Program-made: the position numbers and the translations under genes
The notes under the pieces: model-generated
The model's database searches: none
Seen by the model: only the letters and a program-made list of their open reading frames with translations
Told to the model about the DNA's origin: nothing
Shown: in pieces, positions 1 through 64,000 of the stretch
Layout of the letters: each line of letters starts with the position of its first letter
Numbering within the stretch: the first letter of the stretch is position 1
Source: Ilex aquifolium
Lineage: Eukaryota > Streptophyta > Magnoliopsida > Aquifoliales > Aquifoliaceae
Assembly (NCBI GenBank): GCA_951799425.1
Contig: OX637394.1
Span: 28,494,001 to 28,558,000 of the forward strand
Direction of reading: 5' to 3'
DNA: 64,000 nucleotides

Positions 1-1093
1 TGTGGTTGCTTGTAGCAGTACCCATACCCCCTTCCAATCATAGCAAGTCAGCTCTCACAGTCCAAGGGAGGGTTATGGATGAATTATGACCAAGCTTTAG
101 ATTATTATTCAATTGCTACACAAGTTTAGAGAGAGAAGCTCAAGGAATAAGATGAAGTTTTAGAGAGAGAAAGTTAGGTTTTGACAAGTCCTCCACCATT
201 TTCATTCTAGCAAGCTTTAAAATACTTGAAATCTTTCTTACTTTGAATTTAAACTCTTCCATTCAAGTTCTAATCTAGTTTAATCAAGTGTTTTAGCATT
301 TCAATTTCTACATATGGGTATTTTCCTCTTTAGGCTTGTAAGTTGGGTATGAATGATATTGTTCTTGTAGTCTAAACTTTTCCTTGCATCAATACAAGTC
401 TTATGCTTTATTTCACTACCATGTCTCATTACATTATACTTGTTCTTGCTTTGATCATGAGTAGCTAGACTTTTAGTTGGCTAATTTAAGGGGAATTTTC
501 TATTGGGTATGTGAAATCAACTCCCCTCCATTCTTCCTCGTAGTGTAAAGTGTTTGGTTTGACTAGGTTGAGTGCGGACGTAGTTGTGAGCTCTTGATAC
601 ACCGTAGACTTGTCACGGGGTATGCTTGAGTCCAACACCTCCACATTAGTCCCTCACTTCCTACGAATCAATCAAACACCTAGGCACCATTGGTTGAATG
701 AATTGAGTTGATTTGGCATTTCCATTGGAAAGACTCCTATGGATTAGCCAACCTTGCTTTCTTGCATTTTTATCAAAACACCACTCATCAAAACACAACT
801 CAAAAGATTTTCTCATTTTCATTTCTTTACAAACCACCCTTCACAACAATTTGACCTACCTTCCCTGAGGAGACGACCTTGGAATACCCATTCAAAGTAA
901 AACACGACATTTCAAATCTCTTTTCACTTGGGGAGCACTTTTTCACACACACACACACACATTTTTTGTTCATCCACACACGATTTTTTCCATTTCTTGC
1001 ATTAAACCCGATGGGGAGTGTCACTCACCTATTCGTATAAGCCATATACACACAACCGGGTTTATGTTTAGAGATTAGGGTGAATCCAAAGCA
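1..1093 (+). repeat. 5' LTR of element A (partial, cut by window start)
   Basis: This is the downstream part of an Athila-type LTR lying directly before a primer-binding site. It shares with the other LTRs here the conserved stretch around 540-620 (GTAGACTTGTCACGGG, then the cluster of TATGCTTG) and the phrase GAGACGACCTTGGAATA near 869-886. The end is placed at 1093 (CCAAAGCA) because in this group the LTR ends in CA, followed by AG and a T-run before the primer-binding site. A short AC microsatellite lies at about 945-960. The U3 and promoter lie mostly outside the window. The closest relative here is the LTR at 37650. Confidence 0.75.
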
Positions 1094-1101
1094 AGCATTT
1101 T

Positions 1102-1119
1102 TGGCACCGTTGCCGGGGA
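1102..1119 (+). other. Primer-binding site, tRNA-Asp type (element A)
   Basis: TGGCACCGTTGCCGGGGA is complementary to the 3' end of plant tRNA-Asp with one mismatch (A for G at position 5). It lies 8 bp after the LTR end. Confidence 0.9.
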
Positions 1120-1253
1120 AGGCTAAGCTTCGAAATAGAAGGTGATCGGATAATGGAGATAAGTCCCGTGATTCTCATCATGGGCCGAGGTACGTTGCTC
1201 CTTTGTTTATAATGGTGTATATTTTTCCTTTAAATTGAAGATAGTGTTTTTGT

Positions 1254-3459
1254 ATGTGGGGACGGGACGATCAAAATAGATTAGTGAGATATGCCCTAGG
1301 ACCAAACATGAATCTAGACCAAGACCCACCCGAGGATGTCGGAGACAATTTTGGTGATGATGGTGCTAATATTCCAAGGGGCGGGGGAATGCAAGATCCT
1401 AGAATGCCAAACCCTTGAATGAAATTCCCTCCTCCAAGAAATGAAGGAAATAATATCCCAATTGATCCTCCGGCGAGGTCAATGAGAGATTATCTCCAAC
1501 CAACCAGAAGCACCACCCCCTCGTGCATACTTCCACCGGTCGAAGGCCATGCCTTCCTTATTAAACTGGGAATGTTACAACTACTTCCACAATTCCATGG
1601 AATTGAAAGAGAAAATCCTTATTTGCACATTAAGGAATTTGAGGAAATTGTTGCAACATTCCTCACAAATCATGCCATGGAAGACACAACACGTATGAAA
1701 TTATTCCCCTTCTCCCTAAAAGACAAAGCCAAAACTTGGTTGAACTCATTGAAGCCCTGATCGATAAGCTCTTGCGCACAAATGCTTTCTGAATTTTTGA
1801 ACAAATTTTTTTCGGTGCCCAAGACAATTGCTCTTAAAAAACAAATTCAAATTTTTTTGGAAAAACCCAATGATCAGTTTTATCAATGTTGGGATCGATA
1901 CAAGGAATTGCTACAATCCATTCCACATCATGGATTTGAACCATGAAAATTGGTGAGTTTCTTCTATGAAGGAATTACACCGGGCCATCGACAATTCATA
2001 GAAATGATGTGCAACAGAGAGTTTCTAAACAAGGATCCCGATGAGGCCCTTGAGTACTTCAATACATTGGCACAAAATGCTCAATCATGGGATATCATGG
2101 ATCCTGCTGATATACCAAGATCCTCTCCGGGGAGTCAACCAAGTGGGGGAGGGATGTATAATTTGCGTGACCAAGAAGACTTGCTAGCCAAAATAAAAAA
2201 ATTGTCCCGCAAGGTGGAGAGTCTAGAGGTGAATAGGAGGCATGAGGTGTCTAACATTACCCAGGCCGAGGAGTGTTGCTCTATATATGAAAGTGTTGAG
2301 CATTCTATCTCGGAGTGCCCAAACATTCCGGCACTCAAAGAGGTTCATCATGAGCAAGTGAATGCCTTCAACCAAAGTAGGCAATCATTCTCTCCACATT
2401 CCAATACATATAATCCAGGTTGGAGCAATCACCCAAACTTTAGTTGGAAGAATGACAACCCTACTCCTCATGGGTCTAGCTCATTGTTGCCTCCCATTCC
2501 ACCCAAGCAAAACCTATCCTATATGGTCATGGTCCTTCGTCTAGCTCCTAATACCCGCTGTCCAATCAACAAGGGTTTTCCCAAAACCCACCTTAACAAG
2601 GGTATGGTCAATAAGGACCATCCAACCCACCCACATACCAACCTCCTCACAAAAAGAATTTGGAGGATGTCGTGCACCAATTCATTCAAAGCCAAACAAC
2701 AATCAACAACCAAACCGCCACCGCTTTTAATGATATCTGGACTCAAATCACTAAATTGACCAATGCCATAGGGTCATCCCAACAAGAGAAAAGGAAATTT
2801 TTCGTTCAACCCCAATAAAACGCAAGGGGTCAACACCTGATTGAGTCATCCAAGTCTACCAAGAAGAGTTGTGAGCAACTCAAAGCGGCCACCACCCGTA
2901 GAAGTGGCAAACAAATTGATAAAATCATTTTGCCAAAAGTCTCACCCAAAGCTACATTGGCAAATGAAAAAGAGACTAAGGGCAACTCCGAGGAGGGGTG
3001 AGACACATGAAAAGGAAAAAAATTATTGATTTGAATGTGCATGATTGTCCTATTCTAGCCCCTTTTCCCCAACGTTTGAAGTCATTGGCTAAACTTGCTA
3101 ACTATTCGGATATCATTGAAATGTTTAAGCAGACGAAGATAAACATTCTGCTCCTTGGTGCCACCAAACAAATACTTTCATGTCCAAAGATTTGTGCACC
3201 GTGAAGAGGAAGATGAATGTGCATAAGAAGGCATTTCTCAGGGAGCAAGTGAGTTCCATTTTGAGGACCAACACACCACCCAAGTTCAAAGATCTCGACT
3301 GCCCTACCATTGCTATAACCACAGGGAATTGTCGGGTGGAGCAAGCACTTCTAGACTTGGGAGCAAGTGTCAATCTCCTACCCTTTTCGGTGTACCAACA
3401 ATTGCAACTTGAATAGTTGAAGCCAACTCCAATCACTCTTCAATTGGCGGATCGAAGTG
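1254..3459 (+). pseudogene. gag-pro: Element A gag-protease, broken, cut off inside the protease
   Basis: The start is the ATG at 1254 (M-W-G-R-D...), matching the start of the gag at 13908. The capsid-like region continues in one frame to about 2510, with in-frame stops near 1416, 1758 and 1944. The zinc knuckle is damaged: the first cysteine pair reads C-C-S-I-Y, so the second Cys is lost, followed by E-H-S-I-S-E-C. A frameshift near 2515 and others after 2760 break the proline/glutamine-rich linker. The protease domain begins near 3180 and holds the A-L-L-D-L-G-A-S active-site motif at about 3345. It ends abruptly at 3459, where the LTR of element B begins. No continuation of A exists elsewhere in the window. 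The call as Athila-type gag is secure; the gene is certainly non-functional. Confidence 0.9.
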
Positions 3460-5075
3460 TGATTAGCACAAAACATTGCATATTTCATGTGCCAATACAT
3501 TCCTTTTTCACTTGCTTTTGGGGATGAAATGAGTGGAATTGTGCTACTTGAGCTATTAACGAAGATTTGTGGTGTTTGCAGATAAAAGGTGATAATTGGT
3601 GCTTTTTAAATCCTTCTCAAATGGTTTGAGGTGAATGAGGATGAAAGGATGGCTTGAAGATAGCTCAGGAGGTGAGGAAACCAAAGAATCAGCAAAAACA
3701 GGAGAAAACATACCAGTAGGCCATACCGGTATGTTTCAGCTACTGGAGTTCGACATACCGGTAGGTCATACCGGTAGGTTATGCTGAAACAGCCCAAATT
3801 CTGCATATCAGGCTCTACCATTTTGAGGGTTCCACCAAACATTCTCCTACCTGCCCCTGCCACTCCCAACACAATGGACATCCCTCTTGCACATTCTCTT
3901 GGACTTTTGGAGGCTTGATCATAAATGAGGAGAGAGGAGAGATATGATGCTGGGTGTGGAGACAAGGTCTGCACCACCCTGTCCAGCCCACTCTTTGGCA
4001 GCCCTATGGAGGCAGAGGACATCTCACAGCTATAGGGGGGACTCCATGGATGTTTTGGAGGCTGCCAAGATGAATATACACAATTATGCAATAGAGATTG
4101 TAATATAGAGAGAGAGAGAGAGTCTAGGAAAAAAGATGAATAGTGTTAGAGAGAGAAGTTGAGATTTTTGTATTTTCTTCCACACATTGTCTTGTAATGT
4201 CATGTAAGATCTTTCTAAGCTTTGTTTGAAGTCATTAATGCTAGTTAATTCAAGTTGCTTTTAAGTTTAATCGTCTATTCAAGCTTTTACCATTAATTCA
4301 TCCATGTTCTTCAATTTCTTAGCTTAAAATGGGTAGTGAATGCATTCTCTTTTAGTTTATGTTTTCTTGCATTATCCTAGCTACAATCTTCAATTGCTTT
4401 AGAATGTCTTTAATTTACATTGTTGTCTTTCCTTTAATCATGAGTAGCTAAATCTTTAAGTTGGCAAATCCAAGGGAGACCTCCCCTTGGGTATGCTATT
4501 TCGACTCATATTCTTTCCTCCCCTCGGTGTACGGTGGTTCGGTTTGACTGAGTTGAGCGTGGACATGGTTGTAAGTCTTTAATATTCCGTAGACTTGTCA
4601 CGGTTTATGCTTAGATCCTCACTTCCATCTTGTCCCGAGCTTCCCACAAATCAATCGTTCATCTATGCATCATTGGAGGAAAGCTTCGAGTTGAATTGGC
4701 ATTCCCATTGGAGTGAACCCTTTGGATTAGCCAACACTTATTTCCCATTTCATTTTCATCACAATACAATTCACAAACCAAACTTCAACAATAAAAGATT
4801 TTACACTTTCTTTTACCAAAATCGCCTTCTACACGATTCATATCCTTTCCCGAGGAAACGACCTTGGAATACCTTCAAGTAAAACACGATACGCAAAAGT
4901 CTTCTTGCGCTTGGGAAGCATTTTTGCTCACATAGACATTTCATATTTCACCATCCCCTTTGCCCTTTCTTTTGACATCATCCCAAGGGAGAGTGACACT
5001 CCCCCTTTCACACATATATCATACATACATTAAGGGAGGATGTTAGGAGGATAGGAACAACTAGGAAATAATACA
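3460..5075 (+). repeat. 5' LTR of element B
   Basis: The LTR begins TGATTAGCACAAAAC inside the protease of element A and ends ...ATACA 8 bp before the primer-binding site. It has a palindrome array (3723-3776), a TATA-like CATAAATGAGG near 3918, a short GA repeat near 4102-4118, and the conserved downstream block common to the LTRs of A, B and C (about 4440-4740). Its U3 differs from that of C, so B belongs to a different subfamily. Its partner 3' LTR is missing because B is truncated at 12518. Confidence 0.88.
3723..3776 (+). promoter_or_regulatory. TACCGGTA palindrome array in LTR of B
   Basis: Perfect TACCGGTA palindromes lie at 3724-3731, 3756-3763 and 3769-3776. A decayed copy (TACCAGTA) is at about 3711. 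The last two are 13 bp apart. The array lies roughly 140 bp upstream of the TATA-like sequence, where an enhancer would be expected. Confidence 0.6.
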
Positions 5076-5083
5076 AGTATTTT

Positions 5084-5101
5084 TGGTGCCGTTGCCGGGG
5101 A
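5084..5101 (+). other. Primer-binding site, tRNA-Asp type (element B)
   Basis: TGGTGCCGTTGCCGGGGA matches the complement of the tRNA-Asp 3' end with one mismatch (T for C at position 4). Confidence 0.9.
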
Positions 5102-5237
5102 AGGCAAGCGTTGAATTAAGAAGGTGATTTCCGGACAACGGAGGTAAGTACCTTGATGTTCATCATGGGCTGAGGTACGTTGATCCTTGTACATACTGTT
5201 GTTTGTTTGCATTTTCAATTGTAGATAATTTTGTTAC

Positions 5238-7046
5238 ATATGGGGACGGGACGAACTAAACCGACTAGTCAGACAACCTTTGGCCCCCAACATGAACATT
5301 GACCAAGACCCACCCGAGGATGCGGGTTATAATTTTGAGTGTGTGGATGCCAACCCGAATGTGCAAAGGAGTGGGAGAGTGCAAGAACCTGGAATGCCCC
5401 ATCCACGAATGCAATTCCCCCTCCTAGAAATGAAGGGAACAATATCCAAATTGATCCTCCGCCGAGGTCAATGAGGGAATTTCTTCAACCAACTCGTAGC
5501 ACCACACCCTCATGCATCCTCTTACCGGTCAAGCTCAGCTCTTCCAAGTTAAGCCCGGGATGTTGCAACTACTTCCTACATTCCACGGAATTGAAAAGGA
5601 AAATTCTTACTTGCACATAAAGGAATTCGAGGATAGAGTTGCAACCTTCAATGCTAACTATGCTATGGAGGACATAGCCCATTTAAAATTGTTTCCCTTC
5701 TCCCTCAGAGATAAGGCCAAATCATGGTTGTATTCCTTGCGACCTCGATCCATTACCTCTTGGGCTCAAATGCTTTCGGAGTTTTTGAATAAATTTTTTC
5801 CAGTTCATAGAACCACTGCTTTAAAAAAGGAAATTCAAAACTTTTAGGAAAAGCCCAATGAGCAATTCTATCAATGTTGGGATTGGTACAAGGAATTACT
5901 ACAATCTATTCCACATCATGACTTTGAATCGTGGCAATTGGTAAGTTTCTTCTATGAAGGAATCACACCGAGTCATAGACAATTCATTGACATGATGTGT
6001 AATGGCGAGTTCTTAAACAAAGACCCCGATGAGGCCCTCGACTACTTTAGTACATTGGCCCAAAATGCACAATCTTGGGACATTAGGGATCCTAATGATG
6101 TACCTAGGACGTCTTCGAGTAGTAGTCAACCACATGGGTGAGGGATGTATGATTTGAGAGACCGGGAAGACTTGTTTTCCAAAATTTCTAAATTGTCAAG
6201 GAAAGTTGAGAGTCTTGAAGTCAATAGGAGACAAGAGGTGTCATATGTTTCAAAGGCCGAGGAGTTTTGCTCAATTTGTGAGAGTGTGGAGCATTCCATA
6301 TCGGAGTGCCCAAACATTACAGCACTTAAGGAAGTGTACCATGAGCAAGTGCATGCCTTTAACCAAACAAGACAATCATTCTCTCCGCACTCAAATACTT
6401 ATAATCCGGGGTGGAGCAATCACCCAAATTTTAGTTGGAGAAATGAGAACCCCACTCCTCATGGTTCAAATGCATATTCACCTCCCATGCCTCCTAAGCA
6501 AAATCATTACCAAGGTCAAGGGCAAGCGTCTAACTCCCAATACCCCCGTTCCAATCCGCATGGGTACTCGTCAAACCCACCACCACAGAATTTTTCACCA
6601 AGTCCACCTCCCCAAAGCTTCTCCCAACAAGGACCATCCAATTCTTCCACCTACCAACCTCCCCATAAGAGGAATTTGGAGGATGTGGTTCATGCTTTCA
6701 TTCAAAGCCAAACTGCCATCAATAACCAAAATGCCACAGCTCTTAATGACATTAGGACCCAACTCACGAAGTTGACAAACTCCATGGGGGCATCACAACA
6801 AGAAAAGGGGAAATTCCCCACTTAACCCCAAGAGAACCCTAGAGATCAACATGTCGTTGAGTCATCGGAGCCCTTAAGAGAGAGTTGTGAACAACTCAAA
6901 GTGGTCACCACCCTTTGTAGTGGCAAGCAGATTGATAAAACAATTTTGCCAAAAGCCTCACCCAAGGTCACATTGCCAAATGAAAAAGACACCATGGGTG
7001 ACACCGACAAGGGTGAGGTGAGTGAAAAGAAAGAAAGTGAGACGGT
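5238..7046 (+). pseudogene. gag: Element B gag, broken
   Basis: The reading frame aligned with the gag at 13908 begins I-W-G-R-D at 5238, so the start codon is ATA, not ATG. The frame shifts once between about 5430 and 5510. It then runs through the capsid-like region (F-H-G-I-E, F-F-Y-E-G-I-T-P, and F-I-D-M-M-C-N-G-E-F at about 5980). Stops lie at 5845, 6139 and 6823. The zinc knuckle is intact in the frame of 6145 (C-S-I-C-E-S-V-E-H-S-I-S-E-C, near 6270-6310). A proline/glutamine/serine-rich linker follows. The gene is interrupted at 7046 by an inverted solo LTR and resumes at 8704 with the protease leader. Family assignment is secure and the gene is dead. Confidence 0.9.
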
Positions 7047-8703
7047 TGCTTGATGAAAAACGTTATTGTTTCCTAACCTCTAAAAACCATCCCTTAGAAT
7101 GTGTAGTGTATGGATAAAGGGGATGTCACTCCCCTGGGGATGATGTCAAAAGAAAGGGCAACAGAATGGTGGATGGAATGAAATGTATGAAATGGAAAGT
7201 GCGAAATGAACAAAAGTGCTCTCCAAGCGCAAGGAGTCTTTTGAGTGTCATGTTTTACTTGGAATGAGTATTCCAAGGTCGTCTCCTCGGGGAAGGAAGG
7301 GAATTGTGTGAAGGTGATTTTGTCAAAAAGGAAAAGTGTAAAATCTTTTGTGTTTGGTTTGAGTTTTTGTGAGTGATGTTTTGAGGAAAATGAAATGAAA
7401 ACAAGTGTTGGCTAATCCAAAGGGTTCATTCCAATGGGAATCTCAAATCAACTCGAAGCCTTCCTCGAATAGAGCTTAGATGAACGATTGATTCGTGGGA
7501 AGCTAGGGATGAGATGGAGGTGAGGATCTAAGCATAACCCGTGACCAGGCCTACGGGATATCAAAGACTCACAACCGCATCCACTCTCAACCCAGTCAAA
7601 CCGAACCATCATACTCTGAGAAGAGGAAAGAGAATGAGTTGAAATGGCACACCCAAGAGGAAATCTCCCTTGGATTAACCAACTTAAACTCTAGCTACTC
7701 ATAAATAAAAGGAAGACATGCATAATGTAAATGGACATAATCAAGAAAGGAAACATTGAAACTTAACTTAAAGCAAAAAATCTAGAATGGAGAAGAAAAA
7801 TATTCAATACTCATTTCAAAGCTTGAAAATGAAGAACTCAAAACAACAATGGTAGAATCTAGAATGCATAACTAAACTTGCAAAGCATTAGAAATAAATG
7901 ACATTAAAGACAATAAATGAAGCTTACAAGATCCTTACAAAAGATTACAAGTGAAATGGGTGAAGACAATGCAAAAATCTAACTATTCATCTTCTTCCTT
8001 GGAACTACTCCTAAGCTTAGGTAGCCACCCCCCAAATCTTGTGTGAATGCTGAATATATGGAGTGTAGAGACTTCAAATTTCGTCCATGAGGATCCCCTA
8101 GCCTGTGTGTGCAGGCTTCCCATCAATGGGAAGAGATTTGATGGCTTGGACAGGCTAGGAGCAGCCTACCCAGCAACTCCCCAAGCAGCCCCCTTTTCTC
8201 CCATCCTCATTAATCACCTAGGCTCCAAACTTGCAATCAAGGGTGTGAAAGGGGTGAATAATGTTGTGGGCGTGTCAGGGGAGCATGGGAGGTCTGTTGG
8301 TGGGACCCTCAAAGCAGCAGACATGAGTTACAGAGCATTTGGGCAGATCAGGCAAAGTGTACCGGTACGCGTACTGGTACGTCAAACTCCAGTGGCTTCA
8401 GCGTACCGGTACGCATACCGGTACACTGAACTCCAGTAGCCTTAGCGTACCGGTACGGTTTGGCTGACTTTCTGATTTTTTGATTTCCTCCTCTCTTGAG
8501 CTATCCCCAAGCTACTTATTCATCCTCATTTGTCTCAAATGGTTTGGGAAGGCCTTAAGAAGCCTCATTTAGCACCTTTTAACTGCAAACATCAAATATC
8601 ATCGTTAAAAACTCAATTAACCCAACTCCCATCATTTAATCTCCAAAAGCAATTAAAATAAGATGATTAGCACATAAAAATATACAAAGTTTTCTGCTAA
8701 TCA
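7047..8703 (-). repeat. Solo LTR, Athila type, inverted, inserted between gag and protease of B
   Basis: On the - strand this reads TGATTAGCAG... to ...TCATCAAGCA and contains all the conserved LTR blocks in reverse, such as GACATCATCCC near 7136 and the GTAGACTTGTCACGGG-type block near 7540. It splits the gag-protease frame of B. Flanking five-base repeats are ACGGT (7042-7046) and GCGGT (8704-8708), a target duplication with one mismatch. No internal region or second LTR is present, so this is most simply a solo LTR left by LTR-LTR recombination. The left end could be off by a few bases. Confidence 0.8.
8359..8456 (-). promoter_or_regulatory. GTACCGGTAC palindrome array in the inverted solo LTR
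   Basis: Perfect 10-bp palindromes GTACCGGTAC lie at 8359-8368, 8403-8412 and 8447-8456, with near copies at 8371-8380 and 8415-8424. Neighbouring copies are 12-13 bp apart. A TATA-like GATTAATGAGG on the - strand lies about 150 bp downstream in LTR orientation (near 8205-8215). Confidence 0.6.
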
Positions 8704-11700
8704 GCGGTTGAGAAAGAAAAATTGATTGATGAAATTGTGCTTGTTTCTCCTGTTCCTACTCCTTTTCCTAATCGTTTGAAGCCACTTGTCAAGGTGGCTA
8801 ATTATGCTGATATAATTGAAATGTTTAAGCATGTAAAGATCAACATCTCACTCCTTGATGCCATTAAGCAAATTCCATCTTGTGCTAAGATCTTGAAGGA
8901 TTTGTGCACCGTGAAGCGGAGACTAAATGTGCACAAGAAGACATTTCTCACCGAGCAAGTGAGCTCGATTTTGAGGACAAACACTCCTCTGAAGTTTAAA
9001 GACCCCGGCTGTCCCACCATTGCCATAACCATAGGAAATTATCGGGCGGAGCAAGCCCTCCTTGATTTGGGGGCTAGTGTGAACCTCCTTGCATACTCGG
9101 TGTACCAACAACTTCAACTCAAAGAATTGAAGCCTACTTCAATCACACTTCAATTGGCGGACCGTAGTGTCCGAGCACCAAGGGGAGTAGTTGAGGATGT
9201 CTTAGTGCAAGTTGATAAATTTTATTTTCCTGTTGATTTTATTGTGCTTGACACTCACCCGGTTGCAAATCTTAGTTCCCAAATCCCTGTGATACTTGGA
9301 AAACCATTTCTTGCCACATCTAATGTCATGATTAATTGCAGGAATGGTCTTATGAAGCTAGCATTTGGGAACATGACTATGGAGCTCAACGTGTTCAACT
9401 TGTGCAAGCAACTGGCAGATGATGATGAGGTGTATGAAGTAAATAGGATTGACACCTTGGTGGAAGAACTCTTGGAACTTGTGAGGATGTTAAAGTTCGA
9501 AGAAGAGGATAATGTTGATCTAGAGGAAGTGGATGAGCAAGAGGAAGTGGAGAGTTTGAAAGGGGTAGAAAAGTGGATCCGTACATTTGAAAAGCTCCCA
9601 CCCCAAGACAAGAAAATATTCCCATCGGATGTACAAAAGCCCAATTTGGAATTGAAGCCACTACCTTCCCATTTGAAGTATGCATATCTTGGGGAAGATG
9701 AGATATTTTCGGTGGTGATTAGCTCAAAGTTGGATACAAAGCAAGAAGAAGAGCTCGTGGAGGTGTTGAGAAGGCATAAAGGGCAATCGGTTGGACAATT
9801 GCCGACATAAAAGGGATAAGCCCCCTCATTTGCACTCATCGGATCTATCTTGAGGAGGACGCCAAACCATCTCGACAACCACAAAGAAGGTTGAACCCAA
9901 TTATGAAGGAGGTGATGAGGGACGAAGTGTTAAAACTACTTGACGTGGGCATCATTTTTTCAATCGCCGATAGTAAGTGGTTTAGCCCCACGCAAGTAGT
10001 ACGCAAGAAGTCGGGAGTTACAGTTGTGGAGAATGAAGAGAATGAGCTTATTCCAACAAGGGTGATCACAGGTTAGAGAGTTTGTATTGATTACCGGAAG
10101 CTCAACCTGTGCACAAGAAAATACCACTTCCCAATGCCATTCCTCGACCAAGTGTTGGAAAGAGTAGCATGGCATCTATTCTATTGCTTCTTAGATGGAT
10201 ACTCCGGCTACAATCAAATTGAAATTGCATTGGAATACCACCTTCACTTGTCCCTACGATACCTTTACTTACCGACGCATGCCTTTTGGGCTATGTAATG
10301 CCCCTGGAACTTTTCAACATTGCATGATGGGGATCTTTAGTGATATGATGGAGAAGATTGTTGAGGTGTTTATGGATGACTTCTCGGTCTTTGGGGATTC
10401 TTTCAGTGGATGCTTGGAAAACTTGGAGAAGGTTCTTGAGAGATGCGAAGAGAAAAGCCTAGTCTTGAATTGGGAGAAGTGTCACTTCATGGTGACGCAA
10501 GGAATTGTTCTCGGGCATATAGTTTCGGCAAAAGGGATTGAAATTGACAAATCAAAGGTGGAGGCCATCTCCAACCTTCCTACGTCGAGAGTCGTTAAGG
10601 ATATCAGGTCGTTTTTGGGCCATGCTGGATTTTACCGTCGTTTCATAAAAAAATTTAGTGCATTGGCCCGCCCTTTGACCAATTTATTATCTAAGGATGT
10701 TCCATTCGAGTGGTCGGATGATTGTGAGGCATCTTTTACAAAACTCAAAAGCATGCTTGTCACGCCTTCGATTATGCGACCACCCAAGTGGGATTTACCT
10801 TTTGAGCTTATGTGCGACGCGAGTGATGATGCGGTCGGCGCAGTGCTTGGTCAAAGGGAGGATAATGGACCTTATGTAATATACTACGCTAGCAAAACTC
10901 TTAATGAAGCTCAAATGAATTATACCACCACGAAAAAGGAGTTGCTAGCAGTAGTATTTGTATTAGATAAATTCCGGTCTTACATCATTGGTTCACCAAT
11001 AGTTGTTTATACTGACCATTCTGCTTTAAAGTATTTTTTGTCTAAGAAGGATGCCAAACCGAGACTTATCAGGTGGATCCTCCTACTCCAATAATTCAAT
11101 CTTACAATCAAAGACAAGAAAGGAGTGGAGAACGTGGTGGCGGACCATTTATATCGACTGGTGGTGCAAGAGACCAATTAGCACATTCCTATCCCAGATT
11201 ATTTTCCTGATGAGCAATTACTTTCAATTCATTATGTGTGTCCTTGGTATGTTGACATATGTAATTATCTTGCAATAGGACAGATACCACCGTAGTGGAG
11301 CCCAGAGGATCGAAGGAGATTCATGGCGGATGTGAAGTACTTTTACTTCGACAACCCATACCTGTTCAAGTACTGCCCTGACCAAGTCATGCGAAGATGC
11401 GTACCGGAGAATTAACAGCGGGATGTCCTTGCATTTTGCCATTCACAAGCATGCGGTGGTCATTTCTCTGCCAAGAAAATTTCGGTGAAAATTCTTCAAT
11501 CAGGTTTTTACTGGCCATCTCTAATAAATGACTGTATTTCATTTTGTAAGGAATGTGATAGATGCCAACATTTGGGTTGTGTGACCCGAAGGAACATGAT
11601 GCCCTTCTCCCTTGTACTTGTTATAGAAATATTCGATTGTTGGGGCATCGACTTCATGGGTCCTTTTCCTATGTCGTTTGGCTATCTATACATTCTACTG

Positions 11701-12518
11701 GCAGTAGACTACGTGTCTAAGTGGGTGGAGGCCATCCCAACCAAGACCAATGACCATCGGGTCGTGGTCAAATTTTTAAAAGAGAACATCTTTTCAAGGT
11801 TCGGGATGCCTCGTGCGATGATAAGTGATGGTGGATCACATTTCTGTAATAGGCCATTTGCATTTTTTATGCACAAATATGGTGTCACACATAAGGTATC
11901 CACTGCATACCACCCACAAACCAATGGCCAAGCCGAGTTGGCTAATAGGGAGATTAAGAATATTTTAGAGAAGACGGTGAACCCAAATAGGAAAGATTGG
12001 TCAGATAGACTGATTGATGCTCTTTGGGCTTACCGCACCGCCTACAAGACTGTCTTAGGCATGTCTCCCTATCGGCTCGTCTTTGGAAAGACTTGCCACT
12101 TGCCAGTAAAGATGGAACACAAGGCCTATTAGGCCATAAAGACTTTGAACTATAATCTGATAGTGGTCGGAGAACATAGGAAGCTACAATTGAATGAATT
12201 GGAGGAGATTCGTAGAGACGAGTATGAGAGCTCTAAAATTTCAAAAGAGCGGGCTAAGATCTTTCATGACAAATCCATTGTAAGGAAGTCATTTGAGCCC
12301 GGCCAAAAAGTGCTCTTATACAACTCTCGTCTCTCCATTTTCCAAGGCAAACTCCGATCCCGTTGGGATGGCCCCTATCTTGTAAAGGTGGCCTACCCCA
12401 ATGGAGCTGTTGATGTCACAAACCCCGAGAATGGCTAGACATTCAAGGTCAATGGCCAAAGACTTAAGCCATTTTTCGAGGGTTTTGAAGGACAAGTGGT
12501 GGAGGAGGATTTGATGGG
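8704..12518 (+). pseudogene. pol: Element B pol (protease-RT-RNaseH-integrase), broken
   Basis: The longest intact stretch (8722-9810) holds the protease, with A-L-L-D-L-G-A-S near 9055 and I-L-G-K-P-F-L-A near 9292, and the start of the RT. A frameshift near 9780 and stops at 10075 and 11091 interrupt it. RT motifs include F-G-L-C-N-A-P near 10290 and the catalytic F-M-D-D near 10370. RNase H (L-M-C-D-A-S) is near 10810. The integrase has the C-x2-C of its zinc domain near 11545 and the D, D, E residues in W-G-I-D-F near 11640, M-I-S-D-G-G near 11818 and A-E-L-A-N-R-E near 11930. The C-terminal part ends with a stop at 12436, then an altered tail that fuses to LTR sequence of C at 12518. Confidence 0.92.
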
Positions 12519-13751
12519 CCTGTTGACTGCTTCACTTAACTGTTCATGCACAAACCTTCCGGAAGGTTTCTGTCGTCCTTCAGGAAGGTTTTGCTCAGAT
12601 TGCCCAGACAGCCTGCAACTCAAGCTCTGCCATTTGAGGGTCCCACTTACACTTCTCCAACAGATCCCCTGACATCCCCTGCACGTCTAGAAGCCTCCCC
12701 TCACCTCTACTTGGACTTTGATGGCTTTTGCATTAATAAGGAGGAGAGAGATGAGGCATGGCAAGAGAGAAAGGCAAGATTTGTCCTAGCCTGCACCATC
12801 CCATCCCTTTCAACCCCCATGATGGGAATCACATCACACAACATTGGGGAGGGCTCCAGGGACGTTTTTGGCAAGCTTCACCACCATTATTGAGCATTAG
12901 CTAATATACATTGTAATATATATATATATAGAGAGAGAGAGAGAGTCTAAGGAAGAAGATGAATAGTGCTAGAGAGAGAAGTTAATGTTTTTTCCATTTT
13001 CTTTCCATACATTGCCTTGTAATCCATTGTAAGACCTCTCTAAGCTTTGTTTGAAGTCTTGAATGCCATTTATTTCAAGTTTTTTTTAAGTTTAATCTTC
13101 TATTCAAGCTTTCACCATTAATGCATTCATGTTCTTCATTTTCTTAGTTTTAAAATGGGTATTAAATGCATTCTCTTTTAGTTTATGTTTTCTTACATTA
13201 ACTTAGCTAAAATCTTCATTGCTCTACAATGTCTTTCCATTACATTAGTGTCTTTCCTTTAAGCATGAGTAGCTAAGTCTTTAAGTTGGCTAATCCAAGG
13301 GAGACCTCCTCTTGGGTATGCCATTTCAACTCATCTTCTTTCCTCCCCTCGGTGTACGATGGTTCGGTTTGACTGGGTTGAGTGTGGACATGGTTGTGAG
13401 TCTTTGATATCCCGTAGACTTGTCACGGGTTATGCTTGGATCCTCACTTCCATCTCGTCCCGAGCTTCCCACGAATCAATCGTTCATCTATGTACCATTG
13501 GAGGAAGGTTTCGAGTTGACTTGGCATTCCCATTGGAGTGAACCTTTTGGATTAGTCTACACTTGTTTCCCATTTCATTTTCATCACAATACAACTCACA
13601 AACCAAACTTCAACAACAAAAGATTTTACACTTTTTTTTTACCACAATCACCTTCAAGACGATTCACCTCCTTCCCTGAGGAGACGACCTTGGAGTATTC
13701 TCCAAGTAAAACACGACACACAAAAGTCTTCTTGCGCTTGGGAAGCATTTT
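12519..13751 (+). repeat. 5' LTR of element C, missing both ends
   Basis: This matches the 3' LTR of C from about 32700 to 33910 closely, with scattered base changes. The first 430 bp or so of the LTR are absent because the sequence is joined to the pol end of B. The last 160 bp are also absent: LTR sequence AAGCATTTTTG runs straight into the primer-binding site. One perfect TTCCGGAA palindrome (12557-12564) and a decayed one (near 12577) remain. A TA then GA microsatellite lies at about 12917-12945. Confidence 0.85.
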
Positions 13752-13769
13752 TGGCACCGTTGCCGGGGA
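13752..13769 (+). other. Primer-binding site, tRNA-Asp type (element C)
   Basis: TGGCACCGTTGCCGGGGA, one mismatch to the complement of the tRNA-Asp 3' end, identical to that of element A. Confidence 0.9.
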
Positions 13770-13907
13770 AGGCAAGCGTTGAATCAAGAAGGTGATTTCC
13801 GGACAACGGAGGTAAGTCCCGTGATGTTCATCATGAGCTGAGGTACGTTGATCCTTGTATAGACTTTTGTTTGTTTACATTTTTTTATTTGTAGATAGTT
13901 TTTTTAT

Positions 13908-15243
13908 ATGTGGGGTCGGGACGTACAAAACCGACTAGTTAGACAACCCTTGGGCCCCAATAGGAACATTGACCAAGACCCACCTGAGGATACGGGTGAC
14001 AATTTTGAGAATGTAGGTGCAAACCCAAACATGCAAAGGGGTGGGGGAGTACAAGAACCTAGAATGCCCAATCCACGAATGCAATTTCCCCCTCCCATTA
14101 ATGAAGGGAACAACATCCACATTGAACCTCCGGCAAGGTCAATGAGGGATTTCCTTCAACACACACGAAGCACCACACCCTCATGCATCCTCCTTCCGAT
14201 CCAAGCTCACCTCTTCCTAGTTAAACCAGGGATGTTGCAACTACTTCCCACATTACACGGAATTGAAAAGGAGAACCCCTACTTGCACATCAAGTATTTC
14301 GAGGAGAAAGTTGCGACCTTCCTCACCAATCATGGTATGGAAGATATAGCTAGGCTGAAATTGTTCCCCTTTTCCATGAGAGATAAGGCAAAAACTTGAC
14401 TTAATTCCTTGAGACCTCGATCCATAACATCTTGGAACCAAATGCTCTCCGAGTTTTTAAACAATTTTTTTCCGGTGCATAAAACCACCGCTCTAAAGAA
14501 ACAAATTCAAAACTTTTCGGAGAAGTCCAATGAGAAATTCTACCAATGTTGGGATCGGTACAAGGAATTGCTACAATCCATCCCACACCATGGCTGTGAA
14601 CCATGGCAATTGGTGAGTTTCTTCTATGAAGGAATCACACCGGGCCATCGACAGTTCATCGACATGATGTGTAATGGGGAGTTTTTGAACAAAGACCCCG
14701 ATGAGGCTTTAGATTACTTTGATAAATTGGCACAGAATGCACAATCATGGGACATTACGGATCCCACCGATGTACCAAGGTCTTCTCCTCAAGGGAGTAG
14801 TCAAACTCATGGGGGAGGGATTTATGACTTGAGGGACCGGGAAGACTTGCTTTCCAAAATTGCCAAATTGTCTAGGAAGGTTGAGAGTCTTGAAGTCAAT
14901 AGGAGACACGAGGTGTCTAATGTTTCAAAAATAGAGGACTTTTGCTCAATTTGTGAGAGTGTGGAGCATTCCATATCGGATTGCCCCAACATTTCGGCGC
15001 TTAAGGAAGTGTACCACGAGCAAATTCATGCCTTTAACCAAACAAGGCAATCATTCTCTCCACACTCAAACACTTACAATGCGGGTTGGAGTAATCACCC
15101 GAACTTTAGTTGGAGAAATGAGAATCCCACTCCTCATGGTTCAAATGCCTATTCACCTCCCGTGCCTCCTAGGAAAAATCAATTTCAATCCCAAGGTCAA
15201 GCGTCTAGTTCCCAATACTCCCGGACCACTCCACAAGGGTATT
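13908..15243 (+). pseudogene. gag: Element C gag, first part
   Basis: The start is the ATG at 13908 (M-W-G-R-D), 139 bp after the primer-binding site. One frame runs to the insertion point of D with a single stop (TGA at 14397) where related copies have Trp. The capsid-like region is complete (F-F-Y-E-G-I-T-P near 14620). The zinc knuckle is intact (C-S-I-C, H, C; near 14944-14985) and a Pro/Gln/Ser-rich linker follows. This is the best preserved gag of the A/B/C group. It is interrupted at 15243 by D and resumes at 23828 after one copy of the GTATT target duplication. Confidence 0.92.
15239..15243 (+). repeat. Target-site duplication of element D, left copy
   Basis: GTATT here is repeated exactly at 23828-23832 on the other side of D. 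Confidence 0.95.
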
Positions 15244-17113
15244 TGATTCGCACTTTTTAGTGTGTCAGAATTATATTATTATATTACACCCAAGTATAAG
15301 TGGTCGAATTGTAGTTTTCTTGGTTTTTGAGTCCAAGTATCGATCCCACAGAGAGTTTTAGTAATTAAAATAAAATAAAATAAATAAAATAAAAATAAAG
15401 CAATAAAAAGGTTGTTTGGAGTAGTTTGATGTTTGATTGCTTGTGGTGTGAGCTTAGTCTAATGACGGTGTTAAAAACTTGATTCTAAAACAACAGGTGG
15501 AATAAAGGTGCAGAAATAAAATGCGTAAGTAAAACAGATTAATGACAGAAATATAAAAGATATCCTTCAGTTCAAGGATCCCACATGCTTTACATCGGTC
15601 TTGTTACGGAATTGCTACCTCACATCAGTTAACTTCCATTTTACTGGCAAGCTAACCGGCAGGTCTGATGTATATATATATTATAACACAGCTGCTTCTT
15701 AGGCTACACTGGGTATATTTATGTCAAATGATTAACCCAAGCAAACCAGAAGGACAAGCCATTCATGAGGAATACTTGAGTTATTCACTTGATCTCATGA
15801 TTGCAAATACGTATATATATATAATAAACCATAACACAGCTGCTTCTTAGGCTACACCGGTGGTAATATATAGCACAGTTGCTTCTTAGGCTACACTGGG
15901 CTTAGATGTTCCAATTGATTAATTCAAGTAAAATCCGCAGGTGGTACAGACTATCTTCCGGCGACTTGTCAGGTCAACCGGTGGTAGTTAATCATAATAC
16001 AGCTGCTTCTTAGGCTACACTGTATTTAGATATATCACCCAGAAAGTGAAGTTACTTGAGCGGCATACTTGAATTATTCAATAGGTTATCTTGTAATATT
16101 TATATATATATATATATATATATAGACAGTAGAACTTCCTCAGCGTTCCAGTGTAGGACTAGCCATACTGAGAGGATCACCGGGGTTATTCCAGCAGGCA
16201 ATATTATTATATATATAGTAATACCAGGCGTCAGTGGAACTTCCTCAGCATTTCGGTGGAAACGCCGGGGTCATTCTAGCTGGCCCGTCTTGTATATATA
16301 ATAAACGTATACATAAAACATCAGCAATTCCAAAAACAGATCAATATTATACATGTGTTCCCCTCGAACCGGAGGATATACGGAACTACTCACGCTCCAT
16401 TGCTATAGACAAGCAAGGAGAGCTAGCAGTTGTCATTACAACAGAAAGGAAAGTGCGGAATTTAAATGTCTTTCGCAGGGAACGATTGAAACACAGCCAC
16501 TCTTATAATCAGTTAAGATGAAAAAGTGGCGGCAGTTCAACTATTCGAATTGAAAGCTACACAAAAACTATAAAAGTACAGGACTTAGGACTGAAGTATA
16601 ACACGGACCGGAGTGTATTTTCTCTTCTCTTTTCTTTCTCTCTTTTTCTCTCTTCAGAACTTCAGAACTTCAGAATCTCTCTCAGATCTCTCTGTTTCTC
16701 TCTTCTTTTCTGCCTCAGTCCGGCCGTAGGAAATGCAGAAGAAGCTGCAGTATTTATAGGCAAATGAAGGCAAGTGGGGGAAGGGATGAGGCTGAGTCTG
16801 ACAAGGGTGACCGTCCGGACGGCAGTCCCACCGTCCGGACGGTGGTGCTTTGCTGGAAACGGCCACTTGCATGCATGCTGAGTCTTCACGTTGGGTAATT
16901 ACACTTTGGCCTTCATTCTTTACATTCCCTTGACATTGCTCCCTTGGTCTTGCGTTATTTCAGCATTTGTCCTGCAACTTTGAGATAAAATGTTATAACT
17001 AGTATTATTCCCGCACAAACCCTAATTCACTCTAAGTACTAATTCTTAGTGCATTTGTTATACTAATTCAAGTTTTTTGATTTTTGAATTTACACACAAT
17101 TTAGGGTTAATCA
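15244..17113 (-). repeat. Element D 3' LTR
   Basis: On the - strand this starts TGATTAACCC and ends GTGCGAATCA. It is the same as 21958-23827 in every segment compared, including the TA microsatellite at about 16099-16123. Confidence 0.97.
15688..16021 (-). repeat. Four copies of a 23-bp repeat in the LTR of D
   Basis: Copies of a 23-bp unit containing GCTTCTTAGGCTACAC lie at 15688-15710, 15836-15858, 15875-15897 and 15999-16021, each with 0-2 changes. The same four occur in the other LTR at +6714 (22402-22735). In LTR orientation they are well downstream of the TATA box, in the transcribed R/U5 part. Confidence 0.85.
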
Positions 17114-17126
17114 CACCCCCTAACTT
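17114..17126 (-). other. Polypurine tract of element D
   Basis: On the - strand AAGTTAGGGGGTG lies directly against the 3' LTR and would prime plus-strand synthesis. Confidence 0.85.
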
Positions 17127-17130
17127 AAAC

Positions 17131-17149
17131 TTTACTAGTCCCTAGTAAA
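17131..17149 (-). other. Hairpin just upstream of the polypurine tract (element D)
   Basis: On the - strand TTTACTAG-GGA-CTAGTAAA, a perfect 8-bp stem with a 3-nt loop, immediately before the polypurine tract AAGTTAGGGGGTG (17126 to 17114). The same structure with a compensatory change occurs in C (32231) and, with one mismatch, in F (63289). Confidence 0.75.
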
Positions 17150-17184
17150 ATAAAAAGAAAATATAATACAAGTGGGGTAAAATC

Positions 17185-17300
17185 ATTTTCGTAGATTTTT
17201 GTACGATTGCATTTAGCATATGCAATAAGCCATTAAACCCCTAGGTGATCCCTAGTGGACGAGTTGTGTCTCGTGAAGGTTTCCAGTGAAGCTACCTACA
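17185..17300 (-). other. Conserved non-coding block shared by D and F
   Basis: On the - strand this reads GTAGGTAGCTTCACTGGAAA... through to CTACGAAAATGATT. It aligns along about 110 bp with 63151-63262 of element F, at clearly higher similarity than the surrounding DNA. Neither copy has an open frame. Confidence 0.7.
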
Positions 17301-17675
17301 AACTTCAGTAATTAGGAATGCATATTCCATATTTTTCACATGCATGCTTAAGATGATATTTCTTCTGTCTTGCTAGAATGCTTCCTTTTTCTGATCACCT
17401 TGAGAGAATCATATGTTGGGTGTAGTATTATCTATATATTTTTATGAAAACTTGTGTGTGTGTGTAGTGATGTTTTTATTTTCAGAAATTACTTGAAAAA
17501 TATTACCCTCTTTCATGGTAGTCTTGATGTCAATCCTTTCCTGGAATACACTCAGTAAGAATAGCACACATGTTATAGTGACTGTTCTTATAATTTTACA
17601 TGTGATTGGAATATTGATAACAAAACAAATTATTTCACATGTAATAGAAAGGAGCGGTTATGTTAAATAAACTGG

Positions 17676-18490
17676 AAATTGACATAATCTCATGAAAGAA
17701 TATTAACACTGTATTAAATATATTATTAACATTTTCCTTTTTAGATTGCTAGACTGGATGCAAATATATGATTTCTGGAATCAAAAAGGACTTTTATTAG
17801 GTTGTATTGTGGCCATTGGGTTTAGAGTTTAAGAAACGACGTTTATGGGGTTCAAAAGCTACCTTTTGGCATTCCTCTTAAAACTTTATGTATTCTTTCC
17901 ATTTTTTTTTTTTTTTTTTTTTTTCACTTTCTTGGCTCTCTCTTTTTTCATTTTTCACTTTTTTGGCGAGTGCATTTTATGCTCCATCTCGCTTTTTGTT
18001 GAACGGGTGCGTTTTACGCTCCATCCCGTTCTCAACTCATGCTTTTTTTTTTTTTTTTTTTTTTTTTTTAGTGCATTTTATGCTCCATCTCACTTTTTTG
18101 GTATCCTGTTGATTTAAAAGAGGGTGCAAGAAAATTATGTAGCTCAGGTAGGTTTAACATATTTTTATCTGGCTCGGGTCTTTTTCAGGTTTCATGAAAA
18201 GAGTTTATACTATTTTAGGCTCAAACATGGTTGACTAATGATATAATTTTGTAAAAGAAATGTTTAAGGCTCAAAATTAATCAAACATGGCCTAAGATCA
18301 TTTTCCAGAAATCCTATATTTGTATTCTTTCTAGATAAATAATTAAGGGCAATGTATATAATATATTTCAAGACGTGTTAATCAAAGCAAAAATATAATG
18401 AGATTATTCAAAGAAAAGTTACCGCTGAATCGAAGATTCGTAGTTGAGTAGATGTAGCATTTCTCTCCAAGAAAGAATGGCTCTAATTCT
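17676..18490 (-). other. Conserved non-coding 3' module (element D copy)
   Basis: Read on the - strand it contains, in order, a block AGAGCCATTCTTT...ACTCAA (about 18490-18440), AATAATCTCATTA (near 18400), GATCTTAGGCCAT...TTTTGAGCCTTA...TTGAGCC (about 18302-18220) and ATTCTTTCATGAGATTATG (about 17705-17683). The same blocks in the same order are in C (28795-29600) and F (about 61960-62740). It contains T-runs (17902-17924 and 18043-18069) and no supported ORF. Confidence 0.75.
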
Positions 18491-18908
18491 GCATTTGGTT
18501 TTTACATCTCCACTATATATAGAAAGAGTGTAGTATTTTGCATGGTTTTCAAAAATAAAGACATCTGTTTGTGCTGCTAAGGTTAAGTTCGAATAAAAAT
18601 ATTGAGATAACGTACAGCTAAAATATAAAAGTCTCATGAGATCAGATTGAGAGTATTTTCGCAAGGCATTAGAATATAATCCTAATCTAACTGTGAATTA
18701 TATGAAGTATACTTCCTACTTTAGCAATGTATGCTCTCATTTTAAAACATACTGAAAATTAAAACATATTAGTTCAAACATAAACATATAAGCAAAATTT
18801 AACTAAGTTCAAATCACACAAACATAAAAAACATAAAACATAACTTTAAGTTTTAAGTGCAGAAATTGAAAGTGCATAAAATAAAACGGTGAGTGAAAAA
18901 AAGCAAAA

Positions 18909-18912
<4 letters not shown>

Positions 18913-18954
<42 letters not shown>
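18913..18954 (+). repeat. Poly-T tract, about 42 bp
   Basis: A single-base run in the non-coding interior of D. A second T-rich, A-interrupted tract is at about 21861-21920 in the gag leader. Confidence 0.95.
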
Positions 18955-19010
18955 CCAAAAACATATAAAAATGACTCAAAGAAAAATTATTTAAAATTGA
19001 CTCCTTATCC

Positions 19011-19039
19011 GGTTCTTTAACGTCTGCCAGTCACAAAGA
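19011..19039 (-). other. 29-nt motif shared by D and F
   Basis: On the - strand TCTTTGTGACTGGCAG is followed by ACGTTAAAGAACC. The same 29 bases occur without change at 59126-59154 in F. Here it lies 262 bp after the gag-protease stop. The pyrimidine-rich lead and CAG end resemble a 3' splice site, but this is only a suggestion. Confidence 0.7.
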
Positions 19040-19300
19040 CAAACATAATTTTTTAAATAAAAATTATTATGCTAAAAACAACAAGTAAATTCACACTTAT
19101 ATTTTCTCAACTTAAATTAAATATTATCCTCACTATATAAGATGAAAATAGAAAATTACTAATTAGGTCTTGCAGCGAGAGATATTTATAGTATAAGATT
19201 CTAATATAAAAGACAAATAAAGAAACTATACAAAAGACATAAAAACATAAAACAACGAAAATTTTAACTACTATATACAAGAAGTGCATTAGAGGATAGA

Positions 19301-21811
19301 TCAATCGGGCTTAAGTTCCCAAGTAGAGTTTCTTACATTCCCTGATACTTTCGGCGAAGAATTTAACAAATCAGCATAAAATTGTATCTCAGGATTTCCA
19401 TTATCAACAACAGAATTAATTAAACAGACTTGTAGAGGGTCAGAATAAGAAGAGGTGTTAATTTTCTCCTCTACAATCTTATCAATTTCATCTACCTCAC
19501 ATATTTCTTCCTCCTCACCTGGGTGCTTTATCACATTAAAGATGTTCAATTCACTGGTCATATTTCCAAATGAAAGCTTCATGACTCCATTCCTACAATT
19601 TATCAATGCATTTGATGTAGCTAGGAATGGTCTACCTAGAATGACAGGAATGTATTGAGATGCATACATCTGACAACTTGGTTCCGTGTCTATAACAATA
19701 AAATCTGCTGGAAAATAGAATTGATCCACTTGGACAATAACATCTTCCACAATTCCTCTTGGAATTTTCACTGATCGGTCTGCTAATTGTAATTTAATAT
19801 TGGAAGGTTTTAACTCACTTAGTCCTAGTTGTGTATAGACTGAATATGGCATTAAATTACAACTGGATCCAAGATCTAACAGAGCTTGTTCAATTTGAAA
19901 ATTTCCAATAAGACATGAAACTGTAGGACTACCCGGATCTTTGTACTTAAGAAGTGTATCATGTTGTATTATATTTACTTGTTCAGTTGCAAATGCTTTC
20001 TTTGGTACATTAGTTCTTCTTTTTATTGTGCAAAGATCTTTTAGGAATTTAGCATAAACTGGAACTCTTTTTATTGCATCTAATAATGGAATATTAATCT
20101 TTACCTGTTTAAATAGCTCGAGAATATCAGATTGATCTTTTTCAGTTTGAAGTTGCTTGACTCTTTGAGGGAAAGGTAAAGGGATAGGACATGGCGGATT
20201 TTTTTCACTTTGTACTCCTGGTTGCTTTTTGATTAAAGGTTCAGATTCAAGTGGTTTGTTTACAGGAATTGACTCACGTATTTTCTTTGAAATCTTAGGT
20301 TTGATGGTTTTATCAATTACCTTACCACTTCTTAGTGTTGTAATTTCTTGTACTTGATTTGACGAAGATTCAGAGGATACAGAATTAACATGACTCTGAC
20401 TTTGTGGAGGTTTAGGTTGAGAAGGAAACTTTCCTTTCTCTGACGTACTCAAGGACTGGGTCAACTTAGCAAGATGACTCTTAATATCTTCAATACTCTG
20501 GGAAGTTTGAGCTTTAAAATCATTAAATGCTTGATTTGTTTGAGTATTAAAATTCATTTGACTCTGAATAAATTGATTCATAGTGTCTTCCAGAGTTCTT
20601 CTTTGAGGAGGTTGATAAGGTTGGTACTGTTGTTGATTTTGTGGTTGTGGTGGACCTTGTGTTTGATTTGTAGGTTGTGTATTTCTCCAACTAAAATTCG
20701 GATGATTTCTCCATCCTGGATTGTAAGTTTCAGAATATGGATTCATATAAGGCTTATTATTGTTGTTATAAGTTGGAACGGCATTTGATTGTTCTATCAG
20801 AACTTCTTTGAATGCAGGAATAGTTGGACATTCTACTGTAGGATGTCCTGACAACGCACAAATTTCACAAATTTTTTCAGTAGTTGTTACAACAGATACT
20901 TGTTTTAGTTTTTTCATTTCTAGGGCTTCTAATTTTCGAGATAAACTAGCCATTTTAGCTCTTAGGTCATCATCTTCTTTTAATACATATTTTCCTCTTT
21001 CGGATGTAGATGGCTTATTTTCTACTATATTAGACGAAGTTGAGTCCCACATTTGGGAACTTTCTGAAATAGTATCGAAGAATTGGAAAGCTTCTTCGGG
21101 TCTTTTATTCATGAACTCCCCCTGTGCCATCATTTCAACAAACTGTCGCATTGCAGATGGGAGTGCATCATAAAAGAATCCGACTAAGGTCCAATCTTCG
21201 AATGCATGATGTGGACAGGCTTGGAGAAGATCTTTGAATCTTTCCCAGCATTGATAAAAAGTTTCATTTTCTTTTACAGAAAAGTTCATGATTTCTCGTC
21301 TTAACGTGTTAGTACGATGTATAGGAAAGAATTTTTTAAAGAACTCAGTCTGTAAAGCTTGCCAATTTGTGATAGAGTTGGCTCTTAAAGTGTTATGCCA
21401 TTGTTTTGCTTTATCTTTTAAAGAAAATGAGAATAATTTTAGTTTGACCATTTCAGAGTTATCTTGCAACGTTCCACAGACTTCTTCAAATTCTTTCATA
21501 TGAATATAGGGATTTTCAGTTTCTAGACCATGGAATTGGGGTAGTAGTTGTATTGTTCCTGGCTTGATATTAATATTTGGAGCGTCTGTTGGAAAAGCAA
21601 AACATGACGGAACATTAGTTCTAGTAGGATGTAAATATTCTCTTAATGGTCTAGTATTTTGAACTATTTCCTGTTCTCTAGCCTCTTCCTCCCTAGGTAC
21701 ATTTTGAGCCATACTTAAGTTAACTGATTCTTGTGTAGATGTAGATGAAGAAGATGAGGAAGATGAAGGAGTTGACTGATTTACAGAACCTACTGATGAA
21801 TGAACAGACAT
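19301..21811 (-). CDS. gag-pro: Gag-protease polyprotein of element D (intact, 836 aa)
   Basis: This is the structural polyprotein that would form the particle and cleave it. The N-terminus is Ser-rich (residues 11-35). The capsid-like region covers about 85-255 (F-H-G-L-E at 93; F-F-Y-D-A-L-P at 212). A zinc knuckle has C315, C318, H323 and C328. A Gln/Pro-rich linker (about 375-405) and a basic segment follow. The aspartic protease has active-site D646-L647-G648 and the I-L-G-R-P-F-L motif near 724-730. The protein stops six residues after W-E-L-K-P, the point where related elements run into reverse transcriptase, so pol has been removed just after the protease. There are no stops or frameshifts, unlike every other gag here. 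The ATG at 21811 follows a 120-nt leader after the primer-binding site. Closest in this window is the gag of F. Confidence 0.95.
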   Translation of the reverse strand: MSVHSSVGSVNQSTPSSSSSSSSTSTQESVNLSMAQNVPREEEAREQEIVQNTRPLREYLHPTRTNVPSCFAFPTDAPNINIKPGTIQLLPQFHGLETENPYIHMKEFEEVCGTLQDNSEMVKLKLFSFSLKDKAKQWHNTLRANSITNWQALQTEFFKKFFPIHRTNTLRREIMNFSVKENETFYQCWERFKDLLQACPHHAFEDWTLVGFFYDALPSAMRQFVEMMAQGEFMNKRPEEAFQFFDTISESSQMWDSTSSNIVENKPSTSERGKYVLKEDDDLRAKMASLSRKLEALEMKKLKQVSVVTTTEKICEICALSGHPTVECPTIPAFKEVLIEQSNAVPTYNNNNKPYMNPYSETYNPGWRNHPNFSWRNTQPTNQTQGPPQPQNQQQYQPYQPPQRRTLEDTMNQFIQSQMNFNTQTNQAFNDFKAQTSQSIEDIKSHLAKLTQSLSTSEKGKFPSQPKPPQSQSHVNSVSSESSSNQVQEITTLRSGKVIDKTIKPKISKKIRESIPVNKPLESEPLIKKQPGVQSEKNPPCPIPLPFPQRVKQLQTEKDQSDILELFKQVKINIPLLDAIKRVPVYAKFLKDLCTIKRRTNVPKKAFATEQVNIIQHDTLLKYKDPGSPTVSCLIGNFQIEQALLDLGSSCNLMPYSVYTQLGLSELKPSNIKLQLADRSVKIPRGIVEDVIVQVDQFYFPADFIVIDTEPSCQMYASQYIPVILGRPFLATSNALINCRNGVMKLSFGNMTSELNIFNVIKHPGEEEEICEVDEIDKIVEEKINTSSYSDPLQVCLINSVVDNGNPEIQFYADLLNSSPKVSGNVRNSTWELKPD

Positions 21812-21933
21812 AGACTATTAAAAACAAACTATAAACATTTATAACAAACAAACAAATAAAAATTTTTTTTTTTATTTTTTTATTTTTTTATTATTTTTTT
21901 ATTTTTTTATTTTTTTTTTCCAATTACCTTAAC

Positions 21934-21951
21934 TCCCCGGCAACGGCGCCA
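21934..21951 (-). other. Primer-binding site, tRNA-Asp (element D), perfect
   Basis: On the - strand TGGCGCCGTTGCCGGGGA, an exact 18-base complement of the plant tRNA-Asp 3' end. It lies 6 bp from the 5' LTR. Confidence 0.95.
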
Positions 21952-21957
21952 AAAACT

Positions 21958-23827
21958 TGATTCGCACTTTTTAGTGTGTCAGAATTATATTATTATATTA
22001 CACCCAAGTATAAGTGGTCGAATTGTAGTTTTCTTGGTTTTTGAGTCCAAGTATCGATCCCACAGAGAGTTTTAGTAATTAAAATAAAATAAAATAAATA
22101 AAATAAAAATAAAGCAATAAAAAGGTTGTTTGGAGTAGTTTGATGTTTGATTGCTTGTGGTGTGAGCTTAGTCTAATGACGGTGTTAAAAACTTGATTCT
22201 AAAACAACAGGTGGAATAAAGGTGCAGAAATAAAATGCGTAAGTAAAACAGATTAATGACAGAAATATAAAAGATATCCTTCAGTTCAAGGATCCCACAT
22301 GCTTTACATCGGTCTTGTTACGGAATTGCTACCTCACATCAGTTAACTTCCATTTTACTGGCAAGCTAACCGGCAGGTCTGATGTATATATATATTATAA
22401 CACAGCTGCTTCTTAGGCTACACTGGGTATATTTATGTCAAATGATTAACCCAAGCAAACCAGAAGGACAAGCCATTCATGAGGAATACTTGAGTTATTC
22501 ACTTGATCTCATGATTGCAAATACGTATATATATATAATAAACCATAACACAGCTGCTTCTTAGGCTACACCGGTGGTAATATATAGCACAGTTGCTTCT
22601 TAGGCTACACTGGGCTTAGATGTTCCAATTGATTAATTCAAGTAAAATCCGCAGGTGGTACAGACTATCTTCCGGCGACTTGTCAGGTCAACCGGTGGTA
22701 GTTAATCATAATACAGCTGCTTCTTAGGCTACACTGTATTTAGATATATCACCCAGAAAGTGAAGTTACTTGAGCGGCATACTTGAATTATTCAATAGGT
22801 TATCTTGTAATATTTATATATATATATATATATATATAGACAGTAGAACTTCCTCAGCGTTCCAGTGTAGGACTAGCCATACTGAGAGGATCACCGGGGT
22901 TATTCCAGCAGGCAATATTATTATATATATAGTAATACCAGGCGTCAGTGGAACTTCCTCAGCATTTCGGTGGAAACGCCGGGGTCATTCTAGCTGGCCC
23001 GTCTTGTATATATAATAAACGTATACATAAAACATCAGCAATTCCAAAAACAGATCAATATTATACATGTGTTCCCCTCGAACCGGAGGATATACGGAAC
23101 TACTCACGCTCCATTGCTATAGACAAGCAAGGAGAGCTAGCAGTTGTCATTACAACAGAAAGGAAAGTGCGGAATTTAAATGTCTTTCGCAGGGAACGAT
23201 TGAAACACAGCCACTCTTATAATCAGTTAAGATGAAAAAGTGGCGGCAGTTCAACTATTCGAATTGAAAGCTACACAAAAACTATAAAAGTACAGGACTT
23301 AGGACTGAAGTATAACACGGACCGGAGTGTATTTTCTCTTCTCTTTTCTTTCTCTCTTTTTCTCTCTTCAGAACTTCAGAACTTCAGAATCTCTCTCAGA
23401 TCTCTCTGTTTCTCTCTTCTTTTCTGCCTCAGTCCGGCCGTAGGAAATGCAGAAGAAGCTGCAGTATTTATAGGCAAATGAAGGCAAGTGGGGGAAGGGA
23501 TGAGGCTGAGTCTGACAAGGGTGACCGTCCGGACGGCAGTCCCACCGTCCGGACGGTGGTGCTTTGCTGGAAACGGCCACTTGCATGCATGCTGAGTCTT
23601 CACGTTGGGTAATTACACTTTGGCCTTCATTCTTTACATTCCCTTGACATTGCTCCCTTGGTCTTGCGTTATTTCAGCATTTGTCCTGCAACTTTGAGAT
23701 AAAATGTTATAACTAGTATTATTCCCGCACAAACCCTAATTCACTCTAAGTACTAATTCTTAGTGCATTTGTTATACTAATTCAAGTTTTTTGATTTTTG
23801 AATTTACACACAATTTAGGGTTAATCA
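21958..23827 (-). repeat. Element D 5' LTR
   Basis: This is the partner of 15244-17113. Being next to the primer-binding site on the - strand, it is the 5' LTR. Ends are TG...CA with TGATT/AATCA terminal inversion. Confidence 0.97.
23465..23557 (-). promoter_or_regulatory. Core promoter of element D: two TCCGGA palindromes and a TATA box
   Basis: On the - strand, two perfect 12-bp palindromes CCGTCCGGACGG (23545-23556, extended by one base each side, and 23525-23536; 20 bp apart) are followed about 50 bp downstream by TATAAATA (23465-23472). Transcription would start about 30 bp further on, near 23435. The identical set in the 3' LTR is at 16751-16843. Confidence 0.7.
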
Positions 23828-26800
23828 GTATTCATCAAACCCACCACCACAGAATTTTTCACCAAGTCAACCTCCAAAAAAAATTTTCCCAAGGACCATC
23901 CAATTCAGCCACATACCAACCTCCTCACAAAAGTAATTTGGAGGATATGGTTCATGCTTTCATTGAAAGCCAAACTACCTTCAATCAAAATCAAACCGCC
24001 ATCAACAATCAAAATGCCACAGCTTTTAATGACATTAGGACCCAACTCACAAAGTTGACAAACTCCATGGGGGCATCACAACAAGAGAAAGGGAAATTCC
24101 CCGCTCAACCCCAAGAGAACCCTAGAGGTCAACATGTCGTCGAGTCATCGGAGTCCGTAAGAGAGAGTTGTGAGCAACTCAAGGTGGTCACCACCCTTCG
24201 AAGTGGCAAGGAAATCGATAAGACCATTCTGCCAAAGGTCTCACATAAGTCACATTGCCAAATGAAAAATAGACCAAAGGTAACACCGAGGGGGGCTGAG
24301 GTGAGTGATGAGGTGGTTGAGAAAGAAAACTTGAGTGATGGAAATATGCATGTTTCCCCTATTCCTGCTCCTTTTCCTAATCGTTTGAAGCCACCTGTCA
24401 AGGTGGCTAATTATGCTGATATACTTGAAATTTTTAAGCAGGTGAAGATCAACATTCCACTCCTTGATGCCATAAAGCAAATTTCATCATGTGCAAAGAT
24501 CTTGAAAGACTTATGCACGGTAAAGAGGAGGCTCATTGTCCACAAGAAGGCATTCCTCACTGAGCAAGTGAGCTCAATCTTGAGGACAAACACTCCACCG
24601 AAGTTTAACGACCCCGGCTGCCCCACCATTGCCATAACAATCAGGAATTGTCAGGTGGAGCAAGCATTGCTTGATTTGGGTGCTAGTGTGAACCTCCTTC
24701 CGTACTTGGTGTACCAACAACTTCAGCTCGAAGAATTGAAGCCTACTCCAATCACGCTTCAACTGGCGGATCATAGTGTCCGAACACCAAGGGGAGTAGT
24801 TGAGGATGTTTTAGTGTAAGTTGATAAATTTTACTTTCTTGTTGATTTTATTATGCTTGACACTCACCCAGTTGCAAATCTTAGCTCCCAAATCCCCCGT
24901 AATACTTGGTAGACCTTTTCTTGCCACATCTAATGTTGTGATTAATTACAGGAACGGTCTTATGAAGCTAGCATTTGGGAACATGACTATGGATCTCAAC
25001 GTGTTCAACTTGTCCAAGCAACCGGGGGATGATGAGGAGGTGCATGAAGTAAATAGAATTGACACCTTGGTGGAAGAACACTTGGAACTTTTGGGAATGT
25101 TAAAGTTGAAAGAAGAGGAGAATGTTGATCTAGAAGAAGTTGATGAGCAAGAGGAATTAGAGAGTTTGAAAGGGGTAGAAAAGTGGATCCCTACATTTGA
25201 GAAGCTCCCACACCAAGACAAGAAGATTTTCCCATCAAATGAGCAAAAGCCCAATTTGGAATTGAAGCCATTACCTTCCCATTTGAAGTATGTATATCTT
25301 GGGGAACATGAGACATTTTCAGTTGTGATTAGCTCAACCTTGGATGCAAAGCAAGAAGAAGAGCTCTTGGAGGTGTTGAGGAGGCATAAGGGGGCGATTG
25401 GTTGGACAATTGTGGACATCAAGGGGATAAGCCCCATCATTTGCACACACCGTATCTATCTCGAAGAGGACTCCAAGCCTTCCCGACAACCACAAAGAAG
25501 ATTGAATCCAATTATGAAAGATGTGGTGAGGGAAGAGGTGCTTAAACTACTTGACGTGGGCATCATTTTTTCGATTGCTGATAGTAAGTGGGTTAGCTCC
25601 ACTCAAGTAGCACCCAAGAAGTCGGGAGTCACTGTGGTGGCAAATGAGGATAATGAGCTTATTCCAACAAGGGTGATCACCGGGTGGAGAGTTTGTATTG
25701 ATTATGGGAAACTCAACCTGTGTATAAGAAAAGACCACTTCCCATTGCCTTTCCTCGACCAAGTGTTGGAACGAGTAGTGAGGCATCTATTCTATTGCTT
25801 CGTAGATGGATACTCCGGCTACAATCAAATCGAGATTGCATTGAAAGATCTGGAGAAGACCACCTTCACTTGTCCCTATGGTACCTTTGCTTATCGTCGT
25901 ATGCCTTTTGGGCTATGTAATGCCCCAGGAACTTTTCAACGATGCATGATGGGGACTTTAGTGATATGGTGGAAAAGATTGTAGAGGTGTTTATGGATGA
26001 CTTCTCAGTCTTTGGGGATTCTTTTAGTGGATGCTTGGAGAATTTGGAGAAAGTTCTTGCTAGATGTGAAGAGAAGAGTTTAGTCTTGAATTGGGAGAAG
26101 TGTCACTTCATGGTGACGCAAGGAATTGTGCTTGGGCATATCGTCTCGGCGAAGGGGATTGAGGTTGACAAATCAAAGGTGAAGGCCATCTCTAACCTCC
26201 CTACACCGAGAATCGTCAAGGATATCAGGTCGTTTCTGAGCCATGCGGGTTTTTACCGTCGATTCATTAAAAATTTTAGAGTATTGGCCCGACCTTTGAC
26301 CAATTTATTGTCTAAGGATGTCCCATTTGAGTGGTCGGATAGTTGTGAGGCATCTTTTACAAAACTTAAAAGTATGCTTACCACACCTCCAATTATGCGA
26401 CCACCCAAGTGGGATTCACCTTTTGAGCTGATGTGCGACGCGAGTGATTATGCGGTCGGCGCAGTGCTCGGTCAAAGAGAGGACAATAAACCTTATGTAA
26501 TATACTACACTAGAAAAATGCTCAATGAATCCCAAATGAATTACACTACCATAGAAAAGGAGCTGTTAGTTGTAGTATTTACATTGGACAAATTTCGATC
26601 CTATATCATTGTTTCACCGATAATAGTCTATACTGATCACTCTGTTTTAAAGTATTTGTTGTCTAAGCAAGATGCCAAACCGAGACTCATTAGGTGGATC
26701 CTCCTACTCCAAGAGTTCAATTTGACAATCAAAGACAAGAAAGGAGTGGAGAACGTGGTGGCAGATCATTTATCTCGACTGGTGGTGCACGACGCCGATG

Positions 26801-28170
26801 AGCACATTCCTATCCTAGATTTCTTCCCTGATGAACATTTACTTTCAATTCATTATGTGTGTCCTTGGTATGCTGACATATGTAATTACCTTGCAACAGG
26901 ACAAATACCACCGCAGTGGAGCCCGGAGGATCGAAGGAGATTTATGGCGGATGTAAAGTACTTCTACTTCGACAACCCATATCTGTTCAAGTACTGTCAT
27001 TACCAAGTCATGCAGAGATGTGTATCGGAGAATGAACAGCGGGAAGTCCTTACATTTTGCCATTCAGAGGCATGCAGTGGACACTTCTCTGCAAAGAAAA
27101 CTTCGGCGAAAATCCTACAGTCAGGTTTTTACTGGCCCTCTCTAATAAAAAATTATTTTTCATTTTGTAAGGAATGTGATAGATGTCAATGTTTGGGTAG
27201 TGTGAACCGAAGGAACATGATGCCCCTCTCCCCTGTACATGTTATAAAAATATTTGATTGTTGGGGCATCGACTTCATGGGTCCTTTCCCTATGTCGTTT
27301 GGCTATCTATACATTATACTGACTGTGGACTACGTGTCCAAATGGGTGGAGGCTATCCCAACCAAGACTAATGACCACCGGGTCGTGGTCAAGTTTCTCA
27401 AGGAGAACATTTTTTTGAGGTTTGGGATGCCTCGTACAATGATAAGTGACGGTGGATCACATTTATGCAACAGACCATTTGCGTCTTTGGTGCACAAATA
27501 TGGTGTCACACATAAGGTATCAACCGCATACCACCCACAAACTAGTGGTCAAGCCGAGTTGGCCAATAGGGAGATCAAGAATATCTTAGAAAAGACGGTT
27601 AACTCAAATAGGAAAGATTAGTCAGGCAGACTGATTGATGCCCTATGGGCTTACCGCACTGCCTACAAGACTATTTTAGGCATGTCTCCCTATCGGCTCG
27701 TCTATAGAAAGGCTTGCCATTTGCCAGTTGAGATGGAACACAAGGCCTATTGGGCCATAAGGACCTTGAACTACAATTTGAGAATGGTCGGAGAGCATAG
27801 GAAGTTAGAATTGAATGAATTGGAAGAGATTCGAAGAGACGCGTATGAGAGCTCTAAAATTTCAAAAGAGCGGGCTAAGATCTTTCATGACAAATCCATT
27901 GTATGGAAGTCATTTGAGCCCGGCCAAAAAGTGCTCTTGTACAACTCTTGTCTCTCTATTTTTCAGGGCAAACACCGATCCCGTTGGGACGGCCCCTATC
28001 TTCTCAAGGTGGCCTTCCCTAATGGAGCGGTAGAAGTCACAAACCCCGAGAATGGCCAGACATTCAAGGTCAATGGCCAAAGACTTAAGCCATTTTTTGA
28101 GGGTTTTGAGGGACAAGGGGTGGAGGAGGATTTGACGGATCCGGTGTATCCCGACTTGGTGGAAGAGTAA
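23828..28170 (+). pseudogene. gag-pol: Element C rest of gag and pol (protease, RT, RNase H, integrase), lightly broken
   Basis: Resumes the gag linker of C after the right GTATT copy; a frameshift near 23880 moves to the frame of 23791-24819. Protease active site A-L-L-D-L-G-A-S near 24668. Stop at 24817, frameshift near 24895, then the protease end (I-L-G-R-P-F-L near 24902) and RT. Another shift near 25950 leads to the frame 25942-27621. It has the catalytic F-M-D-D (D codons at 25996 and 25999), RNase H (L-M-C-D-A-S near 26430), and the integrase zinc domain (H-S-E-A-C-S-G-H near 27063; C-K-E-C-D-R-C near 27170). The integrase acidic residues are in W-G-I-D-F (27262), I-S-D-G-G (27443) and A-E-L-A-N-R-E (27555). 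Stop TAG at 27619. The last frame 27682-28170 ends the integrase C-terminus. All catalytic residues survive, so inactivation seems recent. Confidence 0.93.
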
Positions 28171-28395
28171 AAGTTTTTATGCTTCTTAGTGTACAGTTGC
28201 TTTTATTTACTTACTTTACTTTTATTTCATGTTACTCAATTTCTTTGTCATATAGTGTTGTTGTTTTCTTAGTTTCAGATATTGGTGTTTTTGGCAAAAG
28301 CCCAACTGTGAGGTGTTCTCTAACCCTACTCATCATTTTACAGACTTTCATTGCATTTCATATCTTTTTGTTGCATTGAGGATAATGCATGAAAC

Positions 28396-28408
28396 AAGTT
28401 GGGGGGTG
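28396..28408 (+). other. Internal polypurine tract after pol (element C)
   Basis: AAGTTGGGGGGTG lies about 230 bp after the pol stop, following GAGGATAATG. It matches the polypurine tracts found next to LTRs (for example TAGGTTGGGGAGTG at 63311) and the internal tract of F at 58988. No LTR follows here. Confidence 0.65.
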
Positions 28409-28794
28409 AGGTGCACCATTTGTATGATACACCAATGTTTTGGAATTCTTTGTGGATAATACCAGTTTTTGTGGTGAACATTCACCTTTCACATAAATAC
28501 AGATTTTTGTTCACAATAGTGCAAATTATGGAGAAATTTTGAAAATTTTTGTGAAAAATATCTGAACGTTGATTTGTATTCCCTTATTAAGAGTGCTTGG
28601 GTTAGTTGATAGGTTGTTTGTTGTTTTGAACCCTGAGCACATGAGCATATTATAGAAGTTAATCCTATGCGTGAGTATCACATATATATCTGCTTTTGAA
28701 CTCAACCGTATGTTCTCCTTGAATGTGTAATTTTAGCAATTTACGGATTGAATTCATATTTAGGCTTGACATAAATAGTGGAGATGAGTAAGAA

Positions 28795-29600
28795 CCCATG
28801 AGAGCTTTAGTGCCAATCCTTTTTGGAGGGAAGTTACAATTACTCAAGGAACAATTCTTAAATTTCAAATTCGTTCAATAGTCTCATTAAGCTTGTTTCG
28901 GGTAGGTGCATTTATGTAGTTGATTGACTTGTCTTGAATGCGCAATGCTCTCCTATGCTTACCTGGAAGTGATCTTAGGCCATTTTTGAAATTTTGAGCC
29001 TTAGCCTTGTTCTTGAGAAAATATTATCCCTAGTGCCGTGATTGAGCCTTAATTGAAATTCGTTTCTATGCCACACAATTGACCAAGGCAATGAAAAAAT
29101 GAAAAAAAATCTACCTTTCCTTGGTTGTTCCTAAAGCTGAATATGAGTAATCATGAAAGAGAAGGAAGTGTGGTGTGGGAACTTCAACAAAAAGGGATGA
29201 ATGGAAGTGAAACTCAAGGAGTTCAGTGGAAAAAGAATGAATCCAAGAAAAGGAGGAAAAAAGGATGAGAAGAAGAAAGAATGATCAAAAGAAGAGGAAA
29301 ATAAAGAAAAGAAACAAAGAGTGTGGTGAAGGTGTAAGAATGGAATGAAAATCCCATGAAAAGGGAGGTGTTTTTGAAATAAAAGTTTTTCACTTAGTAC
29401 AACCCTCTTTGTTATCCAATATCCTTCGTTTCTTTTGCCTAAAATATCACCCCAAGGCCCCATTATAACCTTTGAAGTCCTAAATGATCTAGAGAAGCAT
29501 GGGAGATGCATAATTTTAAAGACAATGATGAGTTAGTCTTGCTACCTAATGCCCTAGCATTCTTTTCATGAGATTATGCCAAAGTTGCTTCATTTTCATG
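28795..29600 (+). other. Conserved non-coding 3' module (element C copy)
   Basis: The blocks in order are a GAGAGCTTTAGTGCCAATCC-type block with TTACTCAAGGAA (28800-28855), CAATAGTCTCATTAAGCTTG (28876), GATCTTAGGCCAT..TTTTGAGCCTTAGCC..GATTGAGCC (28971-29050), CATTATAACC near 29461 and CATGAGATTATGCCAAA (29569). They match D and F by eye. No ORF on the + strand is supported. In C this module lies before ORF2, whereas in F it lies after ORF2. Confidence 0.72.
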
Positions 29601-30267
29601 CATGAACTTCATTTTTTCGATTACATGTGAGCACACTTTGTTTTGTACACAAGATTCTATCTCACATGTACACACGGAGTGCATGCCAGGATAACTAGAT
29701 TGTTTTTCATTGTTAAGAGTGATCTTTGGTGAGTTTTGCATTGAAGCTAATTTGGCTAGCCATTCTAATGTGAATTATGTTGCGTAAATGCTCAAATTAC
29801 TTGTACAATCCACACACACACGAGTTTGAAAATGAATGTGTAGGTGCATACTTTAGACTAGTATTTAAGGCTATAATGATGTTCATGTGTGCTTGGTTCG
29901 GGTAGTTGAACGACGTGTTAGGTAGCCCTATGCTTTAAGGATGGGGGAATATTGCTCAACTTTTGATATTTGATAAGTTTTAGGAATACCATTGCTATTT
30001 GAATTCATGTTTCATATTTTGGGTATTCATTTTGGTAGTTAAATTAGAATTTCATGTCTTATACCTTGAAAACATCAACCTTAAATCATGTTGTAATTTC
30101 GGAAATGACTTTGGGCATGATCATTCGATTGTGGTTTATACCAGTGGTTCAAGTTTTTGGTAGGTTTGATGTCTTTGGAAGGGTGTAAAAATGTTTTGGA
30201 GTTGAGGAGATTTGGATTGGATGAGAATTTTTGAACAAAGGATTGGTTTTGCAGCAAAGGCAAAACC
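29601..30267 (+). other. Non-coding tract between module and ORF2 promoter (element C)
   Basis: AT-rich sequence without a supported ORF or repeat that I recognise. Confidence 0.6.
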
Positions 30268-30355
30268 TTCCTGAAGGTTTTGTCTACTGGAATTTTTAAC
30301 CCAAGCAGTAAGCAAAACCTTCCGGAAGGTTTTGCCCAGAAACCTAAAAACGAGG
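30268..30355 (+). promoter_or_regulatory. Internal promoter-like region of ORF2 in C with TTCCGGAA palindromes
   Basis: A 16-bp palindrome AACCTTCCGGAAGGTT (core 30320-30327) and a one-base variant (TTCCTGAA, 30268-30275) lie about 240 bp upstream of the first ATG of ORF2. The perfect copy and its right flank (TTTTGCCCAGA) are the same as in the LTR of C near 32755. A weak TATA-like CCTAAAAACG follows at 30342. Confidence 0.6.
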
Positions 30356-30564
30356 GCTTCAAGTTAGAAAATTTCGAAAAACCTTTTGCATTTCCAATCC
30401 ATTTCTTACTTCCAGACCCTTTCCTCTCCTCCTACTCTCTTCTAACCTTCAAACTACTTCCCCCAAACCTCAAATTGCTTAAGTTCTCTTGATTAGGGTT
30501 GAGATTTAGAGGGTTTTAGCCAAAAAAATACCAAGTTTTCTACACAAACCCTAGTTCTTCATTC

Positions 30565-31949
30565 TTGCCCATATTTCTCAGTTCTCCTTTGATCTTTCTC
30601 AAACCCCTCTACTCTTGTGTGATGGCTCGTGTGAATGGAATGTCTTCGGAAGTTTTTGAGTCGTTGGAAAGCATTTGGCGGATGTTTTTTATGGTTCTAG
30701 GTGTTGGGGCATTGTTGATGCTCATGGCTCGAACCAAGAACGCCGACACCGGGTCTCCTCCACCCCCCTCTGGCTCTACTTCCCGGAAGAGGACCGGGAA
30801 GGGTCCTAGCTCCCAAGATAGGGCGGAGTGGAGGACGAAAGTGAGACACGACGCCCGCAGGCAACGTATTGAGGAGAAAGGAGTAACTTGTGAGCGATGG
30901 GTGGATAAAACCTCTCTTGGGCCTACAAATGAGGTAGTGAAAATTATTGAAAAACGAGGTTTGAATATTTGGTTCAAAGAAGTGAAGGGGTATAATTTAG
31001 ATATGTGTCGTGGGTTCTTCCAAAAGTTGGTGGTTTTTGGAGAAAATGGGAGTAAGTTAAGGACGAATGTGAGGGGCAGAACATTTGATGTGACCCCAAG
31101 CTCAATAGCCACTGCAATGGGCTACAAGAGACCTCCCCCAACCACCGAAGTCTACTCACACAATGTAAAAGGGGGTAGGACTCTCAAAGAGTACGTAGCC
31201 CTCACCTATGAGGACTCGACCACGTTCACGGGAACAACGTTGGTTGGGAGCCTCAAGTATGATTACGGGGTTATGAGTAAGATTCTTCACACTAACATGA
31301 TGCCCCGGGGTTCGGAGAAGAGCCCGAACATTGAGAAGTTGGCGTTACTTCATGCTTTCATGACAGGAGTTACCATTGACGTGGCATACTTCATTTGGTT
31401 GGAGATGCGGGTGTTTGCCCGGCTTGCAAAGCCAAAGGCAAATCTCCTTTTTGGGCAGCCTTGTCACCCGTCTCTGTGAACTAGCCGATGTAGAATTCGA
31501 TGCACATGATACACTGCTCCCCTCAGGTTCTGGAGCCATATGCAAGTCCAACAGTCTGAAGAGGGTTGCCAAGACTGGGGGAGAGAGAGCTAGGGCTCCA
31601 GATGCACAGCCTTCAGATGCTGGGACTTCTTCGTCAGCACCACCACCAGCTCCTGTCTGTACCTTGGCACAGCGTATGGACACATTGGAGTCCAATGTGC
31701 ACACGATGTCTGCCATGATTACAAGGGTCTTTGAGCATATTTTTCTGGGTGAGCTTGTCCCCGGAGGACCACCACCACCCCCCACAGCCTTTAGTTGGAC
31801 CCTCAGTTTTTATTCATGTGCCCTCAGTGACTGTGGAGATGGATGATGATGATAATGGTGATGACAATGTTGAGGAGGAGATAGAGACCGAGTCTGAACC
31901 TGAGGACGGGGGTGCTTTTGAATTTAGAAAGAGGACTGATACGGACTGA
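30565..31949 (+). pseudogene. Element C ORF2 ('putative plant transposon protein' / Athila env-position ORF), frameshifted
   Basis: This is the ORF downstream of pol, where Athila-type elements carry their so-called env-like gene. ATGs are at 30565, 30621 and 30723; the last (M-A-R-T-K-N...) starts a basic, Pro/Ser-rich N-terminus. The body has the pattern seen in F: R-G-L-N-I-W-F, then C-R-G-F-F-Q-K-L, then V-R-G-R-T-F-D-V-T-P-S-S-I, typical of the plant 'putative transposon protein' family. I see no signal peptide or clear membrane anchor, so a true envelope role is doubtful. Two frameshifts (about 31450 and 31800) break it, moving to the frames of 31376 and 31731. The C-terminus holds a short coiled-coil-like stretch (R-M-D-T-L-E-S-N-V) and an acidic tail. 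The gene has its own palindrome-bearing upstream region. Function unknown. Confidence 0.75.
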
Positions 31950-32230
31950 AGATTCTTTTCTTTTCTTTTGTTTTGAATTTTAGTTGCACACAGCTAGGGT
32001 TCCTAGTGTCGGCCAGTAGAAGTATCATTAGGTTTTGGCCATTTTGTTTTGGAACTTGAACCATTGTAAAGAACTTTTGAAATGATTAATGAAATACCAC
32101 ATCTCTTTTGTCTAATCATTGCCCAAAGCTATTTCTATAATTGCAATATGACTTTTGGATCTTGGTTGTTTTGATATTACTATATGAATGGATGCTTAAT
32201 GTAGTTATAGCTTATGGTTGGAAATAATGT
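31950..32230 (+). other. Non-coding 3' trailer of ORF2 in C
   Basis: T-rich sequence between the ORF2 stop and the hairpin; an AATGAAATA-type sequence is near 32089. Nothing else is recognised. Confidence 0.6.
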
Positions 32231-32249
32231 TTGCTAGGGACTAGCAAAA
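32231..32249 (+). other. Hairpin upstream of the polypurine tract (element C)
   Basis: TTTGCTAG-GGA-CTAGCAAA, perfect 8-bp stem, 3-nt loop. Compared with D the fourth stem pair is G-C instead of A-T, changed on both sides. The polypurine tract that follows (32254-32266, AAGTTGTGTGGTG) has two purine-to-T changes. Confidence 0.75.
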
Positions 32250-32266
32250 CTCAAGTTGTGTGGTGT

Positions 32267-34070
32267 GATTAGCACAAAAACATGACAGAATTTGGATGCT
32301 AATATGTCGTTTTATGCTTGCCTTTGTCATGAAATTGGGGAGAAATTCATTTAAACTTCGTTTTGATGGAGTTTTGTGTAAATGCAGGAAATATGATGTA
32401 AATAGCTTGAGTTAAGCCCCCATTGAAGTGGTTGAAGTCAATGAAGATGAAGAGGTAGCTTAAAGGAAGGCTTCGAGGGTAAAGAGATCAAGAAAATGCA
32501 AATTGGTTGAAAACCTTCCGGAAGGTTTGGGTGAAAACCTTCCGGAAGGTTTTGCCTTGGATTTCTTTTTCACTGCCAAAACCTTCCAGAAGGTTTTGTC
32601 TACTGGAGTGAAACCTTCCGGAAGGTTTTGCCTACTGGAGTGAAACCTTCCAAAACGTTTTTTCTACTGGAATGAACCTTCCGGAAGGTTTTGCCTATTG
32701 ACTGCTTCATTTAACTGTTCATGCACAAACATGCCGAAAGGTTTCTGTCGACCTTCCGGAAGGTTTTGCCCAGATTGCCCAGACAGCCTGCAACTCAAGC
32801 TCTGCCATTTGAGGGTCCCACTTACACTTCTCCAACAGATCTCCTGACATCCCCTGCACGTCTAGGAGCCTCCCCTCACCTCTACTTAGACTTGGATGGC
32901 TTTTGCATTAATGAGGAGAAGAGAGATGAGGCATGGCAAGAGAGAAAGGCTAGACTTGTCCTAGCCTGTACCATCCCATCCCTTTCAGACCCCATGATTG
33001 GAATCATATCACACAGCATTGGGGAGGGCTCCAGGGACATTTTTGGCAAGCTTCACCACCATTTTTGAGCATTAGCTAATATACATTGTAATATAGAGAG
33101 AGAGAGTCTAAAGAAGAAGATGAATAGTGCTACAGAGAGAAGTTAATGTTTTTTCCATTTTCTTTCCATACATTGCCTTGTAATCCATTGTAAGACCTCT
33201 CTAAGCTTTGTTTGAAGTCTTGAATGCCATTTATTTCAAGTTGTTTTTTAAGTTTAATCTTCTATTCAAGCTTTCACCATTAATGCGTTCATGTTCTTCA
33301 ATTTCTTAGTTTTAAAATGGGTATTAAATGCATTCTTTTAGTTTATGTTTTCTTGCATTAACTTAGCTAAAATCTTCATTGCTCTACAATGTATTTCCAT
33401 TACATTAGTGTCTTTCCTTTAAGCATGAGTAGCTAAATCTTTAAGTTGGCTAATCCAAGGGAGACCTCTTCTTGGGTATGCCATTTCAACTCATCTTCTT
33501 TCCTCCCCTCGGTGTACGATGGTTCAGTTTGACTGGGTTGAGTGTGGACACGGTTGTGAGTCTTTGATATCCCATAGACTTGTCATGGGTTATGCTTGGA
33601 TCCTCACTTCCACCTCGTCCCGAGCTTCCCACGAATCAATCGTTCATCTATGCACCATTGGAGGAAGGTTTCGAGTTGACTTGGCATTCCCATTGGAGTG
33701 AACCTTTTGGATTAGCCAACACTTGTTTCCAATTTCATTTTCATCACAATACAACCCACAAACCAAACTTCAACAACAAAAGATTTTACATTTTTTTTAC
33801 CACAATCACCTTCAAGACGATTCACCTCCTTCCCTGAGGAGACGACCTTGGAGTATTCTCCAAGTAAAACACGACACACAAAAGTCTTCTTGCGCTTGGG
33901 AAGCATTTTTGTACACACGCACTCGTTTCACATTATATTTCATTCCACCTTTCTGTTGCCCTTTCTTTTGACATCATCCCAAGGGAGAGTGACACTCCCT
34001 TCACACATACACCATATACACATTTGAGGGTGATGTCCGGAGGTAAGGGAAACAACAACGGAAACAAACA
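32267..34070 (+). repeat. Element C 3' LTR (complete)
   Basis: Begins TGATTAGCAC directly after the polypurine tract and ends near ...GAAACAAACA at 34070 (end inferred from the CA rule). It contains eight TTCCGGAA-type palindromes, a TATA-like GCATTAATGAGG near 32906, a GA repeat near 33097, and the conserved U5 blocks shared with A and B. It supplies the two segments missing from the 5' LTR. Confidence 0.85.
32517..32762 (+). promoter_or_regulatory. TTCCGGAA palindrome array in LTR of C
   Basis: Perfect cores at 32517, 32540, 32617, 32679 and 32755; decayed cores at about 32584, 32648 and 32731. Most sit inside the 16-bp palindrome AACCTTCCGGAAGGTT or a slightly shorter form. Spacings between centres are about 23-44 bp. 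The array lies about 140 bp upstream of the TATA-like sequence. Confidence 0.7.
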
Positions 34071-34845
34071 AGCGGCTACAAATCTCCATCAAAGTGGTTA
34101 TATATTTATAATTGAACAAAAGCAAGGAGCAAATCCGTTTTACCGAGTTTACGAGGTGAAGGAGCTAGAACTTCCTCCGGATCGAAACAAAAAAGATTTC
34201 GGGCACGTTTGGTCAAATAGTTCAAAATGATGAATATGTAGAATCAAAACAAGTGATTGTTGAGATTCACACGGTCTTTCATAAAAATTATTGTAGAATC
34301 GAGAATGAAGTTTTCATTCTATTCAAGCCAGATCATGAATTAGTAACTGCCAAAAATTTGTATAAGAAATCTTTTTCATTATCATAGCGGATCCTCAAGC
34401 TCGCATCGGAGAAGTCAGTAGTCGTCTAATTCGTGTTGTCATGTCTCTCTTTCCTCACTTTTGAGCTAAAGAAAGTTCGTACAAAGGTCCATGATCCATG
34501 GTCTTTTGTCCTCTTAGCTTTAGTCAACTAAGCTTACTAATAGGGAGGGTTCTAATCTCTGGAAACTATTTTCTACCCGTATCTCTTCTAGACCCTTCAC
34601 CTTCCGCAGTTTCTGAATCTATTGATGTTGATGAACGGGTCTATTGTATCCTCATGTCGCCTTTTATTCACTGATCTAAAAATTAACACTTGCCTTGGGC
34701 TTTTCCTTTTCTTCTAGCTTTTTTGCAGGTGTGACTGTTCGATAGAACCTATGATTTGTGATGGTTTCTACTAGAAGGCCTAATATTCAAATATGATGGT
34801 GATTGCTTTCTTTTAGCTAACTGGCTTGTCTCATTTTTGATTGAG
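34071..34845. other. Intergenic, nothing recognised
   Basis: Flank of element C. Short open frames only; no motif or repeat that I can name. Confidence 0.5.
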
Positions 34846-35139
34846 TTAAAGGATTCTAAACCTGTAATTGGTATTAGTAGGGAGAACGAAACATAATAGG
34901 ACAATACTTTTGGCGGGATTTAAATAATCCCTCAAGGTTCTACCCTGCTTAATTACCTCTTCAACACGATCATGCTCACGATCACCCATCTCACTACCAG
35001 TACAACTCAAGTCAAAGGTGGGGAATGTAACTGACTCTTGATCAGAATGACTAGAAGGAATCGATGGACCAACTAACTCGATTGACTCTTTAAATGGAGA
35101 ATCGACTTTGTTTGGATCAGAGAATTCACCACTAGACAT
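34846..35139 (-). pseudogene. gag: Gag N-terminal relic of another Athila-type element
   Basis: A 97-codon frame on the - strand. It holds the conserved start of the capsid region, T-L-R-D-Y-L-N-P followed by an S-x-x-x-x-C-F-x-x-P pattern, as in the gag of F (T-L-R-D-Y-L-N-P-T-R-N) and D. It ends abruptly, with no zinc knuckle or protease after it. The acidic Ser-rich N-terminus is like that of F. It is a fragment of a D/F-type element in reverse orientation. Confidence 0.7.
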
Positions 35140-35778
35140 GCAATGCTTAAATTAAAAGAATTAAATATGAAAAATAACCTAAAATAAAAATTGTGATGAC
35201 ATGCGAAATCTAAAAGACAATTACAAGATGAAACAAAGTTACCCAGAAAAAGATTGTTTCCAAGTAGTCCATTGTTGAAGGTGAATTCTTCCTTCTTCTT
35301 CGTCGCAAATTATCTTATTAGATCCCAAAAATGTCACCCAAAAATTACTTGAACTTTAAATGCATACACCCAAGTGCAAGTGGTCCAGAAGTAATAAATC
35401 TTAGTAAATTTCAAGGTTGCACCATAGGGATCAAAAGAAATAAAGGAATTGCATAAAGGAAGAACAAGTAAAAATTGAATTAACAGTTGGAATTGATTTG
35501 AAGAGTAATTACATAATAATTAAAGGTAAATATTAATTAAGAAAGATGACCTTTTAGCATCGAGATCTAGATCTACTCCTGTTTATCGAATAATATTAAT
35601 CTGAAAATAAAGATCTGAAGACCTAGCTTTACAAAACTCGCAGGGAATTATAAGCATTGACTATATCAAGAACTCAATCCTTTTAAAAGGCAATCAAATA
35701 ATTATACATAGTACAATAATTACAAGAGAAGTCTTATGTGCTTGATCATTTTCGCTAATCTCCAAATACGAATGCGGA
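35140..35778 (-). repeat. LTR and leader relic belonging with the gag fragment at 34846
   Basis: Lies directly upstream (on the - strand) of the gag relic. The stretch CACCCAAGTGCAAGTGGTCC near 35367 resembles CACCCAAGTATAAGTGGTCG at the 3' end of the D LTR (15288). The sequence AAAAATGTCACCC near 35326 is where a primer-binding site would be expected, but it is not recognisable as one. Confidence 0.45.
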
Positions 35779-35950
35779 TTGTGTATATATGGCTTATACA
35801 AGTTGGTGAGTATCACTCTCCCTCGGGTTCAAATGCAAGAAATGAAGAAAATCGTGTGTGTGAACAAAAATGTGTGTGGGTGTGCAAAAGTGCTCCCTAA
35901 GCATAGAGAGACTTGCAATGTCATGTTTTACTTTGAATGGGTAAGGGAGA
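35779..35950 (-). repeat. Relic of an A-type Athila LTR end
   Basis: The reverse complement resembles 895-1055 of element A: CATTCAAAGTAAAACA, GGGAGCACTTTT, a CACACACA run and GCCATATA occur in the same order. About 170 bp remain. Confidence 0.65.
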
Positions 35951-36099
35951 CTCTGCTCAAACTCTGTGTTGGTTACGATCCCGGTGAAGGGGACTTGGTG
36001 ACGTGGTGTCGGGTCATACGACATATACAGGTACTTCTGCGAGTTGATGGGTGATCAACGGGTTGAGAAAGAATCCCCAGATTTAGGGGCGTCACAATA
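35951..36099 (+). repeat. Chromovirus LTR end fragment
   Basis: Contains GAGTTGATGGGTGATCAACG and ends GGGGCGTCACA at 36099, a Tekay-type LTR terminus. The same block in reverse complement is in the LTR at 48527 (GATCACCCATCAACCCGC at 48584). Confidence 0.5.
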
Positions 36100-37649
36100 T
36101 AATTGGTGTAACCATATCGTGATACTAAATGGTGTAATTCTTTGATTTATGTAAATAACTGAATGACAAATTGGTTCGATGTTGTAGTTTCGTGTAATTT
36201 TTTAGTGTAATTGTTTGGTTTATTAAAACACGAGTAATTGTTTGGTGTATTATAGGGTAATTGTAACTGATTGATGTAATTGTGTTGTTGTAACGTTGAT
36301 ATGAGGAGAGAGAGAATAAGAAAATAAGGGGAGAGGGAGTGAGAAAGAGAGCGCAAAAAAATAGGGGAGAGAGATGAAAAAATTAAATCAAATCTTTACA
36401 TATTTAAAAAAAATAAATTATCAATGTTAGAGAGAGAGAGAGATTGATAGAGAGAAAACATGGAAGATAGAGTGAGAGAGTACTGGAGAGAGAGAGAGAG
36501 TAACGGAGTAATAAATGACCTTTTAGTATTTTTTTTTTTTAAAATGCACTTAGGGCCAAATAAGTTTTTTTAATATAGTTTAGCTCAAATAAGTCTAATT
36601 TTTTGTACTGGTTTCCAAATTACTCTATTTTAGAAAATCGTATTAGGATTCATGTGTGTTATATATGGATTTTTTATCTTAAAATGTGAACTAGAAAATA
36701 TGGAATTATGTCTAAAAATGTTAACTTTTGGCTAAAAGGCGAGGCATAGGCCAAAAAATATGGCTTGGAGTCAAGCCGACCTGATTAGAGCCCAATCTCC
36801 AACTACAATTTTAATGGTTGGTCATGACTTAACCAAAATAAAACCTTTCCAATGGACAGCCCAAACACTGCATCTTTTGTACTCTTACTTCCCCTTACAT
36901 TCTTCATTTCGAGGGCCATTTTTAATCTAGCAGATCACATGTATCACTCACAGTTTATCTAGCTAGACAATTCTTAGTGTGAATTGAACAAATGAACTAG
37001 GATTCATGAGGTATGATCCTCAACTAACTTATCTAAACTAAAATCTATTTTGTAAAAAACCAGATTAGCCTTTGCCATTGGGCATAAAGAGGTGATAATT
37101 GAGATTATGTGTTATATTCCGTAATTTCTACTTTGATATTTTTTTCTAGTGGTTAATTTATAAGAAATTTTGAGTAATTGAAGTGGAGCAAGCACTTGAG
37201 GGCAGAAAATTGGAGCTATGCGGACGTACAATGGGTGTCCTAACACATCCCAATCATTAGAATCATGCAAAATGTGGAAATAGGGGGGAGAAATTCTAGA
37301 CAGGACTGTCCAAATGCAAGTTGGACGTCTGGATGCAATCATTGAAGAAGTATTTTGACGGCGTTAGTCAAATAGGCACGATTTTTTTAGGCAAGAAGAT
37401 TGTCTGGACACAGATCTTTCGTCCGAACGCAACTGCCTAAGTTTTTCCAAACAATTACCATTGGTCAGACGTAGGTTTCCCATTTGGACACACCTATGCA
37501 TTCAGGTCTAGAGAGTTTGAACTGTTTAAACACGTTTTTATCATCTCGATGTACTTTTTTGATCCTAATGCACAGATTTCAACCTAAAGACTCATTTTTG
37601 GCAAGAACTTCCTATAAAATCTTCCCTAGACACCCTAGTATATACATAG
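36100..37649. other. Unassigned AT-rich region with microsatellites
   Basis: Degenerate short repeats of the form GTAATTGTTTGGT occur at about 36120-36285, and a GA-rich tract at about 36295-36510. At 37290-37500 several decayed GTCTGGAC/GTCCGAAC sequences recall the palindromes of other LTRs and may mark an old LTR. No gene seen. Confidence 0.5.
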
Positions 37650-39304
37650 TGATGAGCACATAATATTACATATTTAACGGCCTCATTACATGCATTGTAA
37701 CTCAACTTTGCATTTAATTACTTAGAGTTAGTCGAATTTATGAATAATGTAAAAATTTTGATGTTGTAGGTAATCATGGGATAAATGATGGCTTTCAGAA
37801 CCCTGCAACTAAGTGTGAATGAGTGGTGAAGAGATGGAAACATTACATGAGGATTAGGAGGCTTTAAAGTGAAAGAAATAAAGAAGGTAGTGGTAGTTGG
37901 TATCTTAGGTACCGGTATCTAAGCCTACTGGAATTTTGGTACCGGCACCCGCACCAATTGGTAGTAGTACCCTGGTATTTTTCATTTTTGACCATGATCC
38001 ACTTCAAATTTGAAAAATTCCAAAAAATGAAAGTTGTATATCTGGATGTCCTTTATCTTGTGTCAAAATTTCAGCTCCATTGGACTGTGGGATCAAAAGT
38101 TATGACAAATTTATGAAAAATGGTCCTGAGCTACCATCCCCCTTACGACCTACCGGTAGAACCTTAAAACCTACCAGTAGAAGACCCTACTGGAAGTTAT
38201 CTACCAGTAGAAGTCCCATGACCTACCAGTAGAACTTGCCCAGAAAGCCCAGACACTTCCCCACACGACTCCACCAACTCCAAGGGCCCACCTCTTGTCC
38301 TCTAAGCCATACCCTGACATGTTTGACACCCCATGATCCTCTCCTAAGTCCTAAAGTCAGATTTGAAGTAAGAGAGAGGGGAGAAGGAAGAGAGAGAAGA
38401 GGGGTGGTTGGAGAAGCATGGGAAGACCATGCTTGGACTAAACTTGGTTGTTAAAGTGGACAACCTCTCTACAATAATTCCAATTCAATTCACACATGCT
38501 AAGCGAGAGAGGATGGACGAAAATTATAAGTCTTACACAACTATTCAGATTTTACATGCTTTTAGAGAGAGAAGCTCCAAGGTTGAAGATAAAGTTTTAG
38601 AGAGAGAAAGTTGGGTTTTTACATTTACTTCACCATTTTCATTGTAGTAAGTTTTATTTTACTTGTAATCTTTCCCTTTTTTACTCTAAACTCTTTTATT
38701 TAAGTTGTAATCAAGCTTAGTTAAGTGTTCTAGAATTTTCATTTCTACATTTGGGTATTTTGTCGTCAATCTTTGTATTTTGGGTATGAATGAATTTGCA
38801 CTTGTAGTTTAAACTTTTTCTTGCATCAATACAAGTTTCATGTTCCATTTCACTACCGTCTTTCTTTACATTGTGTTTGTTCTTGCCTTTACTATGAGTA
38901 ACTAAACTTTTAGTTGGCTAATCCAAGGGGAATTTTCCCTTGGGTATGTGAAATTGACTCTTTTTAGTTCTTCCTTGTAGTGTAAAGTGTTTGGTTTGGC
39001 TAGGTTGAGTGCGGAAGTGGTTGCGGGATCTTGATACACTGTAGACTTGTCACAGGGTATGCTTTTGTCCAACACAATCATATTAGTCCCTCACTTCCTA
39101 CGAATCAATCAAACACCGAGACACCAGTGGTTGAATGAATTGAGTCGATTTGACATTTCCATTGGAATGACCCCTATGGATTAGCCAACCTTGCTTTCTT
39201 GCATTTCTATCAAAACACAATTCACAAGATTTTTCAATTTTCGTTTCTTTACAAAACACCCTTCAAAGCAAGACCTTTCTTTCCATAAGGAGACGACCTT
39301 GGAA
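37650..39304 (+). repeat. Isolated Athila-type LTR, A-like, 3' end unclear
   Basis: Begins TGATGAGCACATAA. From about 38500 it follows the LTR of element A (TTAGAGAGAGAAAGTT, then GACTTGTCACAGGGTATGC, then GAGACGACCTTGGAATA). Similarity to A stops at 39304, and no primer-binding site or gag follows. It is a solo or truncated LTR. I could not find a convincing target duplication. Confidence 0.7.
38151..38233 (+). promoter_or_regulatory. Decayed TACCGGTA array
   Basis: One perfect TACCGGTA (38151) and several TACCAGTA-type copies near 38172, 38202 and 38223, plus TACTGGAA near 38188. Most changes are G to A or C to T in the central CG. Confidence 0.5.
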
Positions 39305-39623
39305 TAGGTACCTTCTCACAATTTTTCATTTTTCTTTTCACACTTTGTCCCTTCTGATAGATTTTAGTGGTATTGCATAGGTTGTCAATCAAATATTGTG
39401 TCATGTCATTTCAAGGTCTAATTAAAATACCCAAAATTTATTTTTTGTTTAACAAAAATGTGATATTTGTAATTTAGGGTTTTTTGTAGGCCGGAACCCT
39501 ATATAGGACTTGTTTGCATAAAAGTCATTCGGTTAAAATGTTTTGTTAAGAAGTCCTCTTTTTTTTTTTTTTTGTTCCAAAAACACCCACAAAGATAACT
39601 GAACAAACGCGTTGTCTGTCTTG
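39305..39623. other. Intergenic, nothing recognised
   Basis: AT-rich sequence between the A-like LTR and the chromovirus solo LTR; a short T-run near 39559-39573. Confidence 0.5.
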
Positions 39624-40120
39624 GAAACTGTAACACCTCGCATTTTATTTTATATAGGTATATAGATATATAGTAAATAATTGTTGTAAAAAAGGTGGAT
39701 ATGTGTAGTGACGGTAGGAATAAAAGCAAAAACTTGAGATACAAATTGATTGGGAAGTTAAGTTTCGAAGGTGTGTAAACTTGAGAAGAGGGATTATGGA
39801 AGTTTCTAAATATTTTTAGGTCAAAATAAGTTCTCCATTGAATCCGGAAGGTCGAAAAACATTGGTAGAGGTAATATGGGGTGTATTGGAAGCTAGGAAG
39901 TATTCCGGAGTGAAAACACACTTAGAGAAAATTTGGGTAAAAAGGAGTTGGGACACCTTCTAGTATTTAAGTCATAACTTTTGATCCTGATTTTAAATTG
40001 ATCTTAAATTTTGACAGTAGATAGTAGACATCTAGGGCTACAAAAGTGTATCTCATGAAAATTTTCCAATTCGACCTCTAAATGGGTCAAAACTGCCCTG
40101 GAAGTCGGAGCAGCCGAAGT

Positions 40121-40199
40121 GTACCGGTACACAGTACCGGTACGCCCGAACCAGTAGCTAAACCGTACCGGTACAGCGTACCGGTACGCCCGATAAAAG
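40121..40199 (+). promoter_or_regulatory. Promoter of the chromovirus solo LTR: four GTACCGGTAC palindromes and TATA
   Basis: Perfect 10-bp palindromes at 40121-40130, 40134-40143, 40165-40174 and 40178-40187: two pairs, each with 13-bp spacing. They are followed at once by a TATA-like GATAAAAG (40192-40199). Confidence 0.7.
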
Positions 40200-41182
40200 T
40201 CGGGATTTTGGTGTTTTAAAACACCCTTTTAAGCCTCATTTGACCCATTCTTCCATCCCACTCTCACCCCAAACATCTTAGAGCCCTAAGAGAAGAGAAA
40301 AGGAGAGAAAAACACAAAGATCTTGAGAGAATTAACCCTTATAGAGATCAAAACCGAAATTTCTCAAGAACACCATTCTTCTACTCTCTTCTTCTACACT
40401 TTCACTACACCCTTACCACACACCTCTTGGAATCCTAGAGAGAGTCTTAAAAAAGAATAAAGAATGAGAAAACACAAGATCAAAAGGGAGAAACAAAGGA
40501 TTTAAGAGTGATTCAAGATCAAACCCTAGATTTCAAGAACACCAAGGTAGGGGTTTTCTTCCATTCTTTTACATTGAGGCTAGGTTTATTTATATGTATC
40601 TCTTCACTCTAAATGTTATATGTATGCTATTAAATCCTTAATTCTTGCTATTCTTGCAATTGATTCCATGTGGAAAATATTGTGATTGTTGGGTAACCCT
40701 TGAATCTCCTTGCTTGCTACCAAACCCTAGTCTTCAAGGGAAATGTGTTTGTCGCTTGACTTCTCCTTTGTTATTGATTTCAACACATGATTGTCCCTTT
40801 GTTGTGAATTTTAAGCTTGATATTCAATACTTGATATTCTTTATTCTTGGTTCCAAGACTTGAATGTTCTTTTGGTTTGATTTCTAAGCTTCATAATCAT
40901 TTGTTCTTGATTTCACACCTTGATAGTCGTTTGTTATTTATTTTCATACACGATTGTTCCGTTAAATCCTAATTTCTCCGTTATCCATGACTTTCAAGCT
41001 TGGTGCGCCTTTATTCTTTATACTCCAAGCTTAATATTCATTTGTAATGATTCCAAGGTTTGATTACTCATATGTTCTTGATTTCAAAACTTTAGTGTTT
41101 CATATTGAACAACAAAATGGTATTTATGGTGATCTCATGTATTTTTCTTAGTTGGTTGTGGAATTGTTACATGTTATATTTT

Positions 41183-42481
41183 GGGGGTGGAGCTTACCCT
41201 AAAATATGTCACCTACCGAAAGAATGGGGGTGGAGGTTACCCTAAAGTATGCCACCTACCGAAAGAAGTGTGAGAGGTTCCTTGTAAGGATGCTCACCCC
41301 TTCCCAAGAGGTTCCTTGTAAGGATGCTTGGGAAGCAAGGATGATCTAACGGGGGGTGGAGGTTACCCTAAAGTATGCCACCTACCGAAAGAATGGGGGT
41401 GGAGGTTACCCTAAAGTATGCCACCTACCAAAAGAAGTGTGAGAGGTTCCTTGTAAGGATGCTCACCCCTTCCCAAGAGGTTCCTTGTAAGGATGCTTGG
41501 GAAGCAAAGATGATCTAACGGGGGGTGGAGGTTACCCTAAAGTATGCCACCTACCGAAAGAATGGAGGTGGAGGTTACCTTAAAGTATGCCACCTACCGA
41601 AAGAAAGGGGGGTGGAGGTTACCCTAAAGTATGCCACCTACCAAAAGAATGGGGGTGGAGGTTACCCTAAAGTATGCCACCTACCGAAAGAATGGGGGTG
41701 GAGGTTACCCTAAAGTATGCCACCTACCGAAAGAAGTGTGAGAGGTTCCTTGTAAGGATGCTCACCCCTTCCCAAGAGGTTCCTTGTAAGGATGCTTGGG
41801 AAGCAAGGATGATCTAACGGGGGGTGGAGGTTACCCTAAAGTATGCCACCTACTGAAAGAAGTGTGAGAGGTTCCTTGTAAGGATGCTCACCCCTTCCCA
41901 AGAGGTTCCTTGTAAGGATGCTTGGGAAGCAAAGATGATCTAACGGGGGGTGGAGGTTACCCTAAAGTATGCCACCTACCGAAAGAATGAGGGTGGAGGT
42001 TACCCTAAAGTATGCCACCTACCGAAAGAATGGGGGTGGAGGTTACCCTAAAGTATGCCACCTACCGAAAGAAGTGTGAGAGGTTCCTTGTAAGGATGCT
42101 CACCCCTTCCCAAGAGGTTCCTTGTAAGGATGCTTGGGAAGCAAGGATGATCTAATGGGGGGTGGAGGTTACCCTAAAGTATGCCACCTACCGAAAGAAT
42201 GGGGGTGGAGGTTACCCTAAAGTATGCCACCTACCGAAAGAAGTGTGAGAGGTTCCTTGTAAGGATGATTGGGAAGCAAAGATGATCTAACGGGGGGTGG
42301 AGGTTACCCTAAAGTATGCCACCTATCGAAAAAATGGGGGTGGAGGTTACCCTAAAGTATGCCACCTACCGAAAGAATGGGGGTGGAGGTTACCCTAAAG
42401 TATGCCACCTACCGAAAGAAACAAAGATGATCTAAAGGGAGGTGGAGGTTACCCTAAAGTATGCCACCTACCGAAAGAATT
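41183..42481 (+). repeat. Composite minisatellite: about 19 units of 43 bp with a recurring 83-bp spacer
   Basis: The basic unit begins GGGGGTGGAGGTTACCCTAA and ends with ACCTACCGAAAGAAT. Groups of 1 to 5 units are separated by a spacer of about 83 bp, itself holding two copies of AGGTTCCTTGTAAGGATGCT. I count five full spacers (about 41264, 41438, 41735, 41857, 42073), one shortened (42241) and one reduced to about 20 bp (42418). This is a higher-order repeat inside the transcribed part of the LTR. Confidence 0.92.
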
Positions 42482-43064
42482 GTTGGAAATTGTGTATGGT
42501 GGACTAGATTATATTTGGAAATGGTTTGCGAACTGTATAGTGGTTTCACTTATTTATTCAATTATTGTTGTTCCTTAAACTTGAGATCCATCAAATGTCT
42601 TGGTTTTACTTCAAAAGTTATATATGATATTTGTGAAATGAGACCGACTTGTTTTACATGTTTTCTAAACCTTATTTGAGTTTGGGAGGATTTTCCTACA
42701 GAGCTTAGTGCTCACCCCCTACAAACCAACCCATTTTTCAGGTGATGCTGTAAAAGATGATCGGTTAGAAGACTGGTAGGGGGATCCGGAGGGGGATATC
42801 TCGACGGTCCTTCTTTGTATTAGATTGAAGGGTTATTTTGGAATCATGTAAAATATAATCTTTTGTTATTCCGCTGCTAAGTTACGTTTAATTCTTTTGG
42901 GATGTAATTGCCATGATTTGACTTATTCTATTGGGATAATGCGATGAACATGATATATGATGAATGAAATTTCTTTATTTATGGAATTTATTAGTCGCTC
43001 TCATGTTATGAATGTTCTTGGATAGTAATGCCGTCCAGGTTGTGTTTCGGGGCGTTACAGAAAC

Positions 43065-44035
43065 CGCCGGATTCCATTCACCATCTCCACAAAATTCAGC
43101 CACTAATCAAGGCCCAAAACTCGATTTTTCAAAATTTGAACAAAACTTTCTCAAATTTCTTTAGTTTTCAACCATACACAAACCATAGTCCTCCAAAAAT
43201 GAATTAAGATTTTTCTATTTTAATGGGACAATAAATTTGAATTTAACACATCTTTTTCTATCCCTTTCCTAAAATATCTCTCACATAGTTATAATATTTC
43301 TTTCCTAAAATCTCTGCCACATAGCTATAATTTATCTTCCTTAGGTTTTTATATAACTGACCCTATCTAGAATTATCTTCCCCTTTATTAAGTGTAAATT
43401 CTTGCCTAAAATATATCCATTAATTAGCTTAAATTAGTGTCACTTTGCATTGTTATATTGTGATGTAACACTGTCATTCATTAAAAATAATATATATAGA
43501 TTTTACATTATATGATGCATACTATTTAGATTGTGTATGAATCTGTGAATGTAATTTCACAACTTTTTGTTAGTGATTAAAATGTTGATGAAGGTATTAC
43601 ACTGTCATGTGTCACTGTAATGTCACATTACAAATGATGATAACTCTAGCTTTAAAACAGACGTTGGTTTTGTTTAGATCTTTTATCATTTATGGATGAT
43701 TTAGACGTTAAAAATTCAAAAAAATAAAAAAGATCTTCCAGACTAGAAAACTGTCTATCAATAAAACCAAATCCAGTATAAAAAGCAACTGACAAAATAC
43801 AAACATCAGAAAAATAGAGAAAGGGTATTATAGTAAATAGAAGAATAAAAAAACTATCATTTTGTATCTCTCTACAATATATTTCAACCTAGTGGTACTT
43901 ATCTATAACACATTTTTTTCAATATATTTTCTCACAAAAAATTCCTCCACAAGGTACCTACTCATAATTTTGTGTTTATTTTATTTTATTTTTTAGTCTT
44001 ATAATCATGATTACTCATGCATCTAATGAAAGTCC
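43065..44035. other. Intergenic AT-rich, nothing recognised
   Basis: Sequence after the solo LTR. No ORF or repeat that I can support. Confidence 0.5.
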
Positions 44036-44215
44036 ATGGTTACTAGGGGTGTCCATGGGCTGGGCCAAGCTAGACTTGCGAATTTTTTTTTTTCTGGCTA
44101 GGCTTAGGTAAGGTAGGCCCAAGTCCTTACCTGTGTAAGTTATCAAGCGAGCCGGGCTAGGCTTCGAGTAAGGGTATACTACCCGCAGCCCAAGCCGCCA
44201 CTCACTAGGTGGGCC

Positions 44216-44808
44216 TAGGGGTGCAACTCGGGCGGGTTGGACAGTCAACCCTAGCCCAACCCTAGGTATATAATCTTCAACCCTAACCCTAACCCTACCT
44301 CCGGTTGAGCGACTCAACCCAAGCACTACCCGAGTTTAATTCGGGCGGGCTCGGGTTGAATTCGGGTTAATGGTTTTGGGCTGATTTCGGGTTATTTTAC
44401 AAGTTCAATTCGGGTTGAGTTCGAGTTGAGCCCAAAATAGGCTTGTTGTTCTAAACCTGATACACTATCACACAATCCAGCTGCAGCATACATGCTTGTT
44501 AGAACCACATAGTTTATTGACTTCTCAGGTTCTATATTAAATAGGTGTCTGACTGCAATTTCTCCAATAGACATATTGTCATAGTTACTACATATCCCAA
44601 GAATGGAACCCCAAAGTGAGGCATTAATTCGGGTTCAACCCGTGAACCCGATGGCTCAACCCAAGCCCAACCCCAACCCAAATTGAATTCGGGTTGAGGT
44701 TTTTTGACCCAAGCCCAACCCAAGTATTAAAAACCCTAGCCCAAGCCCTAATTTTTTTGAGTTGGGCTCGGGTTGAAATCGGGTTAGCCCACCCAAGTTG
44801 CACCCCTA
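44216..44808. mobile_element. hAT-like MITE (inner), perfect 8-bp duplication
   Basis: 593 bp, inverted ends TAGGGGTGCAACT at both termini, flanked by identical GGTGGGCC at 44208-44215 and 44809-44816. The interior is made of degenerate TTCGGGTTGGGC-like repeats. No coding capacity. Confidence 0.9.
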
Positions 44809-45200
44809 GGTGGGCCTATTGGGCTGGCCTTGTGAGCGGGTCTTCTGAGAGGGCCTACTGAGCAAACTTTTTTTATATACAACTTTATTTAAAAATAATG
44901 AATAATTTTTATAACTTAATATTTTTGTAAATTATATTTTTGAATTAAAAGTATAGTCAAAATGTACAAAAAATAAATAATGAATAATTTTATTTATGAA
45001 TAGGAGGAACTGCATCACAATAGAATGAGCACATTCTAACTAAGTTGGTATCTGGGTCTTGATATGCAAGACAACAAGCGTAATTGTGCACTAGGCACCT
45101 AACTTCCAAAAAATTTCAAAATTTTAAATTCAATGGTCTGACTTTTTTTCAAAGGAAGGGCGAGCTGACTGGGCTGGCTGGGCGGATTCTTGGGTTAGGT

Positions 45201-45687
45201 TTTAATTGGTTTTGTGGGCGAATTATTGGGCCGGGTTTCGGGTGCAGTAATGGGTTTAGGGGTAGGCCCAAACCCTCCCTTGAAGGGTATTGGGCTTGGG
45301 CGAGTCAACAATCAGGCCTATCGGATTTCAGGCCTATTTTTTTAGGCTAGGTAACGAGACGCGTGAGTAGGGTTGTTCACCCTACTTGACGGGTAGGAAT
45401 TATTATATTCCATCTTCCTACCCGATACCTTGCGAAGTCTTTTTTAATTGGTTTTGTGGGCAGATTATTGGGCTGGGTTTCGGGTGCAGTAATGGGTTTG
45501 GGGGTAGGCCCAAGCCCTCCCTTGAAGGGTATTGGGCTTGGGCGAGTCAACAATCAGGCCTATCGGATTTCAGGCCTATTTTTTTAGGCCAGGTAACGAG
45601 ACACGTGAGTAGGGTTGTTCACCCTACTCGACGAGTAGGAATTATGATATTCCATCTTCCTACCCGATATTTTGAGAAGACTTTTTT
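45201..45687. repeat. 242-bp tandem duplication
   Basis: 45201-45442 is repeated from 45443 with few changes (both start TTTAATTGGTTTTGTGGGC). The open frames at 45084 and 45386 are only translations of this repeat. Confidence 0.85.
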
Positions 45688-46285
45688 GTTGGCCAACCCT
45701 ACCAGATCAAGTGTATTATTCTGGCTAAATTCCGTTCAAAATAATCGGGTAGAAAGTCGGGTAGGAAATTGGATGAACAAATATTTTTTAGTTATTAATT
45801 TTTGGATCATTTTAACAATTCAATTAAATAACCTGCACCAATTAACCAACACAATAAACTAATACCACTAAAAAAATACAATAAATTCAATAATACATAA
45901 ACAATTACAATAAAACAAAACAAGAAAACCATAAACATCAATACATCATAATTGTTGCACAAATACAATGATGGAGAAATTGCCTCAGTTTTGAGTGAAG
46001 CAGAGGGAGGCGTGAGAAGGAGGCACTAGGGATTTTAAGGTTTTTTTGCACATTAACACATTTTTTAAAAAATTTTAAAAAAATGTGTGGATTGGGAAGG
46101 GTAGGAATACGAAAAAATTTTATCCGCATTGTTATCCGATTTTTTGCGGAATACCAAAAATTCTTCCGTTGGCCTACTTAATATTTTGCAGAAGCCGATT
46201 AGTAGAGTCGGAATATAAGGGTAAGCGAAAATTTGAACACCATTACTCATAGGCAGCCTGACCCATGGACACCCCTAACGGTTCC

Positions 46286-47435
46286 TAATCAATTTTAAAC
46301 TAAAAATTTACTCGATGCAGTAAAGTTAACAAAAACAAAAATCAATAATGCTCTCAAAGATGTATTCAATACAAGAATAGGAAATTAAAAAAAAAAGTAA
46401 AATTATATTCTTACCATATTACTTAAATGTATATTTTTTAATGTAAACTCAAGTTATTCTTGATTAATATTATTTTAACCTGATTATTATTCATGTTCGT
46501 TGATTGTATTATTTTTAGATGCCAGTCAAAAATTAGTGAACTCAATTAATTTCGTATAATATTGTATTGTATAATAAATGGTCACTCTTAACAACTAGTC
46601 CTTAAAGATGTTAAAAATTGCTCATTGGAAAAGCCTTGAACAAGAAATGGATCAGCATAATGACTAGCACGCAAATTAGGAATATATATTAGACATTACG
46701 CCGAAGAGATTTCTCATGATATAGAATCGAAGGATTGAGGCTGGCACGAAACAATCATCTTCATGCTTAAAATCTTCACTTGGTTCAGTTGTCAACCTTT
46801 ATACCTTTAACGATCTTACAAGTTGATTTTCTCTTACCGACTCTTCATTCCTGTCATTCGTTTTTTTAACCAATTATTGTGATTTCAATTTGTCAAAACC
46901 ATTTCAAAACAGTTTGTACGTGTTGATATAACATCTTTTGGGGATGAAAGGGTTAGGGGTTAAAATTAAATTAGGTCCCTAACCTGAAAAAAAAAAAATT
47001 ATCTTATTTTCACCACCAAAGTAGGCTCAAACTTTTGACCTCTTTACATGAAGTCTCACCACCCGAACTCACTTCTTGTTATAACAGAAGCACCAAAACT
47101 AACTTGCAACGGTTTATAACAATAGGGATTTAACAACATAATGGTTTGCCAACTTAGGTTTCCAACTTGATGCATTTACAAAAAAAAAATCATATTTGGA
47201 TAAAAGTAGCCTCCAAACCCTTGCTTAACTTGCTTTTCTTTTTTCTATTTTCCCGAATACATAGCTGTGCATGACTTACCGATCAACACGAACGACAATA
47301 ATACCCCATGCAACCTCACTATTTCCTGTATATACAACTAGCATATGTATAAGTCGTCTTAACTTTTAAGAAACTACTACTTGTAGTAAAGAATGGGTGA
47401 GAAGAATTTTTCTCATTAGCAAAGCTGAATATTAC
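46286..47435. other. Intergenic AT-rich, nothing recognised
   Basis: No ORF, repeat or conserved block that I can support; short A-runs only. Confidence 0.5.
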
Positions 47436-47745
47436 TCCTCTCAATAATTGGAATACCACCCGTTTCGATATCAATCCATCACTACATGGTAGGCATATAT
47501 TAAGTCCATCCCAAAGATTATATCATACCCCTTCATCTCTAATGCAACCAAATCCACAGCCAATTCTTGCTTCCCAAATCCAGAGCCCACAACCTTTACA
47601 TACTCTTCTTGTTTTCATACATTCCCCTATAGGTAGGTCAACACTCAAAGAATGATCTAGGTTTTCAAATATCAAACCCAAATCAACAACATATCTATTG
47701 CATATAAAAGAGTGATTGGTGCTAGGATCAAATAAAATTCGTGCC
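47436..47745 (-). pseudogene. Chromovirus aspartic-protease fragment, broken
   Basis: On the - strand a frame from about 47730 reads A-R-I-L-F-D-P-S-T-N-H-S-F-I, the retropepsin active-site region of chromoviruses with the Gly of D-S-G replaced. It goes on through L-S-V-D-L-P-I-G-E. After a frameshift near 47560 it continues L-V-A-L-E-M-K-G-Y-D-I-I-F-G-M-D and Y-A-Y-H, the second half of the domain. A stop falls at the D-x-Y step. Only about 100 codons remain; the rest of the element is not adjacent. It is cut at 47746 by sequence resembling the inner hAT MITE. Confidence 0.75.
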
Positions 47746-47756
47746 CAAGAATTGTA

Positions 47757-47957
47757 TACAAGAACAACCCAAGCCCAACCCTAACCCAGACCGAAAAAAT
47801 AAGGGCTTGGGTTGAGATTTTTAAAACTTGGGTTGGATCTGGGTCCGAAAAATCCAACCCAAATTTAATTCGGACAGTACTAGGGTTGAGTTGTAGGGTT
47901 TACAGGTTGAACCTGAACCCAACTTGAAATGATAAAATCGGGCTCAACCTAAAAATG
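47757..47957. repeat. Fragment related to the inner hAT MITE
   Basis: Contains CCCAAGCCCAACCCTAACCC and GGGCTTGGGTTGAGATTTTT, the same type of low-complexity repeat as 44216-44808. Ends not identified. Confidence 0.5.

Positions 47958-47958
<1 letters not shown>

Positions 47959-48026
<68 letters not shown>
47959..48026. repeat. TA microsatellite, 68 bp
   Basis: Uninterrupted alternating TA tract. Confidence 0.97.
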
Positions 48027-48031
<5 letters not shown>

Positions 48032-48047
48032 TAGTAACTAGGGTTTT

Positions 48048-48526
48048 TGTTCTCTCTCGCCTCTCTCTCTTCTCTCTCTCTTTTCGTCTTTCCCTTCCCA
48101 TCTTCTCTCCAATCTCCTCTCTTCTCCTTCTCCTATCTACCGGTCTCCATCTCCTTTCTTTCTCCTCTCCACCAGTCTCCATCTACTTTTCTTCTCTTCT
48201 CCACCAGTCCTCCTAAGATATGGAAAATTCCACCATAGATATGGAGAAGAAGATCTATCGAGTTATGGAGAAGAAGGCCTCGATAGATCTGGAGAATATG
48301 GTTGTTCTCTCTAAGATGACCTCAATCTCGTCTAGCTCTCTACTTCTTCCTCTTTTCCTTTCTCTTTTGGATATTTCCTAAATTGTTCATGAATCTCTTT
48401 TTCTTTGGTATGTGATGAACACTTGTATGTGATGAACATGTGTTGTTGAGTTCTGATGTTTATTTTGAGGTTACAGATTATTATTGGTTAGTGAAATGAG
48501 AGGAAGCCAACAATAAAATTGACGGA
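48048..48526. other. CT-rich tract, then unassigned sequence
   Basis: 48048-48210 is a pyrimidine-rich simple region with two or three copies of CCACCAGTCTCCATCT. The rest shows nothing recognisable. Confidence 0.55.
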
Positions 48527-50322
48527 TCTTATGACATTTTTATGATTCCCAGGGGTCCCGATAAACTTGTTGATCACCCATCAACCCGCGGAATAGCTGG
48601 TGATACTGTTTAACCTGATAACACGCAGCGATATCTCATTCATCAGAGTCCATAACTTCAACAAAATCCAAGCAAAGTCTCATTTGTACGAGGAACTCTA
48701 CCCAACACACAGAACCTATGCAATTCTAACCATTAACCACACCGGGTCCTAACCATCCATATTCAATCAATATAGTATTGAATATTAACATCCACGACAT
48801 TCATTCATTCACAAAAGAATAATGTCCATAAGAATCTCGTTAAATTCCTTGAACAAAATACCAATTTTGTACTTAACATATACAAGACCAAATGTAAATA
48901 TACAAACGAGGAACTACAAAATATAACTCAAGAGCCCCAGCCTGGCTCTGTCATCAATGCGGGCCTAAGTGAGGGCCATCAACAGAAGCCTGTCCAACAC
49001 CTGAAATATATTCTCATAAAGGGTGAGCCACGATCAGTAGGGTATCTCCTATGGAGATCACCTCTTAACCCAAATGCATATGAAATGTCACATGCAACAT
49101 CATGTCAAGAACCCATTCAAATATATATATTTCACAAACGAATGCTACCTTTCTATGCCATGCTATGAAATTAGAACTCATGCATGCAATGCAACACCAA
49201 GCTCCACCAACTCCCATAACACATGTTATGTCATGCGTATGCATCCGGGCATTCCAAGCCCCGCCATTGATTTTAGACGTCCAATGACTATTTTATAAAA
49301 ATCTATGTCATTCTGAAGTAGGTGTTTATGGACTTACACCAACGGTCACCTAACCGACATAGAATTTATGGACTTCCACCGACAGTTCTGCGTAAATCGA
49401 CACACTTTATGGACTCAATACCAACAAGAGTGTGTATCCAAAATTACCAGGTCTTGCACCCAAGAGAGAATCTAGTCCTTCTTGCTAACCCCGACACTTT
49501 TTTCAATGCAAACCCGTGCAACTCAGCCAGACCTAGGTCCAACGTTCCCAAGTCCATGTATCAACCCACCAAGAATGGTGTTTGATTAAAAATATGCACA
49601 CACACCCACACTCATGTCGGATGCCCACGAATGCGATGCTACTCGTGCATATGCAACTATAATGTACAATTGTAATTTATATCATCATGTTCATCATATC
49701 GCAAAGCATATAATAAACATGCCAACTTCCAAAAACATTCCCAAACATGTTTTATGTGATTTCAATCCAAATAACACAGTTGAACCCTAAGTGTTTTATC
49801 AAAGACTTAGTAGGCATAAAATGTAAATGCATAGAATACCCAAACAAACCATTTCATCAAGCCCAAACATCTTACTATAGGTAGGTCGTGCCTCTCCAAC
49901 TAGTAGATTCACATTTTTGAACCCAAACCCAAATCAAGCATGAAATGATTTTTTTTAACATGTTCTCATACTCATTTTTCATACCCTAGATACACTAGGT
50001 GTGAGCTAATATATGAGATTTCATCTCTATAGCCCTACCCATTTCATATCGCAATCATAGGTTGAAAGTAAACCTAGATAGGAGGGAACTCTACCTCTTG
50101 TAGCGTGAGCCCTCGTCATAGAAATCTCAAACACCCCAAAATCAAGCCCTCCAAGCCTTAGCCCTCAATCCTCATCCTTGGGACCTTAGAGAATGGCGCG
50201 ATCTTTGGTATGGTTGCATAGTCCGTGTTATGTAGAGCAACTTTAACTTTTGGCCTGAAGCGATCCAATGGTTGGATCTCCTTAGATCCAAGGAAGAAGA
50301 TGAATAGGAGGCTTCCTTTCTC

Positions 50323-50379
<57 letters not shown>

Positions 50380-50810
50380 GAAGCAAAATGGGTGAAAAAC
50401 CCAAAAATTCCCCCCTTTTATGCTTTTAATTGCTTGGCCCTAATTGCGCCACGCGTTTCCTTTTAAGTGGTCTAGTTTTACTCCGAATCAATTAAATCTC
50501 GTCCCATGTTTCGTTTAGTATATTTTTGTTTAACTAACATTAAATTATTTCCTAGGTCCCGCAAATAAAATCTAATCGTTATGATTTTAGTCTCTCAACA
50601 CCCGATCATATCGTAAAATGCAAAAAAATCGATTGTCTCAAAATTCAATTAAAATTGACTAGGTAACTGGATTTCGTGAGATAAATCCAACAGTGAGGTC
50701 TATTTCATCACTTTGAGTTCTATAAAAATTTGGGTTTTCAACCCTTACTTTAACGGCTAGTAACCGTTTTACCCTTTTTAATTAAGTTTTAATATTTCCC
50801 GGGTTTTACA
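48527..50810 (-). repeat. Chromovirus (Tekay-like) 3' LTR, element E
   Basis: On the - strand it starts TGTAAAACCCGGG at 50810, directly after a polypurine tract (AAGGGGGGAGGA, 50811-50822), and ends near 48527 with a decayed terminus. A TATA-like GCATAAAAGG (50424 to 50415) is followed by a GA microsatellite (CT on the + strand, 50327-50377) at the expected transcript start. It has no palindrome array. The low-coordinate end is uncertain. Confidence 0.65.
50327..50377. repeat. CT microsatellite, about 51 bp
   Basis: CT dinucleotide repeat just downstream (in - orientation) of the TATA-like sequence of element E. Confidence 0.95.
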
Positions 50811-50975
50811 TCCTCCCCCCTTAAGAGAATTTCATCCCCGAAATTACAAACACACATGCACATATAACAAAATGCAAATGAAACAAGTCATATACTAAAC
50901 TATGATTACACATGTACCTTCATCCTCAAACAAGAATGGATAGGTTGTGCTAATATTCTTCTCGCGCTCCCACGT
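50811..50975 (-). pseudogene. pol: Extreme 3' end of chromovirus pol (element E)
   Basis: On the - strand a frame reads E-R-E-K-N-I-S-T-T-Y-P-F-L-F-E-D-E-G, the C-terminal tail that follows the integrase/chromodomain in Tekay-type elements. Further on comes N-F-G-D-E-I-L just before the polypurine tract. The upstream part is removed by the insertion of F at 50976. Only a few dozen codons are visible, so the family call rests mainly on the combination with the LTR. Confidence 0.55.
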
Positions 50976-52913
50976 TGATTAGCACTTAAAATTAGCATTT
51001 TACTATGCCGTTTTAAGACTAATTGTACTTTGATGGAGTTTAAGTGATGTCATTTCAGGCCCTAAACTGAACAAGGACTCAAGAACAACAAGTACCACAC
51101 TTGAATGTAACACCAACACATTAGAGCACAAAATTGGAGAAGCTTGGAGCATAGCCAGAAATTTCGAACGCCAACTCACATTCGAACGTCCACATTGAAC
51201 TGTAGCAGACCTGACTGCTGAGAGAAGGTGTGTTTTAGCTAGGAAAAAAGACTGAAGCTCTGAGGCACTTGAGTGTCACGTTCGAACGCCAACTCACGTT
51301 CGAACGTGCACTCGAGTTGATTGAAGACCAGACTACTGCATAGAGTGAGGAAATGAACTTCACAGATGACCACAGGCCACTTGAGTGAGAAGGTCAGACC
51401 ACATCTGGCGTTCGAACGCCCATAGCGCAAAGACAAAAGAAATGTTTGAACGGCAGACAACGTTCGAACTACCATAAAGCAACAACAGAGACAACGCTCG
51501 AACACCAACTCACGTTCGAACGTTCTCCACAGACTGGCTGTAGAGTGGTTGGTTTTTCACTTGGACTTGGGCGGCATACACTATTCCTTCACCCCCTATT
51601 GTCTCCTCCTCTTGCCTATAAATACTCTCATTGCTGGAGAGCTTAAGAGGAGAAGTAGAGAGGTTGATGGAGGCTTAGACTCCCACTCATATTGTAGATT
51701 TAGCTTGCATTTCCTTGTATGAAGTATTTATTTTAGAGATTAGTTTGGCTTTAGTCCAACATCTCTTTGCTTGTTATAAAAGTAGTTTTATGCTTATGAT
51801 TTCACTTACATGCATAGAAGGGAGTTAGTTCATCTTTTGGTTGAGGAAGCAACCCTCCATTCCTTGGTTGAGGAAGCTACCCTCCAAATGTGACTAGCTT
51901 TCTTCTACTTTTATTGTTTATGTACTTCACTTCCATTGCTTGAGCTTCTTTCTTTCTTAGAAGAGTGAAACTCTTCCACTTTTCTAGAGCTTTACCAAAG
52001 CCGTGAAGGGTGGAACGTGATTCACTCATTCTTTGTTAAAGATTGGCTCCTTGTTTATTGTTATTTCATCTTGTAAGTCCTCTACTTGGAGGGATGAGAA
52101 TCACCCACTTTTCTAGCTTTACCAAAGCCATGAAGAGTGAGTAGTTTCTCATTCACTCTTTAGTAAGAGGAGAAGGGCATGTATAAGTTATCCAGGAATT
52201 ATATTTGTGCATTGTTCTTATGCTTAACATTTATTTCTTCTTGCTTATTGGATGATTGATTGCATCTAGCAAAGCTAAGGTACTTTGTATAACCGTGGTC
52301 TCTTTCTATGACACGGATGACTCTTGCATATAAAGACACATCGGTTCAAGGCAAGTACCCCGGCTAGATCTTCATGACTACCCTTCAATCCTCCCCCTTA
52401 TTGTGCTTCACTTAAAGAATGGAATATTAATGTCATGATTGGATGTTTTGTAGAAACACTTGCTTGTTTGTAGACGGGTTAAGTCTCGGCACAGGCAATT
52501 CTTGTAAACTTCTAGAAAGACATCGGAATCATGTTCTTAATTCTCACAGTCCATCTTTATCTTCTGGTTAACTTGTTGTTGACACGGGAGTTAATTGAGT
52601 TATCAAGCACAAGTATAATAAACCGGATAATTAACTACATGTCCATATCCTTGAACTAAAGAGTGACTCTTTTTTTCATTAGAGCTTATCTCATATTTTG
52701 TTAAGAAAACTCTCTTGGAAAGAATCTTATATTTTGTCCAGGAAATCTCACACCTCACAACAAATCTCAAGGGTTACAATCAATAGGTTTCCACCACTTC
52801 TTATCTCAAAAATACCAACAAAAGTTCCCTGTGGATTCGACTCCGGACTCAAACCGGATTATTACTACAGCTTGACCGCCTGCACTTGGGTGTACACATT
52901 TCGGATCAAGTCA
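50976..52913 (+). repeat. Element F 5' LTR
   Basis: Begins TGATTAGCACTTAAAATTAG, as does 63325. The end is put at 52913 (...GGATCAAGTCA), by analogy with D, where CA is followed by AGTTTTTGGCG; 52908 is the alternative. It holds a TTCGAA palindrome array and TATAAATA at 51617-51624. Confidence 0.88.
51163..51624 (+). promoter_or_regulatory. Promoter of F: TTCGAA palindrome array and TATA box
   Basis: TTCGAA cores at 51163, 51181, 51281, 51299, 51411, 51463 and 51515; decayed at about 51445 (TTTGAA) and 51497 (CTCGAA). Three pairs are exactly 18 bp apart (51163/51181, 51281/51299, 51497/51515). The fullest palindrome is ACGTTCGAACGT. TATAAATA follows at 51617. Confidence 0.75.
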
Positions 52914-52919
52914 AGTTTT

Positions 52920-52937
52920 TGGCGCCGTTGTCGGGGA
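52920..52937 (+). other. Primer-binding site, tRNA-Asp type (element F)
   Basis: TGGCGCCGTTGTCGGGGA, one mismatch (T for C at position 12) to the complement of the tRNA-Asp 3' end. Confidence 0.92.
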
Positions 52938-53023
52938 ACTGTGAAAGGTGTTTTAAGGTAAAAGGTAAAAAGACCTTCATCTTTGTATATATTCTTTGGT
53001 CTACTGTGAGTTTTATTTTCTTT

Positions 53024-56000
53024 ATGACTGAGGGCACTCCTCACTATCAAAATTTGCCGGCAGAATCTTATGAGTCTGTGAATCCGCCTGAACCAAATTC
53101 ACCTAGATCAGTAGCAGACTCTTTTGAGAGTAATATGGCAAATAATGAGAGAAACGGAGAAGTCCCTATGAGAGAGGAGGAAGTGCCTAACAATCAAACT
53201 TTGCGGGATTACTTAAATCCCACAAGAAACAGTGTCCCCTCCTGTTTTATATTTCCTGAAAATGCTCCCCCCTTTACTGTAAAGTCGGGGACAGTGTAGT
53301 TATTACCCGTGTTTCATGGATTGTATGCAGAAAATCTATATCTGCATATAAAAGATTTTGAGGAAATGTGTGGAACATTTCAAGACAATTCTGAACTAGC
53401 CAAGATGAAACTTTTTTCTTTCTCTTTAAGGGACAAAGCTAAACAATGGCTAAATTCTTTAAAAGCTTTTTCAATACCTAACTGGCAGGCATTGCAAAAT
53501 GAATTTTTTAGAAAGTTTTTTCCTCTACACCGTACAAATGCACTAAAAAGGCAAATCATGAATTTTGCGGTTAAAGAATGAGAAACTTTTTACCAAAGTT
53601 GGGAGAGATTCAAAGATCTGCTCCAATCCTGCCCACATCACGCTTTTGAGAATTGGACTTTGGTAGGATTTTTCTATGACTCCTTACCCTCTAGACTACG
53701 TCAGTTTGTCGAAATGATGGCCCAAGGAGAATTTATGGGAAAAAGTCCGGAGGAGGCATTCAATTTTTTTGACACCATATCTGACAGTTCTCAGATGTGG
53801 GACTCAGCCTCTCCTACCACTGTAGATGCCAGACCATCTACTTCCCAAGGAGGTAAATATGTCTTGAGAGAGGATGAGGACTTGAGAGCAAAAATGTCTA
53901 CGTTGTCTCGAAAGCTTGAAGCTTTAGAGATGAAGAAAGTCCATCAAGTTGATGTTAGCTCTTCAACATAACAAGTGTGTGGAATCTGTGCGCTAACAGG
54001 ACACCCTACTGGGGAGTGTCCTACCATCCCAGCGTTCAAAGAGGTCTTGTTGGAACAAACACATGCAGTTTCCAATTTCAACAAGCCTTACTCCAACCCA
54101 TACTCTGAAACATACAATCTAGGGTGGCGAAACCACCCTAACTTCAGTTGGAAGAATACACAACCAATGCCCATGAACCAACAACAAGGTTCATACCCAC
54201 CACCTCAAGGACTTCCCGCATATCAACCATACCAACCACCATAAAAGAGGAGCCTTGAGGACACACTGAATCAGTTCATGCAAAGCCAAATGAACTATAA
54301 CCATAATTCCACACAGGCTTTCGCTGATTTCAAAACCCAGACCACTCAATCTTTTGAGGATCTTAAAAGCCACATCCAAAAATTGACTCAATCCATGGTC
54401 ACACACGAAAAGGGCAAGTTTCCTGCCCAACCAAAGCAACCCCAAGGCCAATTCCATGTGGGGAATCCTTCAACAACAGGAAACACACAAGACTAAGCCC
54501 AAGTTGTCACTACACTAAGAAGTGGCAAAGTGATTGACAAGACCATCAGAAACATACTCATTCCAAAGCCAAGACCTGAGTCAATCCCAGTCAACCCATC
54601 ATCTAAGCCTGAACCAATTAAGACTGAACTTGAGAAAGAACCTGAGCCTATGATTGAACAAGAGCCAGAACCTTCTGAGGAAAGAGAACCTTCGTGTTCC
54701 ATTCCTGCTCCTTTTCCTCATAGACTCAAAACCAAACAGAAGTTGAAAATCAGCCTAAAATTTACGAGCTTTTTAAGCAAGTAAATATCAACATCCCACT
54801 TCTGGATGTAATCAAACAAGTTCCGTCTTATGCCAAGTTTCTAAAAGACTTGTGCACAGTCAAGAGAAGCCAGAATGTCCAAAAAAGAGTCTTCCTAACA
54901 GAACAAGCCAGTGCCCTTCTTCAACATAAAACCCTTCCAAAATACAAAGACCCAGGGTGTCCGACTGTGTCATGTATCATTGGAAACTTCAAAATTGAAC
55001 AAGCACTGTTAGACCTTGGAGCCAGTGTTAATTTGCTACCCTACTCTGTCTATCAACAGTTGGGTCTGGGTGAACTCAAACCCACTTGTGTCACACTCCA
55101 GTTGACCGACAGATCTGTCAATACCCCTAGAGGCATTGTTGAAGATGTGCTTGTCCAAGTAGACAACTTTGTCTTCCCTGTTGACTTCATTGTTCTGGAT
55201 ACTCAGCCAGCGATACATTCGGAGAACCAAATTCCCGTCATTTTTTGTCAACCTTTCCTAGCAACTTCCAATGCACTAATCAATTGCAGGAATGGAGTCA
55301 TGAAATTAACTTTTGGGAATATGAATCTCGAACTGAACATTTTCAATATTGCTAAACATCCAGAAGAAGAAAAGGAAGAAAGGGAAATAAACCCCATTGA
55401 ATCTTTGATACAGGAACATCTAAATGACACATTCTGTGAGGACCCTACTGAATCTTCTCAGCTAGAGTTCATCTCATCCGAAACAATAGATGATGACCCA
55501 AATCCACCAAGTTTCCCTACTCATGCTGTTGAGACATGGGCCCCCAAATTCGAAGAGATTTCACCAAGTGGCACAAAGTCAATCTCATCAAGTGTTAGGC
55601 CACCAAAGCCTGAATTGAAACCTCTCCCATCTGACCTCAAATATGTATTCTTAGGAGAGGACGAGTCATACCCAGTGGTAATTTCATCTAAGCTCACAGA
55701 CTTGCAAGAGTCTAAACTGATTGAAGTTCTTCGAAGCCATAAAAGCATCATTGGGTGGACCATCGCTGACTTGAAAGGTATAAGCCCGTTAATCTGCAAT
55801 CATGCTATATACCTTGAAGAGGATTCAAAACCCTCTCGTCAAATGCAGCGACGACTAAACCCTCACATGAAGGAAGTGGTGAGAACTGAGGTACTCAAGC
55901 TCTTAGATGCAGGGATAATCTTCTTCATCTCTGACAGCAAGTGGGTTAGTCCAACCCAAGTTGTGTCCAAAAAGTCAGGGGTCACAGTGGTCAAAAATGA

Positions 56001-58587
56001 TGCAAATGAATTGGTACCAACTCGAGTCATCACAGGATGGCGAATGTGTATTGACTATCGAAAACTCAATTTGGTCACTAGAAAAGATCATTTTCGTCTT
56101 CCATTTCTTGACCAAGTCCTAGAGAGAATTGCAGGCCATGCATTCTACTGTTTCTTAGATGGGTATTCTGGATACAATCAAATTGAGATAGCACTAGATG
56201 ATCAGGAGAAAACAACCTTCACATGCCCCTTTGGCACCTTTGCATTCAAAAGGATGCCATTTGGACTTTGTAACGCTCCTGCAACATTCCAAATATGTAT
56301 GCTAAGCTTGTTCAGTGATATGGTTGAAAAAAATTCGGAAGTATTCATGAATGATTTCTCTGTATATGGTGATTCCTTTGATTTGTGTCTGATCAATCTG
56401 GAGAAAGTGCTAATCAGATGTAAGGAAGCCAATCTAGTGCTCAATTGAAAAAAATGTCATTTCATGGTAACACAAGGCATTGTCCTTGGTCACATTGTGT
56501 CGTCTGAGGGCATGAAAGTTGACAAGGAAAAAATAGATCTGATTGGAAATTTGCCTGCCCCTAAGACTGTAAAGGATATCCGATCATTCCTAGGGCATGC
56601 AGGTTTTTACAAGAGATTCATAAAAGATTTCAGTACCATAGCAAAACTCATGTGTCATCTTCTAAGTCAGGACGTAATCTTTGATTGGAATGAAGCATGC
56701 CAGAAAGCCTTTGACAAGCTGAAAGGCATGTTAATTTCTGCTCTAATAATGCAACCCCCTGATTTTAATCTACCCTTTGAACTAATGTGTGATGCAAGTG
56801 ATTATGTTGTAGGTGCTGTATTAGGACAGAGAAAAGATAAGAGACCCCATGTGATTTACTATGCAAGCAAAACTTTGAATAATGCTCAAATGAATTATTC
56901 AACAACTAAAAAAAGAATTGTTTGTTGTAGTTTTTGCGCTGGAAAAATTCCATTCTTATCTTGTTGGTTCTTCTATTACTGTATTCACTGATCATGCAGC
57001 CCTAAAATTCTTGCTCACAAAGAAGGACGCCAAGCCAAGACTCTTGAGATGGATACTCTTGCTCCAAGAGTTTGATCTTGTCATCAAGGACAAGAAAGGT
57101 GTCGAGAATGTGGTGGCAGATCATATGTCTAGACTAACATATGAATTTCGTGAGGATGGACTGCCAATCAATGAGAAATTCCCCGATGAACAACTGTTCA
57201 TGATTGATAAGACACCATGGTACGCGGATATTGCTAACTTCCTTGCTACTGGTACACTCCCTCCATCCTTTACCATGATGGACAAAAAGAAATTTCTGAG
57301 GGAGGTTCGTAACTTCTTTTGGGAGGATCCCTACGTATTCAAGTACTGTAAGGATCATATCATAAGGCGTTGCATCCCCGCTCATGAAAGCAGCCAGGTA
57401 ATAACATTTTGTCATTCTGAAGCATGCGGTGGCCATTTTTCATCAAGAAAAACCGCTGCAAAAATATTGCAGTGCGGATTTTACTGGCCCACACTTTTCA
57501 TAGATGTCCATGCCTTTTGTTTAACTTGCGATAGATGCCAAAGGTTGGGAAGCATTTCTAAAAGAAACATGATGCCCTTAAACCCCATTCTGGTAATTGA
57601 AATTTTTGACTGTTGGGGCATCGATTTTATGGGACCGTTTCCCCCTTCCTTTGGCTATCTATACATTTTAGTGGTGTAGACTATGTATCCAAATGGGTTG
57701 AAGCAATTCCATGCCAAAACAATGATCATCAAATAGTGATCAAGTTTTTGAAAGAAAATATTTTGTCCCGGTTTGGAATTCTGAAATCAATCATAAATGA
57801 TGGGAGTGCTCATTTTTGCAATCGTCCCTTCTGAAATTTGATGAAAAAATACTTGATTTTTCACAAAATTGCAACCCCTTATCACCCACAGACCAGTAGA
57901 CAAGCTGAACTAGCTAATCGGGAGATCAAATTAATTTTGAAAAAAATGGTGAATCCAGACCGCAAAGATTGGTCGTTAAGACTAACTGATGCACTCTGGG
58001 CATACCGTACTACTTTTAAAACAATTTTAGGCATGTCTCCTTATCGATTAGTCTATGGAAAGCCGTGTCACCTACCTGTGGAATTGGAACATAGGGCATA
58101 CTGGGCTATTAAAGCAATGAATTTTAACTTGGAAAAGGCTGGACTAGTAAGGAAACTCCAGATAAATGAATTGGAGGAATTGAGAAATGAAGCATTTGAA
58201 AATGCTAAGATTGCTAAAACCAGGATGAAAATTTTTAATGACAAAAACATTGTGCGGAAATCTTTTGAGCTTTCTCAAAAAGTCCTGTTATTTAATTCAA
58301 GACTCCGCCTCTTTCCTGGTAAGTTGAAGTCAAGATGGACTGGGCCTTACATTGTCAAAAAGGTGTTTGGACATGGAGCAGTTGAAGTGGAAAACTCATC
58401 AAACGGTAATATCTTTACTGTTAACGGTCAGCGGTTGAAACCATTTTTGGAGGATTTTGTTAAAAATGTGGAAACCATTCTTTTAATGGAACCAGAAGAC
58501 TCCTCCGAGATTTGTGCCTACCGACACTCACGTGGATCGGGTCAGGAAAAATCTAACCCAACCCGACCCACTGGGGCGCCTTTATAA
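53024..58587 (+). pseudogene. gag-pol: Element F gag-pol, broken
   Basis: Start ATG at 53024. Gag: T-L-R-D-Y-L-N-P near 53200, F-F-Y-D-S-L-P near 53670, zinc knuckle C-G-I-C..G-H..C near 53978-54020. Stops at 53297, 53579, 53969, 54242 and 54494, most readable as C-to-T or G-to-A changes. Frameshift near 54775. Protease A-L-L-D-L-G-A-S near 55010. RT runs in the long frame 54850-56448; its catalytic motif reads F-M-N-D (near 56346), one Asp replaced by Asn, so RT would be inactive even without the stops. Stop at 56446, frameshifts near 56920 (RNase H) and 57670, stop at 57832 (integrase). Integrase D, D, E residues lie in W-G-I-D-F (57617), N-D-G-S (57798) and A-E-L-A-N-R-E (57907). The C-terminus ends at 58587. 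More decayed than the pol of C. Confidence 0.93.
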
Positions 58588-58987
58588 GGCACCCACTCTT
58601 TTTCTTCTTTTTTCTCCCAACCGCAGCTGTTGCCCCCCCCCCCCCCATTTCTTTTTCTTCTTCTTCTTTTCTTCTTCTTCTTCTTTCTTTTCTTCTTCAT
58701 TTTCTCTGTTATCTGATAAAGAACCCATGACCACACACTCTACAAACACAATCATTTGCTTCATGTTTTGCATTTTAATCTTATATTTGCTCACGGGTGT
58801 TCTTCTCTTGTTCGCACTCACACACAAGGATTTTCAGCCTACCTGAAACCCAGATCTGCGCACAGATGAGTAATTCGTGTATTTTTTATTTGTAGGTTTT
58901 AGCAGATGAACAGATCTCTACCATTCAACCTCATCTCCAAGATCCATGAACTGGTAAATTCGAAACATTGGGGACAATGTTCAGTTT
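58588..58987 (+). other. Non-coding spacer after pol, with CT-rich tract
   Basis: A run of C (58635-58646) and a TTCTTC-rich tract (about 58650-58700) occupy the spacer. Nothing coding is supported. Confidence 0.6.
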
Positions 58988-59000
58988 AGGTTGGGGGGTG
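58988..59000 (+). other. Internal polypurine tract after pol (element F)
   Basis: TTTAGGTTGGGGGGTG ending at 59000 is nearly the same as the 3' polypurine tract of F (TTTAGGTTGGGGAGTG, ending 63324). It follows GGGGACAATG. The position relative to pol is the same as in C (28396). Confidence 0.7.
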
Positions 59001-59125
59001 AGAACTACAGTTCATATTTGACCGTAAATTTTTAAAATTTTTGATGTTGTTGTTGTTGTTCTAATCATTTTATGTACCTTGCCTTCTATAAATTGATGAT
59101 TATGTTTGTGAGTCAGCTTCAATCT

Positions 59126-59154
59126 TCTTTGTGACTGGCAGACGTTAAAGAACC
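59126..59154 (+). other. 29-nt motif shared with element D
   Basis: TCTTTGTGACTGGCAG followed by ACGTTAAAGAACC, unchanged relative to D (19011-19039, - strand). It lies 28 bp before the cysteine-rich ORF. Confidence 0.7.
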
Positions 59155-59182
59155 AGATAGTGAGTCTTAAAGCTTAGAAAGC

Positions 59183-59593
59183 ATGGATGTTAAACTTTTT
59201 TGGTTTAGTCTAGGAGTTCTACACACTTTTCCATCTGATGTGCATACTGTAATCATGAGAAAAGCAAGACTGGTAAGGAAGGCCGAAATCCAAGAAAAAC
59301 AAGCGAAACCCCTCTGTGGCAGAAGCACATTTGCTAAATGCCGTTGTGCCAAAAGACTTGGTGCTTGTAAACAGTGTGGCAGAGTTTTTCACGAGAAAAG
59401 AGACAACCAGTGTTCTGAACCAATTTTCGGTCGCGCACTCGATCGATTAGACTGGATAGTGAATGGGATGAGTAAGGATTACCCTGATACGCCATGCTAT
59501 TCCGGTACTTTGCTTAACCGGTTTGTGAGAGAACAAATTGGGAGAGTCACTGGTTGTCCGTACTACACAGACACAGAGGGAGACTCGGATTAG
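59183..59593 (+). CDS. Cysteine-rich basic protein, carlavirus nucleic-acid-binding-protein-like (136 aa, intact)
   Basis: An uninterrupted 136-codon frame in an element whose gag-pol carries many stops. It starts at ATG 59183; a second ATG is codon 25 (59255), just before a basic stretch. Residues 45-55 read C-G-R-S-T-F-A-K-C-R-C, followed by a basic segment and C62-x2-C65-x4-H70-x6-C77, a zinc-finger-like cluster. The G-R-S-x-aromatic-A motif, then basic residues, then C-x2-C is the signature I know from the small cysteine-rich nucleic-acid-binding proteins of carlaviruses, which suppress RNA silencing. Beyond that motif I recognise nothing. The C-terminus is acidic. It lies between the internal polypurine tract and the ORF2 promoter region, downstream of a possible splice acceptor. 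Alternatives: an unrelated zinc-binding ORF or a chance frame. The motif match makes chance less likely. Function is inferred only. Confidence 0.6.
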   Translation: MDVKLFWFSLGVLHTFPSDVHTVIMRKARLVRKAEIQEKQAKPLCGRSTFAKCRCAKRLGACKQCGRVFHEKRDNQCSEPIFGRALDRLDWIVNGMSKDYPDTPCYSGTLLNRFVREQIGRVTGCPYYTDTEGDSD

Positions 59594-59858
59594 ATAATTT
59601 TATGTAGGAAATTGTACTTTTGTTGGAATGAAAGCCGAAGGTCTGAATTTTTTGTAAAAAGTGTAAAAATCTTTTTGTACAAACTCTTTTGACTGAAATG
59701 AAAATATGGACCGAGTAAGGAATGTCCCAGAATACCAACCTGAAGCGTGGGTAGGGGCTTATCCTGAGACGCCATACGTTTTTGATTTAAAATTGTGTGT
59801 TTAGCCCTTTCTGATTTTGTATAGTGTAGTGCAGAAATTTTTGATTTTTGACTCAACG

Positions 59859-60174
59859 TTCGAACGCCAGGTGACGTTCGAACGTTGGCTGCTTGCAGTA
59901 CTCAACCTCTGATGAAGCCTCTGATGGAAGTAAAAAGTACTGGGAGCTCAGCTCATTCGAATGCCAATAGACTGTTCGAACGAGATTAACGTTCGAACGC
60001 CAATAGACCGTTCGAAAGAAGAGAACTTACAATACTTTGGCCTCTAACAGAACTCAAAAGTATTGGGAGCTCACCACATTCGAACGACAACCATGTTCGA
60101 ACGATCTGTTTAAAATCCTTCTAGACACGTTCAAACATTACCCACGTTCGAACGTCACGACTCAGGCTATAAAA
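59859..60174 (+). promoter_or_regulatory. Internal promoter of ORF2 in F: paired TTCGAA palindromes and TATA box
   Basis: TTCGAA cores at 59859, 59877, 59956, 59975, 59992, 60011, 60079, 60096 and 60147, and TTCAAA at 60130. Successive members of each group are 17-19 bp apart. TATAAAA is at 60168-60174, 16 bp after the last palindrome. Part of the array is a tandem duplication of about 122 bp (59919 and 60041). The first pair is nearly the same as the pairs in the LTR of F, including the CGCCA after the first core. Confidence 0.72.
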
Positions 60175-60390
60175 GCCTGGTTCGTCTTCTTCATTTCAAA
60201 ACCACCCAAAAAAATCCCTAAAAACCGAAAAACCCTTGGTGACTCTTCACTACCCAGGCCCCAAAACACCTATCATTCTCCATTTTTACCAAAAATCAAC
60301 CCTCCCAAGACTATTCCCATAACAAAAAGCTCCATTTTCACAAAGAAATCCAAGATTTCAAAGCCCTCAAACTCAAAAACCGAAACCACC

Positions 60391-61492
60391 ATGCCAATAG
60401 TCAAGCTCCATGCCAGGCGCAACCCAAACACCCAAGAACCCAATTTCGTTGAAAAGGTGGTGGAAGTGAGAGAAGGAAGGCCACCACTTACGCGAAGATA
60501 CGACAAAACCCGGTTCCCCACAGCTTTGAAAGCTGACAGGTACGATAACTTCTATCAAAAACATGATGTGGTCTGTGAGAGGGATGTTGTTTTAACTGAT
60601 TTTGCTGAGTTGGGTTTGTTTGCGGAGATGGAGAGGAGGGGTTGGATTTTGTATTTGCAAAATGGTGGAGAGGCCGTAGTAGACTTGGTGAGGGAGTTTT
60701 ACTCCAACGCCGAGATCGTCAATGGGGAGTTGAAAAGCTATGTAAGGGAAATCCACATTGACGTGGATGAGGATTACATAAGAGAAATTAGGCAAGAGAT
60801 ACCTCGGGTACCAAGGCCCGCCTATCCCCCGAGAAAGAACGTGGCAATGAATGTGGTGGGGAAAGAACTGACTGGAGTGCCTAATTTTTCTTGGACTGGG
60901 AAGAAATTCTTTAAACAAGGAGAATTGACTGACAAATATAAAATGTTGAACTTGATTGCGGTTGCCAACTTTGCTCCGCTAGGAAGAAAGAACGAAATCC
61001 TCCTCACCAAGGCCCGGTTGTTGTATGCAATTGGAAAAGGGCAAAGCATTGATTGACCTCCCCTCCCTAGTGTTGACAGAGATGAAGAAAGGGTGTGATG
61101 TGAAGCAGAATTCACTTCCCTTCGGCACCCTAGGGACTGAAATATGTAAAGACCATGGGGTTAGGGTGAAGCCAGAAATGGAGATTCAAAAGCCAATGGG
61201 GCCACTTAATAAGGCATCCTTTAGGAGGAGCCAAGGTCATAGTGGCGGCCCAGCGGTGAGACAAGAGGAGCCCCCTACCCATGGAGTGGACGAGGTGCAA
61301 GAAGAGCTTGATGCAGAGGAGGAGAGAGAGATGGAGGAAGAGAAATAGCAGCCACAAGAGGCAGGTCCCAGCACCAGTAGTCGGAGATCACTGAGAGACA
61401 TTATGATTGGCATCGAGGCCAACCAAGACAAGATCCTCCGACAGCAGGAGGAGATCCTTGGCCTTCTGAGGGGTGGACATGGAGGAGAGTGA
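60391..61492 (+). pseudogene. Element F ORF2 ('putative plant transposon protein' family), one frameshift and one stop
   Basis: ATG at 60391 is chosen because the TATA box at 60168 lies between it and the earlier in-frame ATG (60037). Residues 1-45 are basic. From about 50 the family pattern appears: D-N-F-Y-Q-K near 52, E-R-R-G-W at 81-85, L-V-R-E-F-Y-S-N at 99-106, V-R-E at 118-120. A Pro-rich loop and a second helical region (N-L-I-A-V-A-N-F-A-P) follow. A one-base insertion near 61040 shifts the frame and a stop TAG lies at 61346. The C-terminus has an acidic E-rich stretch, then a short coiled-coil-like end (N-Q-D-K-I-L-R-Q-Q-E-E-I-L-G-L-L). It matches ORF2 of C in layout. No signal peptide or membrane anchor. 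Role unknown; it sits where Athila elements carry the env-like ORF. Confidence 0.8.
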
Positions 61493-61959
61493 GAGAGAGG
61501 GATTCATGTTCTTGTTTATGGTTTTTGTGTGTTTATTGCTTCTTTTTATGAGTTTCTTCTTTGATAGTTGTTAAAGATATTGTAAGTTTTTGTGTGATTG
61601 TGGATGAATTGGATCATTGATGTTGACATTAACCGACAATATGTTGTGAAATGAATGGTTCAATTTATCACTTTTATTTGTTTTAAATGCATATGTAGAT
61701 TTAGCTTAACATTAATATATGATGGAACGAATGTGTATGCCAAGAAGGTTTATTAAAGTAACTATGCACATGATCGGTTTGACACCTCAGCCTATCAACC
61801 GAGACTTAAAACCACATTTCTTGGAAAATTGGTATTCTTTCTATGCTTAAATTGTCAAATATGCATCGATATTTGTTATTTTCAAGGAACAGGATGATCG
61901 GACTCGAAAATGGAATCGGTATATAACCGACATCCCCTGGAAAACCCGACATAACCAGT
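61493..61959 (+). other. Non-coding trailer of ORF2 in F
   Basis: T-rich then mixed sequence between ORF2 and the conserved module; no ORF supported. Confidence 0.55.
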
Positions 61960-62740
61960 GGAGATAACAAAGGACACCATGGTAAGTTTCGAGCCTTACG
62001 ATGCTTTCGAGAGACAATCAATGTTTACTCAAGTAAAGTCTTTCACTCTCAATTTTTGAATAATCTCATTAACCTTGCTTTGATTGACGCAACTAAAAGT
62101 GATCTATTGACATATCCCACAGGGAGCCTTCGCATACAACGCATACATGTGCACATACTTGAGAAATGATCTTAGGCCATCTTTGATTTGATATTGAGCC
62201 TTAGCCATTTCTTTTACAAAATTATTTCCCTAGTCAGCCATGCTTGAGCCATCAATGTGTGATTTCTTCTTCGATAAACCCGTATGATTACCAAGCCCCA
62301 AGAAAACATACTTGACATACCATTGCTATCTAATTTTCTTACACCCTCTTATAGATCAATATGATACAGAAATACAAGAAAAAAAAGGAGAAAGGCATTC
62401 GAGGCTACCATTCAAGAAGAATCGATGGGAACAATTGAAACAGAAAAGAAGCAAAAAGGCAAGAAATTGCCAAGAAAGTGAAAAATGCGAAAAATAAAAG
62501 AAAGAAATATTATCTCTGGGCAAAATATCAAAAAGCTAGGAAGAGGTGTGCTACACTACATAAACAGAGGATACTTTTGACGTCATTTTGTTAGCCACTG
62601 ACCTCTGGCCACGTTACAACCTATGAAAATCCCTAATTGATCTCAAGTTTGTTACATGCATGTGTTGTCAATCAAAATTGGGGGTATGGTAAATAGTATT
62701 TCTTTAAATTGCATCAATATTCTTTCATGAGATTATGTCA
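61960..62740 (+). other. Conserved non-coding 3' module (element F copy)
   Basis: Blocks in the same order as in C and D: CGAGCCTTACGATGC...TTTACTCAAG (near 62010), AATAATCTCATTAACCTTG (62058), GATCTTAGGCCAT..TTGAGCCTTAGCC..CTTGAGCC (62169-62252), GTTACAACCTATGAAAAT (62614) and TTCTTTCATGAGATTATGTC (62720). Between them is A-rich filler. No ORF is supported. Confidence 0.72.
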
Positions 62741-63150
62741 AACATGAGTAGTTGCTTCCTTAAATTTCACTCCATTCCTAATTGTGCATGTGATTTTTTT
62801 GATTGGCCACCTTCTGACCACATGACCCGTGAGAAACAAGTCACTATAATCAGAGCGAACTTTTGCTGAGAGCATTCTACGAGAGGTTTGTGAAATTGAA
62901 GCTATCCATGGAAGGTGGTAAAAGGGAGTGTTTGTCATATAACAGCTCATGTTGCTTGAATGATCATTCCTACTACACAGGGAATTCCAAATACCAATGT
63001 AACAGATGCTAATTTTTGCATAGAATAGATACCTATGAAGGAGGGACATGCGGGATATAAGTCGAAATTGAGAGTTGGGTGTCTCAACGACCATGATGTC
63101 AGTTTACTTTAATCAACAATCTCACATACATAACTGTTCGATTGAAGTTT

Positions 63151-63262
63151 GTGGGTAGCTTCACTGGAAACCCTCACGAGACAACACTCGTCCGCTAGGG
63201 TAAACCTAGTGGTTCAACGGCTTGTTGCATAAGCTAAATGTAACCGGATGACCTACGAAAAT
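63151..63262 (+). other. Conserved non-coding block shared with D
   Basis: GTGGGTAGCTTCACTGGAAA to CCTACGAAAATGGC, aligning with D 17300-17185 on the - strand, in the same position before the hairpin. Confidence 0.7.
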
Positions 63263-63288
63263 GGCATTAGGAGTAGATTTTTTTTTGT

Positions 63289-63324
63289 ATTACTAGAGAC
63301 TAGCAATATTTAGGTTGGGGAGTG
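63289..63324 (+). other. Hairpin and 3' polypurine tract of F
   Basis: ATTACTAG-AGA-CTAGCAAT (63289-63307) is a stem with one mismatch (A opposite C). It is followed by TAGGTTGGGGAGTG (63311-63324), the polypurine tract, directly against the 3' LTR. Confidence 0.8.
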
Positions 63325-64000
63325 TGATTAGCACTTAAAATTAGAATTTTACTATGCCGTTTTAAGACTAATTGTACTTTGATGGAGTTTAAATGATGTC
63401 AATTCAGGCCCTAAACTGAACAAAGACTCAAGTACCACACTTGAATGTAACACCAGCACATTAGAGCACAAAATTGGAGAAGCTTGGAGCACAGCCAGAA
63501 CGTTCGAACGCCAACTCACGTTCGAACGTCCACATTGAACTGTAGCAGACCTGACTGCTGAGAGAAGGCGTGTTGCAGCTAGAAAAAAAGACTGAAGCTC
63601 TGAGGCACTTGAGTGTCACGTTCGAACGCCAACTCACGTTCGAACGTGCACTCGAGTTGATTGAAGACCGGACTATTGCATAGAGTGAGGAAATGAACTT
63701 CACAGATGACCACAGGCCACTTGAGTGAGAAGGTCAGACCACATCTGGCGTTCGAACGCCCATAGCGCAAAGACAGAAGAAACGTTCGAACAGCAGACAA
63801 CGTTCGAACGACCATAAAGCAACAACAGAGACAACATTCGAACGTTCTCCACAGACTGGCTGCAGAGTGGTTGGTTTTTCACTTGAACTTGGGCGGCATA
63901 CACTATTCCTTCACCCCCTCTTGTCTCCTCCTCTTGCCTATAAATACTCTCATTGTTGGAGAGCTTAAGAGGAGAAGTAGCGAGGTTGATGGAGGCTTAG
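63325..64000 (+). repeat. Element F 3' LTR (runs off the window)
   Basis: 676 bp matching the first part of 50976-52913. TTCGAA cores at 63503, 63521, 63621, 63639, 63751, 63785, 63803 and 63837; TATAAATA at 63939-63946. Compared with the 5' LTR it lacks 9 bp near 63430 and one 18-bp palindrome repeat near 63837. Confidence 0.92.

Follow-up and report, generated by a model that had tools for sequence, protein, structure and literature searches.

Why does a retrotransposon carry, just upstream of its env-like open reading frame (ORF), a cluster of palindromes that repeats the one in its own long terminal repeat (LTR)? The expression of plant env-like ORFs has been debated, and splicing, stop suppression and an internal promoter are the routes named in the accessible text of the Sirevirus study (PMC2829016). 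A sequence-only reading of the window, by which we mean the whole 64,000-nucleotide stretch analysed, had proposed for such a frame in element F, ORF2, a promoter of its own, either descended from that of the LTR or evolving alongside it, with one factor for both transcripts. Element F spans 50976 to approximately 65235, its 3′ end lying beyond the window, and its LTRs of about 1.9 kb are 94.9% identical to each other. CACGT flanks the element on both sides, the second copy following the 3′ LTR outside the window. The features of F are as follows.

50976–52913, forward strand: 5′ LTR, 1,938 bp, with CACGT just before it at 50971–50975
51163–51520, forward strand: palindrome array of the 5′ LTR, seven exact TTCGAA, with pairs at 51163/51181 and 51281/51299 (18 bp spacing)
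51617–51624, forward strand: TATAAATA of the 5′ LTR, 3′ of its array
52920–52937, forward strand: primer binding site, TGGCGCCG...
54850–56448, forward strand: pol piece with reverse transcriptase (Pfam), a sub-threshold protease match lying upstream of it
56918–57679, forward strand: pol piece with RNase H and integrase zinc-binding domain (Pfam), downstream of reverse transcriptase as in gypsy order
59859–60152, forward strand: internal palindrome array, nine exact TTCGAA and the near core TTCAAA
60168–60174, forward strand: TATAAAA ahead of ORF2, inside GGCTATAAAAGCC
60175–60390, forward strand: ATG-free leader from TATA to ORF2, with no ATG in the 17 copies scored
60391–61056, forward strand: ORF2, an open stretch of 221 amino acids with its ATG at 60391, Pfam PF20167 (Transposase_32)
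63325–64000, forward strand: portion of the 3′ LTR within the window (LTR end at about 65235), eight exact TTCGAA
63939–63946, forward strand: TATAAATA of the 3′ LTR, 3′ of its cores

In F, Pfam domains follow the order reverse transcriptase, RNase H, integrase zinc-binding domain, and in a second element of the window, G, the order reverse transcriptase, RNase H, integrase core. Both carry the extra PF20167 frame, ORF2, between pol and the 3′ LTR, and both have integrase after reverse transcriptase, which is not the copia order. Gene order and the extra ORF fit an Athila/Calypso-type Ty3/gypsy retrotransposon, to which type F probably belongs. Its ORF2 is shorter in the window than in several other copies, whose frames stay open longer. 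Six bases separate the LTR end from the start of the primer-binding-site-like TGGCGCCGTTGTCGGGGA, a putative match to tRNA-Asp. For Calypso and Diaspora, the accessible text of one account gives a gap of 5 bp (PMC1142308).

The internal array of F is as the sequence-only reading described it: exact TTCGAA cores start at 59859, 59877, 59956, 59975, 59992, 60011, 60079, 60096 and 60147, the near core TTCAAA lies at 60130, and TATAAAA follows upstream of ORF2. The LTRs hold seven (5′ copy) and eight (3′ copy) exact cores, all ahead of TATAAATA. Common to the internal array and the LTRs is a 10-bp palindrome, CGTTCGAACG, which in the LTR occurs partly in pairs 18 bp apart, and two pairs of the 3′ LTR each share 27 of 30 bases with the first internal pair. 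The claim that the two places share one arrangement holds for the palindrome, the pairing and the following TATAAATA or TATA, but not for the distance from last core to TATA, which is 15 bp at the internal site and 96 bp in the LTR. Chance clustering of cores is ruled out: TTCGAA occurs 37 times in the whole window against a shuffle mean of 15.4, none of 100 shuffles reaching at least 37, and the 800-Mb genome contains 14,412 copies of the paired 10-mer, a count that takes in LTRs and any other family with the same word, against none of the reversed pattern, likewise a palindrome pair but without CpG.

Searching the genome with the F internal region gave 41 matches from 40 scored candidates, of which the first 20, the window copy included, were fetched. 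Each holds 7–10 exact internal cores (one of the nine in L012 being outside the array); in U3, 3–9 exact cores were counted in the 16 copies that have a recognisable 3′ LTR, the other four being without an LTR match. CGTTCGAACG is present in all 20 internal pieces, with 127 occurrences in total, as well as in 10/10 further internal pieces and 16/16 U3 pieces, and TATAAATA was found in 15 of the 16 U3 copies. Internal neighbours are mostly 17, 18 or 19 bp apart, and LTR pairs 18 bp. At each of the two sites the symmetry reaches two bases past the core, at 81% and 89%, before it falls, which makes the palindrome one of 10 bp in both places.

The cores are also better conserved than their surroundings. 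When sites were picked in a single copy and identity was computed among the rest, a procedure in which the choice of exact cores leaves a small bias, A/T positions within cores were 99.2% identical internally (20 copies) and 98.9% in U3 (16 copies). The remaining A/T positions reached 95.5% and 95.4%, a divergence four to six times higher than that of the cores. Ten further copies, picked among 150 scored ORF2 matches at 80–81% ORF2 identity, have 7–10 cores in a largely unchanged layout and keep TATAAA, although L074 is without one stretch. Over all 30 copies, CTATAAAAGCC is found in 27 and TATAAA in 29.

Outside the cores and their immediate flanks, the internal and LTR sequences of F have little in common. 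With cores masked, the two were aligned in five copies and compared with 400 shuffles each, of which 4, 6, 79, 97 and 10 reached the score, and an earlier form of this alignment was equalled by 75 and 297 of 300. Since shuffles often meet these scores, a common origin within F is not demonstrated, and a derivation of the internal array from U3, judged outside the cores, is at most suggested.

Element G, the second of the same type in the window, has pol matches at 24315–28135 and a 3′ LTR from about 32266. It repeats the design with another word, TTCCGGAA.

30265–30330, forward strand: internal array of G upstream of ORF2, with ACCTTCCGGAAGGT at 30317 and, at 30265, a copy with one mismatch
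30565–31479, forward strand: ORF2 region of G (PF20167), with its first ATG at 30622
32513–32764, forward strand: 3′ LTR array of G, ACCTTCCGGAAGGT at 32513, 32537, 32613, 32676 and 32751

The same 14-mer thus stands five times in the LTR and again ahead of ORF2; the G palindrome measures about 16–18 bp, and neighbours are often 22 or 24 bp apart. Twenty G copies were hand-picked across the identity range among 40 scored with a query that included the array. Together with the window copy they make 21, of which 16 have a usable LTR of their own; L042 (LTR match of 33 bp, LTR word not seen), L044 (without LTR match) and L054–L056 were left out. All 16 own-LTR pieces contain the exact word, as do 15 of the 16 internal ones. 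Among 14 pieces hand-picked from 130 scored matches to the ORF2 protein, a search that made no use of the array, 12 have the exact word at an ORF2 identity of 65–74%, and in the others the words have decayed (L088) or the region is rearranged (L089). L054–L056 had appeared to be exceptions, having the G word internally and GTACCGGTAC in the LTR, and were rejected as such, as the foreign LTR begins before the place of their own. They are TACCGGTA-family LTRs nested in G-type elements, within the linker or ORF2.

Several further observations concern G. A purine tract, AGTTGGGGGGTGAGG, at 28397–28411 between pol and ORF2 is perhaps akin to the extra polypurine tract (PPT) that the accessible text of one study reports for Athila4 and Calypso (PMC2829016). 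Comparison of G ORF2 with a protein database gave 940 candidates, none at E 0.001. Four ORF2 matches follow one another in equal steps of about 9.79 kb at G000:C19:13214140-13244391, as if in tandem elements, and G-word clusters recur every 6–26 kb near a contig end (G000:C1:60647-192047), perhaps as a block of one family.

A third family, H, and an element without ORF2, E2, are represented in the window by LTRs.

3461–5073, forward strand: H LTR, TACCGGTA at 3724, 3756 and 3769
15243–17113 and 21957–23827, reverse strand: E2 LTRs, 1,871 bp, 100% identical

The H palindrome is at least 8 bp long, with the word TACCGGTA. A genome search with the H LTR scored 40 places, some of them same-strand pairs 11.3–11.6 kb apart. 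The internal sequence of H comes from one copy on another contig, L093, as a piece of 1,151 bases lying upstream of its 3′ LTR; it contains TACCGGTA three times, followed by an ORF2 with 45% identity to that of G. Array and spacer together match the H LTR in 84 of 104 columns. The preceding 300 bases align to the G internal region with a score of 102, and downstream of the array the G–H alignment is weak (score 19). With a 201-base H internal query, 40 places were scored, of which 11 lie 1,988–2,072 bp ahead of a same-strand H LTR; among the matches listed, others precede an H LTR by 744 bp and about 3.8 kb.

E2 has a single ORF of 836 amino acids, comprising gag and a stretch resembling the protease part of F pol; neither reverse transcriptase nor ORF2 was seen in it, and it is a young, apparently non-autonomous element. 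Its LTR holds CCGTCCGGACGG twice, 20 bp apart, just upstream of TATAAATA, with the word GTCCGGAC, and its interior holds no copy of that word. Elsewhere in the window, 40121–40178 carries GTACCGGTAC four times and then GATAAAAG, resembling H over only about 70 bp at the array; this is perhaps another LTR family with the H word. Many overlapping direct repeats occupy 41182–42483.

The word accordingly differs from family to family, TTCGAA in F, TTCCGGAA in G and TACCGGTA in H, and in all three ORF2-bearing families examined the internal word is that of the family's own LTR. Internal arrays scored 49 (F), 34 (G) and 61 (H) against their own LTRs, values that none of 300 shuffles reached, against 10–17 with the LTRs of the other two families and 8–17 with the E2 LTR. 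The upper values of these ranges differ in weight: the 17 of F internal against the E2 LTR was reached by 8 of 300 shuffles, and the 17 of H internal against the G LTR by none, so that some similarity between families is left. In the F and G internal and LTR pieces scored, no word of another family among F, G, H and E2 occurs. Genome-wide, the word pairs of G and H number 10,361 and 32,843, counts that likewise take in LTRs and any other family with the word, and their reversed patterns 1 and 1. Between the closer families G and H, the DNA upstream of the internal site can still be aligned, and the words differ at both sites. ORF2 identity between F and G is 27%, against 63% and 66% in pol for the two longest G matches. 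The expected concerted change of LTR and internal words from one family to the next is thus borne out in F, G and H, and three words, each matching its own LTR, strongly support the proposal that the internal promoter is derived from, or evolves together with, the promoter of the LTR.

The stretch between array and ORF2 bears on where transcription may start. From 30 bases past the TATA to the ORF2 ATG, 17 F copies contain no ATG, against 10.7 expected from shuffles, a guide value given that the copies are related; L010, L022 and L028 were left out of the 20, their TATA or start codon being unrecognised. Upstream of the F array, ATG is about as frequent as chance (90 against 96.4 expected). 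The deficit is weaker in G, where 33 copies hold 35 ATG against 49.6 expected and 22 are ATG-free, in stretches that are longer where the start codon was unrecognised; upstream of the G array there are 183 against 182.5. The window copy of G has no ATG at 30221–30622, nor has the H copy at 391–649 of its own numbering. An ATG-free leader that starts at the array fits a transcription start just downstream, and would be compatible with a splice acceptor there as well. Support for the proposal that ORF2 has its own promoter is indirect: conserved cores, the TATA of F and an ATG-poor leader beginning at the array favour it, but no TATA box was seen at the internal arrays of G and H.

Taken together, we consider it probable that ORF2 has a second promoter inside the element, that this promoter shares a factor with the LTR, and that the two arrays are kept matched by sequence exchange. 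A family-specific cluster of palindromes, many in close pairs, just upstream of the ORF2 leader would repeat the cluster of U3, and one DNA-binding factor would most likely bind both, activating, or keeping unmethylated, the genomic and the ORF2 promoters alike. We infer a protein dimer because the sites are palindromic, an activator because many sites precede a TATA box, and a single factor because one element has the same word at both putative promoters. That U3 and the internal site exchange sequence is suggested by the match of the whole module in H; such exchange may proceed, for example, by template switching during reverse transcription or by gene conversion, and together with shared selection would keep the clusters alike within a lineage. 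Where the recognised word switched between families, it would have switched at both places.

This explanation has to be weighed against four others. The internal array could be a functionless remnant or duplicate of U3, and ORF2 could be expressed through splicing of a transcript begun in the LTR. In H, array and U3 are clearly related (84/104), and among relatives splicing is reported for Bagy2 (PMC7264820) and predicted for BAGY2 and Athila env (PMC2829016), as far as the accessible texts of these studies go. A passive remnant, however, would hardly have core A/T positions four to six times less diverged than other A/T, nor arrays kept at 80–81% ORF2 identity in F (10/10) and at 65–74% in G (exact words in 12/14), nor arrays at the same place in three families, and we regard it as quite unlikely. 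The palindromes might instead work through hairpins, formed in RNA or in single strands, that serve the processing or packaging of RNA or the making of siRNA, rather than as protein-binding sites in DNA; neighbours could pair across short loops, given their spacing of 17–19 bp in F and often 22 or 24 bp in G, and U3 is also copied at the RNA 3′ end. This appears improbable, since one LTR core, present in 12 of 16 copies, lies 34 bp from its nearest neighbour, and since in the 5′ LTR the TATA, and hence the transcript start, comes only after the array. Known host sites offer another explanation, heat-shock elements (HSEs) being TTCnnGAA and the core of the pol III B box GTTCGA: the G word contains TTC-CG-GAA, an HSE-like dimer, and the F word resembles the B-box core. 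In F, on the other hand, TTC and GAA adjoin without a gap, and the H and E2 words (TACCGGTA and GTCCGGAC) fit neither site, so that both were rejected as a common explanation and this reading is highly improbable. Some oomycete heat-shock factors do bind ungapped TTCGAA, according to the accessible text of one study (PMC11267843), and no fitting plant factor for TTCGAA was found in the literature searched, as far as its texts were accessible.

What distinguishes the fourth explanation is the origin of the factor. The arrays may be targets of an element-encoded protein, the product of ORF2 or another, which activates or de-silences its own family and changes together with the word. Each family examined has a word of its own, jointly different at both sites, and ORF2 diverges faster than pol (F–G 27% vs 63% and 66%); this joint difference of word and fast-evolving ORF2 would fit an element-encoded factor. 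Foamy viruses show that one activator, Tas, can serve the LTR and an internal promoter of its own family, and VANC of the VANDAL elements is a precedent in the accessible text of its account (PMC5735166). E2, however, has paired palindromes in its LTR without any ORF2. The H-like word at 40121–40178, with H likeness confined to about 70 bp at the array, favours a host factor. We know of no DNA-binding domain in PF20167, which also counts against an element-encoded protein, and the explanation as a whole is unlikely. Its boldest form would be a private two-promoter regulon of Athila-type elements, in which an element protein, perhaps that of ORF2, would read a family-specific CpG-centred palindrome at both promoters, that of the LTR and the internal one, act back on the gene that encodes it and oppose silencing. 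A joint switch of protein and word would give rise to new families, in parallel to Sireviruses; we hold this to be rather unlikely.

If the explanation that we prefer, a second promoter sharing a factor with the LTR, is right, the env-like ORF has a promoter of its own that a shared site links to the LTR, as in foamy viruses, and plant LTR elements of both great superfamilies would have the same design. Each factor could then be fished out with its family-specific word, and the joint difference of the words would be a natural experiment on regulator change in a retroelement. With tens of thousands of paired sites in this one genome, the words may also supply host genes with a store of binding sites.

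Among known systems, foamy viruses, which are animal retroviruses, have one activator for two promoters in one retroelement, as proposed here for F. Gomez-Orte in 2013 reportedly described an accessory gene with its own promoter in Grande. Like F, Grande is a gypsy element with an extra gene at its 3′ side, but it belongs to another lineage. Among viral contigs, eight stretches fit a pattern, none of them a relative. VANDAL elements have dense family-specific motif arrays that change together with VANC, but they are not LTR elements, their 9-base motif is not palindromic, and the binding protein is known, as the accessible text states (PMC5735166). For Athila6A, an Athila element, a promoter of the ENV ORF is named and start sites are said to be defined; the accessible text of that account mentions neither palindromes nor a resemblance to the LTR (PMC4977677).

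A two-place palindrome design is described for the Sireviruses of the Ty1/copia superfamily, which according to the accessible text have family-specific palindromes in many copies upstream of the TATA in the LTR and upstream of ENV, whereas ENV-less members have a linker without palindrome copies, and an internal ENV promoter has been suggested (Bousios et al., 2010; PMC2829016). These two precedents, Athila6A for the promoter and Sireviruses for palindromes in two places, contradict the remark of the sequence-only reading that nothing of the kind was known in Athila-type elements; for matched LTR and internal palindromes in such elements, no account was found in the open-access literature searched. 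F shares the Sirevirus design fully, with palindromes of one word in the LTR and ahead of env together with a TATA; G and H share the matching words, but no TATA was seen internally. E2, without ORF2, has the pair in its LTR and none inside, and fits the rule for ENV-less Sireviruses (PMC2829016). The differences, within the accessible text, are that Sireviruses belong to the other superfamily, that their cores are mostly CGG-CCG and the motif is called Sirevirus-specific, and that the account gives no sister families alike in their flanks but jointly different in word, such as those found here (PMC2829016). An internal env promoter is in itself already known; what is new here is the Ty3/gypsy case of matched palindromes at the two places and the concerted difference of the word between families.
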